Origin: a virus
DNA: 38,776 bases
Reading direction: 5' to 3' (one strand)
Virus record (IMG/VR): IMGVR_UViG_3300044998_000308
Coordinates: 1-38,776 of that record
In this document: in pieces, positions 1 through 38,776 of the stretch
Layout: each line of letters opens with the position of its first letter
How positions within the stretch are numbered: the first letter of the stretch is position 1
The notes under the pieces: model-generated
The model's input: the letters and a program-made list of their open reading frames with translations, nothing else
What the model was told of the DNA's origin: nothing
Database searches by the model: none
Position numbers and translations under genes: made by a program

Positions 1-621
1 GCTGTGCAGTTCACCGGCTACGCCGCGGTCTGGGGCCGGACGGACAGCTACGGCGACACCGTGCTCCGCGGTGCGTTCCTCGAAAGCCTGAAAGAACGCC
101 GCCCGATGATGCTGTTCGGGCATTCGCCGGGGCGTGTTCCGGGCAAATGGCTCGAATGGGAAGAAGATGACAAGGGCCTCCTTATGCTCGGCGAGCTGAC
201 GCCCGGGCATTCAGAGGCGCAGGACATCGCTGCCAGCCTGAAGCACGGGGCGTTGAACGGCCTGAGCATCGGCGGCTACACGACCGACTGGGAAAGCCGC
301 GACAACGGCGGCCGGATCATCAAGGCGTTCGACTTGTACGAGGTGTCGATCGTCAGCATGCCGGCAGAACAGGAAGCCCGAATCGATACCGCCAGCGTGA
401 AAGCCGCGCTGGATCGCTGCTCGAAAGTTTCCGAAATAGAGGACCTGCTGCGCGAGGCCGCGGGCTGCTCTAAGTCGGCCGCGACCGCCATTGTGTCGCG
501 CCTGTCGCGCCTGCTCCGGGGTGAGCCCGAGGCCGACCCGACGCCAGCCGCCGCCGGGCAACTGCTCGACGTGCTTCGTTCGACCCGAATCCCGCGTTCA
601 CTCTTGGAGGGTGACAAATGA
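1..621 (+). CDS. HK97-type prohead protease (3' part; gene starts at 38533 across the circle join)
   Basis: Serine protease of the U35 family that cleaves the capsid scaffold (delta) domain during head maturation. The window opens inside the gene. The 127-bp terminal repeat places the ATG at 38533, giving a 244-residue protein (39 residues from the far end plus 205 here). Visible family motifs are the LFGHSP histidine (residue 79 of the full protein) and NGLSIGG with the presumed nucleophile Ser127, followed by a valine-rich strand ending in SMPAEQEA. The C-terminal 90 residues are helical and less conserved, typical of the self-cleaved tail. The stop overlaps the capsid ATG (ATGA). It follows the portal and precedes the capsid gene, the usual HK97 order. 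Confidence 0.93.
   Translation, partial: AVQFTGYAAVWGRTDSYGDTVLRGAFLESLKERRPMMLFGHSPGRVPGKWLEWEEDDKGLLMLGELTPGHSEAQDIAASLKHGALNGLSIGGYTTDWESRDNGGRIIKAFDLYEVSIVSMPAEQEARIDTASVKAALDRCSKVSEIEDLLREAAGCSKSAATAIVSRLSRLLRGEPEADPTPAAAGQLLDVLRSTRIPRSLLEGDK
4..130. repeat. Left copy of 127-bp terminal direct repeat
   Basis: Identical to 38650-38776. Bases 1-3 (gct) differ from 38647-38649 (gcg) only at the last base, a synonymous alanine change. The repeat lies inside the prohead protease reading frame, which stays open across the join, so it marks an overlap of a circular or circularly permuted molecule rather than a gene duplication. Confidence 0.95.
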
Positions 622-1916
622 ACAAGTTCATCACGTCGGTCAGCAACGGCATGCGTGCCGCGCTGGCCAGCAAGCGCGCACTGCCGCGCGACTACTTCGG
701 CCGGCCGATGGACCGGAAGGACACTCCCGCCCCCAGCGCCGCCACCATCAAAACGATGGAGGACCTTCGCACCGCGTTTCTCGAACAGCACCGCGAGCTG
801 ACGCAGTTCATCGAGAAGGCGAACGGCGAGCTGAAGGAAACGGGCAAGGTGGCCAACGAAACGGCCAGCGCCATGCGGGCGCTATCCGAGTCGCTGAACA
901 CGCTCGGGACCCGGCTCGACAAGGTGGAGGGCAAGGCTGACCGGCTGGGCGAGGGCGAGCGCACGGCGAAGTCGCTGGGCGAGCAGTTCGTCGAGTCCGA
1001 GGAATGGGCGTCGTCTGGCGCGCTGCTCAAGGTGGCCAAGGCCCGCTGGGAGACGCGCGCTATCGTCAACGCCACCGGCCAGAACCAGCCGCTGGTTCCC
1101 GACATGCGGGTGCCCGGTATCGTGGCTACGCCGAACCGGCGGCTGCGCATCCGGCAGCTGCTGCCGGCGGGCACCACGTCGTCGAATCTGGTGCAGTTCG
1201 CGAAGGAAAACGTGTTCACGAACAACGCCGGACCGCAGGCGGGTGGCTCGCCGACCGTCGCGGCCGAAAACGTCGTGAAGCCCGAGAGCGACATCACGTT
1301 CACGCTGGCGAACGCGCCCGTCGTCACCATCGCGCACTTCATCCTCGCGTCCCGGCAGGTGCTGGACGACGCGCCGATGCTGGCCAGCTACATCAACGGC
1401 CGGCTGCAGTACGGCCTCGCGCTCGAGGAGGACGAACAGCTGCTGCTGGGTGACGGCACCGTCGGTAAGCTCGACGGCCTAATGAATCAGGCGACGTTCT
1501 ACAACCGCGCCCAGACGGGCACGAAGCTCGACTGGCTGCGCCGGGCCATCACGCAGCTGCAGCTGTCCGAGTACGACGCCGAGTTCATGGTCCTGAACCC
1601 CGCCGACTGGGAGGACATCGAGCTGACCAAAGATCAGGACCTGCGCTACCTGATCGCAAACCCGGTGTCGATCCTCGGCCCGCAGCTCTGGGGCCTGCCG
1701 GTAGTGCCGACGAACACGATGCCCGAGGGCCAGTTCCTTGTGGCGAACGGTTCGATGGCTGCGCAAATCTGGGATCGGTCGCAGGCCGCCATCGAGGTCA
1801 GCCGCGAGGACTCGGATAACTTCCGGCGCAACATGGTGACCCTGCTCGCCGAGGAGCGGCTGGCGCTGACGGTGTACCGCCCGTCGGCGCTAATCAAGGG
1901 CGTGTTCAGCGTCTAA
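618..1916 (+). CDS. Major capsid protein, HK97 fold
   Basis: Shell subunit of the phage head, 432 residues. Residues about 35-130 are charged and helical, forming a coiled-coil delta (scaffold) domain expected to be removed by the preceding protease. The mature HK97-like part begins near residue 130 and contains the family-typical stretches VPDMRVPGIV, LQYGLALEEDEQLLLGDGT, FMVLNPADWEDI, GLPVVPTNTMP and the C-terminal FRRNMVTLLAEERLALTVYRPSA. The start is supported by GGAGG seven bases upstream and an ATGA overlap with the protease stop. Length and order (portal, protease, capsid) match HK97-type phages. Confidence 0.96.
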   Translation: MNKFITSVSNGMRAALASKRALPRDYFGRPMDRKDTPAPSAATIKTMEDLRTAFLEQHRELTQFIEKANGELKETGKVANETASAMRALSESLNTLGTRLDKVEGKADRLGEGERTAKSLGEQFVESEEWASSGALLKVAKARWETRAIVNATGQNQPLVPDMRVPGIVATPNRRLRIRQLLPAGTTSSNLVQFAKENVFTNNAGPQAGGSPTVAAENVVKPESDITFTLANAPVVTIAHFILASRQVLDDAPMLASYINGRLQYGLALEEDEQLLLGDGTVGKLDGLMNQATFYNRAQTGTKLDWLRRAITQLQLSEYDAEFMVLNPADWEDIELTKDQDLRYLIANPVSILGPQLWGLPVVPTNTMPEGQFLVANGSMAAQIWDRSQAAIEVSREDSDNFRRNMVTLLAEERLALTVYRPSALIKGVFSV

Positions 1917-1936
1917 CCCGAGGCGCGGAACGGGCA

Positions 1937-1966
1937 GGGGCGGGCCGGGCCATGACGGCCCGCCCC
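1937..1966 (+). other. GC hairpin after capsid gene
   Basis: Perfect 10-bp inverted repeat GGGGCGGGCC / GGCCCGCCCC with a 10-base loop, directly after the capsid stop. No T run follows, so it is not a standard intrinsic terminator. It may protect the 3' end of capsid mRNA or attenuate transcription into the next genes. Confidence 0.5.
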
Positions 1967-1986
1967 ATTACCCGGGGAGAGCTGCC

Positions 1987-2388
1987 GTGTATCTGGTTCG
2001 TGCTCTGCGGCGCTTTGCGTCGGTCGACGAGGGGTGGATTCCCCGCGGCGCTACACTTAGCGTTCCCCGTGACCGCGCGTTCGAGCTGGCAGGGTCCGGC
2101 GTGGTCGAAATCCTCGAGGGCGACGATCGCGCGTGGAATTTCGAGACGAAAACCGAACCGCATGCATTGTCGCCAGTGGCCCCAGCGCCGCGCGCGTCGA
2201 CGTTACCCGTACCGCCGGCTGGCCAACCGTCGCCGTTAACGACGGCTACCGCATCGCCGGCCACGCCGACCACGTCTACGCGGCCGACGCGCGCTGGTGG
2301 GACTACCACGCGCCGGCGGTCCGTGCGCAGTGCCCCCGCGCGCAGCTCTGGACCTGCACCGGAGCCGCCGCCCGACGGCACGGACTGA
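1987..2388 (+). CDS. Hypothetical head-region protein with overprinted C-terminus
   Basis: GTG start preceded by GGGGAG at good spacing. The first 60 residues (YLVRALRRFASVDEGWIPRG and on to about ILEGDDRAW) look like a real small protein of the kind found after capsid genes in phages. The remaining 70 or so residues are Pro/Thr/Arg-rich low complexity and lie over the start of the next gene (2133) in another frame. The true product may therefore be only the N-terminal part with a lost stop, or the two frames may once have been joined. Function unknown. Confidence 0.55.
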   Translation: MYLVRALRRFASVDEGWIPRGATLSVPRDRAFELAGSGVVEILEGDDRAWNFETKTEPHALSPVAPAPRASTLPVPPAGQPSPLTTATASPATPTTSTRPTRAGGTTTRRRSVRSAPARSSGPAPEPPPDGTD

Positions 2389-2729
2389 ACCTGCTGCAGT
2401 ATGAACGCGGGCCGGGCCTGAGCGTCCGGCCGGGCATCGTCCGGACCGGCGGTGCCGTGGGCAATTCCGGCGCCCAAGCCATCAACCTTGCCTACTTGCT
2501 CGGCGCCCGCCGGCTGGTGCTGATCGGGTTCGACATGGGCGAGCAGGGGCACTACTTCGGCGACCATCCGCCGGGCCTGCACGTCGTGAGCCCGTGGGAG
2601 CGTATGCGCGCCGGTATGGCCACGATGGCCGCGGAACTGGCCGCGCTGGGCGTGCAGGTGGTGAACTGTTCGCCGCTGACCGCCATCACGTACTGGCCGC
2701 GCGCCGATCTACCCGACGTGCTGCCCTAG
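2133..2729 (+). CDS. Rossmann-like protein, DUF115/Maf-like (often labelled norphogenetic protein)
   Basis: 198 residues from a GTG start. A glycine loop CIVASGPSA (residues 11-19) after a beta strand, then VAVNDGYRIAGHADHVYAADARW and a later strand LVLIGFDMG (about 128-136), resemble the DUF115/Maf and CST-like sialyltransferase type of Rossmann fold. Phage homologues with this motif are known next to head genes. The fold suggests binding of a nucleotide or nucleotide-sugar; the reaction is not known. It is the first member of a ten-gene sugar and methyl transfer cassette placed between capsid and connector genes. It overlaps the preceding ORF by 256 bases. Confidence 0.75.
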   Translation: MEFRDENRTACIVASGPSAARVDVTRTAGWPTVAVNDGYRIAGHADHVYAADARWWDYHAPAVRAQCPRAQLWTCTGAAARRHGLNLLQYERGPGLSVRPGIVRTGGAVGNSGAQAINLAYLLGARRLVLIGFDMGEQGHYFGDHPPGLHVVSPWERMRAGMATMAAELAALGVQVVNCSPLTAITYWPRADLPDVLP

Positions 2730-2760
2730 CGGGCCGCGCAACGGCCCGGCACAATGGGCC

Positions 2761-3579
2761 ATGCGCCGCGCGCATCTGCTGATCCGTCACGAACCGCACT
2801 ACCGGCGCGAAGCCTTCGCGGCTGGGTTGCAGGCGTGCGGCTATCAGGTGGCCGGCTACCCGCGCGAGCGCGCCCGCCCCGGCGACCTACTGGTGATGTG
2901 GAACCGCTACGGCGCCAATCACGCGCTGGCCGAGCGCTTCGAGGCCGCCGGCGGCGTCGTGCTGGTGGCCGAGAACGGCCTCATGGGCCGTGATTCCCCG
3001 GGCGGCCCGTGGTACTCGCTGTTCCGCGGCGCGCCGGCGGGTGCCGGGTGGTCACCAGAGGGGCCGGCCGACCGGTGGTTCGCGCAGGGGTGGACGCTGG
3101 CCCCGTGGCGCGACATGCCAGCAGGCGACGTGCTGATCCTTGCGCAGCGCGGCATTGGCCCGCCCGGGGTGGCCCAGCCGCACGGCTGGCACCGCGACAT
3201 CGCCCGTCGGCTGGCGCACTGGGGCCGCGTGCGCATCCGCGAACATCCCGGCGAGCGGCCGGCGCTGCCGCTGGCCGACGACCTAGCCAACGTCCGCGCC
3301 GTGGTCACGTGGGCCAGCGCGGCGGCGCTGAAGGCAATGGCGGCGGGGGTGCCGGTGTTCTACGGGTTCCGCAACTGGATAGGGAAGGGCTGCGGGCAAT
3401 GGCTCGACGACGCGACGATCCGTGGGCCGTGCGCCCCGGTATTCCCCGACCGGACCGCGACCTGCGGGCTTGTTGGCTGGGCCACGTGGACGACCCGCGA
3501 GTTATCGACCGGCCAGCCTTTCCGGCACGTGCTCGGGTGGCCGTCTACCGCATCGCCGACCATCACCGATCACGCGTGA
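2761..3579 (+). CDS. GT-B-like glycan synthesis protein, paralogue 1
   Basis: 272 residues, ATG start. N-terminus MRRAHLLIRHEPHYRR leads into alternating strands and helices (VLVVAEN-like, DVLILAQRG, RIREHPGERP). The C-terminal signature VVTWASAAALKAMAAGVPVFYG resembles the donor-binding segment of GT-B glycosyltransferases of the KpsS/capsule_synth type. A terminal motif WTTRELSTGQPFRHVL is shared in pattern with the next two genes, so the three are diverged paralogues. Its 3' end overlaps the next gene by about 43 bases. The assignment rests on motif pattern, not on a database hit. Likely role: transfer or processing of a sugar on a virion protein or a host glycan. Confidence 0.6.
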   Translation: MRRAHLLIRHEPHYRREAFAAGLQACGYQVAGYPRERARPGDLLVMWNRYGANHALAERFEAAGGVVLVAENGLMGRDSPGGPWYSLFRGAPAGAGWSPEGPADRWFAQGWTLAPWRDMPAGDVLILAQRGIGPPGVAQPHGWHRDIARRLAHWGRVRIREHPGERPALPLADDLANVRAVVTWASAAALKAMAAGVPVFYGFRNWIGKGCGQWLDDATIRGPCAPVFPDRTATCGLVGWATWTTRELSTGQPFRHVLGWPSTASPTITDHA

Positions 3580-4373
3580 TAAGCGACGCCATGGCCGAGG
3601 GCATCGCCGCCGCCGGGGACGTTCCGGTGCTGGCGTACGAGCACGAATTCGCCGGGCAGCCGGTCGCCGACGCTGCCGTGTTCTACGGCCTCGAGGGCCG
3701 CCTGCCGCACGTGTTCGCCGCCTACAAGGGGATCGGGCGCGCGGTGTACGTGGACCTTGGGTACTGGGATCGGCGCCGTGGCGGCCGTTTCGCCGGCTTC
3801 CACAAGATAGCGGTCAACGCCCGCCACCCGACGGCCTACTTCCGGCGGCCAGCCCACCCGCCTGACCGATTGCGCGCCGTGGCCGCGCCCATCAAGCCGT
3901 GGCGCAGGAACGGCCGGCATGTTCTGGTCGCTGGCATGGGCGACAAGGGCGCCAGAGCAGAGGGCTACGCCACCGAAGCGTGGGAGCGCTGGGCCATCGG
4001 CGAGCTGCAGCGGTATACCGCCCGCCCGATCGTTTACCGGCCGAAGCCCAGCTGGAAGAAGGCCCGCCCCATCGCTGGCACCATCTACTCGCCGCGGACC
4101 CGGGAAGTCGCCGATGAGCTGCGCGACTGCTGGGCCGTGGTCACTCACCACAGCAACGTTGCCGTCGACGCGATCATGGCCGGCGTGCCGGCGTTCTGCT
4201 GGGAAGGGGTGGCCGCCTGTATGTCGGGGCAGGAGCTGGCTGGGATAGAGTCGCCACCGATGCCGGACGGCCGCGAGCAATGGGCTGCCGACATCGCCTA
4301 CACGCAGTGGAGCGTCGAGGAAATGCGGACCGGCGCAGCGTGGCGCCATCTGCGGCAGGAGGGGCTTCTGTGA
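3537..4373 (+). CDS. GT-B-like glycan synthesis protein, paralogue 2
   Basis: About 278 residues if the GTG at 3537 (VAVYRIADHHRSRV) is used; an ATG lies at 3591. The reading frame is open further upstream, but that part shadows the preceding gene. It shares with the next gene the segment ARPIVYRPKPSWKKARPIAG, the motif VVTHHSNVAVDAIMAGVP and the C-terminal W-S-VEEMRTGAAWRHL pattern. These fit the nucleotide-sugar-binding half of GT-B enzymes (capsule_synth-like). The stop overlaps the next GTG (GTGA), implying translational coupling. Substrate unknown. Confidence 0.65.
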   Translation: MAVYRIADHHRSRVISDAMAEGIAAAGDVPVLAYEHEFAGQPVADAAVFYGLEGRLPHVFAAYKGIGRAVYVDLGYWDRRRGGRFAGFHKIAVNARHPTAYFRRPAHPPDRLRAVAAPIKPWRRNGRHVLVAGMGDKGARAEGYATEAWERWAIGELQRYTARPIVYRPKPSWKKARPIAGTIYSPRTREVADELRDCWAVVTHHSNVAVDAIMAGVPAFCWEGVAACMSGQELAGIESPPMPDGREQWAADIAYTQWSVEEMRTGAAWRHLRQEGLL

Positions 4374-5233
4374 GGATCGTTTTCTGGCATTCGGACAAGC
4401 CGCGCGAACGGCTGCTGGCCGATGCGTTCGCCGACGGTGCCCGGGTGCACGGCGACACGGTGGAGCTGCGGCCGCTGGAATCGGGTCCCGTGTCGCCGGC
4501 CGACGCCGACGTGGTGTGCATGGTCGGGGTGAAGTCGCGCGAGCTGTACCGCGTGCACCAGCGCGAGGGCATTCACGTCGTCTACTTCGACAAGGGCTAC
4601 ACGCGTCACGCCGCGCCGACGCCGGTGAAGCTCTGGGAGTATTGGCGGGTGTCGGTCGACCGGCATCATCCGACCGAAATGCTCATGGACATTGCCCGCC
4701 CGATGGACCGCGCCGACCGGCTCGGGCTGGTCATGCAGCGATGGCGCAAGCCGACGAAGCGCGGCCACGTGCTGATCGCCGGCAGCTCGGCGAAGTACCA
4801 CCAGTTCTATGGGCTGAAGGCGCCGACGCCGTACGCGCACAAGCTGGTGGCTGCCCTGCGCGAGCATACGGCACGGCCGATCACGTACCGGCCCAAGCCC
4901 AGCTGGAAGGATGCGGAGCCAATCGAGGGGACCGAGTACAGCGGCACCGATCAGACGATCGAGCAAGCGCTGGCCGGCGCGCATTGTCTGGTGACCCACG
5001 GCAGCAACGCGGTGTTCGAGGCGGTGCTGCTCGGCATCCCGTGCGTGGTGCTGGGCGACGCGGTGGCCCGGCCAATCAGTAGCACCAGCGTCGCCGACGT
5101 TGAGGCGCCCTACTTGGCGACGTATGAACAGCGGCACCAGTGGCTTGCGAATTTGGCTTATTGGCAGTGGACGATGCCGGAACTGCACCGCGGCGAGGCG
5201 TGGCAGTATCTGCGCCCGCTGATCTACCGATGA
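4370..5233 (+). CDS. GT-B-like glycan synthesis protein, paralogue 3
   Basis: 287 residues from GTG at 4370, with GGAGGGG just upstream and a 4-base overlap with the previous stop. MRIVFWHSDKPRER opens a Rossmann-like half. ARPITYRPKPSWKDAEPIEG and LVTHGSNAVFEAVLLGIPCVVLG match paralogue 2 closely and are the best-preserved copies of the GT-B-like donor motif in the cluster. The C-terminal WQWTMPELHRGEAWQYLRP repeats the shared family ending. Function inferred only as glycan transfer or synthesis. The stop overlaps the next ATG (ATGA). Confidence 0.68.
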   Translation: MRIVFWHSDKPRERLLADAFADGARVHGDTVELRPLESGPVSPADADVVCMVGVKSRELYRVHQREGIHVVYFDKGYTRHAAPTPVKLWEYWRVSVDRHHPTEMLMDIARPMDRADRLGLVMQRWRKPTKRGHVLIAGSSAKYHQFYGLKAPTPYAHKLVAALREHTARPITYRPKPSWKDAEPIEGTEYSGTDQTIEQALAGAHCLVTHGSNAVFEAVLLGIPCVVLGDAVARPISSTSVADVEAPYLATYEQRHQWLANLAYWQWTMPELHRGEAWQYLRPLIYR

Positions 5234-5835
5234 ACCGTCACACGCGTCCGTCGCAGGACTACGAGGCCGCCGTTCGCGCGGCGAGCCGTCATCACATGCG
5301 ATCGAAAACGTACAGCGGGTTGCTGCTGCGCCCGCACGCGGCCGCCATCGGCGCCCTGATCCGTGAACACGGCTGCCGGTCAGTGCTCGACGTGGGCTGC
5401 GGAAAGGGCGAGCAGTACCGCTGGGTATCGCCCGGGCCGCCGCATTCGGCGGTGCCGTCCGGCCTGACGCTGGAGCAGTTCTGGGGCGTCGAGGTCACGA
5501 AATATGACCCGGCGGTGCCGGCGTACGTGGCCGAGCCGCGCGGCACGTTCGACGCGGTGCTGTGCACGCACGTGCTTGGATCGGTTCCCACCGTCGACCT
5601 GCCGTGGTTCATCGACCGGCTCTACGGGTGGGCCTCGCGGGTGGTCTACGTGGCGGAAAAGCTCGGCCCAGTCAAGAAAAGGGTGCTCGACGACGTGCCG
5701 GGCTTGCCGCGCGGGTACCAGCGCGCCGACTGGCTGCGAGTATTGGACCGGCCCGCGGGCCGTGGCCTGCACGTGGTCCTGTCAACAACCGGCGACGAAT
5801 CCGGGACCATCCGGGAACAGGTGCGCATCCGATGA
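5230..5835 (+). CDS. Class I SAM-dependent methyltransferase
   Basis: 201 residues. Motif I SVLDVGCGKG (residues 51-60) and the later FDAVLCTHVLGSVP strand are the SAM-binding hallmarks of class I methyltransferases of the Methyltransf_11/25 type. The enzyme is small, without a recognisable substrate domain. The genes on both sides act on sugars or small molecules, so a sugar or glycan O/N-methylation is more likely than DNA methylation; this is inference. The ATG at 5230 overlaps the upstream stop, and its own stop overlaps the next ATG. Confidence 0.82.
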   Translation: MNRHTRPSQDYEAAVRAASRHHMRSKTYSGLLLRPHAAAIGALIREHGCRSVLDVGCGKGEQYRWVSPGPPHSAVPSGLTLEQFWGVEVTKYDPAVPAYVAEPRGTFDAVLCTHVLGSVPTVDLPWFIDRLYGWASRVVYVAEKLGPVKKRVLDDVPGLPRGYQRADWLRVLDRPAGRGLHVVLSTTGDESGTIREQVRIR

Positions 5836-6830
5836 GAATTCGCGTCCTTGGCGGCGGGTGGTACGGCTGCCATCTGGCGCTGGCGATGCAGCGCGACGGG
5901 CACGAAGTCGAGCTGCACGAAATCGCCGACCGGCTGTTCGCTGGGGCCTCGGGTGGCAACCCGGCCCGGCTGCATCTGGGCTTCCACTACCCGCGCTCGC
6001 GGCTCACTCGCGTGCTATGTCAGGAAAGCCACCGGCTGTTCATGGCCCAGTACGGCGCGCTCACGCGCACCGTGCCAGTCAACGTCTACGCCGTCGCAGA
6101 CGGCGAAAGCCTGATCGACTGGGGCACCTATCGGCAGGTGCTGCGCGGCGAGGTCGACTTCGTGGAGCTTGAGCGGCCGTCCGAGCTTGGGCTGGCGAAC
6201 GTCGAGGGCGCCATGCTGACCGGTGAGCGGCACATTGTCATCGATGAGGCGCGCGCATGGTTCACGGAACAGCTGGGCGATGCGGTCCGGCTGAACATGC
6301 CCCCGGACGCCGACCCGGACGGCTGGGACTGGACGATCGATTGCACGTTCTGCGCCCGCGACGCCGAGCGGGTCGACCGGTACGAGCCGTGCGTAACGGC
6401 GCTGCTCGAGGGGCCAACCGATCGCGCGGTCACCATCATGGACGGCCCGTTCCCGTCCGTTTACCCGTGGAACGAACAGCAGGGCCTGTCGAGCCTGACC
6501 AGCGCCCGCTACACGCCGCTGGCCCGCTGCTCGACGTACTGGCATGCCCGGCAGCTGCTCGACGACTGTTCGGCCAATGACGCGATGCGCCGCGGGGTGC
6601 TAATGCTCGGCCAGATGGCGAAGTTCTGGCCGGCCGTGCAGGAGCTGTACCGCGTCGTCGACGCCCGCCTGACCATCCGCGCTCAGCCCATGAGCGGGTC
6701 GGACGCCCGGTTCGTCGACGTGGTGCGCCCGCTGCCCCGGACGCTGCGGGTGAGGGCGGGGAAAATCGACGCGATCCTGCACGCCGAACAGCTGATCCGC
6801 GAGGCGATATGTTCACCGCAACCGGGGTAG
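5832..6830 (+). CDS. FAD-dependent oxidoreductase (DAO-like)
   Basis: 332 residues. The N-terminal Rossmann dinucleotide motif is GGGWYG (residues 7-12), followed by EVELHEIADRLFAGASGG and RLHLGFHYPRS, a pattern of FAD-dependent oxidoreductases found in surface-polysaccharide clusters. A central FVELERPSELG region and a late ARLTIRAQPMSGSDAR complete a typical two-domain length. It probably oxidises an amino or hydroxy group of a sugar or small metabolite. Start ATG overlaps the preceding stop; the 3' end overlaps the next gene by 22 bases. Confidence 0.78.
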   Translation: MRIRVLGGGWYGCHLALAMQRDGHEVELHEIADRLFAGASGGNPARLHLGFHYPRSRLTRVLCQESHRLFMAQYGALTRTVPVNVYAVADGESLIDWGTYRQVLRGEVDFVELERPSELGLANVEGAMLTGERHIVIDEARAWFTEQLGDAVRLNMPPDADPDGWDWTIDCTFCARDAERVDRYEPCVTALLEGPTDRAVTIMDGPFPSVYPWNEQQGLSSLTSARYTPLARCSTYWHARQLLDDCSANDAMRRGVLMLGQMAKFWPAVQELYRVVDARLTIRAQPMSGSDARFVDVVRPLPRTLRVRAGKIDAILHAEQLIREAICSPQPG

Positions 6831-7402
6831 GGTCAACGATCGTTCGCGAGCTGGCCACCATCACCGGCGAACACGCGCAGCGGATCGAGGGCGACCTAAG
6901 CCAGTACGGCGCCGAGCTGACCATCCCGGACGGTAGCCACCGGTACGTGTTAGCCGCCGGCGTCCTGCACGGTCGAGCGGTGCAGGACCTGACCCCGGAA
7001 CAGGTGCGCGAAACGCTGGCCGTTAATCTGGTCTCCGTTGTGCGAATCTGCGACACGGTGCTCCGGCGGGACCCGAAGGCCCGCATCTGCATTATCGGCA
7101 GCCAGTCCGGCTGCCGCTGGTCATTCGACGAGCTGTACGCGCTGGCCAAGGGAGCCGTCCACCGGTACGTTGAGCAGCGGCCGACGCGCTGCTGTCAGCA
7201 GCTGGTGGCCGTCGCGCCCCCGATCATCGCCGACTCCGGGATGACGATGCGGCGGCACGATTACCCAGCCGTGCTGGCAACCCGCCCGCACTGCCGGGCG
7301 GTCGACGTGGCCCGGGTGGTGCACCGGCTGTTGTGGACGCCGCGGGAGCTGGCGCCGTCGGGGCTGGTGGTGCCGGTGCCCGCTGGGAACGTGATGGCAT
7401 GA
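6809..7402 (+). CDS. Short-chain dehydrogenase/reductase (SDR)
   Basis: 197 residues. The sequence carries TGVGST near the start, a VLAAG strand (NNAG equivalent, about residues 47-51), AVNLVSVVRI with the helix-4 Asn73, IIGSQSG with candidate catalytic serines, and YALAK (Tyr110, Lys114), the SDR catalytic pair. It is short for an SDR (usual length near 250), mainly in the cofactor-binding start, so the nucleotide site may be reduced. In this context a sugar keto-reduction or epimerisation step is plausible. The stop overlaps the next ATG. Confidence 0.75.
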   Translation: MFTATGVGSTIVRELATITGEHAQRIEGDLSQYGAELTIPDGSHRYVLAAGVLHGRAVQDLTPEQVRETLAVNLVSVVRICDTVLRRDPKARICIIGSQSGCRWSFDELYALAKGAVHRYVEQRPTRCCQQLVAVAPPIIADSGMTMRRHDYPAVLATRPHCRAVDVARVVHRLLWTPRELAPSGLVVPVPAGNVMA

Positions 7403-8007
7403 CGGACAAGCGGAAGCCGCCGCCGGACGCCGACCGGCCCCTGTACCTGCGGGCGCTGGCCTACGCGCGATCCGGTGCTGCCGCCATCGACGGCGGCGCC
7501 AACGTCGGCAACTGGTCACGGTGGATGGCTGAACACTTCGACGCGGTGCACGCGTTCGAGCCGAACCCGCGCTGCTGGCCCGCGTTCGAGGACATGCCGC
7601 CGGGCGTGGTGCTGCACCGCGCCGCGCTCGGCGAGGCCGCGGGCGAGGCGTGGCTGTACCAGCCACCGAAGCGCAGGGCCACCACGGCGGGCTACGTCGG
7701 GTCGGCAGAGCATGCCCCGCCCGTTGAGCGGCCACGCGCGGAGCCGGTCGCGGTGGCCACGGTCGACGGCCTCGGGCTGACCCGGTGCGGCCTGCTCAAG
7801 CTCGACATCGAGGGTGGCGAGCTGTACGCCCTGCGCGGCTCCCGGCAGACGCTGGCCCGCTGCCGACCCGTCGTCGTCGTCGAGGTATCGGCGCTCAGCC
7901 ACAAGCATTACGGGGTGCCAGAGGCCGACGTGCGCCGGCTGCTCAGCGACGCCCGGTACACGCGGCTAACGCTCGCCGCGCCGAACGAAATATGGGTGCC
8001 GCTTTGA
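7399..8007 (+). CDS. FkbM-family methyltransferase
   Basis: 202 residues from ATG at 7399 (ATGA overlap). Motif I IDGGANVGN (30-38), acidic post-motif HAFEPNP (51-57) and the family-typical LLKLDIEGGE (132-141) identify a SAM-dependent FkbM methyltransferase. The family O-methylates sugars, polyketides and lipooligosaccharides, so it fits the glycan theme of the cassette. It is the second methyltransferase of the cluster and unrelated in detail to the one at 5230. Confidence 0.88.
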   Translation: MTDKRKPPPDADRPLYLRALAYARSGAAAIDGGANVGNWSRWMAEHFDAVHAFEPNPRCWPAFEDMPPGVVLHRAALGEAAGEAWLYQPPKRRATTAGYVGSAEHAPPVERPRAEPVAVATVDGLGLTRCGLLKLDIEGGELYALRGSRQTLARCRPVVVVEVSALSHKHYGVPEADVRRLLSDARYTRLTLAAPNEIWVPL

Positions 8008-8738
8008 AGCTCACGATCTGCACGGGCTGGTCGCCGGCCGGGTACCACGAATACGGCCGACGGTTCGCCGAGTCATTCGCACGGCACTGGCCAGAGTCGG
8101 TCGAGCTGGTGGTCTACGGCGAGGAACCCGTACCGCTGCCCCGGGGCACGTTCCGGCCACTGTCGGACATCCCGGGGTGCGCCGAATGGCTGGCCGCCCA
8201 CGATGCGCCGCGTTACCGGGGGCACCGTGACGGCCCGGACTACAAATGGCGGCTGGACGCGTGGAAGTTCAGCCGGCAGGGGTTCATCCCGGCCGCGGCT
8301 GCTGCGGAGCTGCCGGACACCGGCACCCCGCAGTTTCTCGCGTGGCTCGACGGGGATGTCATCACGCACCGCAAGGTGCCCGAGGGCTGGCCGCAGCTAC
8401 TGCTGCCGCCGGGCTTCGACGTGGCCTATCTGGGCCGGCCGCCCAAGCACTCCGAGATTGGATTCCAGCTCTACCGGCTGAACGGACCGGGGTCGCCTGC
8501 GCTGCGGCTGCTCGAAATGTTCCGCGAGCTGTACCTGTCGGGCGCGGTATTCCGGCTGCGCGAATGGCACAGCGCGTTCGTGTGGGATGAAGCCCGGGTG
8601 CGTAGCGGCGCCCGAGCATTCAACCTGACGCCGAACGGCCACGGCCACGTCTGGCACCAGTCGCCGCTGGCCCGCTACACCGACCATCTGAAGGGGAAGC
8701 GCAAAGCCTATGACCGCAGCCCAGAGCGCAGGCGATAG
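7992..8738 (+). CDS. GT-A-like glycosyltransferase
   Basis: 248 residues from ATG at 7992; a TTG at 8004 forming a TTGA overlap with the previous stop is an alternative. LTICTGWSPAGYHEYG resembles the first strand and donor-binding loop of GT-A enzymes. YKWRLDAWKFSR precedes AWLDGDV with a DGD metal-binding motif (residues 120-122), and a later GHGHVWHQSPL carries histidines near the expected third ligand. It is predicted to transfer a sugar from a nucleotide donor. It overlaps the next gene by 29 bases. Family assignment comes from motif layout only. Confidence 0.7.
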   Translation: MGAALKLTICTGWSPAGYHEYGRRFAESFARHWPESVELVVYGEEPVPLPRGTFRPLSDIPGCAEWLAAHDAPRYRGHRDGPDYKWRLDAWKFSRQGFIPAAAAAELPDTGTPQFLAWLDGDVITHRKVPEGWPQLLLPPGFDVAYLGRPPKHSEIGFQLYRLNGPGSPALRLLEMFRELYLSGAVFRLREWHSAFVWDEARVRSGARAFNLTPNGHGHVWHQSPLARYTDHLKGKRKAYDRSPERRR

Positions 8739-9495
8739 CGGGCCGCTGACCGTCTACGTCGGCTGGGACCCGCGCGAGGTCGCAGCCTTCGACGTAACGG
8801 TGGCCACGCTGAAGGCCCGGGCGTCCGTCCCGGTCCGCGTGGTTCCGCTGAAACGCCGGCGGCTCGAGCGTGCCGGCCTGCTGACACGGGTGGTGCAGCC
8901 CGTAGCGGCGGGTGACCGGCGGCTGGTCAGCGGCCGCTGGTACACGTTCCCGGCCGGCACGCTCTGGGATGTCACCAGCGGCGCCCCGATGGCCACCGAG
9001 TTCGCGGTTTCCCGGTTTCTCGTGCCGGCGCTGGCCCAGTCCGGCTGGGCGCTGTTCGTCGACTGCGACGTCGTGTTTCTCGGCGACGTGGCCGAGCTGC
9101 TTGAGGTGGCCGACCCGCAATACGCCGTGCAGGTGGTCAAGCACGGCGAGCTTCCCGGCGAAGGGCTGAAAATGGACGGGCAGCCGCAGCTGGCCTACCC
9201 GCGGAAAAACTGGTCGTCGGTGGTGCTCTGGAACTGCGACCACGCCGGGAACCGGCGCCTGACGCTACGTGAGGTCAACGGCTGGCCGGGCCGGGACCTG
9301 CACGCGTTCCGGTGGCTCGCCGACGAACATATCGGCAGCCTGCCGGCCGGCTGGAATTGGCTGGTCGGGGTGCAGCCTCGCCCGCCCGACCCGAAGGTGG
9401 CACACTTCACGCTCGGCGGGCCATGGCTGCCCGGGTGGAAAGGTGCCGAGCATGACCAGCTCTGGGTATCAGCTGCGGCGACTGTTCGGCCCTGA
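8710..9495 (+). CDS. GT8-like glycosyltransferase
   Basis: 261 residues. LTVYVGWDPREVAAFDVTVATL at the start and TEFAVSRFLVPAL followed by ALFVDCDVVFLGD (DCD at 118-120) give the strand, helix and DxD arrangement of retaining GT-A glycosyltransferases close to family 8. A late VAHFTLGGPW supplies the histidine and glycine loop typical of the third metal ligand. It is the last gene of the cassette and overlaps the head-tail connector gene by 44 bases, so it is made from the structural-gene transcript. Confidence 0.8.
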   Translation: MTAAQSAGDSGPLTVYVGWDPREVAAFDVTVATLKARASVPVRVVPLKRRRLERAGLLTRVVQPVAAGDRRLVSGRWYTFPAGTLWDVTSGAPMATEFAVSRFLVPALAQSGWALFVDCDVVFLGDVAELLEVADPQYAVQVVKHGELPGEGLKMDGQPQLAYPRKNWSSVVLWNCDHAGNRRLTLREVNGWPGRDLHAFRWLADEHIGSLPAGWNWLVGVQPRPPDPKVAHFTLGGPWLPGWKGAEHDQLWVSAAATVRP

Positions 9496-10078
9496 AGTCG
9501 AGCCGATCACCGTCGCCGAGGCGAAGGCCCACTGCCGGGTCGACGCCGACCTGACGGCCGAGGACGACCTGTTCGCCGGCTGGATTACCGCGGCCCGGGA
9601 GCTGGCCGAGGATTACACGAAGCGCACGTTCTGCGAGTCCGTGTGGGAACTGTGGCTGGACGATTTCCCGCGCTTTTCCGATGACCTGCGGGTGGTCCTG
9701 CCGATGGGCGCCCCGTTCGTCGCCGTCGAGTCCGTGTCCTACCTGTCGACGAATGGCGACCGCGTCGAGCTGGCCGGGTATGAGGTCCTGCCAGACGAAC
9801 CGCCAGCCATCCGGCCGTCCCCGTGGACCGTCTGGCCCGTCGTGAGCTGCGCCGCCGGGGCCGTCCGGGTCCGGTACCGGGCCGGCTACGTCGGCGAGGG
9901 GTCGCCGGCCGGGGCCGAGGCGGTACCGCAGCGCGTCAAGCAGGCCCTGCGGATGCTGGTGGGGCACTGGTACGCGAACCGGGAAAGCGTGACCGCCGGC
10001 GGCTCGACCGGCGCTGCGCCTGTCGAGGTGCCATACAGTTTCGAGCGGGCGCTCGACCCGCTGCGGGTGTACCCGTGA
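9452..10078 (+). CDS. Head-tail connector protein (HK97 gp6-like)
   Basis: 208 residues from ATG at 9452. PITVAEAKAHCRVDADLTAEDDLFAGWITAARELAEDYTKR is the characteristic N-terminal helix pair of gp6-like connectors (phage_QLRG/TIGR02215 type). A middle beta region (VVLPMGAPFVAVESVSYL) and VPQRVKQALRMLVGHWYANRE match the family C-terminus. It forms the ring below the portal. Position before the adaptor genes agrees. Confidence 0.88.
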   Translation: MTSSGYQLRRLFGPEVEPITVAEAKAHCRVDADLTAEDDLFAGWITAARELAEDYTKRTFCESVWELWLDDFPRFSDDLRVVLPMGAPFVAVESVSYLSTNGDRVELAGYEVLPDEPPAIRPSPWTVWPVVSCAAGAVRVRYRAGYVGEGSPAGAEAVPQRVKQALRMLVGHWYANRESVTAGGSTGAAPVEVPYSFERALDPLRVYP

Positions 10079-10215
10079 GCTGCCGACCCTGCGAACAGGC
10101 CCGGCGGTACCTGCCGGCGCCGGTGGCCGGCTTCCTGCGCGCCGTCGAGGCCCGGCAGCTGGCTCGCGCCGCGCGCCGGGCCCAGAAACGCGCGGCCAAG
10201 GCCGCGAAGGGCTGA
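10075..10215 (+). CDS. Small basic hypothetical protein
   Basis: 46 residues starting at a GTG that overlaps the previous stop (GTGA). Two cysteines (SCRPCEQ) near the start and a very Arg/Lys/Ala-rich helical end (RRAQKRAAKAAKG). It fits exactly between two connector genes. Role unknown. Confidence 0.55.
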   Translation: MSCRPCEQARRYLPAPVAGFLRAVEARQLARAARRAQKRAAKAAKG

Positions 10216-10218
10216 TCC

Positions 10219-10590
10219 GTGCAGGCCGGGCGACTGCGCCACCGGATCACGATTCAGCAGGCCGTCGACGTGAAAACGGCCACGGGGGCCGTGCGGACCG
10301 AGTACGTGGACTGGCTCGAGACGTGGGCCGAGGTCGCCCCGCTGACGCCGCGCGAGTTCTGGGCCGCCCAGCAGGTGCAAAGCGACATCACTGCCAAGGT
10401 GCGGGTCCGGTACCGTCCGGGCATGAACGCGAAAATGCGGGTGCGCCACCAGCGGGAAGCGGGTAGTCCGTCCGTCGTCGACGTGTACGACGTTGAGGGG
10501 CCGCCGGTCGAGGTTGAGGGCCGGCGCTGGGAAGTATGGCTTATGTGCCGCCGGCGGGACGCCGAGGGCTTCCGGAGCGGGAACCCGTAA
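10219..10590 (+). CDS. Head-tail adaptor / joining protein
   Basis: 123 residues from GTG. GRLRHRITIQQ, the tryptophan-rich WLETWAEVAPLTPREFWAAQQ and VRYRPGMNAKMRV are the family signature of the small head-tail joining proteins (SPP1 gp16/HK97 gp7-type). It joins the connector to the tail. Stop and next start share one base (TAATG). Confidence 0.9.
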   Translation: MQAGRLRHRITIQQAVDVKTATGAVRTEYVDWLETWAEVAPLTPREFWAAQQVQSDITAKVRVRYRPGMNAKMRVRHQREAGSPSVVDVYDVEGPPVEVEGRRWEVWLMCRRRDAEGFRSGNP

Positions 10591-11021
10591 TGCCGCTGGA
10601 AGGCGTCGCCGAGCTCGACCGGTTGCTGGCGCTGCTGCCGCAGGCGGTGCAGCCGAAGGTGCTGCGGAAGGCCGTGCGCGCCGGCATCCGCCCGGCCGAA
10701 AAACGGGCCAAGGCCACGGTGCCGGTCGGCACGGTGGCTCATCGGACCCGCAAGGGGCGGCTGGTGCCGCCCGGGTTCGCGAAGCGGTCAATCCGGGTGG
10801 TGACCAAGGCCGACCGGACCGGCCAGAAGGTCTCGGCGGCGCTGGGCGTGCGTCGGGATGCGTTCTACGCGGTGCAGTTCGTGGAACGCGGCACCAGCCG
10901 CCACCCGGCCCGCCCATGGCTGCGCCGGGCATTCGACGAAACGGTCGAGGCCCAGCAGAAGGCGCTGGCCGACAAGCTCCGGGCGGAAATCCTGAAGTTT
11001 GCGCGAGGCGCTAGACGATGA
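10590..11021 (+). CDS. HK97 gp10-like head-tail component
   Basis: 143 residues. GVAELDRLLALLP at the start, a basic helix around KRAKATVPVGT, then VQFVERGTSRHPARPWLRRAFDE, the hallmark of the gp10/tail-completion family. Its stop overlaps the following ATG (ATGA). Typical size and place in the head-tail junction block. Confidence 0.9.
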   Translation: MPLEGVAELDRLLALLPQAVQPKVLRKAVRAGIRPAEKRAKATVPVGTVAHRTRKGRLVPPGFAKRSIRVVTKADRTGQKVSAALGVRRDAFYAVQFVERGTSRHPARPWLRRAFDETVEAQQKALADKLRAEILKFARGARR

Positions 11022-11422
11022 GCGGGCCTAACCTGCACGAGTTCCTGACGGCCGTGCCCGCCGTGGCGGCCGTCGTCGGCGACCGGGTGTACCCGGACAT
11101 CATCCCGCAGCACGTCTACGACGAGGTTACCCGGTCCCCGTGCATCGTCTACCAGCGGCTCGGCGCCACGCGGTCGGCCACGTACTGCGGCCACGACCTG
11201 CTTGTGGCGGCGGCGATTCAGGTGGACCATTACGCGCAGGATTTCGACGCGGCTGTGCAGCTGGGGGACCTGACCCGGCAGGCCCTGCGGGACTACTCGG
11301 GTACCATGGGGACGGTGCGGGTCCGCTGGTGCCGGCTGGATAGCGAGACGCACTTGGTCGAGCCAGAGCCGGGGCTGTTCCGGCTATCGGCCGACTGGAC
11401 TATCTGGTACGTTGAAGCCTGA
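11018..11422 (+). CDS. Tail terminator / completion protein (DUF3168)
   Basis: 134 residues. Begins with LHEFLTAVPAVAAVVGDRVYPDIIPQ, continues with CIVYQRLG and ends with a beta-rich LFRLSADWTIWYV, matching DUF3168 tail-completion proteins. It is expected to cap the tail tube at the head-proximal end. It lies immediately before the tail tube gene. Confidence 0.85.
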   Translation: MSGPNLHEFLTAVPAVAAVVGDRVYPDIIPQHVYDEVTRSPCIVYQRLGATRSATYCGHDLLVAAAIQVDHYAQDFDAAVQLGDLTRQALRDYSGTMGTVRVRWCRLDSETHLVEPEPGLFRLSADWTIWYVEA

Positions 11423-11439
11423 CAACGGGGGAGGCCGCC

Positions 11440-11868
11440 ATGGCATCCGAAGATACCCTGCTCGGAAACGATTTCGCGTTTCAGCTCGGCGACGGCGGGT
11501 CGCCCGAGGCGTTCACGGACATGTGCGCCGCTGTCGACGTGTCCGGCATCGGTGCGGAAAAGCCGCTGGTCGACGTGACAAGCCTGTGCGACACGGCCCG
11601 CACGTACCGCAACGGCCTCGCCGACGGCATCGAGTTCCCGCTGGTGGTGAATTTCCAGCAGGGCGACGCCGCCACCCGTTCCGTCTACGCCAACTTCCGG
11701 AATGACACCGTGCGCACGTTCCGGCTCCGGCTGAAGGACACGCCGGGTGAGTATTTCGAGTTCCGGGCCATCGTCCGCGGGTGGACCCTGACGCCGCCTA
11801 TTGGCGAGAAGGCCACCATGACCTTCACGTTGAAGGTCACCGGGGATATTGAATGGGTGCAGGCGTAA
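11440..11868 (+). CDS. Major tail tube protein
   Basis: 142 residues with a strong GGGGGAGG site six bases before ATG. LGNDFAFQLGDGGSPEAF opens the beta-barrel seen in siphovirus tube proteins; TRTFRLRLKDTPGEYFEFRAIVRGW and the final MTFTLKVTGDIEW are typical. It is the main building block of the flexible tail. The 3' end overlaps the chaperone gene by 16 bases. Confidence 0.88.
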   Translation: MASEDTLLGNDFAFQLGDGGSPEAFTDMCAAVDVSGIGAEKPLVDVTSLCDTARTYRNGLADGIEFPLVVNFQQGDAATRSVYANFRNDTVRTFRLRLKDTPGEYFEFRAIVRGWTLTPPIGEKATMTFTLKVTGDIEWVQA

Positions 11869-12149
11869 CGCCCGTGCCGTTCAAGCTGCGCACCGAACGC
11901 GTCGAGGTCGGCGGCCACGTCATCGTGGTGCGGGAGCTGACCCACGGCGAGCGGCGGCGAATGGTCGAGGCCGCCGCAGCCGACCGGCTGGCCGTGCCAG
12001 AGCTGGTCGCATCGTTCGCGCTGGTGGACCCCGCGGTAGGGGTCGAGGATGTCGCCGGCTTGCCGGCGGCGATCGTCGACGCGGCGGTTTCCACCGCCCT
12101 GCGTTTGTCCGGCATGGACACTGACGACGCCCCGGAAAAAAAAGCCTGA
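11853..12149 (+). CDS. Tail assembly chaperone G
   Basis: 98-residue zero-frame product. VPFKLRTERVEVGGHVIVVRELTHGERRRMVE is the family start. It ends in EKKA where eight adenines (12136-12143) form an A AAA AAA slippery heptamer directly before the stop. As in lambda G/GT, a minority of ribosomes should shift back by one base here. The chaperone coats the tape measure protein during tail assembly and is absent from mature virions. Confidence 0.85.
   Translation: MGAGVTPVPFKLRTERVEVGGHVIVVRELTHGERRRMVEAAAADRLAVPELVASFALVDPAVGVEDVAGLPAAIVDAAVSTALRLSGMDTDDAPEKKA
12137..12143 (+). other. -1 programmed frameshift site
   Basis: Zero-frame codons GAA AAA AAA GCC TGA carry the heptamer A AAA AAA. 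A -1 shift gives AGC CTG ACG CAT and stays open to 12511. The position, two codons before the zero-frame stop and between chaperone and tape measure genes, is the standard siphovirus arrangement. Confidence 0.85.
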
Positions 12150-12511
12150 CGCATGAACAGCTGCTGCGGTGCCGGGTCGCGGCACTGCTCGGCATGCCAC
12201 CATCCGCGGTCGACGACCTGCCAGCAGCCGACCTGATCCTGCTCGACCGGTACTGGCAGGCCGAACCGTGGGGTCCGTGGCGGGATAACCTGCACGCGGC
12301 TATCATCGCCCGGGAGGTCCGCCGGCCGTACCTGCGCAGGGGCGCGAAGAACCCGCTGGACGACTTCATGGTGATGCAGCCGGCACGCCGGGCCGAGCTG
12401 GCCGCGGAACAGGCCCGGGCCGCATCCGCTGCGCTGGTGGACATGCTGCGGGCCGTGGCCCGCAAGAGGGGCGCCGGTGACCGACCTAGCAAAACTAGTC
12501 GTCCGACTTGA
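12143..12511 (+). CDS. Tail assembly chaperone T extension (made as GT by -1 frameshift)
   Basis: 122 residues read only after the frameshift, giving a GT fusion of about 219 residues. EPWGPWRDNLHAAIIAREVRR and NPLDDFM match the DUF4035/T-like domain that contacts the tape measure. The stretch has an internal ATG at 12194 but no clear ribosome site, so independent translation is unlikely. It overlaps the tape measure start by 35 bases. Confidence 0.82.
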   Translation, partial: SLTHEQLLRCRVAALLGMPPSAVDDLPAADLILLDRYWQAEPWGPWRDNLHAAIIAREVRRPYLRRGAKNPLDDFMVMQPARRAELAAEQARAASAALVDMLRAVARKRGAGDRPSKTSRPT

Positions 12512-14351
12512 AGCCGAAACGGCCCGCTACCAGTCAGAGCTAGAAAAGGCCCGCAAGGGCCTCGGCAGTTTCCAGCGGGGCGTCGACGGCCAGCTGCGCA
12601 AGGTGCAGCAGGCGTTCGCCGCCACGGCCGCGGCCGCCGTCGCCGGCTTCGGGGCGCTGGTCAAAGGCGCGGTGGATGCTGCCGACCAAACGGGCAAGCT
12701 GGCTCAGAAGGTCGGCGTCAGCACCGAGAGTCTTTCCCAGCTGGGGTTCGCCGCCGGTCAGTCCGGCACCGACATCAAGGGCCTCGAGAACGGCCTGAAG
12801 GCGCTGAGCCGGGTTGCCGTCGAATCGAGTACCGGCAGCAAGCAAGCGGCCGAGGCGTTCGCGGCGCTCGGCATCAGTGCGACCGATGCGAACGGGCAGG
12901 TGCGCGGCACCGAGGAGCTGCTGCTCGACATCGCCGACAAGTTCAGCCAGTTCGAGGATAGCGCCAGCAAAGCGGCGCTGGCTCAGCGGCTATTCGGTCG
13001 CGCCGGCCTCGAGCTGATCCCGCTACTGAACAACGGTCGCGACGGCATCGAGGCCCTGAAAAAGCAGGCCGATGCGCTCGGCCTGACCATCACCGACAAA
13101 ACGGCCAAAGCAGCCGCGCTGTTCAACGACTCGCTGGACGTGCTGCGCTCCCGGGTTGTGGGCCTCGCCCGGCAGACGGCGGCCGACCTGCTCCCGGCGC
13201 TCGCCGAGGCGGTCGACGGGTTCGCAAAGTCGGCGACGGGCGCCGCCGAGTTCGACCTAGCGGGCAAGGTACTGGCGAACGGCCTGCGGCTGCTGGTGAC
13301 GGTCGGGTTCGCGACGTTCCGCACGTTCGCCGACATCGGCCGATCGCTGGGCGCGCTGGCGGCGTCGGCCGTAGCGTTCGCGCGTGGTGAATGGACCGAG
13401 GCGCGCGACATCATCGTGCAGGCGGTCGAGGATCAGAAGAAGGCCACCGCTGACGCGAACATGTTCCTCGACAAGCTCTGGGCCGACACCGGCGCCCGGA
13501 TCGTCGAGACTGCAAAGGCCAACGACGCCGAGCTGAAAAAGACACTGATTTTCGGCGGTGGCGCCGGTGCGGGCGGCGGGCTTCAGGAAATCAGCGTCGG
13601 CGCCAAGAAGATAGAGCTGGGGCCGATCGAGCAGTTCTATCGTGAGCTGGATGAGCTGACCAAAACAAGCAGCGAAAAGCAGCTCGACCGGTTCAATGAG
13701 GTCAAGGCGGCACTGGATCAGCTGTACCGCGACGGGATCATCGGCGCCGAGATTTACAACGCCCGGCTGGGCGAGGCCGTCGACCGGCTGCTTCCGGAAA
13801 TGGAGGTGAAGGTCAAGAAGCTCACGGACGAAACGAAGAAGTCGACCGATGAGCTAACCGAGTACGTCCGGCAGGCGCAGCGGAACACGGTCGACATTAT
13901 CGCCGACGGGCTGCGCGAGGGCTTCGACGGCGGCGTGCGGGGGATTCTGCGCAGTGTAGCCGACATGCTGGTGGACATCACGGCGCAGATAGTGGCCGCC
14001 GATCTAGGGCGGCGCCTGTTCGGCGATATGAGCGCCGGGTCCAGCGGCGGCGGGATCGGTGGCTGGATCGGCAAGGCGCTGGGCGGGCTCGGCGGGCTGT
14101 TCGGTGGCTCGCGTGATAGCGGCGGCCGCGGCATGCCGGGTATGTCCTACCTGATCGGCACTGGCGCGCAGCCGGAACTGTTCGTGCCAGACTCCGCGGG
14201 AACGTTCGTGCCTGCCGGTGCCGGCGGCATGACGGTGAACAACTACTTCACGGTGCAGGCCCCGCAGGGCGCCATCACGCGGCAGACGGAAAGCCAGATA
14301 GCCGCCGCCGCCGCGCGAGGCATCGGCACCGCCGCCCGGCGGAACAACTGA
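12477..14351 (+). CDS. Tail tape measure protein
   Basis: 624 residues from GTG. The N-terminus LAKLVVRLEAETARYQSELEKARKGL is a coiled coil, followed by an Ala/Gly-rich hydrophobic segment and long helices (LAQKVGVSTESLSQL, ALAQRLFGRAGLELIPLL). The C-terminus GMPGMSYLIGTGAQPELFVPDSAGTFVPAG is the lambda-like tape measure ending. By the usual ratio of about 0.15 nm per residue the tail would be near 90-95 nm, which is short. It scaffolds tail polymerisation and is probably ejected with the DNA. Confidence 0.92.
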   Translation: MTDLAKLVVRLEAETARYQSELEKARKGLGSFQRGVDGQLRKVQQAFAATAAAAVAGFGALVKGAVDAADQTGKLAQKVGVSTESLSQLGFAAGQSGTDIKGLENGLKALSRVAVESSTGSKQAAEAFAALGISATDANGQVRGTEELLLDIADKFSQFEDSASKAALAQRLFGRAGLELIPLLNNGRDGIEALKKQADALGLTITDKTAKAAALFNDSLDVLRSRVVGLARQTAADLLPALAEAVDGFAKSATGAAEFDLAGKVLANGLRLLVTVGFATFRTFADIGRSLGALAASAVAFARGEWTEARDIIVQAVEDQKKATADANMFLDKLWADTGARIVETAKANDAELKKTLIFGGGAGAGGGLQEISVGAKKIELGPIEQFYRELDELTKTSSEKQLDRFNEVKAALDQLYRDGIIGAEIYNARLGEAVDRLLPEMEVKVKKLTDETKKSTDELTEYVRQAQRNTVDIIADGLREGFDGGVRGILRSVADMLVDITAQIVAADLGRRLFGDMSAGSSGGGIGGWIGKALGGLGGLFGGSRDSGGRGMPGMSYLIGTGAQPELFVPDSAGTFVPAGAGGMTVNNYFTVQAPQGAITRQTESQIAAAAARGIGTAARRNN

Positions 14352-14352
14352 C

Positions 14353-15003
14353 ATGCTTCAACCCGACACGCTCGAAATTTTCCCGACGTGCCCGACCTAC
14401 GGGTTCACCAGCGAGCCGCGGTATCTGGTCAAGATTGTGGCGCGCGAGGGCGGCTTCGAGCGGCGAACCCGGAAATGGTCCCGGCCGCTGCACCGTTACG
14501 TGGCGGTTCCGCTGGGCGACCGTTCCGCGGCGGACGTGCAGGAGGTGCTGTACTTCTGGCACGCGGTCGGCGGAATGTTCACGACGTTCCGGTTCCGCGA
14601 CTGGGCCGACTACAAGAGCTGCGCTGTACAGGATGAGCCGTCGCCGACGGATCAGCCGTTTACGTTCATTCCCGGCAGCCCCGGCGGCTACCAGCTGGTC
14701 AAGCGGTACACCGCCGGCAGCCTCGAGCAGCTGCGGGAAATCGTGAAGCCCGAGGGTGCCACGATCCGGGTGGCGAATGAGTTCGGGGTGGAGCAGCCGA
14801 GCAACCGCTGGATACTCGACGAAGCGACCGGACTGCTGCAGCCGATTGCCGGATTCGAGGGCACGCCGGCCAGCTGGGGCGGTCAGTTCTACGTGCCGGT
14901 GCGGTTCGATTCCGAGCTGCCCGTCGAAATCACGAACAAGCAGATACAGGCGGCAACGTTCGCGCTGGCCGAGGTCCGCGTCGAGCTGCCGTACGACCAA
15001 TGA
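14353..15003 (+). CDS. Distal tail protein, DUF2460 family
   Basis: 216 residues. EIFPTCPTYGFTSEPRYLVKIV and FERRTRKWSRPLHRY, then FWHAVGGMFTTFRFRDWADYKS and a closing VPVRFDSELPVEI, are the hallmarks of DUF2460 (gene transfer agent orfg12-like). The protein forms the ring at the tail end that holds the hub. It overlaps the next ATG by four bases (ATGA). Confidence 0.92.
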   Translation: MLQPDTLEIFPTCPTYGFTSEPRYLVKIVAREGGFERRTRKWSRPLHRYVAVPLGDRSAADVQEVLYFWHAVGGMFTTFRFRDWADYKSCAVQDEPSPTDQPFTFIPGSPGGYQLVKRYTAGSLEQLREIVKPEGATIRVANEFGVEQPSNRWILDEATGLLQPIAGFEGTPASWGGQFYVPVRFDSELPVEITNKQIQAATFALAEVRVELPYDQ

Positions 15004-15911
15004 GGGACATAGCGCCAGAGCTGGCCGCGACGATTGCCAGCGACACGCCCACGCTGTCCGTCTGCTGGCTGATCGAGAAGGGAAACGGCGAAAAAATCCG
15101 CGGCACTGACCACGACCGGGACATTCTGGTGGCGGTCGAGGGATCGCCGACGTACGGCCTCGCTGGCCTCTACCGGGCGCGGGCCAATATCACCGGCAGC
15201 GCCACGCAGCATTCGGCCGACCTGTCCCCGGACAATCTGGAAGTCGAAGGGGCCACCGATGACGCCGTGACCGGCGAGTTCGACGTATCGGTGGCGGAAA
15301 TTGAGGCGGGGGTGCTCGACCGGGCGCCGGTCACGGTGTTCGTCGTCGACTGGCGGAACCCAGACGCGGGCCAGCTGGTCATCAAGCGCGGCTGGCTCGG
15401 CGAAATCCTGCGCGACTCGGATAACCGCTACCGCACCGAGGTCCGCGGCCTGACCCAAGCGCTCAGCCAGAACATCGGCCAGACGTACGCCGAGCGCTGC
15501 AACGTCGTCGAGCTGGGCGACACGCGCTGCCGGTTCGACGTTGCAGCCGTGACGCGCACCGGGCAGGTGGGTTCAGTCACCAGTCGCCGGCAGTTCGTGC
15601 TGGCGGTCACTCCCAGCGGTGAGCCGCCCGTGCCGACGTATTGGAACGGCGGCAAGGTCCGCGGCATCACCGGGGCTAATCAGGGGTTCACGCGCGAGGT
15701 AAAGCGCGCCGTGTACTCGCTGGGCGGGGTCACCGTTGAGCTATGGGAAGAACTGCCGGACGACGTGGCGGTGCTCGACGTGTTCGAGCTGGTCCCCGGC
15801 TGCGATCGGCTGCTTGGCACGTGCCGGGACGTGTTCAACAACGTGGCTAACTTCCGCGGCTTCGGGGTGTTCGCGCCCGGGCGAGCTGCGCTTATCAAGG
15901 GACCGACGTGA
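15000..15911 (+). CDS. Tail hub protein, DUF2163 family
   Basis: 303 residues. The start (DTPTLSVCWLIEKGNGEKIRGTDHDRD), VSVAEIEAGVLDRAPVTVFVVDW, and LGEILRDSDNRYRTEVRGLTQALSQ with CNVVELGDTRC are family signatures of DUF2163 (GTA orfg13-like, phage_BR0599 type). Several cysteines (CNVVELGDTRC, GCDRLLGTC) are grouped as in homologues whose hub is reported to hold an iron-sulfur cluster; whether it does here is untested. The GTG of the next gene overlaps its stop. Confidence 0.92.
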   Translation: MRDIAPELAATIASDTPTLSVCWLIEKGNGEKIRGTDHDRDILVAVEGSPTYGLAGLYRARANITGSATQHSADLSPDNLEVEGATDDAVTGEFDVSVAEIEAGVLDRAPVTVFVVDWRNPDAGQLVIKRGWLGEILRDSDNRYRTEVRGLTQALSQNIGQTYAERCNVVELGDTRCRFDVAAVTRTGQVGSVTSRRQFVLAVTPSGEPPVPTYWNGGKVRGITGANQGFTREVKRAVYSLGGVTVELWEELPDDVAVLDVFELVPGCDRLLGTCRDVFNNVANFRGFGVFAPGRAALIKGPT

Positions 15912-16333
15912 TAACCGGCGCGCAGATTGCGGCCGCCGCGCAATCATGGGTTGGCGTCCCGTTTCTGCATCAGGGCCGCAACCGGCAGGGGGTCGACTGC
16001 GCGGGCCTGATAGTGGCCGTGCTGCGCGAGGTCGGCTGGTTCCACCCCGACTTCCGCGACTACCCGCGCTACGGCCGAGCGCCGCAGGTTGCGCTGCGCG
16101 AGGCCGTCGAGCGCATCGGCCAGCCGACCGCCACGCCGGCGCCGGGCGTCGTGTGCCTGATCCGCTGGCCACGCGAGCGGATGGCATCGCACATCGGCTG
16201 GCTGACCGGCGGCACGCTGGTGCACGCGAACGGGCAGGCGCGGCGGGTGGTCGAGCACGGGTACCGCGGGAACTGGGTCCGGGATACCGTCGCGCTGTAC
16301 CGGCTGACCGGGGTGGACTACGGCGATGAGTAA
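15908..16333 (+). CDS. NlpC/P60 tail peptidase
   Basis: 141 residues. The catalytic cysteine lies in RQGVDCAGL (Cys31), with histidines in RMASHIGW (His95) and LVHAN (His106), giving the papain-like NlpC/P60 triad. It is the single-domain form used at the tail tip to cut peptide bonds in peptidoglycan during DNA entry. It overlaps the following hub gene by eight bases. Confidence 0.92.
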   Translation: MITGAQIAAAAQSWVGVPFLHQGRNRQGVDCAGLIVAVLREVGWFHPDFRDYPRYGRAPQVALREAVERIGQPTATPAPGVVCLIRWPRERMASHIGWLTGGTLVHANGQARRVVEHGYRGNWVRDTVALYRLTGVDYGDE

Positions 16334-19300
16334 CGTCGGGCAGGGCGTGTTCGCTGCGGTCGGCGGCGTCGTCGGATTCATCATCGGCGGCCCGACGGGC
16401 GCGGCCTACGGGTTCCAGATAGGGCTGCTGGCCGGCTCGGCGCTGTTCCCGACCCAGCTGCCCGGGGTGCAGGGGCCGCGGCTGCAGGACCTTGATACCG
16501 CCCAGCAGGACCCGGGCGCACCGGTCCCGATCGTCTACGGCACGTGCGCGATTACCGGAACCGTGATGTGGCTGGGCGAGGTCATCGAATCGAGCCAGAC
16601 GGACACCGTGGGCGGCAAGGGCGCGCCCGAGCAGGACGTAACCACCTACACGTACAGCCAAAGCGTTGCCATCGGCCTCTGCGAAGGCCCGCTGGGCGGC
16701 GTGCTGCGCATCTGGGAGAACGGCCGGCTGGTGTATGACGCGCGGCCCCAGCTGGCCGGCGAAACGGACGCCGACTTCGTGGCCCGCGGCGAGGCGGCCT
16801 CGGCCTATCTGGAAAACCTGACCATCTACCTTGGCACCGAGGATCAGGAACCCGACCCGACCATCGAGGCGGACAAGGGCGTCGGGAACGTGCCGGCGTT
16901 CCGCGGGCTGGCGTACATGGTCTACGCCAACCGGCAGCTGACGGACGACCAAGGGCGCCGGCACCCGGTGTTCAAGGTCGAGGTCAGCAACAACCCCGCG
17001 AACGTGCCGGTGCTTATCTACGACGTGCCCGGGGCCCAGACTTGGACGAAGCCGCGGGGGCTCGCATCCGCGCGGGTGACCGTGCTCGGCGGCGGCGGCG
17101 GCGGCGGGGCTGGCGCCGGACTGGCGGCCAACGGGTTCATCGGTTCCGGCGGTGGCGGTGGCGGTGGCGGTTTCTCACGCGCCACGTTCGCCGCCGACGT
17201 GCTTCCGGAAACGGTGGCCGTCACGGTCGGCGCAGGCGGTGCTGGCGGCACCACGACGCTGGACACGACGGGCAACGGCAAGCCGGGCACGGCCGGGACT
17301 AGTGGCGGGGCGTCGTCGTTCGGTGCGTTCCTGACCGCTGGCGGCGGTGGCGGCGGCGGCGGTGGTATTGATTCGCAGAGCGGCACCGCCGCTGGGGGCG
17401 CCGGCGGCGTAGGCGGAACCGGCACTCTGTACACCGGTGGCGCCGGCGGCGCTGGCGAGGTCGGCAACGCGGCCGGGCCGCAGAACGGCAACCCGGGACA
17501 AACGGTGGTACTCGCCGGCGGTGGTGGTGGCGGCGGCGGGGCGCTGGACCGATTCGACGTGGCCGGCAATGCCGGCCCCGGCGGCAGCGTGCAGGCGCCC
17601 GGGGCCGTCCCTCTGGTCACCGGGGGAGCGGCTGGTGCCGGCTGCGCCCGCAAGGGCGGCTGTCAGGCATCCGGCGGCGGCGCCGGCGGCAACACTGGGG
17701 ACGACCCGTACAGCGGCGGCGGTGGTGGTGGCGGCGGCGGGTGCGCCGGCGGGAATTTCGTGCCCGGGTCCGGCCCAGCGATCGCTGGCCCGGGGGCTGC
17801 TGGAGGCCGCTATGGCGGCGGTGGTGGCGGCGGCGGCAGCGCTCAAGGACGGGTCTCGTCGAACATTGCCGCCGTCGCGCTGGGGGGTGCCGGCGGACCC
17901 GGTGGTAGCGGCGCCGTCATCGTCGAGCAGACGTACAGCACCAGCGGGTTGAAGCTGGCCGATGTCGTGCAGGACATCAGCCGGCGGGCGGGCCTCTGGG
18001 ATGTTGACGTGGAACAGCTGCGCGACATCCCGATCGACGGGTACGTGATCGGCCGGCCAATGCCTGCGCGCGCTGCGCTTGAGCCGCTGCGCAGTTTCGG
18101 CTGGTTCGACGGGGTGGAAAGCGGTTTCCTGCTCCGCTACGTGAAGCGCGGCGGAGTCGCCGTGGCCGAGCTTGGCGTGCAGGACTTAGGGGCGTCGGCC
18201 GGCGCGGACCGGCCACCGCCCGCCATTACCACACGCAAGATTCAGGACGTAGAGCTGCCCCGGCAGGTTCGGGTGCAGTACATCGACGTCGACCGCGATT
18301 ATGAACCCGGCGAACAGCTCAGCCCGACCCGCATCACGACCGAGGCCACGAACGACGTAGACGTCGCGGTACCGGTGGTAATGAACGGGACCAAGGCGGC
18401 CCAGATTGCCGAAATCCTCTGGTCAGACGCGTGGCGCTCGCGCTGGGTTCACCAGACGGCGGTCGACGGTTCGTGGCTGCGGCTCGAGCCAACCGACCCG
18501 ATTCTGGTGCCAGTCGACGGGCGCGTGCAGCGTATGCGCATAGTTTCTGTGACCGATGAAGGCCCGGAACTGCGGCGGCTCGAGCTGGTGCGCGACGACG
18601 ACGGCAGCTACATCAGCTACGCGGTCGCCGAGGCGCCCGACCGCCGGCCGAACGTCGTCACGCTGGTCCGCGATTCGGCGGTGCTGCTGTTGGACCTGCC
18701 GGCGCTGCGCGACGAGGACGACGACCCCGGCTTCTACGCGGCCGCATACCCGATCGGCCCGGGTACCGTGTGGCAGGGCGCTGTCCTGTTCAAGTCGATA
18801 GATGGCGGCCAATCGTTCGCGCCGTCCGGCACGCTGACGCAAGCGACGGTCGTCGGCACGCTCGCCGCCGGCCTGCCCGACGGGATCAGCTCGACGTTCG
18901 ACGAAGCGGCAGAACTGCTGGTGGACCTTGAGTATGGGACGCTGGAAAGCCGGACCGAGGCGGCGATACTCGCCGGGGCGAACGCCGCGGCAATCGGCGC
19001 GGACGGGCGCTGGCAGATCGTGCAGTTCCGGGACGCCGAACAGCTCGCCGGCGGGCGCTGGCGCTTGACCGGCATACTGCGCGGCCGGAAAGGTACCGAG
19101 TACCTGACCGGCGGCTCGCGCGCTGGCGATCGGTTCGTGATGGTCAGCACCGGCACCCTGATCCGGGTGGCGTTGCAGCTGTCCGAGGTTGGCGCGCTGC
19201 GCGTCTGGCGGTCGGTTTCTGTCGGCCGGCCCTACTCGACCGGGACAAATCAGGAATTCACCGGCCGGGCCCGGGCGCTGCTGCCGTGGTCGCCGGTCGA

Positions 19301-20543
19301 CATCGGCATCGAGGCCAGCGGCGGGGACCGGATCATCACGTGGAGCCGGCGCGACCGCTTCGGGCAGGAATTGCAGAGCGGCGTCGAAGTTCCGATGAGC
19401 GAGGACACCGAAGCCTACGAGGTCGACGTATTCGACCGGGCGGACACCGGCGCACCGCTGCTCACGCTGTCGACCAATGGGCCGCTGGCTACGCTGACCG
19501 AGGCCCAGCGGTACGCCATTTTCGGCAGCCCGTCGGACGGCGAGATTGCCGTGGCCGTGCATCAGATGTCGGCACGGGTTGGTCGCGGGGTACCCGGCTA
19601 CTTCCCGGCGGAGCTGTTCGCGTCGGTCACGGATGAAACGGTCGACCCGACCCCGGAGCCGCCCGGCGGCCGGTCGGTCGAGCTCGGGTATCTGGAGTTC
19701 GTGAAGTCACGCCGCCCCGGCGACACGTCGCAGCGGACGCTCGAGGCGCGCGCCCGCAACCCCGCCGGGCGGTACGTGCTGGACCTGCTGCGCAACGGCG
19801 GCGGCTCGTCGTCCTATTCGCTGCTGCGATTCAACGATGGCAACGACGTGAGCGTCGCCAGCGCCGGCGTGTTCGACGTAACCGACATGCTTCAGGACCC
19901 GACCGACCCGCGGTTCGTGTATCTGGCCCAGCTGTTCGGCGGCAACGGGCCGAGCTCGCCCGGCCCGGGCCTGCTGCGCCGCGTGAATATCGAGCTGCTG
20001 ACGGCTGGGGGGCTGATTTCCGGCGCGACGGTGGCCCAGCGGCTGACCGGGCTTTCCGGCGACCCGCAGCGGCTGGCCCTGATCGATGGTGTTTTGTACG
20101 CGGCGTGCCCGTTTGAGAATACCGTCGCCCGGCACGACCCTGCCGACCTGTCGCCGCTGTTCCCTGACCTGTTCCCGGGCTTCAGCCCGTTCTACGTGTT
20201 CGCGCGAGGCACCGAGCTATGGGCCGCGACGCGGGCGCGGCCGGCGTCGACGGTGTACCGCCTGAACCCGGTCACCGGAGCCGTCCTGTCGCAGTTCAAC
20301 ATCGCCCCGTTCTGCGTCGACGTGCGGGCGGTGGGCGACTTCCTGTACGCCATCAGCATTGACGACGAGCGGCTGTACAAGTACCGGCTGCCGGACGGTG
20401 CCCTGCTCTGGGATGCCGATTTCAGCGCGGAAACGTGGGGCGACTCACGAAACTACCTGCAGGTTGACGGCGCCCGGATCAGCGCCGGCCGGGTGGTGGT
20501 GCGGGTATACGATAGCGCCACCGACGAACAGCTCTACCCGTGA
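16326..20543 (+). CDS. Tail hub/host-specificity protein (J-like) with glycine-rich insertion
   Basis: 1405 residues. Residues 1-230 (hydrophobic Gly-rich start, then PVPIVYGTCAITGTVMWLGEV, SVAIGLCEGPLGGV, RGLAYMVYANRQL) are the usual start of GTA/lambda-J-like hubs. Residues about 233-540 form an inserted glycine-rich domain: it opens with AQTWTKPRGLASARVTVLGG, has eight or more runs of 5-9 glycines and closes with GSGAVIVEQTY. Residues about 545-900 (DVVQDISRRAGL, FDGVESGFLLRYVKRGG, MRIVSVTDEGPELRRLELVRDDDGSY) match the Phage-tail_3 core. The last 250 residues, with repeated strands such as LIDGVLYAACPFENTVARHD and YRLNPVTGAVLSQF, look like a beta-propeller. It closes the tail tip and probably determines host binding. 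Confidence 0.9.
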   Translation: MSNVGQGVFAAVGGVVGFIIGGPTGAAYGFQIGLLAGSALFPTQLPGVQGPRLQDLDTAQQDPGAPVPIVYGTCAITGTVMWLGEVIESSQTDTVGGKGAPEQDVTTYTYSQSVAIGLCEGPLGGVLRIWENGRLVYDARPQLAGETDADFVARGEAASAYLENLTIYLGTEDQEPDPTIEADKGVGNVPAFRGLAYMVYANRQLTDDQGRRHPVFKVEVSNNPANVPVLIYDVPGAQTWTKPRGLASARVTVLGGGGGGGAGAGLAANGFIGSGGGGGGGGFSRATFAADVLPETVAVTVGAGGAGGTTTLDTTGNGKPGTAGTSGGASSFGAFLTAGGGGGGGGGIDSQSGTAAGGAGGVGGTGTLYTGGAGGAGEVGNAAGPQNGNPGQTVVLAGGGGGGGGALDRFDVAGNAGPGGSVQAPGAVPLVTGGAAGAGCARKGGCQASGGGAGGNTGDDPYSGGGGGGGGGCAGGNFVPGSGPAIAGPGAAGGRYGGGGGGGGSAQGRVSSNIAAVALGGAGGPGGSGAVIVEQTYSTSGLKLADVVQDISRRAGLWDVDVEQLRDIPIDGYVIGRPMPARAALEPLRSFGWFDGVESGFLLRYVKRGGVAVAELGVQDLGASAGADRPPPAITTRKIQDVELPRQVRVQYIDVDRDYEPGEQLSPTRITTEATNDVDVAVPVVMNGTKAAQIAEILWSDAWRSRWVHQTAVDGSWLRLEPTDPILVPVDGRVQRMRIVSVTDEGPELRRLELVRDDDGSYISYAVAEAPDRRPNVVTLVRDSAVLLLDLPALRDEDDDPGFYAAAYPIGPGTVWQGAVLFKSIDGGQSFAPSGTLTQATVVGTLAAGLPDGISSTFDEAAELLVDLEYGTLESRTEAAILAGANAAAIGADGRWQIVQFRDAEQLAGGRWRLTGILRGRKGTEYLTGGSRAGDRFVMVSTGTLIRVALQLSEVGALRVWRSVSVGRPYSTGTNQEFTGRARALLPWSPVDIGIEASGGDRIITWSRRDRFGQELQSGVEVPMSEDTEAYEVDVFDRADTGAPLLTLSTNGPLATLTEAQRYAIFGSPSDGEIAVAVHQMSARVGRGVPGYFPAELFASVTDETVDPTPEPPGGRSVELGYLEFVKSRRPGDTSQRTLEARARNPAGRYVLDLLRNGGGSSSYSLLRFNDGNDVSVASAGVFDVTDMLQDPTDPRFVYLAQLFGGNGPSSPGPGLLRRVNIELLTAGGLISGATVAQRLTGLSGDPQRLALIDGVLYAACPFENTVARHDPADLSPLFPDLFPGFSPFYVFARGTELWAATRARPASTVYRLNPVTGAVLSQFNIAPFCVDVRAVGDFLYAISIDDERLYKYRLPDGALLWDADFSAETWGDSRNYLQVDGARISAGRVVVRVYDSATDEQLYP

Positions 20544-20554
20544 GGCCGTGAGCC

Positions 20555-22003
<1,449 letters not shown>

Positions 22004-22004
22004 C

Positions 22005-22039
22005 CGGGCCGGCGGGCGGCCGTGCGGCGCCCGCCGGCC
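22005..22039. terminator. Hairpin between convergent fibre and accessory genes
   Basis: Perfect 12-bp stem GGGCCGGCGGGC / GCCCGCCGGCCC with an 11-base loop right after the fibre stop and eight bases from the end of the opposing gene. No T run on either side, so strong termination is not certain, but the place suits a bidirectional terminator for the late operon and the leftward unit. Confidence 0.55.
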
Positions 22040-22046
22040 CGGGGCC

Positions 22047-22268
22047 TCAGCGAGCGAGGCCGGCCGCGCGCTTGCCGGCAGGCGTGGCGCGGGCGGTGTA
22101 CCGCGAGCCGTCGCAGCTCACGTCGACCCAGCCGCGAGATTGGCAATCGTTCGCGGTCCTGTGCCACGCGACAAGCATGCGGACGCTGGCGCGATTGGAA
22201 GTCATCGGTGACTGGTGGCCATCAGGGCCCGCGGCGAGGCGCACGAAATCGAACTGGTCTGGCGTCAT
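22047..22268 (-). CDS. Small hypothetical protein, unit 1 second gene
   Basis: 73 residues. MTPDQFDFVRLAAGP, LVAWHRTANDCQSRGWVDVSC and a final GSRYTARATPAGKRAAGLAR with a basic end. GGAGCACCGACC-ATG gives a good ribosome site, and the gene follows 22284-22505 by 15 bases. The C-terminal strand-turn-strand with TPAGK suggests a small winged-helix or beta-hairpin domain; no family recognised. Confidence 0.7.
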   Translation of the reverse strand: MTPDQFDFVRLAAGPDGHQSPMTSNRASVRMLVAWHRTANDCQSRGWVDVSCDGSRYTARATPAGKRAAGLAR

Positions 22269-22283
22269 GGTCGGTGCTCCGGT

Positions 22284-22505
22284 TCAGAACAGCGTGACGG
22301 CGCCGCCGCCGGCGCCGCGGGCCACCGCTTCGGCGTACGCGCGGGCGGCCTCGATGGTCGCGTAGCCGCTGCGGCTGCCGATCAGCAGGCCGCTGTCATC
22401 GTCGGCGACGACGACCGCGAACGCGCGGCCGCCGGGCGCGTGCACAACACGGGCGGTGATGCCGTTTTCGGCATCGTGGAAGCTCAGCAGGGCGGGGGCG
22501 TTCAT
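22284..22505 (-). CDS. Small hypothetical protein, unit 1 first gene
   Basis: 73 residues from the ATG at 22505, chosen because GGAG precedes it and a conserved promoter/leader module lies just upstream; the frame is open further but without support. The sequence alternates strands (ITARVVHAP, FAVVVADDDSGLLIG) and ends with a helix (TIEAARAYAEAVARG), an alpha/beta fold. No family recognised. Part of the leftward accessory region. Confidence 0.7.
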   Translation of the reverse strand: MNAPALLSFHDAENGITARVVHAPGGRAFAVVVADDDSGLLIGSRSGYATIEAARAYAEAVARGAGGGAVTLF

Positions 22506-22519
22506 CTGGTGCTCCGTCG

Positions 22520-22591
22520 TTCGGTGGCTGCTCGATGGGTTCATCCTCGCATCCGGTGCCGCGGGCGTCCGGAACCGCGTCACAATTCCGG
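22520..22591 (-). promoter_or_regulatory. Leftward promoter/leader module 1
   Basis: Box GTCACAATTCCGG at 22579 (plus-strand reading) and leader GCTCGATGGGTTC at 22530 lie 49 bp apart, with GCATCC between. The leader is about 25 bases before the start at 22505. It has the same layout as the modules before 23255, 24328, 26519 and 27054. This copy lacks a clear TTGC..GCAA operator. Confidence 0.6.
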
Positions 22592-22614
22592 CTCCGGGCG
22601 CTCCGCGGCCAGCG

Positions 22615-22887
22615 TCAGCCATTTTCAAGCGTGCGTGTGATGGCGGCGCGTTCGGCCGGCCCTATCGGGCGAGTTACGCCAGCATTTCGCTGCGACTGAC
22701 GCCAAACGCGGTCGGCCTCGCTGCGCGCCTGCTCAGCCACAATGGCCGCGCCCGGGTAGCCGCGCGCGAAGCCGTTGTCCGCCAGATAGTCCCGGATGGC
22801 CCGGGGTTCATCGCCGCAGAGGTCGCGCGTGGCGACGATGATCCGGGCGAGGTCGAGGACGTGTTCCTGCATCGTTTTCACGGTCAT
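22615..22887 (-). CDS. Small hypothetical protein, unit 2 second gene
   Basis: About 90 residues. Start ATG at 22887 or, better spaced from GGAG, GTG at 22881 giving MKTMQEHVLDLARII. Mostly helical (LDLARIIVATRDLCGDEPRAIRDYLADNGFARG), ending in PIGPAERAAITRTLENG. It lies 29 bases after the stop of 22917-23255 and is probably cotranscribed. No family recognised. Confidence 0.65.
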   Translation of the reverse strand: MTVKTMQEHVLDLARIIVATRDLCGDEPRAIRDYLADNGFARGYPGAAIVAEQARSEADRVWRQSQRNAGVTRPIGPAERAAITRTLENG

Positions 22888-22916
22888 GCTCCGCGTGGGG
22901 TATCTGTCGCGCCGTT

Positions 22917-23255
22917 TCAAAGCCCGCTGACGATGCGGGCTTTCTGTTTTTCATTGGCAACCCGGGCGGGGTGGTCCGGCCCGTGGCCAGCCTTCACGGC
23001 CTCGCGGGAGGCGCTTGCGATGGCCAGCTCGGCCTCGGTCGCATCGCGCAGCCTCAGCCATTGGACGGCGTACTCGCCGTCGCTGTCGCAATCGTCGGGA
23101 GCCCCGACCGGCGTTCGCTCGGTGCGGGTCTCGAGGACTGCGACCGGAAAACCGCCGAGCCGGAAAACTTCGCCGGCATTCCTGCGATTCTTCGCTTGAT
23201 ACCAGCCGTCCACGCAGGCGGCGAGGATCGCGGGGTTCAGTGTGGTCGGGTTCAT
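22917..23255 (-). CDS. Hypothetical protein, unit 2 first gene
   Basis: 112 residues from ATG at 23255 with AGGCT upstream. NPAILAACVDGWYQAKNRRNAGEVFRLGGFPVAVLETR is followed by EYAVQWLRLRDATEAELAIASASREA and a basic end. The mixture of an N-terminal helix and beta strands is compact; no family recognised. It is preceded by promoter/leader module 2. Confidence 0.68.
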   Translation of the reverse strand: MNPTTLNPAILAACVDGWYQAKNRRNAGEVFRLGGFPVAVLETRTERTPVGAPDDCDSDGEYAVQWLRLRDATEAELAIASASREAVKAGHGPDHPARVANEKQKARIVSGL

Positions 23256-23276
23256 TGTGAGCCTCGAAGGATCGGT

Positions 23277-23341
23277 GGTTTCGACGGTTCCAGCATCCCA
23301 CGACGCGGCCCCGCCTACCGTGACCGAGGTCCCATTTCTGG
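23277..23341 (-). promoter_or_regulatory. Leftward promoter/leader module 2
   Basis: Leader GGTTTCGACGGTTCC (23277-23291) is identical over 15 bases to that of module 3, followed by AGCATCC as in module 4. The distal box GTCCCATTTCTGG (23329-23341) matches 11 of 13 positions of the consensus and is 51 bp from the leader. The leader lies 23 bases before the start at 23255. Confidence 0.6.
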
Positions 23342-23592
23342 TGCCTGCGCGGCGTCCGGGCATAGTTCAACCCCTTTCCCCGGGGGCGGGGCGCGCTGGC
23401 CCTGCTGCCGGGTACTCGGGTCCCCTGCGCGGGTTTGCCGCGCGCCACCCCGGGAGGCGGTTCCGAATCGGGACCGGGTTGCAGAGGGACGCAGCGCCCG
23501 GGTTAACGGTTTCGTGTGCGGCAGGCCCGTTTCGGCCCCGATGCTTTCGCGGCACGCGCGATGCGTGGCGGCAGGGTCGGGGGCGTAAGGGC

Positions 23593-23621
23593 TTGAAGCG
23601 GGAGTCGGGCGGGGATAGGAT
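23593..23621 (+). promoter_or_regulatory. Sigma70-like promoter of a candidate small RNA
   Basis: TTGAAG (23593-23598), a 17-base spacer and TAGGAT (23616-23621) read rightward in a 550-base stretch (23256-23805) with no convincing gene. A transcript would start near 23628 and meet the terminator at 23677-23716. This is one of the best sigma70-like pairs seen in the intergenic regions of the window. Confidence 0.5.
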
Positions 23622-23627
23622 TCCCCC

Positions 23628-23717
23628 GTGGTTCCGCGTCGGCGCCCGGGCCCCCGGGTTTAGTGCCGACAAACATGACGCCCCCAGTGTTTGCGCGCTG
23701 GGGGCGTCGACTTTTTA
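23628..23717 (+). ncRNA. Candidate ~90-nt small RNA
   Basis: Bounded by a TTGAAG-N17-TAGGAT promoter and an intrinsic terminator. A first hairpin is closed by GTCGGC (23638-23643) and GCCGAC (23665-23670), with CCCGGG repeats inside; the second hairpin is the terminator. The open frames here are low-complexity antisense shadows. No known RNA family is recognised. It is transcribed against the leftward genes around it and could act in trans or as antisense to read-through RNA from the unit at 24328. Confidence 0.42.
23677..23716 (+). terminator. Intrinsic terminator
   Basis: Stem GACGCCCCCAG / CTGGGGGCGTC (11 bp, perfect), 10-base loop, then GA and five T (23712-23716). It works only rightward, although no rightward protein gene ends nearby. 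It ends the candidate small RNA or stops late transcription that passes 22039. Confidence 0.85.
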
Positions 23718-23787
23718 GCACTGGTGAAACGTCATGGGAAGCCCGGTCAGACAGGACCGCGCCGCCCGCCGGGTTCAGCCGGGATTA

Positions 23788-23803
23788 TGTTTCACGTGGA
23801 ACC
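23788..23803. other. parS-like centromere site
   Basis: TGTTTCACGTGGAACC agrees at 14-15 of 16 positions with bacterial parS (TGTTYCACGTGRAACA), the palindrome bound by chromosomal ParB. It lies in the short gap between the small-RNA terminator and the end of the leftward gene at 23806. No ParA and no full ParB are encoded in the genome, so a host ParB would be the partner. Only one copy was found. Confidence 0.6.
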
Positions 23804-23805
23804 TG

Positions 23806-24072
23806 TCACCGCACCAGCTCGCGCCCGTCGAGCCGGTAGATGGCCACCCGGACGTGGTTCCGGTAGGCGGCCACCATGCACCGCTGCATCCGGTTGTGCT
23901 GCGGAAAGCGGCGGGCGTAAACCCGCGCCCATCCGAGGGCATCGTCGACCGTGGCGAACGGTAGGACGCCGGAGACTGGCGTGAACGAACGAACGCGCCC
24001 GCAGAAGCCCACCACTACCGGGTAGAACAGGATCGGCGCGCCTGCGGCCTTGGGCGGGCCGTCAGCGGTCAT
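23806..24072 (-). CDS. Hypothetical protein, unit 3 last gene
   Basis: 88 residues from ATG at 24072, coupled to a 17-codon ORF whose stop overlaps it. APILFYPVVVGFCGRVRSFTPV, then FATVDDALGWARVYARRFPQHNRMQRCMVAAYRNHVRVAIYRLDG: an alpha/beta layout with a hydrophobic N-terminal strand. No family recognised. The stop lies three bases from the parS-like site. Confidence 0.68.
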   Translation of the reverse strand: MTADGPPKAAGAPILFYPVVVGFCGRVRSFTPVSGVLPFATVDDALGWARVYARRFPQHNRMQRCMVAAYRNHVRVAIYRLDGRELVR

Positions 24073-24122
24073 CGGGCGTACCCGCAGCCGTAGATGCTGG
24101 CGGCCGGGCGGCGTTCCGCCAT
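24069..24122 (-). CDS. 17-residue linking ORF
   Basis: MAERRPAASIYGCGYAR. Its ATG overlaps the stop of 24122-24328 (TGATG) and its stop overlaps the ATG of 23806-24072. The double overlap suggests it is translated and passes ribosomes on to the next gene. Too short to judge function. Confidence 0.4.
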   Translation of the reverse strand: MAERRPAASIYGCGYAR

Positions 24123-24328
24123 CACTGCGCCACCGCCTGCGCGATGGCCCGCGCGGCGTGACCCCGAGTCGGGCAGCAGGCGATGTACTCGCCCGCCACG
24201 ATCGCCGCGTACGCCCGCGGCCCCTGCCGGACGATGGCCGTGCCATCGGCGAAAACTTCGGCGCCGAGAACGTCGCCGACGATCGTCGGGAAAGCGGCGC
24301 GGGCTTCGGAAGCGTTGAGAATCTGCAT
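24122..24328 (-). CDS. Small hypothetical protein, unit 3 first gene
   Basis: 68 residues. MQILNASEARAAFPTIVGDVLGAEVFADGTAIVRQGPRAYAAIVAGEYIACCP and a helical end. The pattern LNASEARAAFPTIV...G...IVRQGPRAYAAIV resembles small antitoxin-like folds (Phd/YefM type: N-terminal strand, helix, strand, GxP), but no toxin partner is evident and the match is by eye. ATG is preceded by GGAGACTTCCGCC and by promoter/leader module 3. Confidence 0.65.
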   Translation of the reverse strand: MQILNASEARAAFPTIVGDVLGAEVFADGTAIVRQGPRAYAAIVAGEYIACCPTRGHAARAIAQAVAQ

Positions 24329-24349
24329 GGCGGAAGTCTCCGTGGGTGG

Positions 24350-24414
24350 GGTTTCGACGGTTCCTATACTTGCATGGCGCGCAAACGAAAACCGGCACCC
24401 GGTCACACTTTCGG
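24350..24414 (-). promoter_or_regulatory. Leftward promoter/leader module 3
   Basis: Leader GGTTTCGACGGTTCC (24350-24364), a -10-like TATAGG on the minus strand overlapping it (24363-24368), the palindromic operator (24370-24384) and the distal box GTCACACTTTCGG (24402-24414) lie in that order. The box-to-leader distance is 51 bp. There is no good -35 hexamer 17 bp from the TATAGG, so activation through the distal box is likely. Confidence 0.65.
24370..24384. promoter_or_regulatory. Operator A (TTGCATGGCGCGCAA)
   Basis: 15-bp palindrome with TTGC/GCAA arms, one of five near-identical sites in the window. It overlaps the promoter core of the leftward unit at 24328, directly beside its TATAGG, so a bound repressor would block transcription. 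Confidence 0.65.
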
Positions 24415-24415
24415 C

Positions 24416-24706
24416 ATGCCGCCGTTGCTGGGCTTCCGGCGGCTCGCCGCGGTGGTCCTGCTGGCGTTTGCCACGGTCGAGGTTGACCGGCCGGCCGACG
24501 CGCTGCGGCCCGACCCGGGGCGCGAGGCCCCCGCCACGCCCACCCGCAACGGCCGCCGGCGCGAGGATGGGCTATGGCCTGCACCAGAGCCGCCACGCGA
24601 GCCGCGGCAGCCGGGACCGGTGTACCAGAGGCCCCCGGGTGGCCGCCGACGCACGCGCGACGACGTGGCGCCGGAGCCGACGGCGCTGTGGGGCGTTCGC
24701 GGTTGA
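24416..24706 (+). CDS. Hypothetical membrane-anchored Pro-rich protein (doubtful)
   Basis: 96 residues from ATG at 24416; the frame is open from 24374, but that ATG lies inside operator A. LLGFRRLAAVVLLAFATVEV is a possible signal or membrane segment after a short basic start. The remainder is Pro/Arg-rich (PEPPREPRQPGPVYQRPPG), as in periplasmic linkers. No ribosome site is seen, so it may be non-coding. Without it, 24329-24839 would hold only control elements. Confidence 0.35.
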   Translation: MPPLLGFRRLAAVVLLAFATVEVDRPADALRPDPGREAPATPTRNGRRREDGLWPAPEPPREPRQPGPVYQRPPGGRRRTRDDVAPEPTALWGVRG

Positions 24707-24839
24707 GCAGTCGCGCGGGTGCCGTCGACTGCCGGCGCCGGCGTCGCGGGAATCGAAAACTGCGGAGCGCGTCACGGTCTGCTCCGGGGCTGCTCGATAC
24801 AGTGCAGTCGTGCCGGGATGTTCCGGCGAGGAGAGCGGA

Positions 24840-25112
24840 ATGACGGACCACGACCCAAACGCGAAGTACCGGATCGCCACGTTCACGGTTGAGAACACGA
24901 CGATTCGGGTCTACCTGCTGAACCCCGGCGAAGCGTTCGAGCGCTTCGGCGGCCTGCAGCGCAGCCTTCCGGTGACCAAAACCGCGTCGCTGATTGTCAG
25001 CACGTCGGACCATCGCGGCCGCAAGGACATGGAGTACGACCTGCGCGGCCAGAGCGGCGACGACATGTGGGGTTGGATTTTCGACATCTGCCGGCAGTCC
25101 GCAGCCAAGTAG
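24840..25112 (+). CDS. Hypothetical rightward protein in leftward block
   Basis: 90 residues with GAGGAG seven bases before ATG. MTDHDPNAKYRIATFTVENTTIRVYLL, then KTASLIVSTSDHRGRKDMEYDLRGQ and DDMWGWIFDICRQ: a small beta-rich protein. It is the only well-supported rightward gene between 22003 and 27775. GATACA about 45 bases upstream may be its -10. No family recognised. Confidence 0.7.
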   Translation: MTDHDPNAKYRIATFTVENTTIRVYLLNPGEAFERFGGLQRSLPVTKTASLIVSTSDHRGRKDMEYDLRGQSGDDMWGWIFDICRQSAAK

Positions 25113-25119
25113 GCTAAAC

Positions 25120-25160
25120 AGGCCGGGCACGTCACGTTCTGGTCGTGGCGTGCTCGGCCT
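25120..25160. terminator. Long hairpin between convergent genes
   Basis: 17-bp stem from AGGCCGGGCACGTCACG and CGTGGCGTGCTCGGCCT, fully paired in rightward RNA if two G-U pairs are allowed, with loop TTCTGGT. It covers the end of the leftward gene including part of its stop codon. No T run. It probably terminates both the gene at 24840 and leftward unit 4. Confidence 0.55.
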
Positions 25161-25575
25161 ACGGCCAGTCCCGCGGGCTGGCCCCGGCCGACTGCCGGCC
25201 GAGGTTGAACGCGCGGATCAGCGCGGCCCGGATGTTGCCGACGTGACAGTCGCGGAAGTCGAACCGGTCGACGCCGCGCTCCGTGAACGACTCGAAGCCC
25301 AGCAGTTCGTGCGCCAGCCGCGCCAGCTGTTCCTCGGCGCCGAGGGCCGCGCGCCGGTCATCCTCGGCAGCGTCATCGCGTAACTGCACCAGCTGCGCGT
25401 AGTCCACCCGCCCAGCGATCAGCCGGTCGAGCAGCGGGAATACGTGCGTCCGCAGGTACAGCGCGCAGTCGCGCAGGGCGTCGGTTACGTCGTCGCTCGC
25501 ACTGAACGCGGGGTGCTCGGGGTCGAGGCGCACGCGCACTGTCCGCGCGGCCCGCTGCTGCCATTTCGGGGCCAT
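25159..25575 (-). CDS. Hypothetical protein, unit 4 fifth gene
   Basis: 138 residues from ATG at 25575 (a GTG at 25578 is possible). MAPKWQQRAARTVRVRLDPEHPAF, then long helices (DVTDALRDCALYLRTHVFPLLDRLIAG, ALGAEEQLARLAHELLGFES). Mostly alpha-helical and acidic in the middle. Coupled to the preceding gene by TGATG. No family recognised. Confidence 0.72.
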   Translation of the reverse strand: MAPKWQQRAARTVRVRLDPEHPAFSASDDVTDALRDCALYLRTHVFPLLDRLIAGRVDYAQLVQLRDDAAEDDRRAALGAEEQLARLAHELLGFESFTERGVDRFDFRDCHVGNIRAALIRAFNLGRQSAGASPRDWP

Positions 25576-25823
25576 CACAGCACCCCGTTGCCGGCCAGCT
25601 CATCGGCCTGATCGCGGGCCAGCCACGACGCCAGACTGAAGGCGGCGGCGAAACGGTCGAACACGTGCTGGTCATGCCCGGTCGGCATGGTGCCGCCGCG
25701 GATGCTGACGCGGTACGCGTTCGCGCCGACGGCCTCGACGACGACGGCGCCGAGGCCATCCCGGCAGACGGTAGGGCCGACGCGCAGCTCCGCCACGATG
25801 CGAGGCGCATGGATGTTCGCCAT
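25575..25823 (-). CDS. Hypothetical protein, unit 4 fourth gene
   Basis: 82 residues from ATG at 25823. VAELRVGPTVCRDGLGAVVVEAVGANAYRVSIRGG is beta-rich, followed by helices FDRFAAAFSLASWLARDQADELAG. The second half resembles the ends of other small accessory proteins here in layout only. Starts five bases after the preceding gene ends. Confidence 0.68.
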   Translation of the reverse strand: MANIHAPRIVAELRVGPTVCRDGLGAVVVEAVGANAYRVSIRGGTMPTGHDQHVFDRFAAAFSLASWLARDQADELAGNGVL

Positions 25824-25828
25824 GGTGG

Positions 25829-26029
25829 TTACTCCGGTCGTATCGAATGGGGCGCGAAGCCCGGGGCCTCGCGGTCGAAGAAGGAACGGACTGACTCTGC
25901 GGCTTCCCGGTCCGGGCACCAGCAGAGCAGCCGCCCGTCGCGATCGCTGACCACGTACCGCCGCGGCACGCGTTCACGGCCCGGCGTGCAGCCGTCAGCG
26001 TCGAAGGTCGGGTACATCGCCGAGGCCAT
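25829..26029 (-). CDS. Hypothetical protein, unit 4 third gene
   Basis: 66 residues from ATG at 26029, which overlaps the stop of the preceding gene (TGATG). RRYVVSDRDGRLLCWCPDREAAESVRSFFDREAPGF gives strand-strand-helix, with a CWC pair that might bind metal. No family recognised. Confidence 0.68.
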   Translation of the reverse strand: MASAMYPTFDADGCTPGRERVPRRYVVSDRDGRLLCWCPDREAAESVRSFFDREAPGFAPHSIRPE

Positions 26030-26244
26030 CACAGCGCGGCCTCGATGGCCGTTGCCAGCGCGTGCCAGCCGTCCCGGGCAAGCGGCTCCCGCACGGTCGC
26101 GAGCCACAGCCGCATGTCCTGCGCCCGGCGATGCGCCGCTGCTGACTCGCAGCCAGACGCCAGCGCCAGCATGCCGGATGCCCGGAAAGCCTTGGCGGCC
26201 TGCCCGAGCAGGCCGGCCAACTGTTCGTTCGTGGCGGCGTTCAC
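26029..26244 (-). CDS. Hypothetical helical protein, unit 4 second gene
   Basis: 71 residues from GTG at 26244 with a GTGA overlap onto the preceding stop. Nearly all helical: NEQLAGLLGQAAKAFRASGMLALASGCESAAAHRRAQDMRLWL and a final HALATAIEAAL. No family recognised. Confidence 0.68.
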   Translation of the reverse strand: MNAATNEQLAGLLGQAAKAFRASGMLALASGCESAAAHRRAQDMRLWLATVREPLARDGWHALATAIEAAL

Positions 26245-26519
26245 CGGCCACCCCGATCGCGCGCGATGGCGCGCAGTTCGGCCAGCAGGCCCATGTTGTC
26301 CGGGTCGAGCGGGTGGGCGAGCGACATCACCTGCCGCGCGACCTGCGCGACGACGTACTGGGCGTGGCCGACGGCGCCCCAGTTCGACTCGCTGGCCGTG
26401 GCCGTCAGCTCATCGGCGTGTTCGAGCAGCATCAGCGCGAGGCCGCGCAGCTCGGACGCGGCGTCGAGCATTTCGGCGGCGGTGCGGAATTCGGCGGCGT
26501 TTACGTTGATCATGGTCAT
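26241..26519 (-). CDS. Hypothetical helical protein, unit 4 first gene
   Basis: 92 residues from ATG at 26519, or ATG at 26513 (MINVNAAEF), with GGAGCACGACG upstream. Helical throughout (FRTAAEMLDAASELRGLALMLLEHADEL, QYVVAQVARQVMSLAH, GLLAELRAIARDRG). It heads a five-gene coupled unit under promoter/leader module 4. No family recognised. Confidence 0.7.
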   Translation of the reverse strand: MTMINVNAAEFRTAAEMLDAASELRGLALMLLEHADELTATASESNWGAVGHAQYVVAQVARQVMSLAHPLDPDNMGLLAELRAIARDRGGR

Positions 26520-26540
26520 CGTCGTGCTCCGTGGGGTGGC

Positions 26541-26605
26541 TGTTTCGACCGGTCGAGCATCGCATCAGGCGGCCGGGACATCCGCGACGCGCGTCACAAT
26601 TTCGG
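26541..26605 (-). promoter_or_regulatory. Leftward promoter/leader module 4
   Basis: Leader GTTTCGACCGGTC at 26542 and box GTCACAATTTCGG at 26593 are 51 bp apart. The box is identical to that of module 1 in 12 of 13 bases. The sequence between carries GAGCATCGCATC where modules 3 and 5 carry the operator. The leader lies 23 bases before the start at 26519. Confidence 0.62.
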
Positions 26606-26681
26606 CCACGGGTCGGCGGCCGTGCAGCGGGCGTCCACGAGCTTCGCAGCGGCTGCGGTCAGATTGCGCGCGGTCGGTGGT

Positions 26682-26703
26682 GGGGGCGGCTTGCGCCACC
26701 CCC
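26682..26703 (-). terminator. GNRA hairpin after unit 5
   Basis: On the minus strand GGGGGTGGC / GCCGCCCCC pair over 9 bp (one U-G) around a GCAA tetraloop, six bases after the stop of 26710-27054. No U tract follows. A likely 3' end or stability element for that single-gene unit. Confidence 0.45.
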
Positions 26704-26709
26704 GGCGGG

Positions 26710-27054
26710 TTACTCGGCGCCGTTGACGGCCTCGACCGCGTAGGCGAAAAACCGGTCGCCGGCTTCAGCGGCGGCGGCTTTCTTGGCGGCCTCGAAGCTG
26801 CGGTGCCAGCTGTCGACGCCCCAGTTCCGGAAAGCCACCAGTTTTTCCTCGATGTCCGCGGCGTGAGCGGCGATGCGTGCGTCGCGGTCGGCGAAGTCAC
26901 GGAACCATCGGCGCGCCCAAGCCAGCTCGGCGGCGCGGTAACCGTCGACATCTACCAGCCGGCACACAACGACGTGCGTGTAGGCGGCCGTCGTCTGGCG
27001 GGTGGCGATCGTGCCGTTCGGCAGGCGGTGCATCAGGGTGGTGCGCTTGGTCAT
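26710..27054 (-). CDS. Hypothetical protein, unit 5
   Basis: 114 residues from ATG at 27054 with GGAG upstream. MHRLPNGTIATRQTTAAYTHVVVCRLVDVDGYRA is a beta-rich start, followed by a long charged helix (AWARRWFRDFADRDARIAAHAADIEEKLVAF) and SFEAAKKAAAAEAG. Alone in its transcription unit under module 5 and operator B. No family recognised. Confidence 0.7.
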   Translation of the reverse strand: MTKRTTLMHRLPNGTIATRQTTAAYTHVVVCRLVDVDGYRAAELAWARRWFRDFADRDARIAAHAADIEEKLVAFRNWGVDSWHRSFEAAKKAAAAEAGDRFFAYAVEAVNGAE

Positions 27055-27072
27055 GGTCGGGACTCCGCGGGC

Positions 27073-27136
27073 GTTGAACACGGGTCCATACTTGCACGGC
27101 GCGCAAGCCGCGTCCGGTACTACGTCACGGTTCCGA
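27073..27136 (-). promoter_or_regulatory. Leftward promoter/leader module 5
   Basis: Leader GTTGAACACGGGTC at 27073, -10-like TATGGA on the minus strand, operator B (27092-27106) and box GTCACGGTTCCGA at 27124, with 51 bp from leader to box. Same order as module 3. The leader is 19 bases before the start codon. Confidence 0.6.
27092..27106. promoter_or_regulatory. Operator B (TTGCACGGCGCGCAA)
   Basis: Second copy of the 15-bp palindrome, placed exactly as operator A is: 32 bp from the start of the distal box and next to the -10-like element. Confidence 0.65.
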
Positions 27137-27137
27137 A

Positions 27138-27485
27138 CTAGCGGTACCAGTCATCAGGGCCATACCCGGGGTCGTCGTCGTCGTCGACGGGGGGCAAGTC
27201 GAGGGTGCGCTGGGGTGGCGGGGTGGCCTCGTCGGGCAGCACCGGCCTCGAGGGCCACCGGACCCGGGGCGCGTGCAGCTGGGCGTAGTATTCAGCGATG
27301 CGGGCAAGCCGGACGGCCACCGGCAGCTCGGGCGGGTCGCCCGGCAGACTGAAGTCGATGACGCCCCGGCGCTTGCGCGCCAGCCAGTCAACCCCGGTCG
27401 GCGGCGGGGTCGACCGGCTGCGGCTCGGGGCGGGGCGCGTAGAAGTCGGGGTCGTAGATCGCCCCGAGCGGGATTTCGCCGGCAT
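27138..27485 (-). CDS. Hypothetical protein overlapping the repressor gene
   Basis: 115 residues if ATG 27485 is used; no nearer ATG, GTG or TTG is available. The first 33 residues overlap the 3' end of the XRE gene by 98 bases and are Ser/Thr/Pro-rich. The conserved-looking part is TGVDWLARKRRGVIDFSLPG, then VRLARIAEYYAQLHAPRVRWPSRP and an acidic tail DDDDDPGYGPDDW. The acidic tail could mimic DNA or contact a protein. Function unknown; possibly a partner of the repressor. Confidence 0.6.
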   Translation of the reverse strand: MPAKSRSGRSTTPTSTRPAPSRSRSTPPPTGVDWLARKRRGVIDFSLPGDPPELPVAVRLARIAEYYAQLHAPRVRWPSRPVLPDEATPPPQRTLDLPPVDDDDDPGYGPDDWYR

Positions 27486-27627
27486 AAAAGTCGAACAGGG
27501 CGCGCGCGAGGGGCCGCTTCGGTACCTGCTGTCCCTTTTCGATTCGGGACAGGTTCGCCTGATCCGTGCCGACCCGGCGGGCCACGTCGTCGAGACTGAG
27601 GCCCCGAGCGCGGCGCAGGCGTGTCAT
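27388..27627 (-). CDS. XRE-family repressor candidate
   Basis: 79 residues from ATG at 27627. A helix-turn-helix (LRRARGLSLDDVARRVGTDQ then ANLSRIEKGQQVP, residues 4-36) of the Cro/C1 type fills the first half; the second half (LARALFDFYAGEIPLGAIYDPDF) is short and lacks a peptidase or dimerisation domain of lambda CI type. It is read away from the rightward gene at 27775 across a 147-base control region with operator C, as in phage immunity regions. It is the best candidate to bind the TTGC..GCAA sites. Confidence 0.85.
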   Translation of the reverse strand: MTRLRRARGLSLDDVARRVGTDQANLSRIEKGQQVPKRPLARALFDFYAGEIPLGAIYDPDFYAPRPEPQPVDPAADRG

Positions 27628-27774
27628 CAGCGTGTCCACAGCGCCAACTGTGCACGTGGCGCAAGGGCAGCGCAAGGCGCGAGGTTGACCGGGGTCACAC
27701 TTCTGGCGGCCCAAGGTTGCGCCCGCTTGCACGGCATGCAAACCTGCAACCGTCCGAAGCCAAGAGCCGCCGCC
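27628..27774. promoter_or_regulatory. Divergent immunity-type control region
   Basis: Separates the repressor (leftward) from the rightward gene at 27775. It contains operator C (27727-27741) nested between GGTTGC (27715) and GCAACC (27746), a distal box GTCACACTTCTGG (27694-27706) and a degenerate operator on the minus strand, TTGCGCCACGTGCAC (27650-27664). TTGACC at 27684 is a possible rightward -35, but a matching -10 is not clear. Confidence 0.6.
27727..27741. promoter_or_regulatory. Operator C (TTGCACGGCATGCAA)
   Basis: The most symmetric copy of the palindrome, with TTGCA and TGCAA arms around a 5-base centre. It is located between the repressor gene and the first rightward gene, 34 bases before the ATG at 27775. 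Confidence 0.7.
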
Positions 27775-28014
27775 ATGTATGACATCGCCGATTTCGCCCC
27801 CGTCCGCCCCGCCGGCCTGCTCCGCAGCATCGCACCGACCATCACCAGCACCCATGAGGGCTGCCGCGTTGAGTCGGTGCGGTGGCGCAACCTGTCGACC
27901 GGCTTCGAGGCCGAGGAGATCACCTTGAGCCATCCGGCCGCGCTGGCCGATGTCGCGTGGTCCCGGGCCACGGATCGGGATTTCTGCCGGCTGTTCGAGG
28001 CCGTCGGCGCGTGA
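27775..28014 (+). CDS. Hypothetical first rightward gene opposite the repressor
   Basis: 79 residues. MYDIADFAPVRPAGLLRSI, then CRVESVRWRNLSTGFEAEEITLSHPAALADVAWSRATDRDF: a beta-rich centre with a helical end. It occupies the cro position but has no helix-turn-helix that I can see. Its stop overlaps the next GTG (GTGA). Confidence 0.65.
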   Translation: MYDIADFAPVRPAGLLRSIAPTITSTHEGCRVESVRWRNLSTGFEAEEITLSHPAALADVAWSRATDRDFCRLFEAVGA

Positions 28015-28247
28015 GCCGAGTCCGCAAGCAGGCCCCGCCCATCGCATACCCGGCGCAGCGCCAACGCGACCTGACGGCAGACGCACTGAGCTGCCCGACC
28101 TGCGGGCGTGACTGGGGCGGCATGGCCGTGCGCGTCTGCCGGACCTGCGGCGATCCCATCCGGCGCGGCGAGCGCTACCGGGTGGTGCCGATCGGCCCCG
28201 GCGTGTTCTGCTACGTGCACCGCCATTGCCAACCCGGGGGTGCCTGA
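28011..28247 (+). CDS. Small zinc-ribbon-like protein
   Basis: 78 residues from GTG at 28011. Cysteine pairs SCPTC (28, 31) and VCRTC (43, 46), plus CYVHRHC (67-73), could bind two zinc ions. The basic N-terminus (SRVRKQ) suits nucleic-acid contact. Probably DNA- or RNA-associated; exact role unknown. Confidence 0.7.
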   Translation: MSRVRKQAPPIAYPAQRQRDLTADALSCPTCGRDWGGMAVRVCRTCGDPIRRGERYRVVPIGPGVFCYVHRHCQPGGA

Positions 28248-28248
28248 C

Positions 28249-28419
28249 ATGCTGGGCCGACTGCTGTTCGCTGCGCTGGTAGCCTCACCGGTGGCCGCGT
28301 CGCTGGCATGGCTGCTGGCCGTCATGAGCCGCGCCGACTTCTACGCGCTGCTCGGCCCCGCGACGGCAATCGTCGTGGGCGGGTGCTGGGCCGTGCTGCT
28401 GATCGCGTACAGGGGCTGA
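28249..28419 (+). CDS. Small two-helix membrane protein
   Basis: 56 residues. Two hydrophobic segments (LLFAALVASPVAASLAWLLAV and LLGPATAIVVGGCWAVLLIAY) with a short polar loop. Size and layout would fit a small holin-like protein or an inner-membrane superinfection factor, but it is not beside the lysis genes. Starts two bases after the previous stop. Confidence 0.6.
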   Translation: MLGRLLFAALVASPVAASLAWLLAVMSRADFYALLGPATAIVVGGCWAVLLIAYRG

Positions 28420-28420
28420 A

Positions 28421-28762
28421 ATGGACGGGCCGGGGCTGCCGCTGGGAACCTGCGTGCGCATCCTCGGACTGACGCGTCGTCCGGAGCTGAACGGCCGGTA
28501 TGCCGTCATCGTCGAACCGTTGCAGCGTATCGACCTACCAGAGCGGCACGGCGTTAGCCGGCAGGCCGACTGCTATGGCGTGATGCTGGTGACCGACCCG
28601 GACGTGAACGGGTGGCTGCGGCCAGAGAACGCCGAGGCGATCGACGAATACTGGCCCAGCGATGCGCTGGTGCGCGCCATCTGGCTCAACGAAACGGGGT
28701 TGGAGCCGCCGGACCTGCGGGCGATCGCGCGCGAGAAGAAAAGCCATCGGGGGGCAGAATGA
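28421..28762 (+). CDS. Hypothetical protein
   Basis: 113 residues. LPLGTCVRILGLTRRPELNGRYAVIV opens like a small SH3-type barrel (GTxVRI-LNGRxAxI pattern), followed by CYGVMLVTDPDVNGWLRPENAEAI, which also fits that fold, and an acidic-basic helical tail. The SH3-like reading is inference from pattern. Its stop overlaps the next ATG by four bases. Confidence 0.68.
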   Translation: MDGPGLPLGTCVRILGLTRRPELNGRYAVIVEPLQRIDLPERHGVSRQADCYGVMLVTDPDVNGWLRPENAEAIDEYWPSDALVRAIWLNETGLEPPDLRAIAREKKSHRGAE

Positions 28763-29040
28763 CCGTGCCGGCCGGGGTGGTGCAGCTGGCGCACGTCACC
28801 GGCGAGCTGGCGCTACGGATGGCGGAATTTCTGGACGGGTACGAATTCACCGGGACCGACGCAGCCGGGCGGCAGACGAGCTACACGCCGGACCACGTAG
28901 AGCTGGCGCTGCTCACCGATGCGCTGTCGCAGTTCATCGCCGACCCGGGCACGGTCGAAATTCTCGCGCGCTATGCCGCCAGCAGGCAGGCCGCCGAGCG
29001 CGAGCAGGCGGCGGCTAGATTCGGGCCAGCGCAGCCTTAA
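28759..29040 (+). CDS. Hypothetical helical protein
   Basis: 93 residues from ATG at 28759 with GGGGGG upstream and an ATGA overlap. VQLAHVTGELALRMAEFLDGYEF, YTPDHVELALLTDALSQFIADPG, VEILARYAASRQAAEREQAAARF: almost all helix. It converges on and overlaps the leftward gene at 29015 by 26 bases. No family recognised. Confidence 0.65.
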   Translation: MTVPAGVVQLAHVTGELALRMAEFLDGYEFTGTDAAGRQTSYTPDHVELALLTDALSQFIADPGTVEILARYAASRQAAEREQAAARFGPAQP

Positions 29041-29305
29041 TTCTCGCGTCGAGGTCGAGCCGCATTTCCGTCAGCGTGTTGAGCTCGGCATCGGACGGCG
29101 GGCGGCGCTCGGCGACCCAGCGGTGCACCATCGCCAGCAGCGCTTCGCGCGCCGGGGCGGTGTCGCCCGGCAGCTCGGCGATGCTGGCCAGCGTGTCGAG
29201 TACCACGCGCAGGCGTTCCGGGTGACCGCCGAACACTTCGCCGACGGCGGTCGCGCCGCTGAGGGCGCGCAGGATGAGGGCAACGGCGGCAAGCTGGGTC
29301 TGCAT
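29015..29305 (-). CDS. Hypothetical helical protein, lysis group third gene
   Basis: 96 residues. MQTQLAAVALILRALSGATAVGEVFGG, then LRVVLDTLASIAELPGDTAPAREALLAMVHRWV and a long final helix. Its ATG overlaps the stop of the preceding gene by one base, placing it in the lysis transcript. No signal or membrane segment is strong. Function unknown. Confidence 0.68.
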   Translation of the reverse strand: MQTQLAAVALILRALSGATAVGEVFGGHPERLRVVLDTLASIAELPGDTAPAREALLAMVHRWVAERRPPSDAELNTLTEMRLDLDARIKAALARI

Positions 29306-29967
29306 CAGCTGATCCCTTGCAAGGTGGTGCGGATGTTGGCGAGGAGCTGCGCCAGTTCAAGCAGCCAGCGGTCCAGATTGGCAGACGCGATGGCCACCTT
29401 GTCCGGGTGCGCATCGCCGGCCTCGAGTTCGCGCAACACCGCCCGGTAAAGCCGCAGCGACGCGTCGAGCTGATCCGCCACGGGCTTCGCGGCCACCGCC
29501 AGCTCGCCGACGCGGCGCCGGATGTCCGGCGCCACGGTGGGATCCTCGACGATGGCCAGCGAGGCCCGCTGGTAGACCGTGAATTCGCCGAGCAGCGCGG
29601 CGGCGCGCTGCTCCGGCGTTTCGGCAACGGCCACGGCGCTGGACTGGCAGCCCGCCAGCCCGGCCACCAGAGCCACCAGCAGCAACGCGCCGACGAGCGG
29701 GTGCGACTGCACGTGCTTCGACTGCTGATCGGCGGCGGCTTTGGTCAGCGTCAGCGGCTGCACGTCCGAGCGCTGGCGCTTGTAGGCGGCGTACGCGGCC
29801 GATGCCAGCGCCACCAGCTGAAGGGCCGCGTCGACGTTCGCCTGAATGTCGGCAGGCGTGACCAAATGCGCTACGCCGAACAGGACCGTCAGCTGCGTCA
29901 GCAGCGAAACGATGGCGCCCACGTAGACTTGCGACCGGTACCACGGGATTGGATCGAGCGTGCTCAC
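29305..29967 (-). CDS. Holin-like membrane domain fused to a lipobox protein
   Basis: 220 residues. Residues 1-65 (PIPWYRSQVYVGAIVSLLTQLTVLFGV, ALQLVALASAAYAAYKRQR) match small phage holin/membrane proteins with two hydrophobic segments. Residues 91-107 (LVGALLLVALVAGLAGC) look like a lipoprotein signal with lipobox LAGC (Cys107), followed by about 110 residues of periplasmic helix (PEQRAAALLGEFTVYQRASLAIV). An internal GTG at 29712 (codon 86) would yield a separate 135-residue lipoprotein. It follows the endolysin gene by 27 bases, so it likely supplies the holin and/or outer-membrane disruption step. Confidence 0.72.
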   Translation of the reverse strand: MSTLDPIPWYRSQVYVGAIVSLLTQLTVLFGVAHLVTPADIQANVDAALQLVALASAAYAAYKRQRSDVQPLTLTKAAADQQSKHVQSHPLVGALLLVALVAGLAGCQSSAVAVAETPEQRAAALLGEFTVYQRASLAIVEDPTVAPDIRRRVGELAVAAKPVADQLDASLRLYRAVLRELEAGDAHPDKVAIASANLDRWLLELAQLLANIRTTLQGIS

Positions 29968-29994
29968 GGCAATTGTCCGGTGATGGATCGGGCG

Positions 29995-30561
29995 TCAGTC
30001 TACCCGGACCCGGTGCAAAACCCAGCCGAACAGGAAATCAGCCTTGCCCGGCTGCTCGACGGCCTGCCGCAGATAGTCGGCGGCCTGCAAGGCGTTCAGC
30101 AGCCGAAGCAGGACCGTTTCGCCGGCCGGGCCGCGCCACCGCAGGAAGGCCCGGAGCGCGGCCAGCGTCGCCGGGCCGAGCTGGCCGTCGACTTCCAGCA
30201 GGGGGTAGCGCTCGCCACGCATGCTCAGGCCGTTCAGCGAGCGCTGCAGGAAGCGGACCGCCGGCCGGGGGCCCATGTTGAAGTTCGTGTCGAACAGCTC
30301 CCGCGCGATGGCCGGAGACAGGGCCGCCACGTCGTCGAGGCGCAGGGCATCCCAGTACGCCCGCTTGGCGATGGCCCGGGCGGTGCTCTTGGGAAGCTCG
30401 CGCATCGGTCCCGTGTAGCCGTGCGCTCGAGCCACCCGGGCGGTGATGCCCCACATGGTTTCTCCGCCCGGATCGTTCGGATGATTCGCGTAGCCGCCTT
30501 CCGCCCGGGCGGTGATGTCCCACGCGCGGTCGAATTCCGTCGGCTGGGTCGGTTTCGGCAT
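29995..30561 (-). CDS. GH108 endolysin
   Basis: 188 residues. The family motif EGGYANHPNDPGGETMWGIT contains the catalytic Glu21 in EGGY. Then KSTARAIAKRAYWDALRLDD and FDTNFNMGPRPAVRFLQRSLN (NxxxNMG-type helix) and a putative peptidoglycan-binding end DGQLGPATLAALRAFL are standard for GH108 N-acetylmuramidases. No signal peptide, so it depends on a holin for release. First gene of the leftward lysis unit, divergent from 30630. Confidence 0.92.
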   Translation of the reverse strand: MPKPTQPTEFDRAWDITARAEGGYANHPNDPGGETMWGITARVARAHGYTGPMRELPKSTARAIAKRAYWDALRLDDVAALSPAIARELFDTNFNMGPRPAVRFLQRSLNGLSMRGERYPLLEVDGQLGPATLAALRAFLRWRGPAGETVLLRLLNALQAADYLRQAVEQPGKADFLFGWVLHRVRVD

Positions 30562-30629
30562 GACTCGCCACCATGGTAACTTGCGCGACGCGCAACCGTT
30601 GCGCGTAACCGTACCGCGGAGCCATCACG
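30562..30629. promoter_or_regulatory. Divergent lysis/early promoter region
   Basis: 68 bases between the endolysin (leftward) and the early gene at 30630 (rightward). It holds operator D and a second TTGCGCG at 30599, with GTAAC repeated at 30576 and 30605. On the minus strand the operator is followed by GTTACCAT, in line with the GTATAG/GTATGG next to operators A and B. Confidence 0.55.
30581..30595. promoter_or_regulatory. Operator D (TTGCGCGACGCGCAA)
   Basis: Palindrome with 6-base arms TTGCGC/GCGCAA. Sits 19 bases from the endolysin start and 34 from the start at 30630, so one repressor could silence both directions. Confidence 0.65.
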
Positions 30630-31343
30630 ATGGACAATGCCGAAGCCGAGAAGCGAGCCGCGCAGGACCACGCCGAGGCCGTCGAGCTCGCGGCCGAAAC
30701 GCTAGGCGTGCAGGTGCTCGAAGCACTGGTCTTTGAGCTGGAACAGGTCCCGGAATGGGCGAGGCGGTCCGAGTCGGATCACGCGCTGGCCGTCGACCGA
30801 CTGCGCGACAAGGTGCTCGGGCTTGTCGGGCGCGCGCTGGGCGTCCTGTTCACTGGCCAGTACCCGGTGTGCCAAGCCGAGCTGGCCCGGGTGGCGTTTG
30901 GCGAAGAAATCACCGCTACCCTGAAAATCGACCGCGGGGCCACGTCCCGGCATGAACTGGCCGACGCCACCGGCTCCCGGGTGCTGGTGGTCATCGCTGA
31001 TCCGGGCCGGTTTACCGCCGGCATTGACGCCGTGCGGGCCAGAGCGGCGCAGGGCGACCTGTTCCGGGAGGGGCCGGCGACGCCGGTCGACGGGGAGCCA
31101 AACGATGACCTGCCGGCCTATGCGGCGTCGTCGGCGCCCGACATGGGCGAGCTGATCGGGACCTTGGTCGAGGCGGGCGTGCCGCTGCGTCCCGGCGAGG
31201 CCGAGGCGTGGACGGTGGCCCAGCAGCGTTACGGCCTCAACTGGGCCCGCAAGTTCATCGAGGAACGGGACCGCGGCGAGGATGTCACCGACTTTCCCCG
31301 CCCGTGGTTCATTTCGGCACCGATCCCGCGTGCCGTGCAATGA
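30630..31343 (+). CDS. Unknown early protein
   Basis: 237 residues with GCGGAG before ATG. The N-terminal half is helical and acidic (EAEKRAAQDHAEAVELAAETL, FELEQVPEWARR). The middle part (ALGVLFTGQYPVCQAELARVAFGEEITATLKIDRG) leads to VLVVIADPGRF and GDLFREGP. The C-terminal DDLPAYAASSAPDMGELIGTL ends in a helix region. No family recognised. As the first gene after a repressor-controlled promoter and the largest unknown early protein, it is a candidate for replication or takeover. Confidence 0.7.
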   Translation: MDNAEAEKRAAQDHAEAVELAAETLGVQVLEALVFELEQVPEWARRSESDHALAVDRLRDKVLGLVGRALGVLFTGQYPVCQAELARVAFGEEITATLKIDRGATSRHELADATGSRVLVVIADPGRFTAGIDAVRARAAQGDLFREGPATPVDGEPNDDLPAYAASSAPDMGELIGTLVEAGVPLRPGEAEAWTVAQQRYGLNWARKFIEERDRGEDVTDFPRPWFISAPIPRAVQ

Positions 31344-31921
31344 ACGACGATCCGCTGACCGTCGACGACCTGTTCCCGGAGCCGCGCTCGGCGCCCGAGC
31401 GTTTGCCGCCGGTGCTCGACGCATGCTGCGGCCCAAGAATGTGCTGGTTCGACCCTCGGGACGGTCGCGCCCTGTTCGTCGACCGTCGCCGCGAGGTGCA
31501 CCACGTCGACATCGGCACGCCCGGCACTGTGGGCCGCCGGCCCATCGTCGTTGACCCGGACGTGCTGGCCGACTTCCGCCGGCTGCCGTTCGCGGACGAC
31601 GAGTTCGCGCTGGTGCTGTTCGACCCGCCGCATATCGAGCGCGCCGAGGCCCGCGGCCTATTCACGCGTAAGTATGGCCACCTGTCGGGCGACTGGCGCG
31701 GCATGCTGCAGCAGGGCTTCGCCGAATGTTTCCGGGTGCTCAAGCCGCACGGGGTGCTGGTGTTCAAATGGGCCGAATCGGACCACCCGGTTGCCGAGAT
31801 ACTGGCCCTGACCCCGCACCGACCGCTGTTCGGACATCGGAGCGGCCGGAAAATGGGGACCCATTGGATAACGTTCCTGAAGCCGGCCGCCGCTGCGCCA
31901 GCGGGTCGGCCGACGCCATAA
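31340..31921 (+). CDS. Class I SAM-dependent methyltransferase, DPPH type
   Basis: 193 residues, ATGA overlap with the previous gene. VLDACCGPRMCWFD (26-38) stands in for motif I and LVLFDPPHIE (92-100) is motif IV of the DPPY/DPPH adenine or cytosine amino-methyltransferase type. CFRVLKPHGVLVFKW and the final THWITFLKP complete the fold. No target-recognition domain. DNA base methylation protecting the phage is most likely; the closing HWITF motif is common in related phage enzymes. Confidence 0.8.
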   Translation: MNDDPLTVDDLFPEPRSAPERLPPVLDACCGPRMCWFDPRDGRALFVDRRREVHHVDIGTPGTVGRRPIVVDPDVLADFRRLPFADDEFALVLFDPPHIERAEARGLFTRKYGHLSGDWRGMLQQGFAECFRVLKPHGVLVFKWAESDHPVAEILALTPHRPLFGHRSGRKMGTHWITFLKPAAAAPAGRPTP

Positions 31922-31948
31922 TGGGCACCCCAGTTCCGGAGATAAACG

Positions 31949-32362
31949 ATGGCGCAGGACGTTGCCACGTGGGCCGTGCCGGTGATCCTGTTCCTCGGCG
32001 GCATCGTCTGGGGCGTCACGTGGTACATGCTGCAGCGGTTTGTTTCGGCGGTCGACGACCTGCGGAACGACCTGCACGGCACTGAAGGCCCGGTGGCCAA
32101 GCTGCGGGGCGAGCTGGCCGACATGGCGGCCAAGCTGCCGACCTATCAGACGCGCGAGGACGCGAGCGTCGTGGCCCGCGACGTGGCGACCAAGCTCGAC
32201 GCACTGCGCGCCGAGTCGGTGGCCCGGGAGGACCGGATCGTCGGGGCGATCCGGGACATGGGCCGCACGTCACAAGCGGAGTCCGCTGCCATCCGGGCCG
32301 AATTGCGGGCCGTGCATGAGCGGGTCGACCGCATCCGCGACGTTCAGGCCGGGTTCGGGTGA
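31949..32362 (+). CDS. Membrane-anchored coiled-coil protein
   Basis: 137 residues with GGAG before ATG. One hydrophobic segment at 8-30 (WAVPVILFLGGIVWGVTWYML), then about 100 residues of charged coiled coil (LRNDLHGTEGPVAKLRGELADMAAKL, RAELRAVHERVDRIRD). The layout fits an inner-membrane spanin subunit or a DUF-type phage membrane protein. It is away from the endolysin, so the spanin reading is weak. Confidence 0.65.
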   Translation: MAQDVATWAVPVILFLGGIVWGVTWYMLQRFVSAVDDLRNDLHGTEGPVAKLRGELADMAAKLPTYQTREDASVVARDVATKLDALRAESVAREDRIVGAIRDMGRTSQAESAAIRAELRAVHERVDRIRDVQAGFG

Positions 32363-32820
32363 TCCGCGTCTACCCGGTCGAACCGGTGCCGGCGCCCCGG
32401 CAGGTGCGCCGGGATGCGTGGAAGCCATCGGCCGGGGTGCAGCGCTACCGGGCGTACCGCGATGAGCTGCGCTACCGGGGGGTGCGGGTGCCGGTCCCGT
32501 TCCACCACGTCCTGTTCGTCCTGCCAATGCCGGCCAGCTGGCCCAAGGCCAAGCGGGCAGCCCATGAGGGCATGCCGCATCAGGCCAAGCCGGACCGCGA
32601 TAACTTGGAAAAGGCCCTGCTCGACGCCGTGTTCGGCGAGGATTCCCACGTCTGGGATGGCCGGGCCTCGAAGCTCTGGGGCACCGAACCGCTGCTGATC
32701 ATCAGCCCGGAGCCGATCGGCATCGTCCTGCCGTTCGACCTGACGCCGTACTACCACGCGGCCAGACGGCCAGACGCCGCTGCCCGGGGGTACGCGTTCG
32801 CGCCGCCGACCCCACCGTAA
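32359..32820 (+). CDS. RusA-like Holliday junction resolvase
   Basis: 153 residues from GTG overlapping the previous stop. KPDRDNLEKALLDAVFGEDSHVWDG (from residue 77) carries the catalytic aspartates of RusA (DxDN with Asp79/Asp81, then Asp90), and LRYRGVRVPVPFHHVLFVLPMPASWPK is the typical N-terminal strand region. It cuts branched DNA during late replication or before packaging. Slightly longer than the usual 120-130 residues, with an extra C-terminal tail. Confidence 0.9.
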   Translation: MIRVYPVEPVPAPRQVRRDAWKPSAGVQRYRAYRDELRYRGVRVPVPFHHVLFVLPMPASWPKAKRAAHEGMPHQAKPDRDNLEKALLDAVFGEDSHVWDGRASKLWGTEPLLIISPEPIGIVLPFDLTPYYHAARRPDAAARGYAFAPPTPP

Positions 32821-32824
32821 GTCA

Positions 32825-32839
32825 TGGCGCGGCGCGCAA
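32825..32839. promoter_or_regulatory. Operator E (TGGCGCGGCGCGCAA)
   Basis: Fifth copy, with only the second arm base differing from the consensus. It lies in the 40-base gap between the RusA gene and the HNH gene; TACTCT at 32850 could be the -10 of a promoter for the packaging genes. Weaker than sites A-D. Confidence 0.45.
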
Positions 32840-32860
32840 GCCGGCTGGTACTCTGCGCCC

Positions 32861-33316
32861 ATGCCGACACGTGCCCCGACCCACAAGCCCCAGCCCGCCC
32901 AGCTGCGGCAAGCCCGGCGGGCCAGCAACCCGGAGAACCAGCGCATGTACTGGGGGCGGTGGCGCCGGTACTCGGAGCAGTTCCTAAAGGCCAACCCGTT
33001 CTGCGTGCATTGTGCAGCCCAAGGTGTCGACCATCCGGCCACGGTAACTGACCACGTGATACCGCACCGGGGCGACCACGCGCTGTTCTGGGACCCTGCG
33101 AACCATCAGCCGTTGTGCAAGCGCCACCACGATCAGAAAACGGCCCGCGAGGACGGCGGCTTCGGCAATGCGCCGCTGGTGCGGGAACAGGCGAACCAAG
33201 GGCCAGCGCTGACCGAGTACGAGGAGTACGTTCGGGCCATGGGCGGGGACGCGGTGCCCCCGGTGGTTCGGGCTTGGGTGCGACGCAGAAAGAAACGCAG
33301 AGGGAATCAGCCGTGA
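32861..33316 (+). CDS. HNH endonuclease
   Basis: 151 residues. A zinc pair CVHC (48-51) and CKRHH (86-90) bracket the catalytic TDHVIPHRGD (His65) and FWDPANHQPLC, the classical HNH arrangement. Nucleases of this type stand beside terminase genes in HK97-like cos phages and assist the packaging cut. GTGA overlap with the next gene. Confidence 0.92.
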   Translation: MPTRAPTHKPQPAQLRQARRASNPENQRMYWGRWRRYSEQFLKANPFCVHCAAQGVDHPATVTDHVIPHRGDHALFWDPANHQPLCKRHHDQKTAREDGGFGNAPLVREQANQGPALTEYEEYVRAMGGDAVPPVVRAWVRRRKKRRGNQP

Positions 33317-35088
33317 GCGCAGACGCAGCAACGCAGGCCAGTCCGGACCCGGGCAACGGGGTAGGGGTGGGTCAAAAGTCCGAGGCGGTAACCAAACGAG
33401 CGCGCCCCCAGTCAAAAAAAGCCGCGCGCGAAATTGGCGCAGGGGGTGGGGAATTGTCCGGGGGGGCGTCCCCGGTGGTCGACGGGCTGAAGCCGGCCGT
33501 GCCGGCGGTGCCGTGGCCCGCGGACAAGGTTTCCCGGTGGCCTATCGACCGCCTGAAGGCGTACGCCCGGAACCCACGGACGCATACCGCCGAGCAGGTT
33601 GCCAAGCTGGCCCGCAGTCTCGAGGAGTTCGGGTGGACGAACCCGGTGCTGGTCGACGAAGCCGGCGAAATCATCGCCGGCCACGGCCGGGTGCTGGCCG
33701 CGGAACAGCTGGGCTGGGATTCGGCCCCGGTGATGGTGGCCCGCGGGTGGAACGACGACCAAAAGCGGGCCTACCGGATCGCCGACAACCGGCTGGCGCT
33801 CGACGCCGGGTGGGACGACGAACTGCTGGCGGTGGAACTGCGCGACCTGCAAGCCGCGGAATTCGACCTAGAGCTGACGGGCATGACCAACGCCGAGCTG
33901 GCCCAGCTACTGATCGTCAGCGGGGACGCCGAGCCCGAACCTGAGCCACCGCCGCCAGACGCGCAAGCGGTCGGGATCAGCCGGCCCGGCGAGGTATGGC
34001 TGTGTGGGTCCCATCGCGTTATCTGCGGGGACTCGACCGACCCGGCGACGCTGGCGGCGCTTATGGGCGAGGCGGTAGCGGCTCTGGTGCACGCCGACCC
34101 GCCATACGGGATGGGGAAGGAATCCGATGGGGTGGCGAACGACAACCTGTACGGCGACAAGCTGGACGCGTTCCAGCTGGCGTGGTGGCGGGCCTGCCGG
34201 CCGCACATTGCGCCGAACGCATCGGTGTACATCTGGGGCGCGGCGCTCGACCTATGGCGGTTGTGGTGGCGGGCGGGGCTTGGCGAGTCCGAGCCGCTGA
34301 CCCTGCGGAACGAAATCGTCTGGGACAAGGGCAGCATCGCCGGCATGCGGTCCGAGGACCTGACGCAGTACCCGGAAGCCACGGAGCGCGCGCTGTTTTT
34401 CCAGCTCGGGCGCCACGTGTTCCTGATTAACCAGACGAAGGACGACTACTGGGAGGGCTGGGAACCGTTGCGGCTCTGGCTCTGCGGCGAGCGTGACCGC
34501 ATGGGCTGGGGGCCGGCCGACGTGAAGCGCATCTGCGACAATCACATGTACGGCCACTGGTTCGGGCGCTCGCAGTGGGCGTGGATCAACCGCGAGAATT
34601 ACGAAAAGCTGCAGGCCGCGGCCGCTGGCCGCGCGTTCGTGAAGCCTTACGACGAGCTGCTTGAGGACTACCGCGAGCTGGCCCGGCAGTTCAACGGTGA
34701 CGTCCGCGACCCGCGGCACGAGAACTACCGCGCCGTGCGCCCATACTTCGACAACACGCACGACACCATGCGCGACGTATGGCAGTTCCCGCGGGTTACT
34801 GGCGACGATCGGTTCGGCCACGCCACCCCGAAGCCCGTGGCCATGATCGCGCGGTGCCTGCTTTCGAGCGCGCGCGAGGGCGACGTGGTGCTGGAGCCGT
34901 TCGGCGGTACCGGCACGACCCTGATCGCGGCCGAGCGCACCCGCCGCCGCTGCTTCATCGCCGAGCTGGAGCCGGTATGGGCTGACGTGATTGTGCGCCG
35001 GTGGCAGAGCATGACCGGCGGCACAGCGGTGCTAGAGTCGACGGGCGAAACTTTCGAGGCGGTCGAGCGTGCGCGGTCGCAAGCCTAA
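33313..35088 (+). CDS. ParB-like/DNA methyltransferase fusion
   Basis: 591 residues from GTG at 33313. After a low-complexity start, residues about 76-190 (RLKAYARNPRTH, EQVAKLARSLEEFGW, IIAGHGRVLAAEQLG, RAYRIADNRLAL) form a ParB/sulfiredoxin N-terminal domain. Then comes a beta-type order methyltransferase: motif IV DPPYGM (262-267) precedes motif I EPFGGTGTTL (near 530). The DPPY points to adenine N6 (or cytosine N4) methylation. Large central spacer suggests a target-recognition region. No ParB helix-turn-helix, so it is not a partition protein. Probably a restriction-evasion enzyme placed before the terminase genes. Confidence 0.9.
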   Translation: MSADAATQASPDPGNGVGVGQKSEAVTKRARPQSKKAAREIGAGGGELSGGASPVVDGLKPAVPAVPWPADKVSRWPIDRLKAYARNPRTHTAEQVAKLARSLEEFGWTNPVLVDEAGEIIAGHGRVLAAEQLGWDSAPVMVARGWNDDQKRAYRIADNRLALDAGWDDELLAVELRDLQAAEFDLELTGMTNAELAQLLIVSGDAEPEPEPPPPDAQAVGISRPGEVWLCGSHRVICGDSTDPATLAALMGEAVAALVHADPPYGMGKESDGVANDNLYGDKLDAFQLAWWRACRPHIAPNASVYIWGAALDLWRLWWRAGLGESEPLTLRNEIVWDKGSIAGMRSEDLTQYPEATERALFFQLGRHVFLINQTKDDYWEGWEPLRLWLCGERDRMGWGPADVKRICDNHMYGHWFGRSQWAWINRENYEKLQAAAAGRAFVKPYDELLEDYRELARQFNGDVRDPRHENYRAVRPYFDNTHDTMRDVWQFPRVTGDDRFGHATPKPVAMIARCLLSSAREGDVVLEPFGGTGTTLIAAERTRRRCFIAELEPVWADVIVRRWQSMTGGTAVLESTGETFEAVERARSQA

Positions 35089-35533
35089 GCCCACCTATCT
35101 GCGGGCACTCGACGGCGGGGCCGCGCGCCGGCCGCTGGATCGCGCCGACGAACCGAGGCCGGCAGGCGACCTGTTCGACCCGCCGCCAGAGCTGTCGCCA
35201 CGCCAGCAGGCAATCTGGCGCCACGCGATCGCGCACGCGCCGCCGGGGATGCTGACCAAGCTGGACCAGTCGGTGTTCCTGTCATGGGTTGTGGCCGTCG
35301 ACACGCTGGAGCTGGCCCGGCAGAAGGTGACCGAGCTGGGCCTGCTGGTGAAAACCCGTGACGGCAACACGATGCAGAATCCTTACCTGTCCATTCAGAA
35401 CAAGCAGGCCGCCATCGTGATGAAGGCGGCGGCCGAGCTGGGTTTCAGTCCGACGGCCCGTACCCGTGTCAAAGTCCCGAAGCAAGCGCCCCGCGACAAC
35501 CCGTTCGGCGAGCTCCGCACGCTCGACGACTGA
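35069..35533 (+). CDS. Terminase small subunit (P27 family)
   Basis: 154 residues from GTG, overlapping the methyltransferase by 20 bases. MRGRKPKPTYLRALDGG, then LSPRQQAIWRHAIAHAPPGML, and the closing VMKAAAELGFSPTARTRVKV are the P27/TIGR01558 signature. It recognises phage DNA for packaging and recruits the large subunit, which starts inside its 3' end. Confidence 0.93.
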   Translation: MRGRKPKPTYLRALDGGAARRPLDRADEPRPAGDLFDPPPELSPRQQAIWRHAIAHAPPGMLTKLDQSVFLSWVVAVDTLELARQKVTELGLLVKTRDGNTMQNPYLSIQNKQAAIVMKAAAELGFSPTARTRVKVPKQAPRDNPFGELRTLDD

Positions 35534-37226
35534 CGGCCGCGACTACGTGGCCGTGGCGATCGCCTATGCCGAGGACGCATTGGACGATCGCCGCGGCGAG
35601 CGTTACGGCCGATGGATCAGGCTGGCGGCCAAGCGGTTCCTCGCCGACCTGAAGCGGGCGCAGGCCAAACGGCCACCGTTCTATTTCTCGCCGAAACGGG
35701 CAAACGCGCACTGCCGCTTCATCGAAGCGCTGCCGCACGTCGAGGGCGTGTGGGCCACGCCGACTATCCGGCTTGAGCCGGCGCAGGTGTTTTTCGTGGT
35801 TCAGCTGTTCGGGTTCAGGAACACGGATGGCGGGCGCCGATTCACCGAGGCGCTGCTCTGCATCGCGCGCAAGAACGCCAAGTCGACGCTGGCCGCTGGC
35901 ATTCTGCTGTCCTGCTTCTGCATGGAGCGCGAGCTAGGGGCGCAGGTGCTGAGCGCGGCAACAACTGGTAGCCAAGCGCGCATCCTCTGGGGCATCGCCA
36001 AGCGCATGGTGGAAATGACACCGGCGCTGCGGGACACGTTCGACCTAGAGCCGTTCGCCAATGCCATCGCCCGGCCTGAGATTGGCGGCACGTTCAAGCC
36101 GATCAACGCCAAGGCGTCGACACAGGACGGCCTCAACCCGAGCCACGCCGGCCTCGATGAGCTTCACGCGCACAAGACCCATGACTTGCTGAACGTCCTG
36201 CGGTCGGCGGCCGGCGCCCGGTCGAACCCGCTGTGGCTCTACACGACGACCGAGGGGTACGAAACGCCCGGGCCGTGGCCAGAGGTGCGGGCCTATGCCC
36301 GGCAGGTGCTGCAGGGCCTGTTCCGGGCCGATCACTTCCTCGCCTGCATCTGGGCGCTCGACGACGACGACGACGGGGAGGCCGAGTTCGACGAACGGAA
36401 ATGGGTGAAGGCCAACCCGTTGCTGCCGGTCAACCCGGTTCTTCGGGCCGAGCTGCGGAAGCTGGCCACGAACGCCAGAGCCATGCCGGGCACCCACGCC
36501 GAGTTCCGCATCAAGCGGCTGAACCTGCCGGCGGCCTCGGCGGCCGCGTGGGTGAACCTTCCGCGGTGGCGCCGGTGCTCCGGCCCGGTCGACCTTGAGG
36601 CATTGCGAGGCGCGCAATGCTGGGGGGCGTTCGACCTTGCCAGCACCACGGATATGACCGCGTGGGCGCTGCTATGGCTGGTGGACGGGCACTACTACGC
36701 CCGGGTCCGCTACTGGGTCCCCGAGGCCGCCGTGCACCAGCGGACCGAGCGGCGATCGGTGCCGTACGCGGCGTGGGTGGCCGCCGGCCTGATCGAGCAG
36801 ACTCCGGGCGACGTGGCCGACTACGACATCATCGAGCGGGCAATCCTCGAGGATTTCGAGCGGTTCGGGCCGTCCCGGATTGCCTTCGACCCGTGGAACG
36901 CCACCGCTACGGCTACCGCGTTGCTGAATCAGGGGTTACCCTTGGAGCAGTTCGTGCAGGGCACCCGGAGCTACAACGCCGCGATGAAGGCGTGCGAGGT
37001 GGCCTACACCGGGGGCAAGCTGAGCCACGGCGGCAACCCGGTGCTGGCGTGGAACATGGCCAACGTAGTAGCGAGGCGCGACGCGAACATGAACATCGCC
37101 CCTGACCGCAAGCGCTCGGCCGACAAGATAGACGGCGCGGCCGCGCTGTTCATGGCGTTCGGCCTGTCGGCGGCAGATAACGCCGGCAACCTTGACGCGA
37201 TTCTGGCCAACCCGGTGAGCGCGTAA
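35466..37226 (+). CDS. Terminase large subunit
   Basis: 586 residues from GTG at 35466; the first 22 residues overlap the small subunit gene. Walker A is ARKNAKST (134-141), Walker B with catalytic Glu is HAGLDELHAH (Asp231, Glu232), and the nuclease domain begins at CWGAFDLAST (Asp390) with IAFDPWNA later. The Terminase_1/HK97 class fits a cos-type packager. ATP-driven motor that fills the head. Confidence 0.95.
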   Translation: MSKSRSKRPATTRSASSARSTTDGRDYVAVAIAYAEDALDDRRGERYGRWIRLAAKRFLADLKRAQAKRPPFYFSPKRANAHCRFIEALPHVEGVWATPTIRLEPAQVFFVVQLFGFRNTDGGRRFTEALLCIARKNAKSTLAAGILLSCFCMERELGAQVLSAATTGSQARILWGIAKRMVEMTPALRDTFDLEPFANAIARPEIGGTFKPINAKASTQDGLNPSHAGLDELHAHKTHDLLNVLRSAAGARSNPLWLYTTTEGYETPGPWPEVRAYARQVLQGLFRADHFLACIWALDDDDDGEAEFDERKWVKANPLLPVNPVLRAELRKLATNARAMPGTHAEFRIKRLNLPAASAAAWVNLPRWRRCSGPVDLEALRGAQCWGAFDLASTTDMTAWALLWLVDGHYYARVRYWVPEAAVHQRTERRSVPYAAWVAAGLIEQTPGDVADYDIIERAILEDFERFGPSRIAFDPWNATATATALLNQGLPLEQFVQGTRSYNAAMKACEVAYTGGKLSHGGNPVLAWNMANVVARRDANMNIAPDRKRSADKIDGAAALFMAFGLSAADNAGNLDAILANPVSA

Positions 37227-37229
37227 GCC

Positions 37230-38528
37230 GTGGCCGTAGCGTGGTCGTCGTGGATGCGGTACGTATTCGGCGGGCTCTGGAACCCGGAGTACGGCCCCCA
37301 GCTCGCCGGGCCCGGAAGTTTCGCCAACGAGGCCGGCCAGAGCGTCACCGATTCGCGCGCCATGCAGGTGGCGGCGGTGTTCCGGTGCATCCGGATCATC
37401 GCCGAAACGGCCGGCACGCTGCCGATGGTCGGCTACCGGCGGCTGCCGAACGGGGACCGGGAGCCGTTGCCCAGCTCCCATTGGCTGCCCCAGCTGATCG
37501 ACTACCCGAACGAAACGCAGACGGGCGATGAATTCCGCGAGGCCGTGGTGGCCCAGATGGCCGGCTGGGGCAACGCGTACGCGCTGGTCAGCCGGCAGTC
37601 CGCCGGGCGCGTCGTCGAGCTGTGGCCGGGCCGGGTCGAGGCAATGGAAGTCGAGCGGCGGCCGGATCGCACGCTGCTGTACCGCTACCCGGACGCGTCC
37701 GGCACCCGGCAGGCACTGCCACCCGGGCGCGTGCTGCACTTCCGGGCGTTCAGCATGGACGGGGTGATGGGCCTGTCGCCGCTGGCCATGGCCCGCGAAT
37801 CGCTGGGCCTGACGGTGGGTGCCGAGCGGTTCGCGTCGTCGTTTTTCGCGCAGGGTGGCCGGCCCGCCGGCGTCATGACGGCCGATAAGGTGCTGACCGA
37901 CAAGCAGCGCGAGCAGATTCGGAAGGAATACTCGGCGATGGCGGACGCGTCGAACCCGACCGGCAAGCGCTTCTGGCTGCTCGAGGGATCGCTGAAGTAT
38001 CAGGCGATCAGCGTGAACCCGGCCGACATGCAGATGCTGGAAACGCGAGCGTTCCAGATTGCCGACATCGCCCGATTCTTCGGGGTGCCGCTGTTCCTGC
38101 TCATGGAAACTGAAAAATCGACTAGCTGGGGCAGCGGTATCGAGCAGCAAAACATCGGCTTCTTGACGTACACGTTGCGGCCGTACCTGTCGCGGCTGGT
38201 GGCGACGTTTAACCGCTACGTCATCCCGGAGCGGGAGCGCGAGTCGCTGTTCGTCGACATCGACGAAGCGGCCCTGCTGTCGCTGGATTCGACGGCCCAG
38301 AAAGACCTGCTTGCGAGTCACGCAAACAACGGGATCATGACCCGCAACGAAATCCGGCGCCGCCTGAAGCTGCCGGCCTACCCTGACCCTAACGCCGACG
38401 TCCTCACCGTGCAGACGGCGCTGACGCCGCTGGGAAAACTGGGTACGCTACCGGCAACGCCCGAGCCGGCGCCGCCACCGGCGGTATCGGCCGGGGGTAA
38501 CGATGGCGCCGACGACGCCGAGGGCTGA
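37230..38528 (+). CDS. Portal protein, HK97 type
   Basis: 432 residues from GTG three bases after the terminase stop. SRAMQVAAVFRCIRIIAETAGTLP, VAQMAGWGNAYALV, VLHFRAFSMDGVMGLSPLAMARESL, and ADIARFFGVPLFLL with STSWGSGIEQQNIGFLTYTL match the HK97 portal family throughout. It forms the dodecameric DNA gate. A short disordered Pro/Gly tail ends the protein. Confidence 0.95.
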   Translation: MAVAWSSWMRYVFGGLWNPEYGPQLAGPGSFANEAGQSVTDSRAMQVAAVFRCIRIIAETAGTLPMVGYRRLPNGDREPLPSSHWLPQLIDYPNETQTGDEFREAVVAQMAGWGNAYALVSRQSAGRVVELWPGRVEAMEVERRPDRTLLYRYPDASGTRQALPPGRVLHFRAFSMDGVMGLSPLAMARESLGLTVGAERFASSFFAQGGRPAGVMTADKVLTDKQREQIRKEYSAMADASNPTGKRFWLLEGSLKYQAISVNPADMQMLETRAFQIADIARFFGVPLFLLMETEKSTSWGSGIEQQNIGFLTYTLRPYLSRLVATFNRYVIPERERESLFVDIDEAALLSLDSTAQKDLLASHANNGIMTRNEIRRRLKLPAYPDPNADVLTVQTALTPLGKLGTLPATPEPAPPPAVSAGGNDGADDAEG

Positions 38529-38532
38529 CGCT

Positions 38533-38776
38533 ATGCCGTGGCATGAACAGAAGGGGCAGCTGCACTATCTGGCCTGCCGTGACCGGCGCGACCTGCCGCT
38601 GGAACTGTGCGAGCTGAAGTTTCACACGAAGGACGCGAGTAGCGGCGCGGTGCAGTTCACCGGCTACGCCGCGGTCTGGGGCCGGACGGACAGCTACGGC
38701 GACACCGTGCTCCGCGGTGCGTTCCTCGAAAGCCTGAAAGAACGCCGCCCGATGATGCTGTTCGGGCATTCGCCGG
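38533..38776 (+). CDS. Prohead protease, 5' part (continues at 4-621)
   Basis: ATG at 38533 with GAGGG eight bases upstream. The 81 codons here run in frame into the copy at position 4 of the window, joining to a 244-residue protease. The unique N-terminus is MPWHEQKGQLHYLACRDRRD; LELCELKFHTKDASSGAVQFTGYAAVWG is the usual U35 family start. Confidence 0.92.
   Translation, partial: MPWHEQKGQLHYLACRDRRDLPLELCELKFHTKDASSGAVQFTGYAAVWGRTDSYGDTVLRGAFLESLKERRPMMLFGHSP
38650..38776. repeat. Right copy of 127-bp terminal direct repeat
   Basis: Identical to 4-130. A 127-base overlap equals a k-mer length often used by assemblers, so it may be an assembly signature of a circular molecule and not a physical end. 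Confidence 0.95.

Follow-up and report, generated by a model that had tools for sequence, protein, structure and literature searches.

What do ten genes for apparent glycan-modifying enzymes do in a phage genome where they separate the major capsid gene from the first connector gene? The question arises from an HK97-type bacterial virus, known from sequence data alone, whose 38,776-nucleotide record (the window, here meaning the whole stretch of DNA that was analyzed) had been given a sequence-only reading. The ten genes were proposed there to build and attach an unusual methylated and oxidized sugar to the virion, or else to remodel a host surface glycan.

Genome organization

The 127 bases at positions 4-130 reappear without change at 38650-38776, which suggests a circular record with 38,649 b of unique sequence. 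Ten plus-strand open reading frames (ORFs), g1 to g10, fill positions 2133-9495; these 7,363 b make up 19% of the genome, the share previously estimated. The features are as follows.

618..1916, + strand: major capsid protein (MCP), HK97 type (phrog_10, E 1e-66), upstream of the cassette
1987..2388, + strand: small ORF between the capsid gene and g1, of doubtful length, its 3' part overlapping g1 out of frame
2133..2729, + strand: g1, GT42-fold glycosyltransferase-like protein, MptE-like/DUF115 family (PHROG 4603, PDB profile, model)
2761..3579, + strand: g2, GT-B-like glycosyltransferase, paralogue 1 (joint alignment A5; KpsC profile, E 1e-3)
3537..4373, + strand: g3, GT-B-like glycosyltransferase, paralogue 2 (33% identity to g4, E 6e-39; A5)
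4370..5233, + strand: g4, GT-B-like glycosyltransferase, paralogue 3 (DUF6716, putative glycosyltransferase, 5e-5)
5230..5835, + strand: g5, SAM methyltransferase, accessory (Methyltransf_23, 5e-7), not in all relatives
5832..6830, + strand: g6, FAD-dependent oxidoreductase of DAO fold, hallmark of the module (DAO, 3e-6; model)
6809..7402, + strand: g7, compact short-chain dehydrogenase/reductase (SDR) (adh_short, 7e-8; N-S-Y-K)
7399..8007, + strand: g8, FkbM-type methyltransferase, accessory (PF05050, 9e-15; TIGR01444, 2e-20)
7992..8738 (or start 8004), + strand: g9, predicted GT-A-like glycosyltransferase with a DxD motif (GT2 via relatives)
8710..9495, + strand: g10, predicted GT8-like GT-A glycosyltransferase with an FVDCD motif (PHROG 28018, 7.5e-50)
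9452..10078, + strand: head-tail adaptor (connector) (phrog_442, E 6e-29), downstream of the cassette

The cassette is thus embedded in the head operon, as had been claimed, with the HK97-type MCP upstream and the head-tail adaptor downstream, and places six glycosyltransferase-like genes (g1-g4, g9 and g10) within the head block. The near-universal coupling by short overlaps was also borne out: there are four 4-base overlaps (g3/g4, g4/g5, g5/g6 and g7/g8), four longer ones and a single gap, of 31 bases, between g1 and g2. The longer overlaps measure 43 b (g2/g3), 22 b (g6/g7), 29 b (g9/g10) and, at g8/g9, 16 or 4 b depending on whether g9 starts at 7992 (ATG) or 8004 (TTG). If the connector starts at 9452, its ORF shares 44 bases with g10. 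Judging from this layout, the cassette is probably expressed late, together with the head genes. A family search with the small ORF found no family; its arrangement with g1 recurs as orf6.5/orf7 in phage D3 and pmgN/pmgO in P1.

All ten cassette proteins are predicted to be soluble, without a clear membrane segment, and none matched GtrA/GtrB-type flippase or bactoprenol transferase families. The ten proteins include no GtrA flippase, GtrB bactoprenol transferase or multi-pass Gtr, as serotype conversion of the gtrABC type would need, and seroconversion ranks lower than glycosylation of the virion. The set holds no nucleotide-sugar synthesis genes, so activated sugars must be supplied by the host.

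Predicted enzymes of the cassette

Structure models were computed for g1 and g6, and the other eight proteins were assigned from sequence. The fold comparison that the earlier reading had called for, as run on these two, returned a GT42 fold and a DAO fold, and the gene identities proposed earlier are upheld by family, motif and fold evidence, with an amended label for g1. That protein had been called Maf/DUF115-like. Its match to the MptE-like/DUF115 family (E 4e-5) lies below the Pfam cut-off, while it matches PHROG 4603, 'alpha-2,3-sialyltransferase', with E 8e-33 and Cst-II in a PDB profile search with E 5e-5. The model (pLDDT 91.9) has Cst-I/Cst-II as its top PDB folds in Foldseek (2p56, 1ro7 and 2p2v; probability 1.00, TMq 0.52-0.63), and g1 is better stated as GT42-fold. 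The name MptE (pterin kinase) is taken as a chance or fold-level match.

R129, Y156 and Y162 are the CMP-phosphate residues of Cst-II. In the profile alignment of g1 to Cst-II, R129 is replaced by Gly, Y156 falls at a variable position, and the invariant H140 of g1 aligns with Y162. Since g1 does not conserve R129 and Y156, the sialyltransferase function implied by the PHROG label was rejected, and for the same reason the donor of g1, and even its activity as a transferase, can be put forward only as predictions. A g1 homologue lies within 3 kb of the MCP gene, after it, in 13 of 20 capsid relatives, and in two loci (L102 and L105) g1 occurs without the rest of the set. The homologue in phage D3, orf7, sits between the MCP and the head-tail adaptor. 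The protein is also related to P1 PmgO, and pmgO was scored non-essential (PMC10695390), which fits the expectation for a modification enzyme.

The GT-A-like assignments of g9 and g10 are predictions from weak family matches of their relatives. No family matched g9 itself, and GT2 was found in 5 of 15 members of its family; D120 and D122 of its DxD motif are invariant in 15 aligned sequences. The GT8 match of g10 has E 4e-3 for the protein itself, and 20 of 37 family members match, the best at 5e-9. PDB profile matches of g9 (E 0.15) and g10 (E 0.04) were too weak to use; the likeness of g9 to a capsid-glycosylating enzyme of PBCV-1, found in that search at E 0.15, is not significant. A Mur ligase identity for g3 (E 0.015) was taken as a chance or fold-level match, and an NCBIfam search gave nothing useful for g1-g4, g9 and g10.

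The DAO family match of g6 is just below the cut-off, but G7, G9 and G12 of its FAD motif GxGxxG are invariant in 25 sequences, and its model (pLDDT 91.5) resembles glycine oxidase (Foldseek, 3.5e-15) and L-2-hydroxyglutarate dehydrogenase (L2HGDH, 6e-14). The catalytic residues of g7 (N73, S98/S100, Y110 and K114) are invariant in all 23 aligned sequences. In the same alignment the cofactor motif TGxxxGxG is incomplete (TG-xx-S-x-I remains) and the N-terminal part is shortened, and we therefore call g7 SDR-like and compact.

Recurrence in other phages

Is the set a unit, or did its genes gather by chance? A single-sequence search of viral contigs with g6 matched nothing beyond another, almost identical contig of this phage, and an alignment of four g6 sequences was needed to find wider relatives. 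There are 29 of these when clustered at 90%, and together they make g6 the marker of a phage subfamily. No more than 1.5 kb downstream of g6, a g7 homologue is present in 25 of 27 and a g9 homologue in 24 of 26; g4 lies upstream in 21 of 25. The full core (three GT-B-like genes, g6, g7 and g9) is present in 19 of the 22 g6 clusters for which 3 kb of flanking DNA was available on each side. The comparison of related phages, suggested earlier, shows a core recurring as a unit. Usually g1 and g10 accompany it, whereas g5 and g8 come and go. By tblastn, g1 was found in 11 of the 19 module loci. A profile search added L172, L174 and L175, in which g1 lies at the opposite end of the cassette.

Wherever flanks could be read, the core adjoins head or packaging genes, whether the head proteins are related or unrelated. 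As in the window, the cassette of L153, L158, L160 and L176 has the MCP on one side and the connector on the other, and that of L149 directly follows the MCP; the same core adjoins terminase and portal genes in L119, apparently a Mesorhizobium prophage, and head-morphogenesis genes in L172, L174 and L175. The sequence-only reading stands as to location, and the cassette is more than an isolated insertion in one phage, the core being conserved in many phages, some with unrelated heads.

The genes might instead be unrelated morons, gained singly at an insertion-tolerant hotspot downstream of the capsid gene and sharing no product. The variability of g5 and g8, the differing post-MCP islands of other relatives (L089-L092, L103 and L109), and the occurrence of g1 and g10 without the rest would suit such a history. 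Against it stand the core in 19 of 22 clusters at differing insertion places, the proximity of g6 and g7 and the purifying selection on the genes tested (dN/dS 0.06-0.45). Because the same order occurs in independent phages and selection is purifying, the run is not a product of chance; we regard separate acquisition as quite improbable and rank it below virion glycosylation.

Remodeling of a host surface glycan (capsule or LPS) during infection or lysogeny, blocking superinfection or re-adsorption of progeny, is the strongest competitor, though unlikely and well behind virion glycosylation. Surface-glycan loci usually combine glycosyltransferases with sugar-altering enzymes, distant bacterial relatives of g6 sit in glycan loci (a context that also speaks for virion glycosylation), and the records of L158 and L160 hold an integrase. 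Phage D3, which has g1, is known for O-antigen conversion, though through other genes. Yet membrane proteins, flippases, polymerases and lipid-carrier transferases are all missing from the ten, neither a tyrosine integrase nor a resolvase-type recombinase is encoded in the window, and the set lies in the head block and keeps beside head genes across phages with different heads.

Location is not uniform in other phages. Caulobacter jumbo phages carry their homologues of g1, GT-B and g10 after the tail genes, and Pelagibacter phage Mosig has some of the cassette genes beside nucleotide-metabolism genes, including ribonucleotide reductase; neighborhood thus cannot single out the capsid as the target. 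The Mosig arrangement lends something to the idea that the glycosyltransferases act on phage DNA, hypermodifying it as a defense against restriction, as does the hypermodification of DNA with diverse glycans by viral glycosyltransferases elsewhere (Pyle 2024, as cited in PMC12619734). But the set follows head genes rather than replication genes, and no thymidylate synthase homologue was found in the window and nine other module-bearing viral records, several of them fragments. A Tet/JBP search gave no match, its control being equally silent. DNA hypermodification is less likely than virion glycosylation and, in our judgment, very improbable.

Proposed function

We consider it probable, from gene content and context, that this is a mobile cassette whose enzymes glycosylate proteins of the virion itself, the oligosaccharide being methylated and altered by redox steps. 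Of the two earlier proposals, the unusual redox-made sugar on the virion is still the best, and the host-glycan alternative is weakened. Most likely g1 would add the first sugar, from a host nucleotide sugar, to a virion protein, the capsid being the first candidate. Extension to a short oligosaccharide would fall to the five other glycosyltransferase-like enzymes, three of them GT-B-like and two GT-A-like. A secondary alcohol, or an amine, on a sugar may be oxidized by g6 and the ketone then reduced by g7, giving an epimerized unit foreign to the host, with optional methyl groups from g5 and g8. Such a coat would affect how the phage adsorbs, protect the particle or imitate glycans of the host.

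A more far-reaching version can be offered only tentatively: an autonomous mobile phage pathway (a GT42-fold starter, three GT-B enzymes, an FAD and SDR two-step epimerase and two GT-A enzymes) may place one defined non-host oligosaccharide on the particle and be swapped whole between unrelated head modules. It would have been missed until now because no deposited phage has the full-length FAD marker gene; g6 at full length is absent from all 50,697 deposited phage records.

If virion glycosylation is correct, an entire glycan pathway moves as one cassette among the head modules of numerous phages, including at least one in an alphaproteobacterium (Mesorhizobium), and virion sugar coats would be a much more general phage trait, affecting adsorption and immune recognition. 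The g6 gene serves as a marker for finding such phages, and the laboratory phages D3 (orf7) and P1 (pmgO) carry the proposed anchor enzyme, open to testing now.

Comparison with known systems

The GT42 sialyltransferases Cst-I and Cst-II share a fold with g1, which is shorter and lacks equivalents of R129 and Y156 in the profile alignment. The mycobacterial two-step epimerase DprE1/DprE2 likewise pairs an oxidase with an SDR-type reductase on a sugar. DprE1 is a VAO-family flavoenzyme, whereas g6 has a DAO fold, and the pairs are not homologous; by analogy only, g6 and g7 may work like DprE1/DprE2.

Among phages, Tetraselmis viridis virus S20/SI1 (NC_020840) has an MCP followed by g1-like proteins, glycosyltransferases and methyltransferases and then head closure, but no homologue of g6, g7, g9 or g10 was detected in it. 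The Caulobacter phages CcrColossus and C1 (Dolichocephalovirinae) have g1, two GT-B-like genes and g10 in one run, with an FkbM gene in C1; unlike the cassette, this run follows tail genes, away from the capsid, and FAD, SDR and g9 genes were not detected. The g1 homologues P1 pmgO/P7 hdmB and Pseudomonas phage D3 orf7 have no GT-B/FAD/SDR core after them.

Virion glycosylation has been shown so far in few phages, mycobacteriophages among them. A tblastn search of the 50,697 records took in g1, g4, g6, g9 and g10: no mycobacteriophage is named among the matches of g4, g6, g9 and g10, or in the best 60 of 73 records for g1, whose tally leaves 5 groups unnamed. Glycans on mycobacteriophage capsids and tail tubes were described by Freeman 2023 (Cell Host Microbe 31:1216), as cited in PMC11256854 and PMC12619734, and give the proposed function a precedent. 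Che8, Rita and relatives, whose glycans are covalently bound to capsid and tail tube, resemble our phage in encoding glycosyltransferases. In Maravista, a Che8/Rita relative, the glycosyltransferase genes lie near the 3' genome end (PMC11256854), and no FAD-SDR pair is reported for these systems in the available parts of the two papers. Glycosylation of virions by phage enzymes is thus already known, and what is new is this gene set.

Genome and cassette layout

The viral record looks circular because window bases 4-130 recur identically at 38650-38776; the unique sequence is 38,649 bases. It carries an HK97-type siphovirus gene set (terminase, portal, protease, capsid, adaptor, head closure, tail terminator, major tail protein and more tail genes), and tyrosine integrase, resolvase-type recombinase and thymidylate synthase genes were looked for in the window and not found. 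The sequence-only reading had described a ten-gene cassette of overlapping genes between capsid and connector, which is correct: the genes, g1 to g10, overlap by 4 to 43 bases apart from a single 31-base gap.

618-1916, major capsid protein (MCP) gene
1987-2388, small ORF between the capsid gene and g1
2133-9495, + strand, ten-gene cassette
9452-10078, head-tail adaptor gene

Up to 256 bases of the small ORF lie within g1 in another reading frame, resembling the overlaps of phage D3 orf6.5/orf7 and P1 pmgN/pmgO. This ORF may represent a small, conserved gene of the head region. Elsewhere in the window, a fusion of a ParB-N domain with an N6/N4 DNA methylase (33115-35088; PF02195 and PF01555, phrog_498) lies directly upstream of the terminase genes, and GC reaches 76% at 17000-18000, with long glycine-rich stretches within the tail-tip protein (16326-20543). 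A partial second contig, L087 (IMGVR_UViG_3300045902_000071), represents practically the same phage; its MCP and g1-g8 are 100% identical, and it ends within g9.

Family assignments and predicted folds

Family matches were obtained for g1 (MptE-like, PHROG 4603), g4 (DUF6716), g5 (methyltransferase), g6 (DAO), g7 (SDR), g8 (FkbM) and g10 (GT8-like). The GT-B-like proteins g3 and g4 are paralogues (33% identity) with which g2 can be aligned, and a joint g2-g4 profile matched the Kdo transferase KpsC (E 1e-3). No family match was found for g9 itself; a DxD pair is invariant among its relatives, 5 of 15 of which match GT2. GT8 was matched by 20 of 37 g10 relatives (best E 5e-9). In g7 the SDR residues N, S, Y and K are kept across 23 sequences, and the cofactor motif is reduced. 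These results, with models of g1 and g6, agree with the identities first read from the sequence.

The models predict a GT fold for g1 and a DAO fold for g6. Among solved folds, the g1 model (30 sequences, pLDDT 91.9) comes closest to Cst-I and Cst-II, sialyltransferases of Campylobacter, in agreement with a profile match to the same fold (E 5e-5). However, R129 and Y156 of Cst-II, two of the residues holding the CMP phosphate, are not conserved in the profile alignment, and g1 is therefore called a predicted GT42-fold protein rather than a sialyltransferase. For g6 the model (25 sequences, pLDDT 91.5) predicts a flavoenzyme with the DAO fold, most similar to glycine oxidase and L-2-hydroxyglutarate dehydrogenase; three glycines of its FAD motif are invariant. 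Within a Marseillevirus LCMAC201 protein annotated as glycosyl transferase (BFVD A0A481YWN0), one stretch shares the g6 fold (Foldseek E 4e-14), which hints at a GT-DAO fusion.

Recurrence of the gene set among head genes

Searching with four aligned g6 proteins located g6-like genes on 35 viral contigs. Among bacterial assemblies it gave three strong matches, in a Mesorhizobium chromosome and in one MAG each of Alphaproteobacteria and Patescibacteria. At 90% identity the strong relatives fall into 29 clusters, and neighbors were counted only where the contig reaches far enough. Downstream of g6, g7 lies within 1.5 kb in 25 of 27 clusters and g9 follows in 24 of 26; upstream are g4 (21/25), g3 (21/24) and g2 (18/21). 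By profile searches, at least three GT-B genes occur with g6, g7 and g9 in 19 of the 22 clusters having 3 kb on each side, and g1 is present in 16. These counts hinge on loci reached through g6 or the capsid protein and on IMG/VR sampling, and the carriers are nearly all metagenome or uncultured-virus contigs.

The window's arrangement, with the set between MCP and connector, is repeated at four loci (L153, L158, L160, L176). The set is directly downstream of MCP at L149, upstream of terminase and portal at L119, and upstream of a head-morphogenesis gene from another phage type at L172, L174 and L175. Its gene order is thus kept while the head genes differ. The comparison of related phages suggested by the earlier reading shows that the set recurs and, in loci with flanks read, remains among head genes. 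Where computable, dN/dS of cassette genes was 0.06-0.45 in six pairs. L119 is the Mesorhizobium sp. M1B chromosome; the module adjoining terminase and portal genes there is apparently in a prophage, which could be a culturable carrier.

An independent starting point was provided by relatives of the capsid protein, 20 of which have 3 kb downstream. In 13 of these g1 is no more than 3 kb away from the capsid gene, and at L102 and L105 it is the sole cassette gene found. No cassette gene occurs at L107, with 142 bases from capsid to adaptor, or at L093-L095, where head closure follows within 0.4 kb of capsid. By its position, g1 is the probable anchor of the cassette. Two g1 copies occur on each of L016, L019, L028 and L076, one upstream of the GT island and the other near connector genes.

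Proposed function

Most likely the cassette glycosylates virion proteins, the first of the alternatives raised by the sequence-only reading. In this scheme g1 would act first, on a virion protein, and the five other transferases would extend the glycan; g6 would oxidize a sugar carbon that g7 then reduces, a change in two steps for which DprE1 and DprE2 offer an analogy, with no homology; and g5 and g8 would methylate. The set has no nucleotide-sugar synthesis gene, so the activated sugars would come from the host. Remodeling of a host glycan, the other alternative, is less likely, since the set contains no membrane or lipid-carrier enzyme and its genes sit in the head block. Modification of DNA is also less likely, as no enzyme for a hydroxymethylated base was found, although the Tet/JBP search was silent for its control too.

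Relation to known systems

Homologues of g1 include P1 PmgO, P7 HdmB and orf7 of D3, where the order is MCP, small ORF, orf7, adaptor. P1 pmgO is reported to be non-essential by CRISPR interference (PMC10695390). Adjacency to the capsid gene and dispensability for plaques would be expected of a transferase that decorates the particle, though dispensability alone is not sufficient evidence of that role.

Against 50,697 deposited phage records g6 gave one partial match only, and the full module is therefore unrepresented among them. Caulobacter phages have a partial set downstream of tail genes, comprising g1, GT-B genes and g10, to which C1 adds FkbM, and Tetraselmis viridis virus S20 has g1-like proteins, GTs and methyltransferases downstream of its capsid gene. 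Alphaproteobacterial plasmids carry distant relatives of g6 (about 30%) that adjoin glycosyltransferases within glycan loci; these loci also hold a sugar isomerase or TIM-barrel protein, a GtrA protein in two of three, and an epimerase/dehydratase in one. No prior description of this gene set was found in the open-licence literature.

Glycans on virions are already known, mycobacteriophage capsid and tail tube being glycosylated (Freeman 2023, as cited in PMC11256854 and PMC12619734). Compared with that system, as those citing articles present it, what is new here is the redox pair and the recurrence of the genes as a multi-gene unit.
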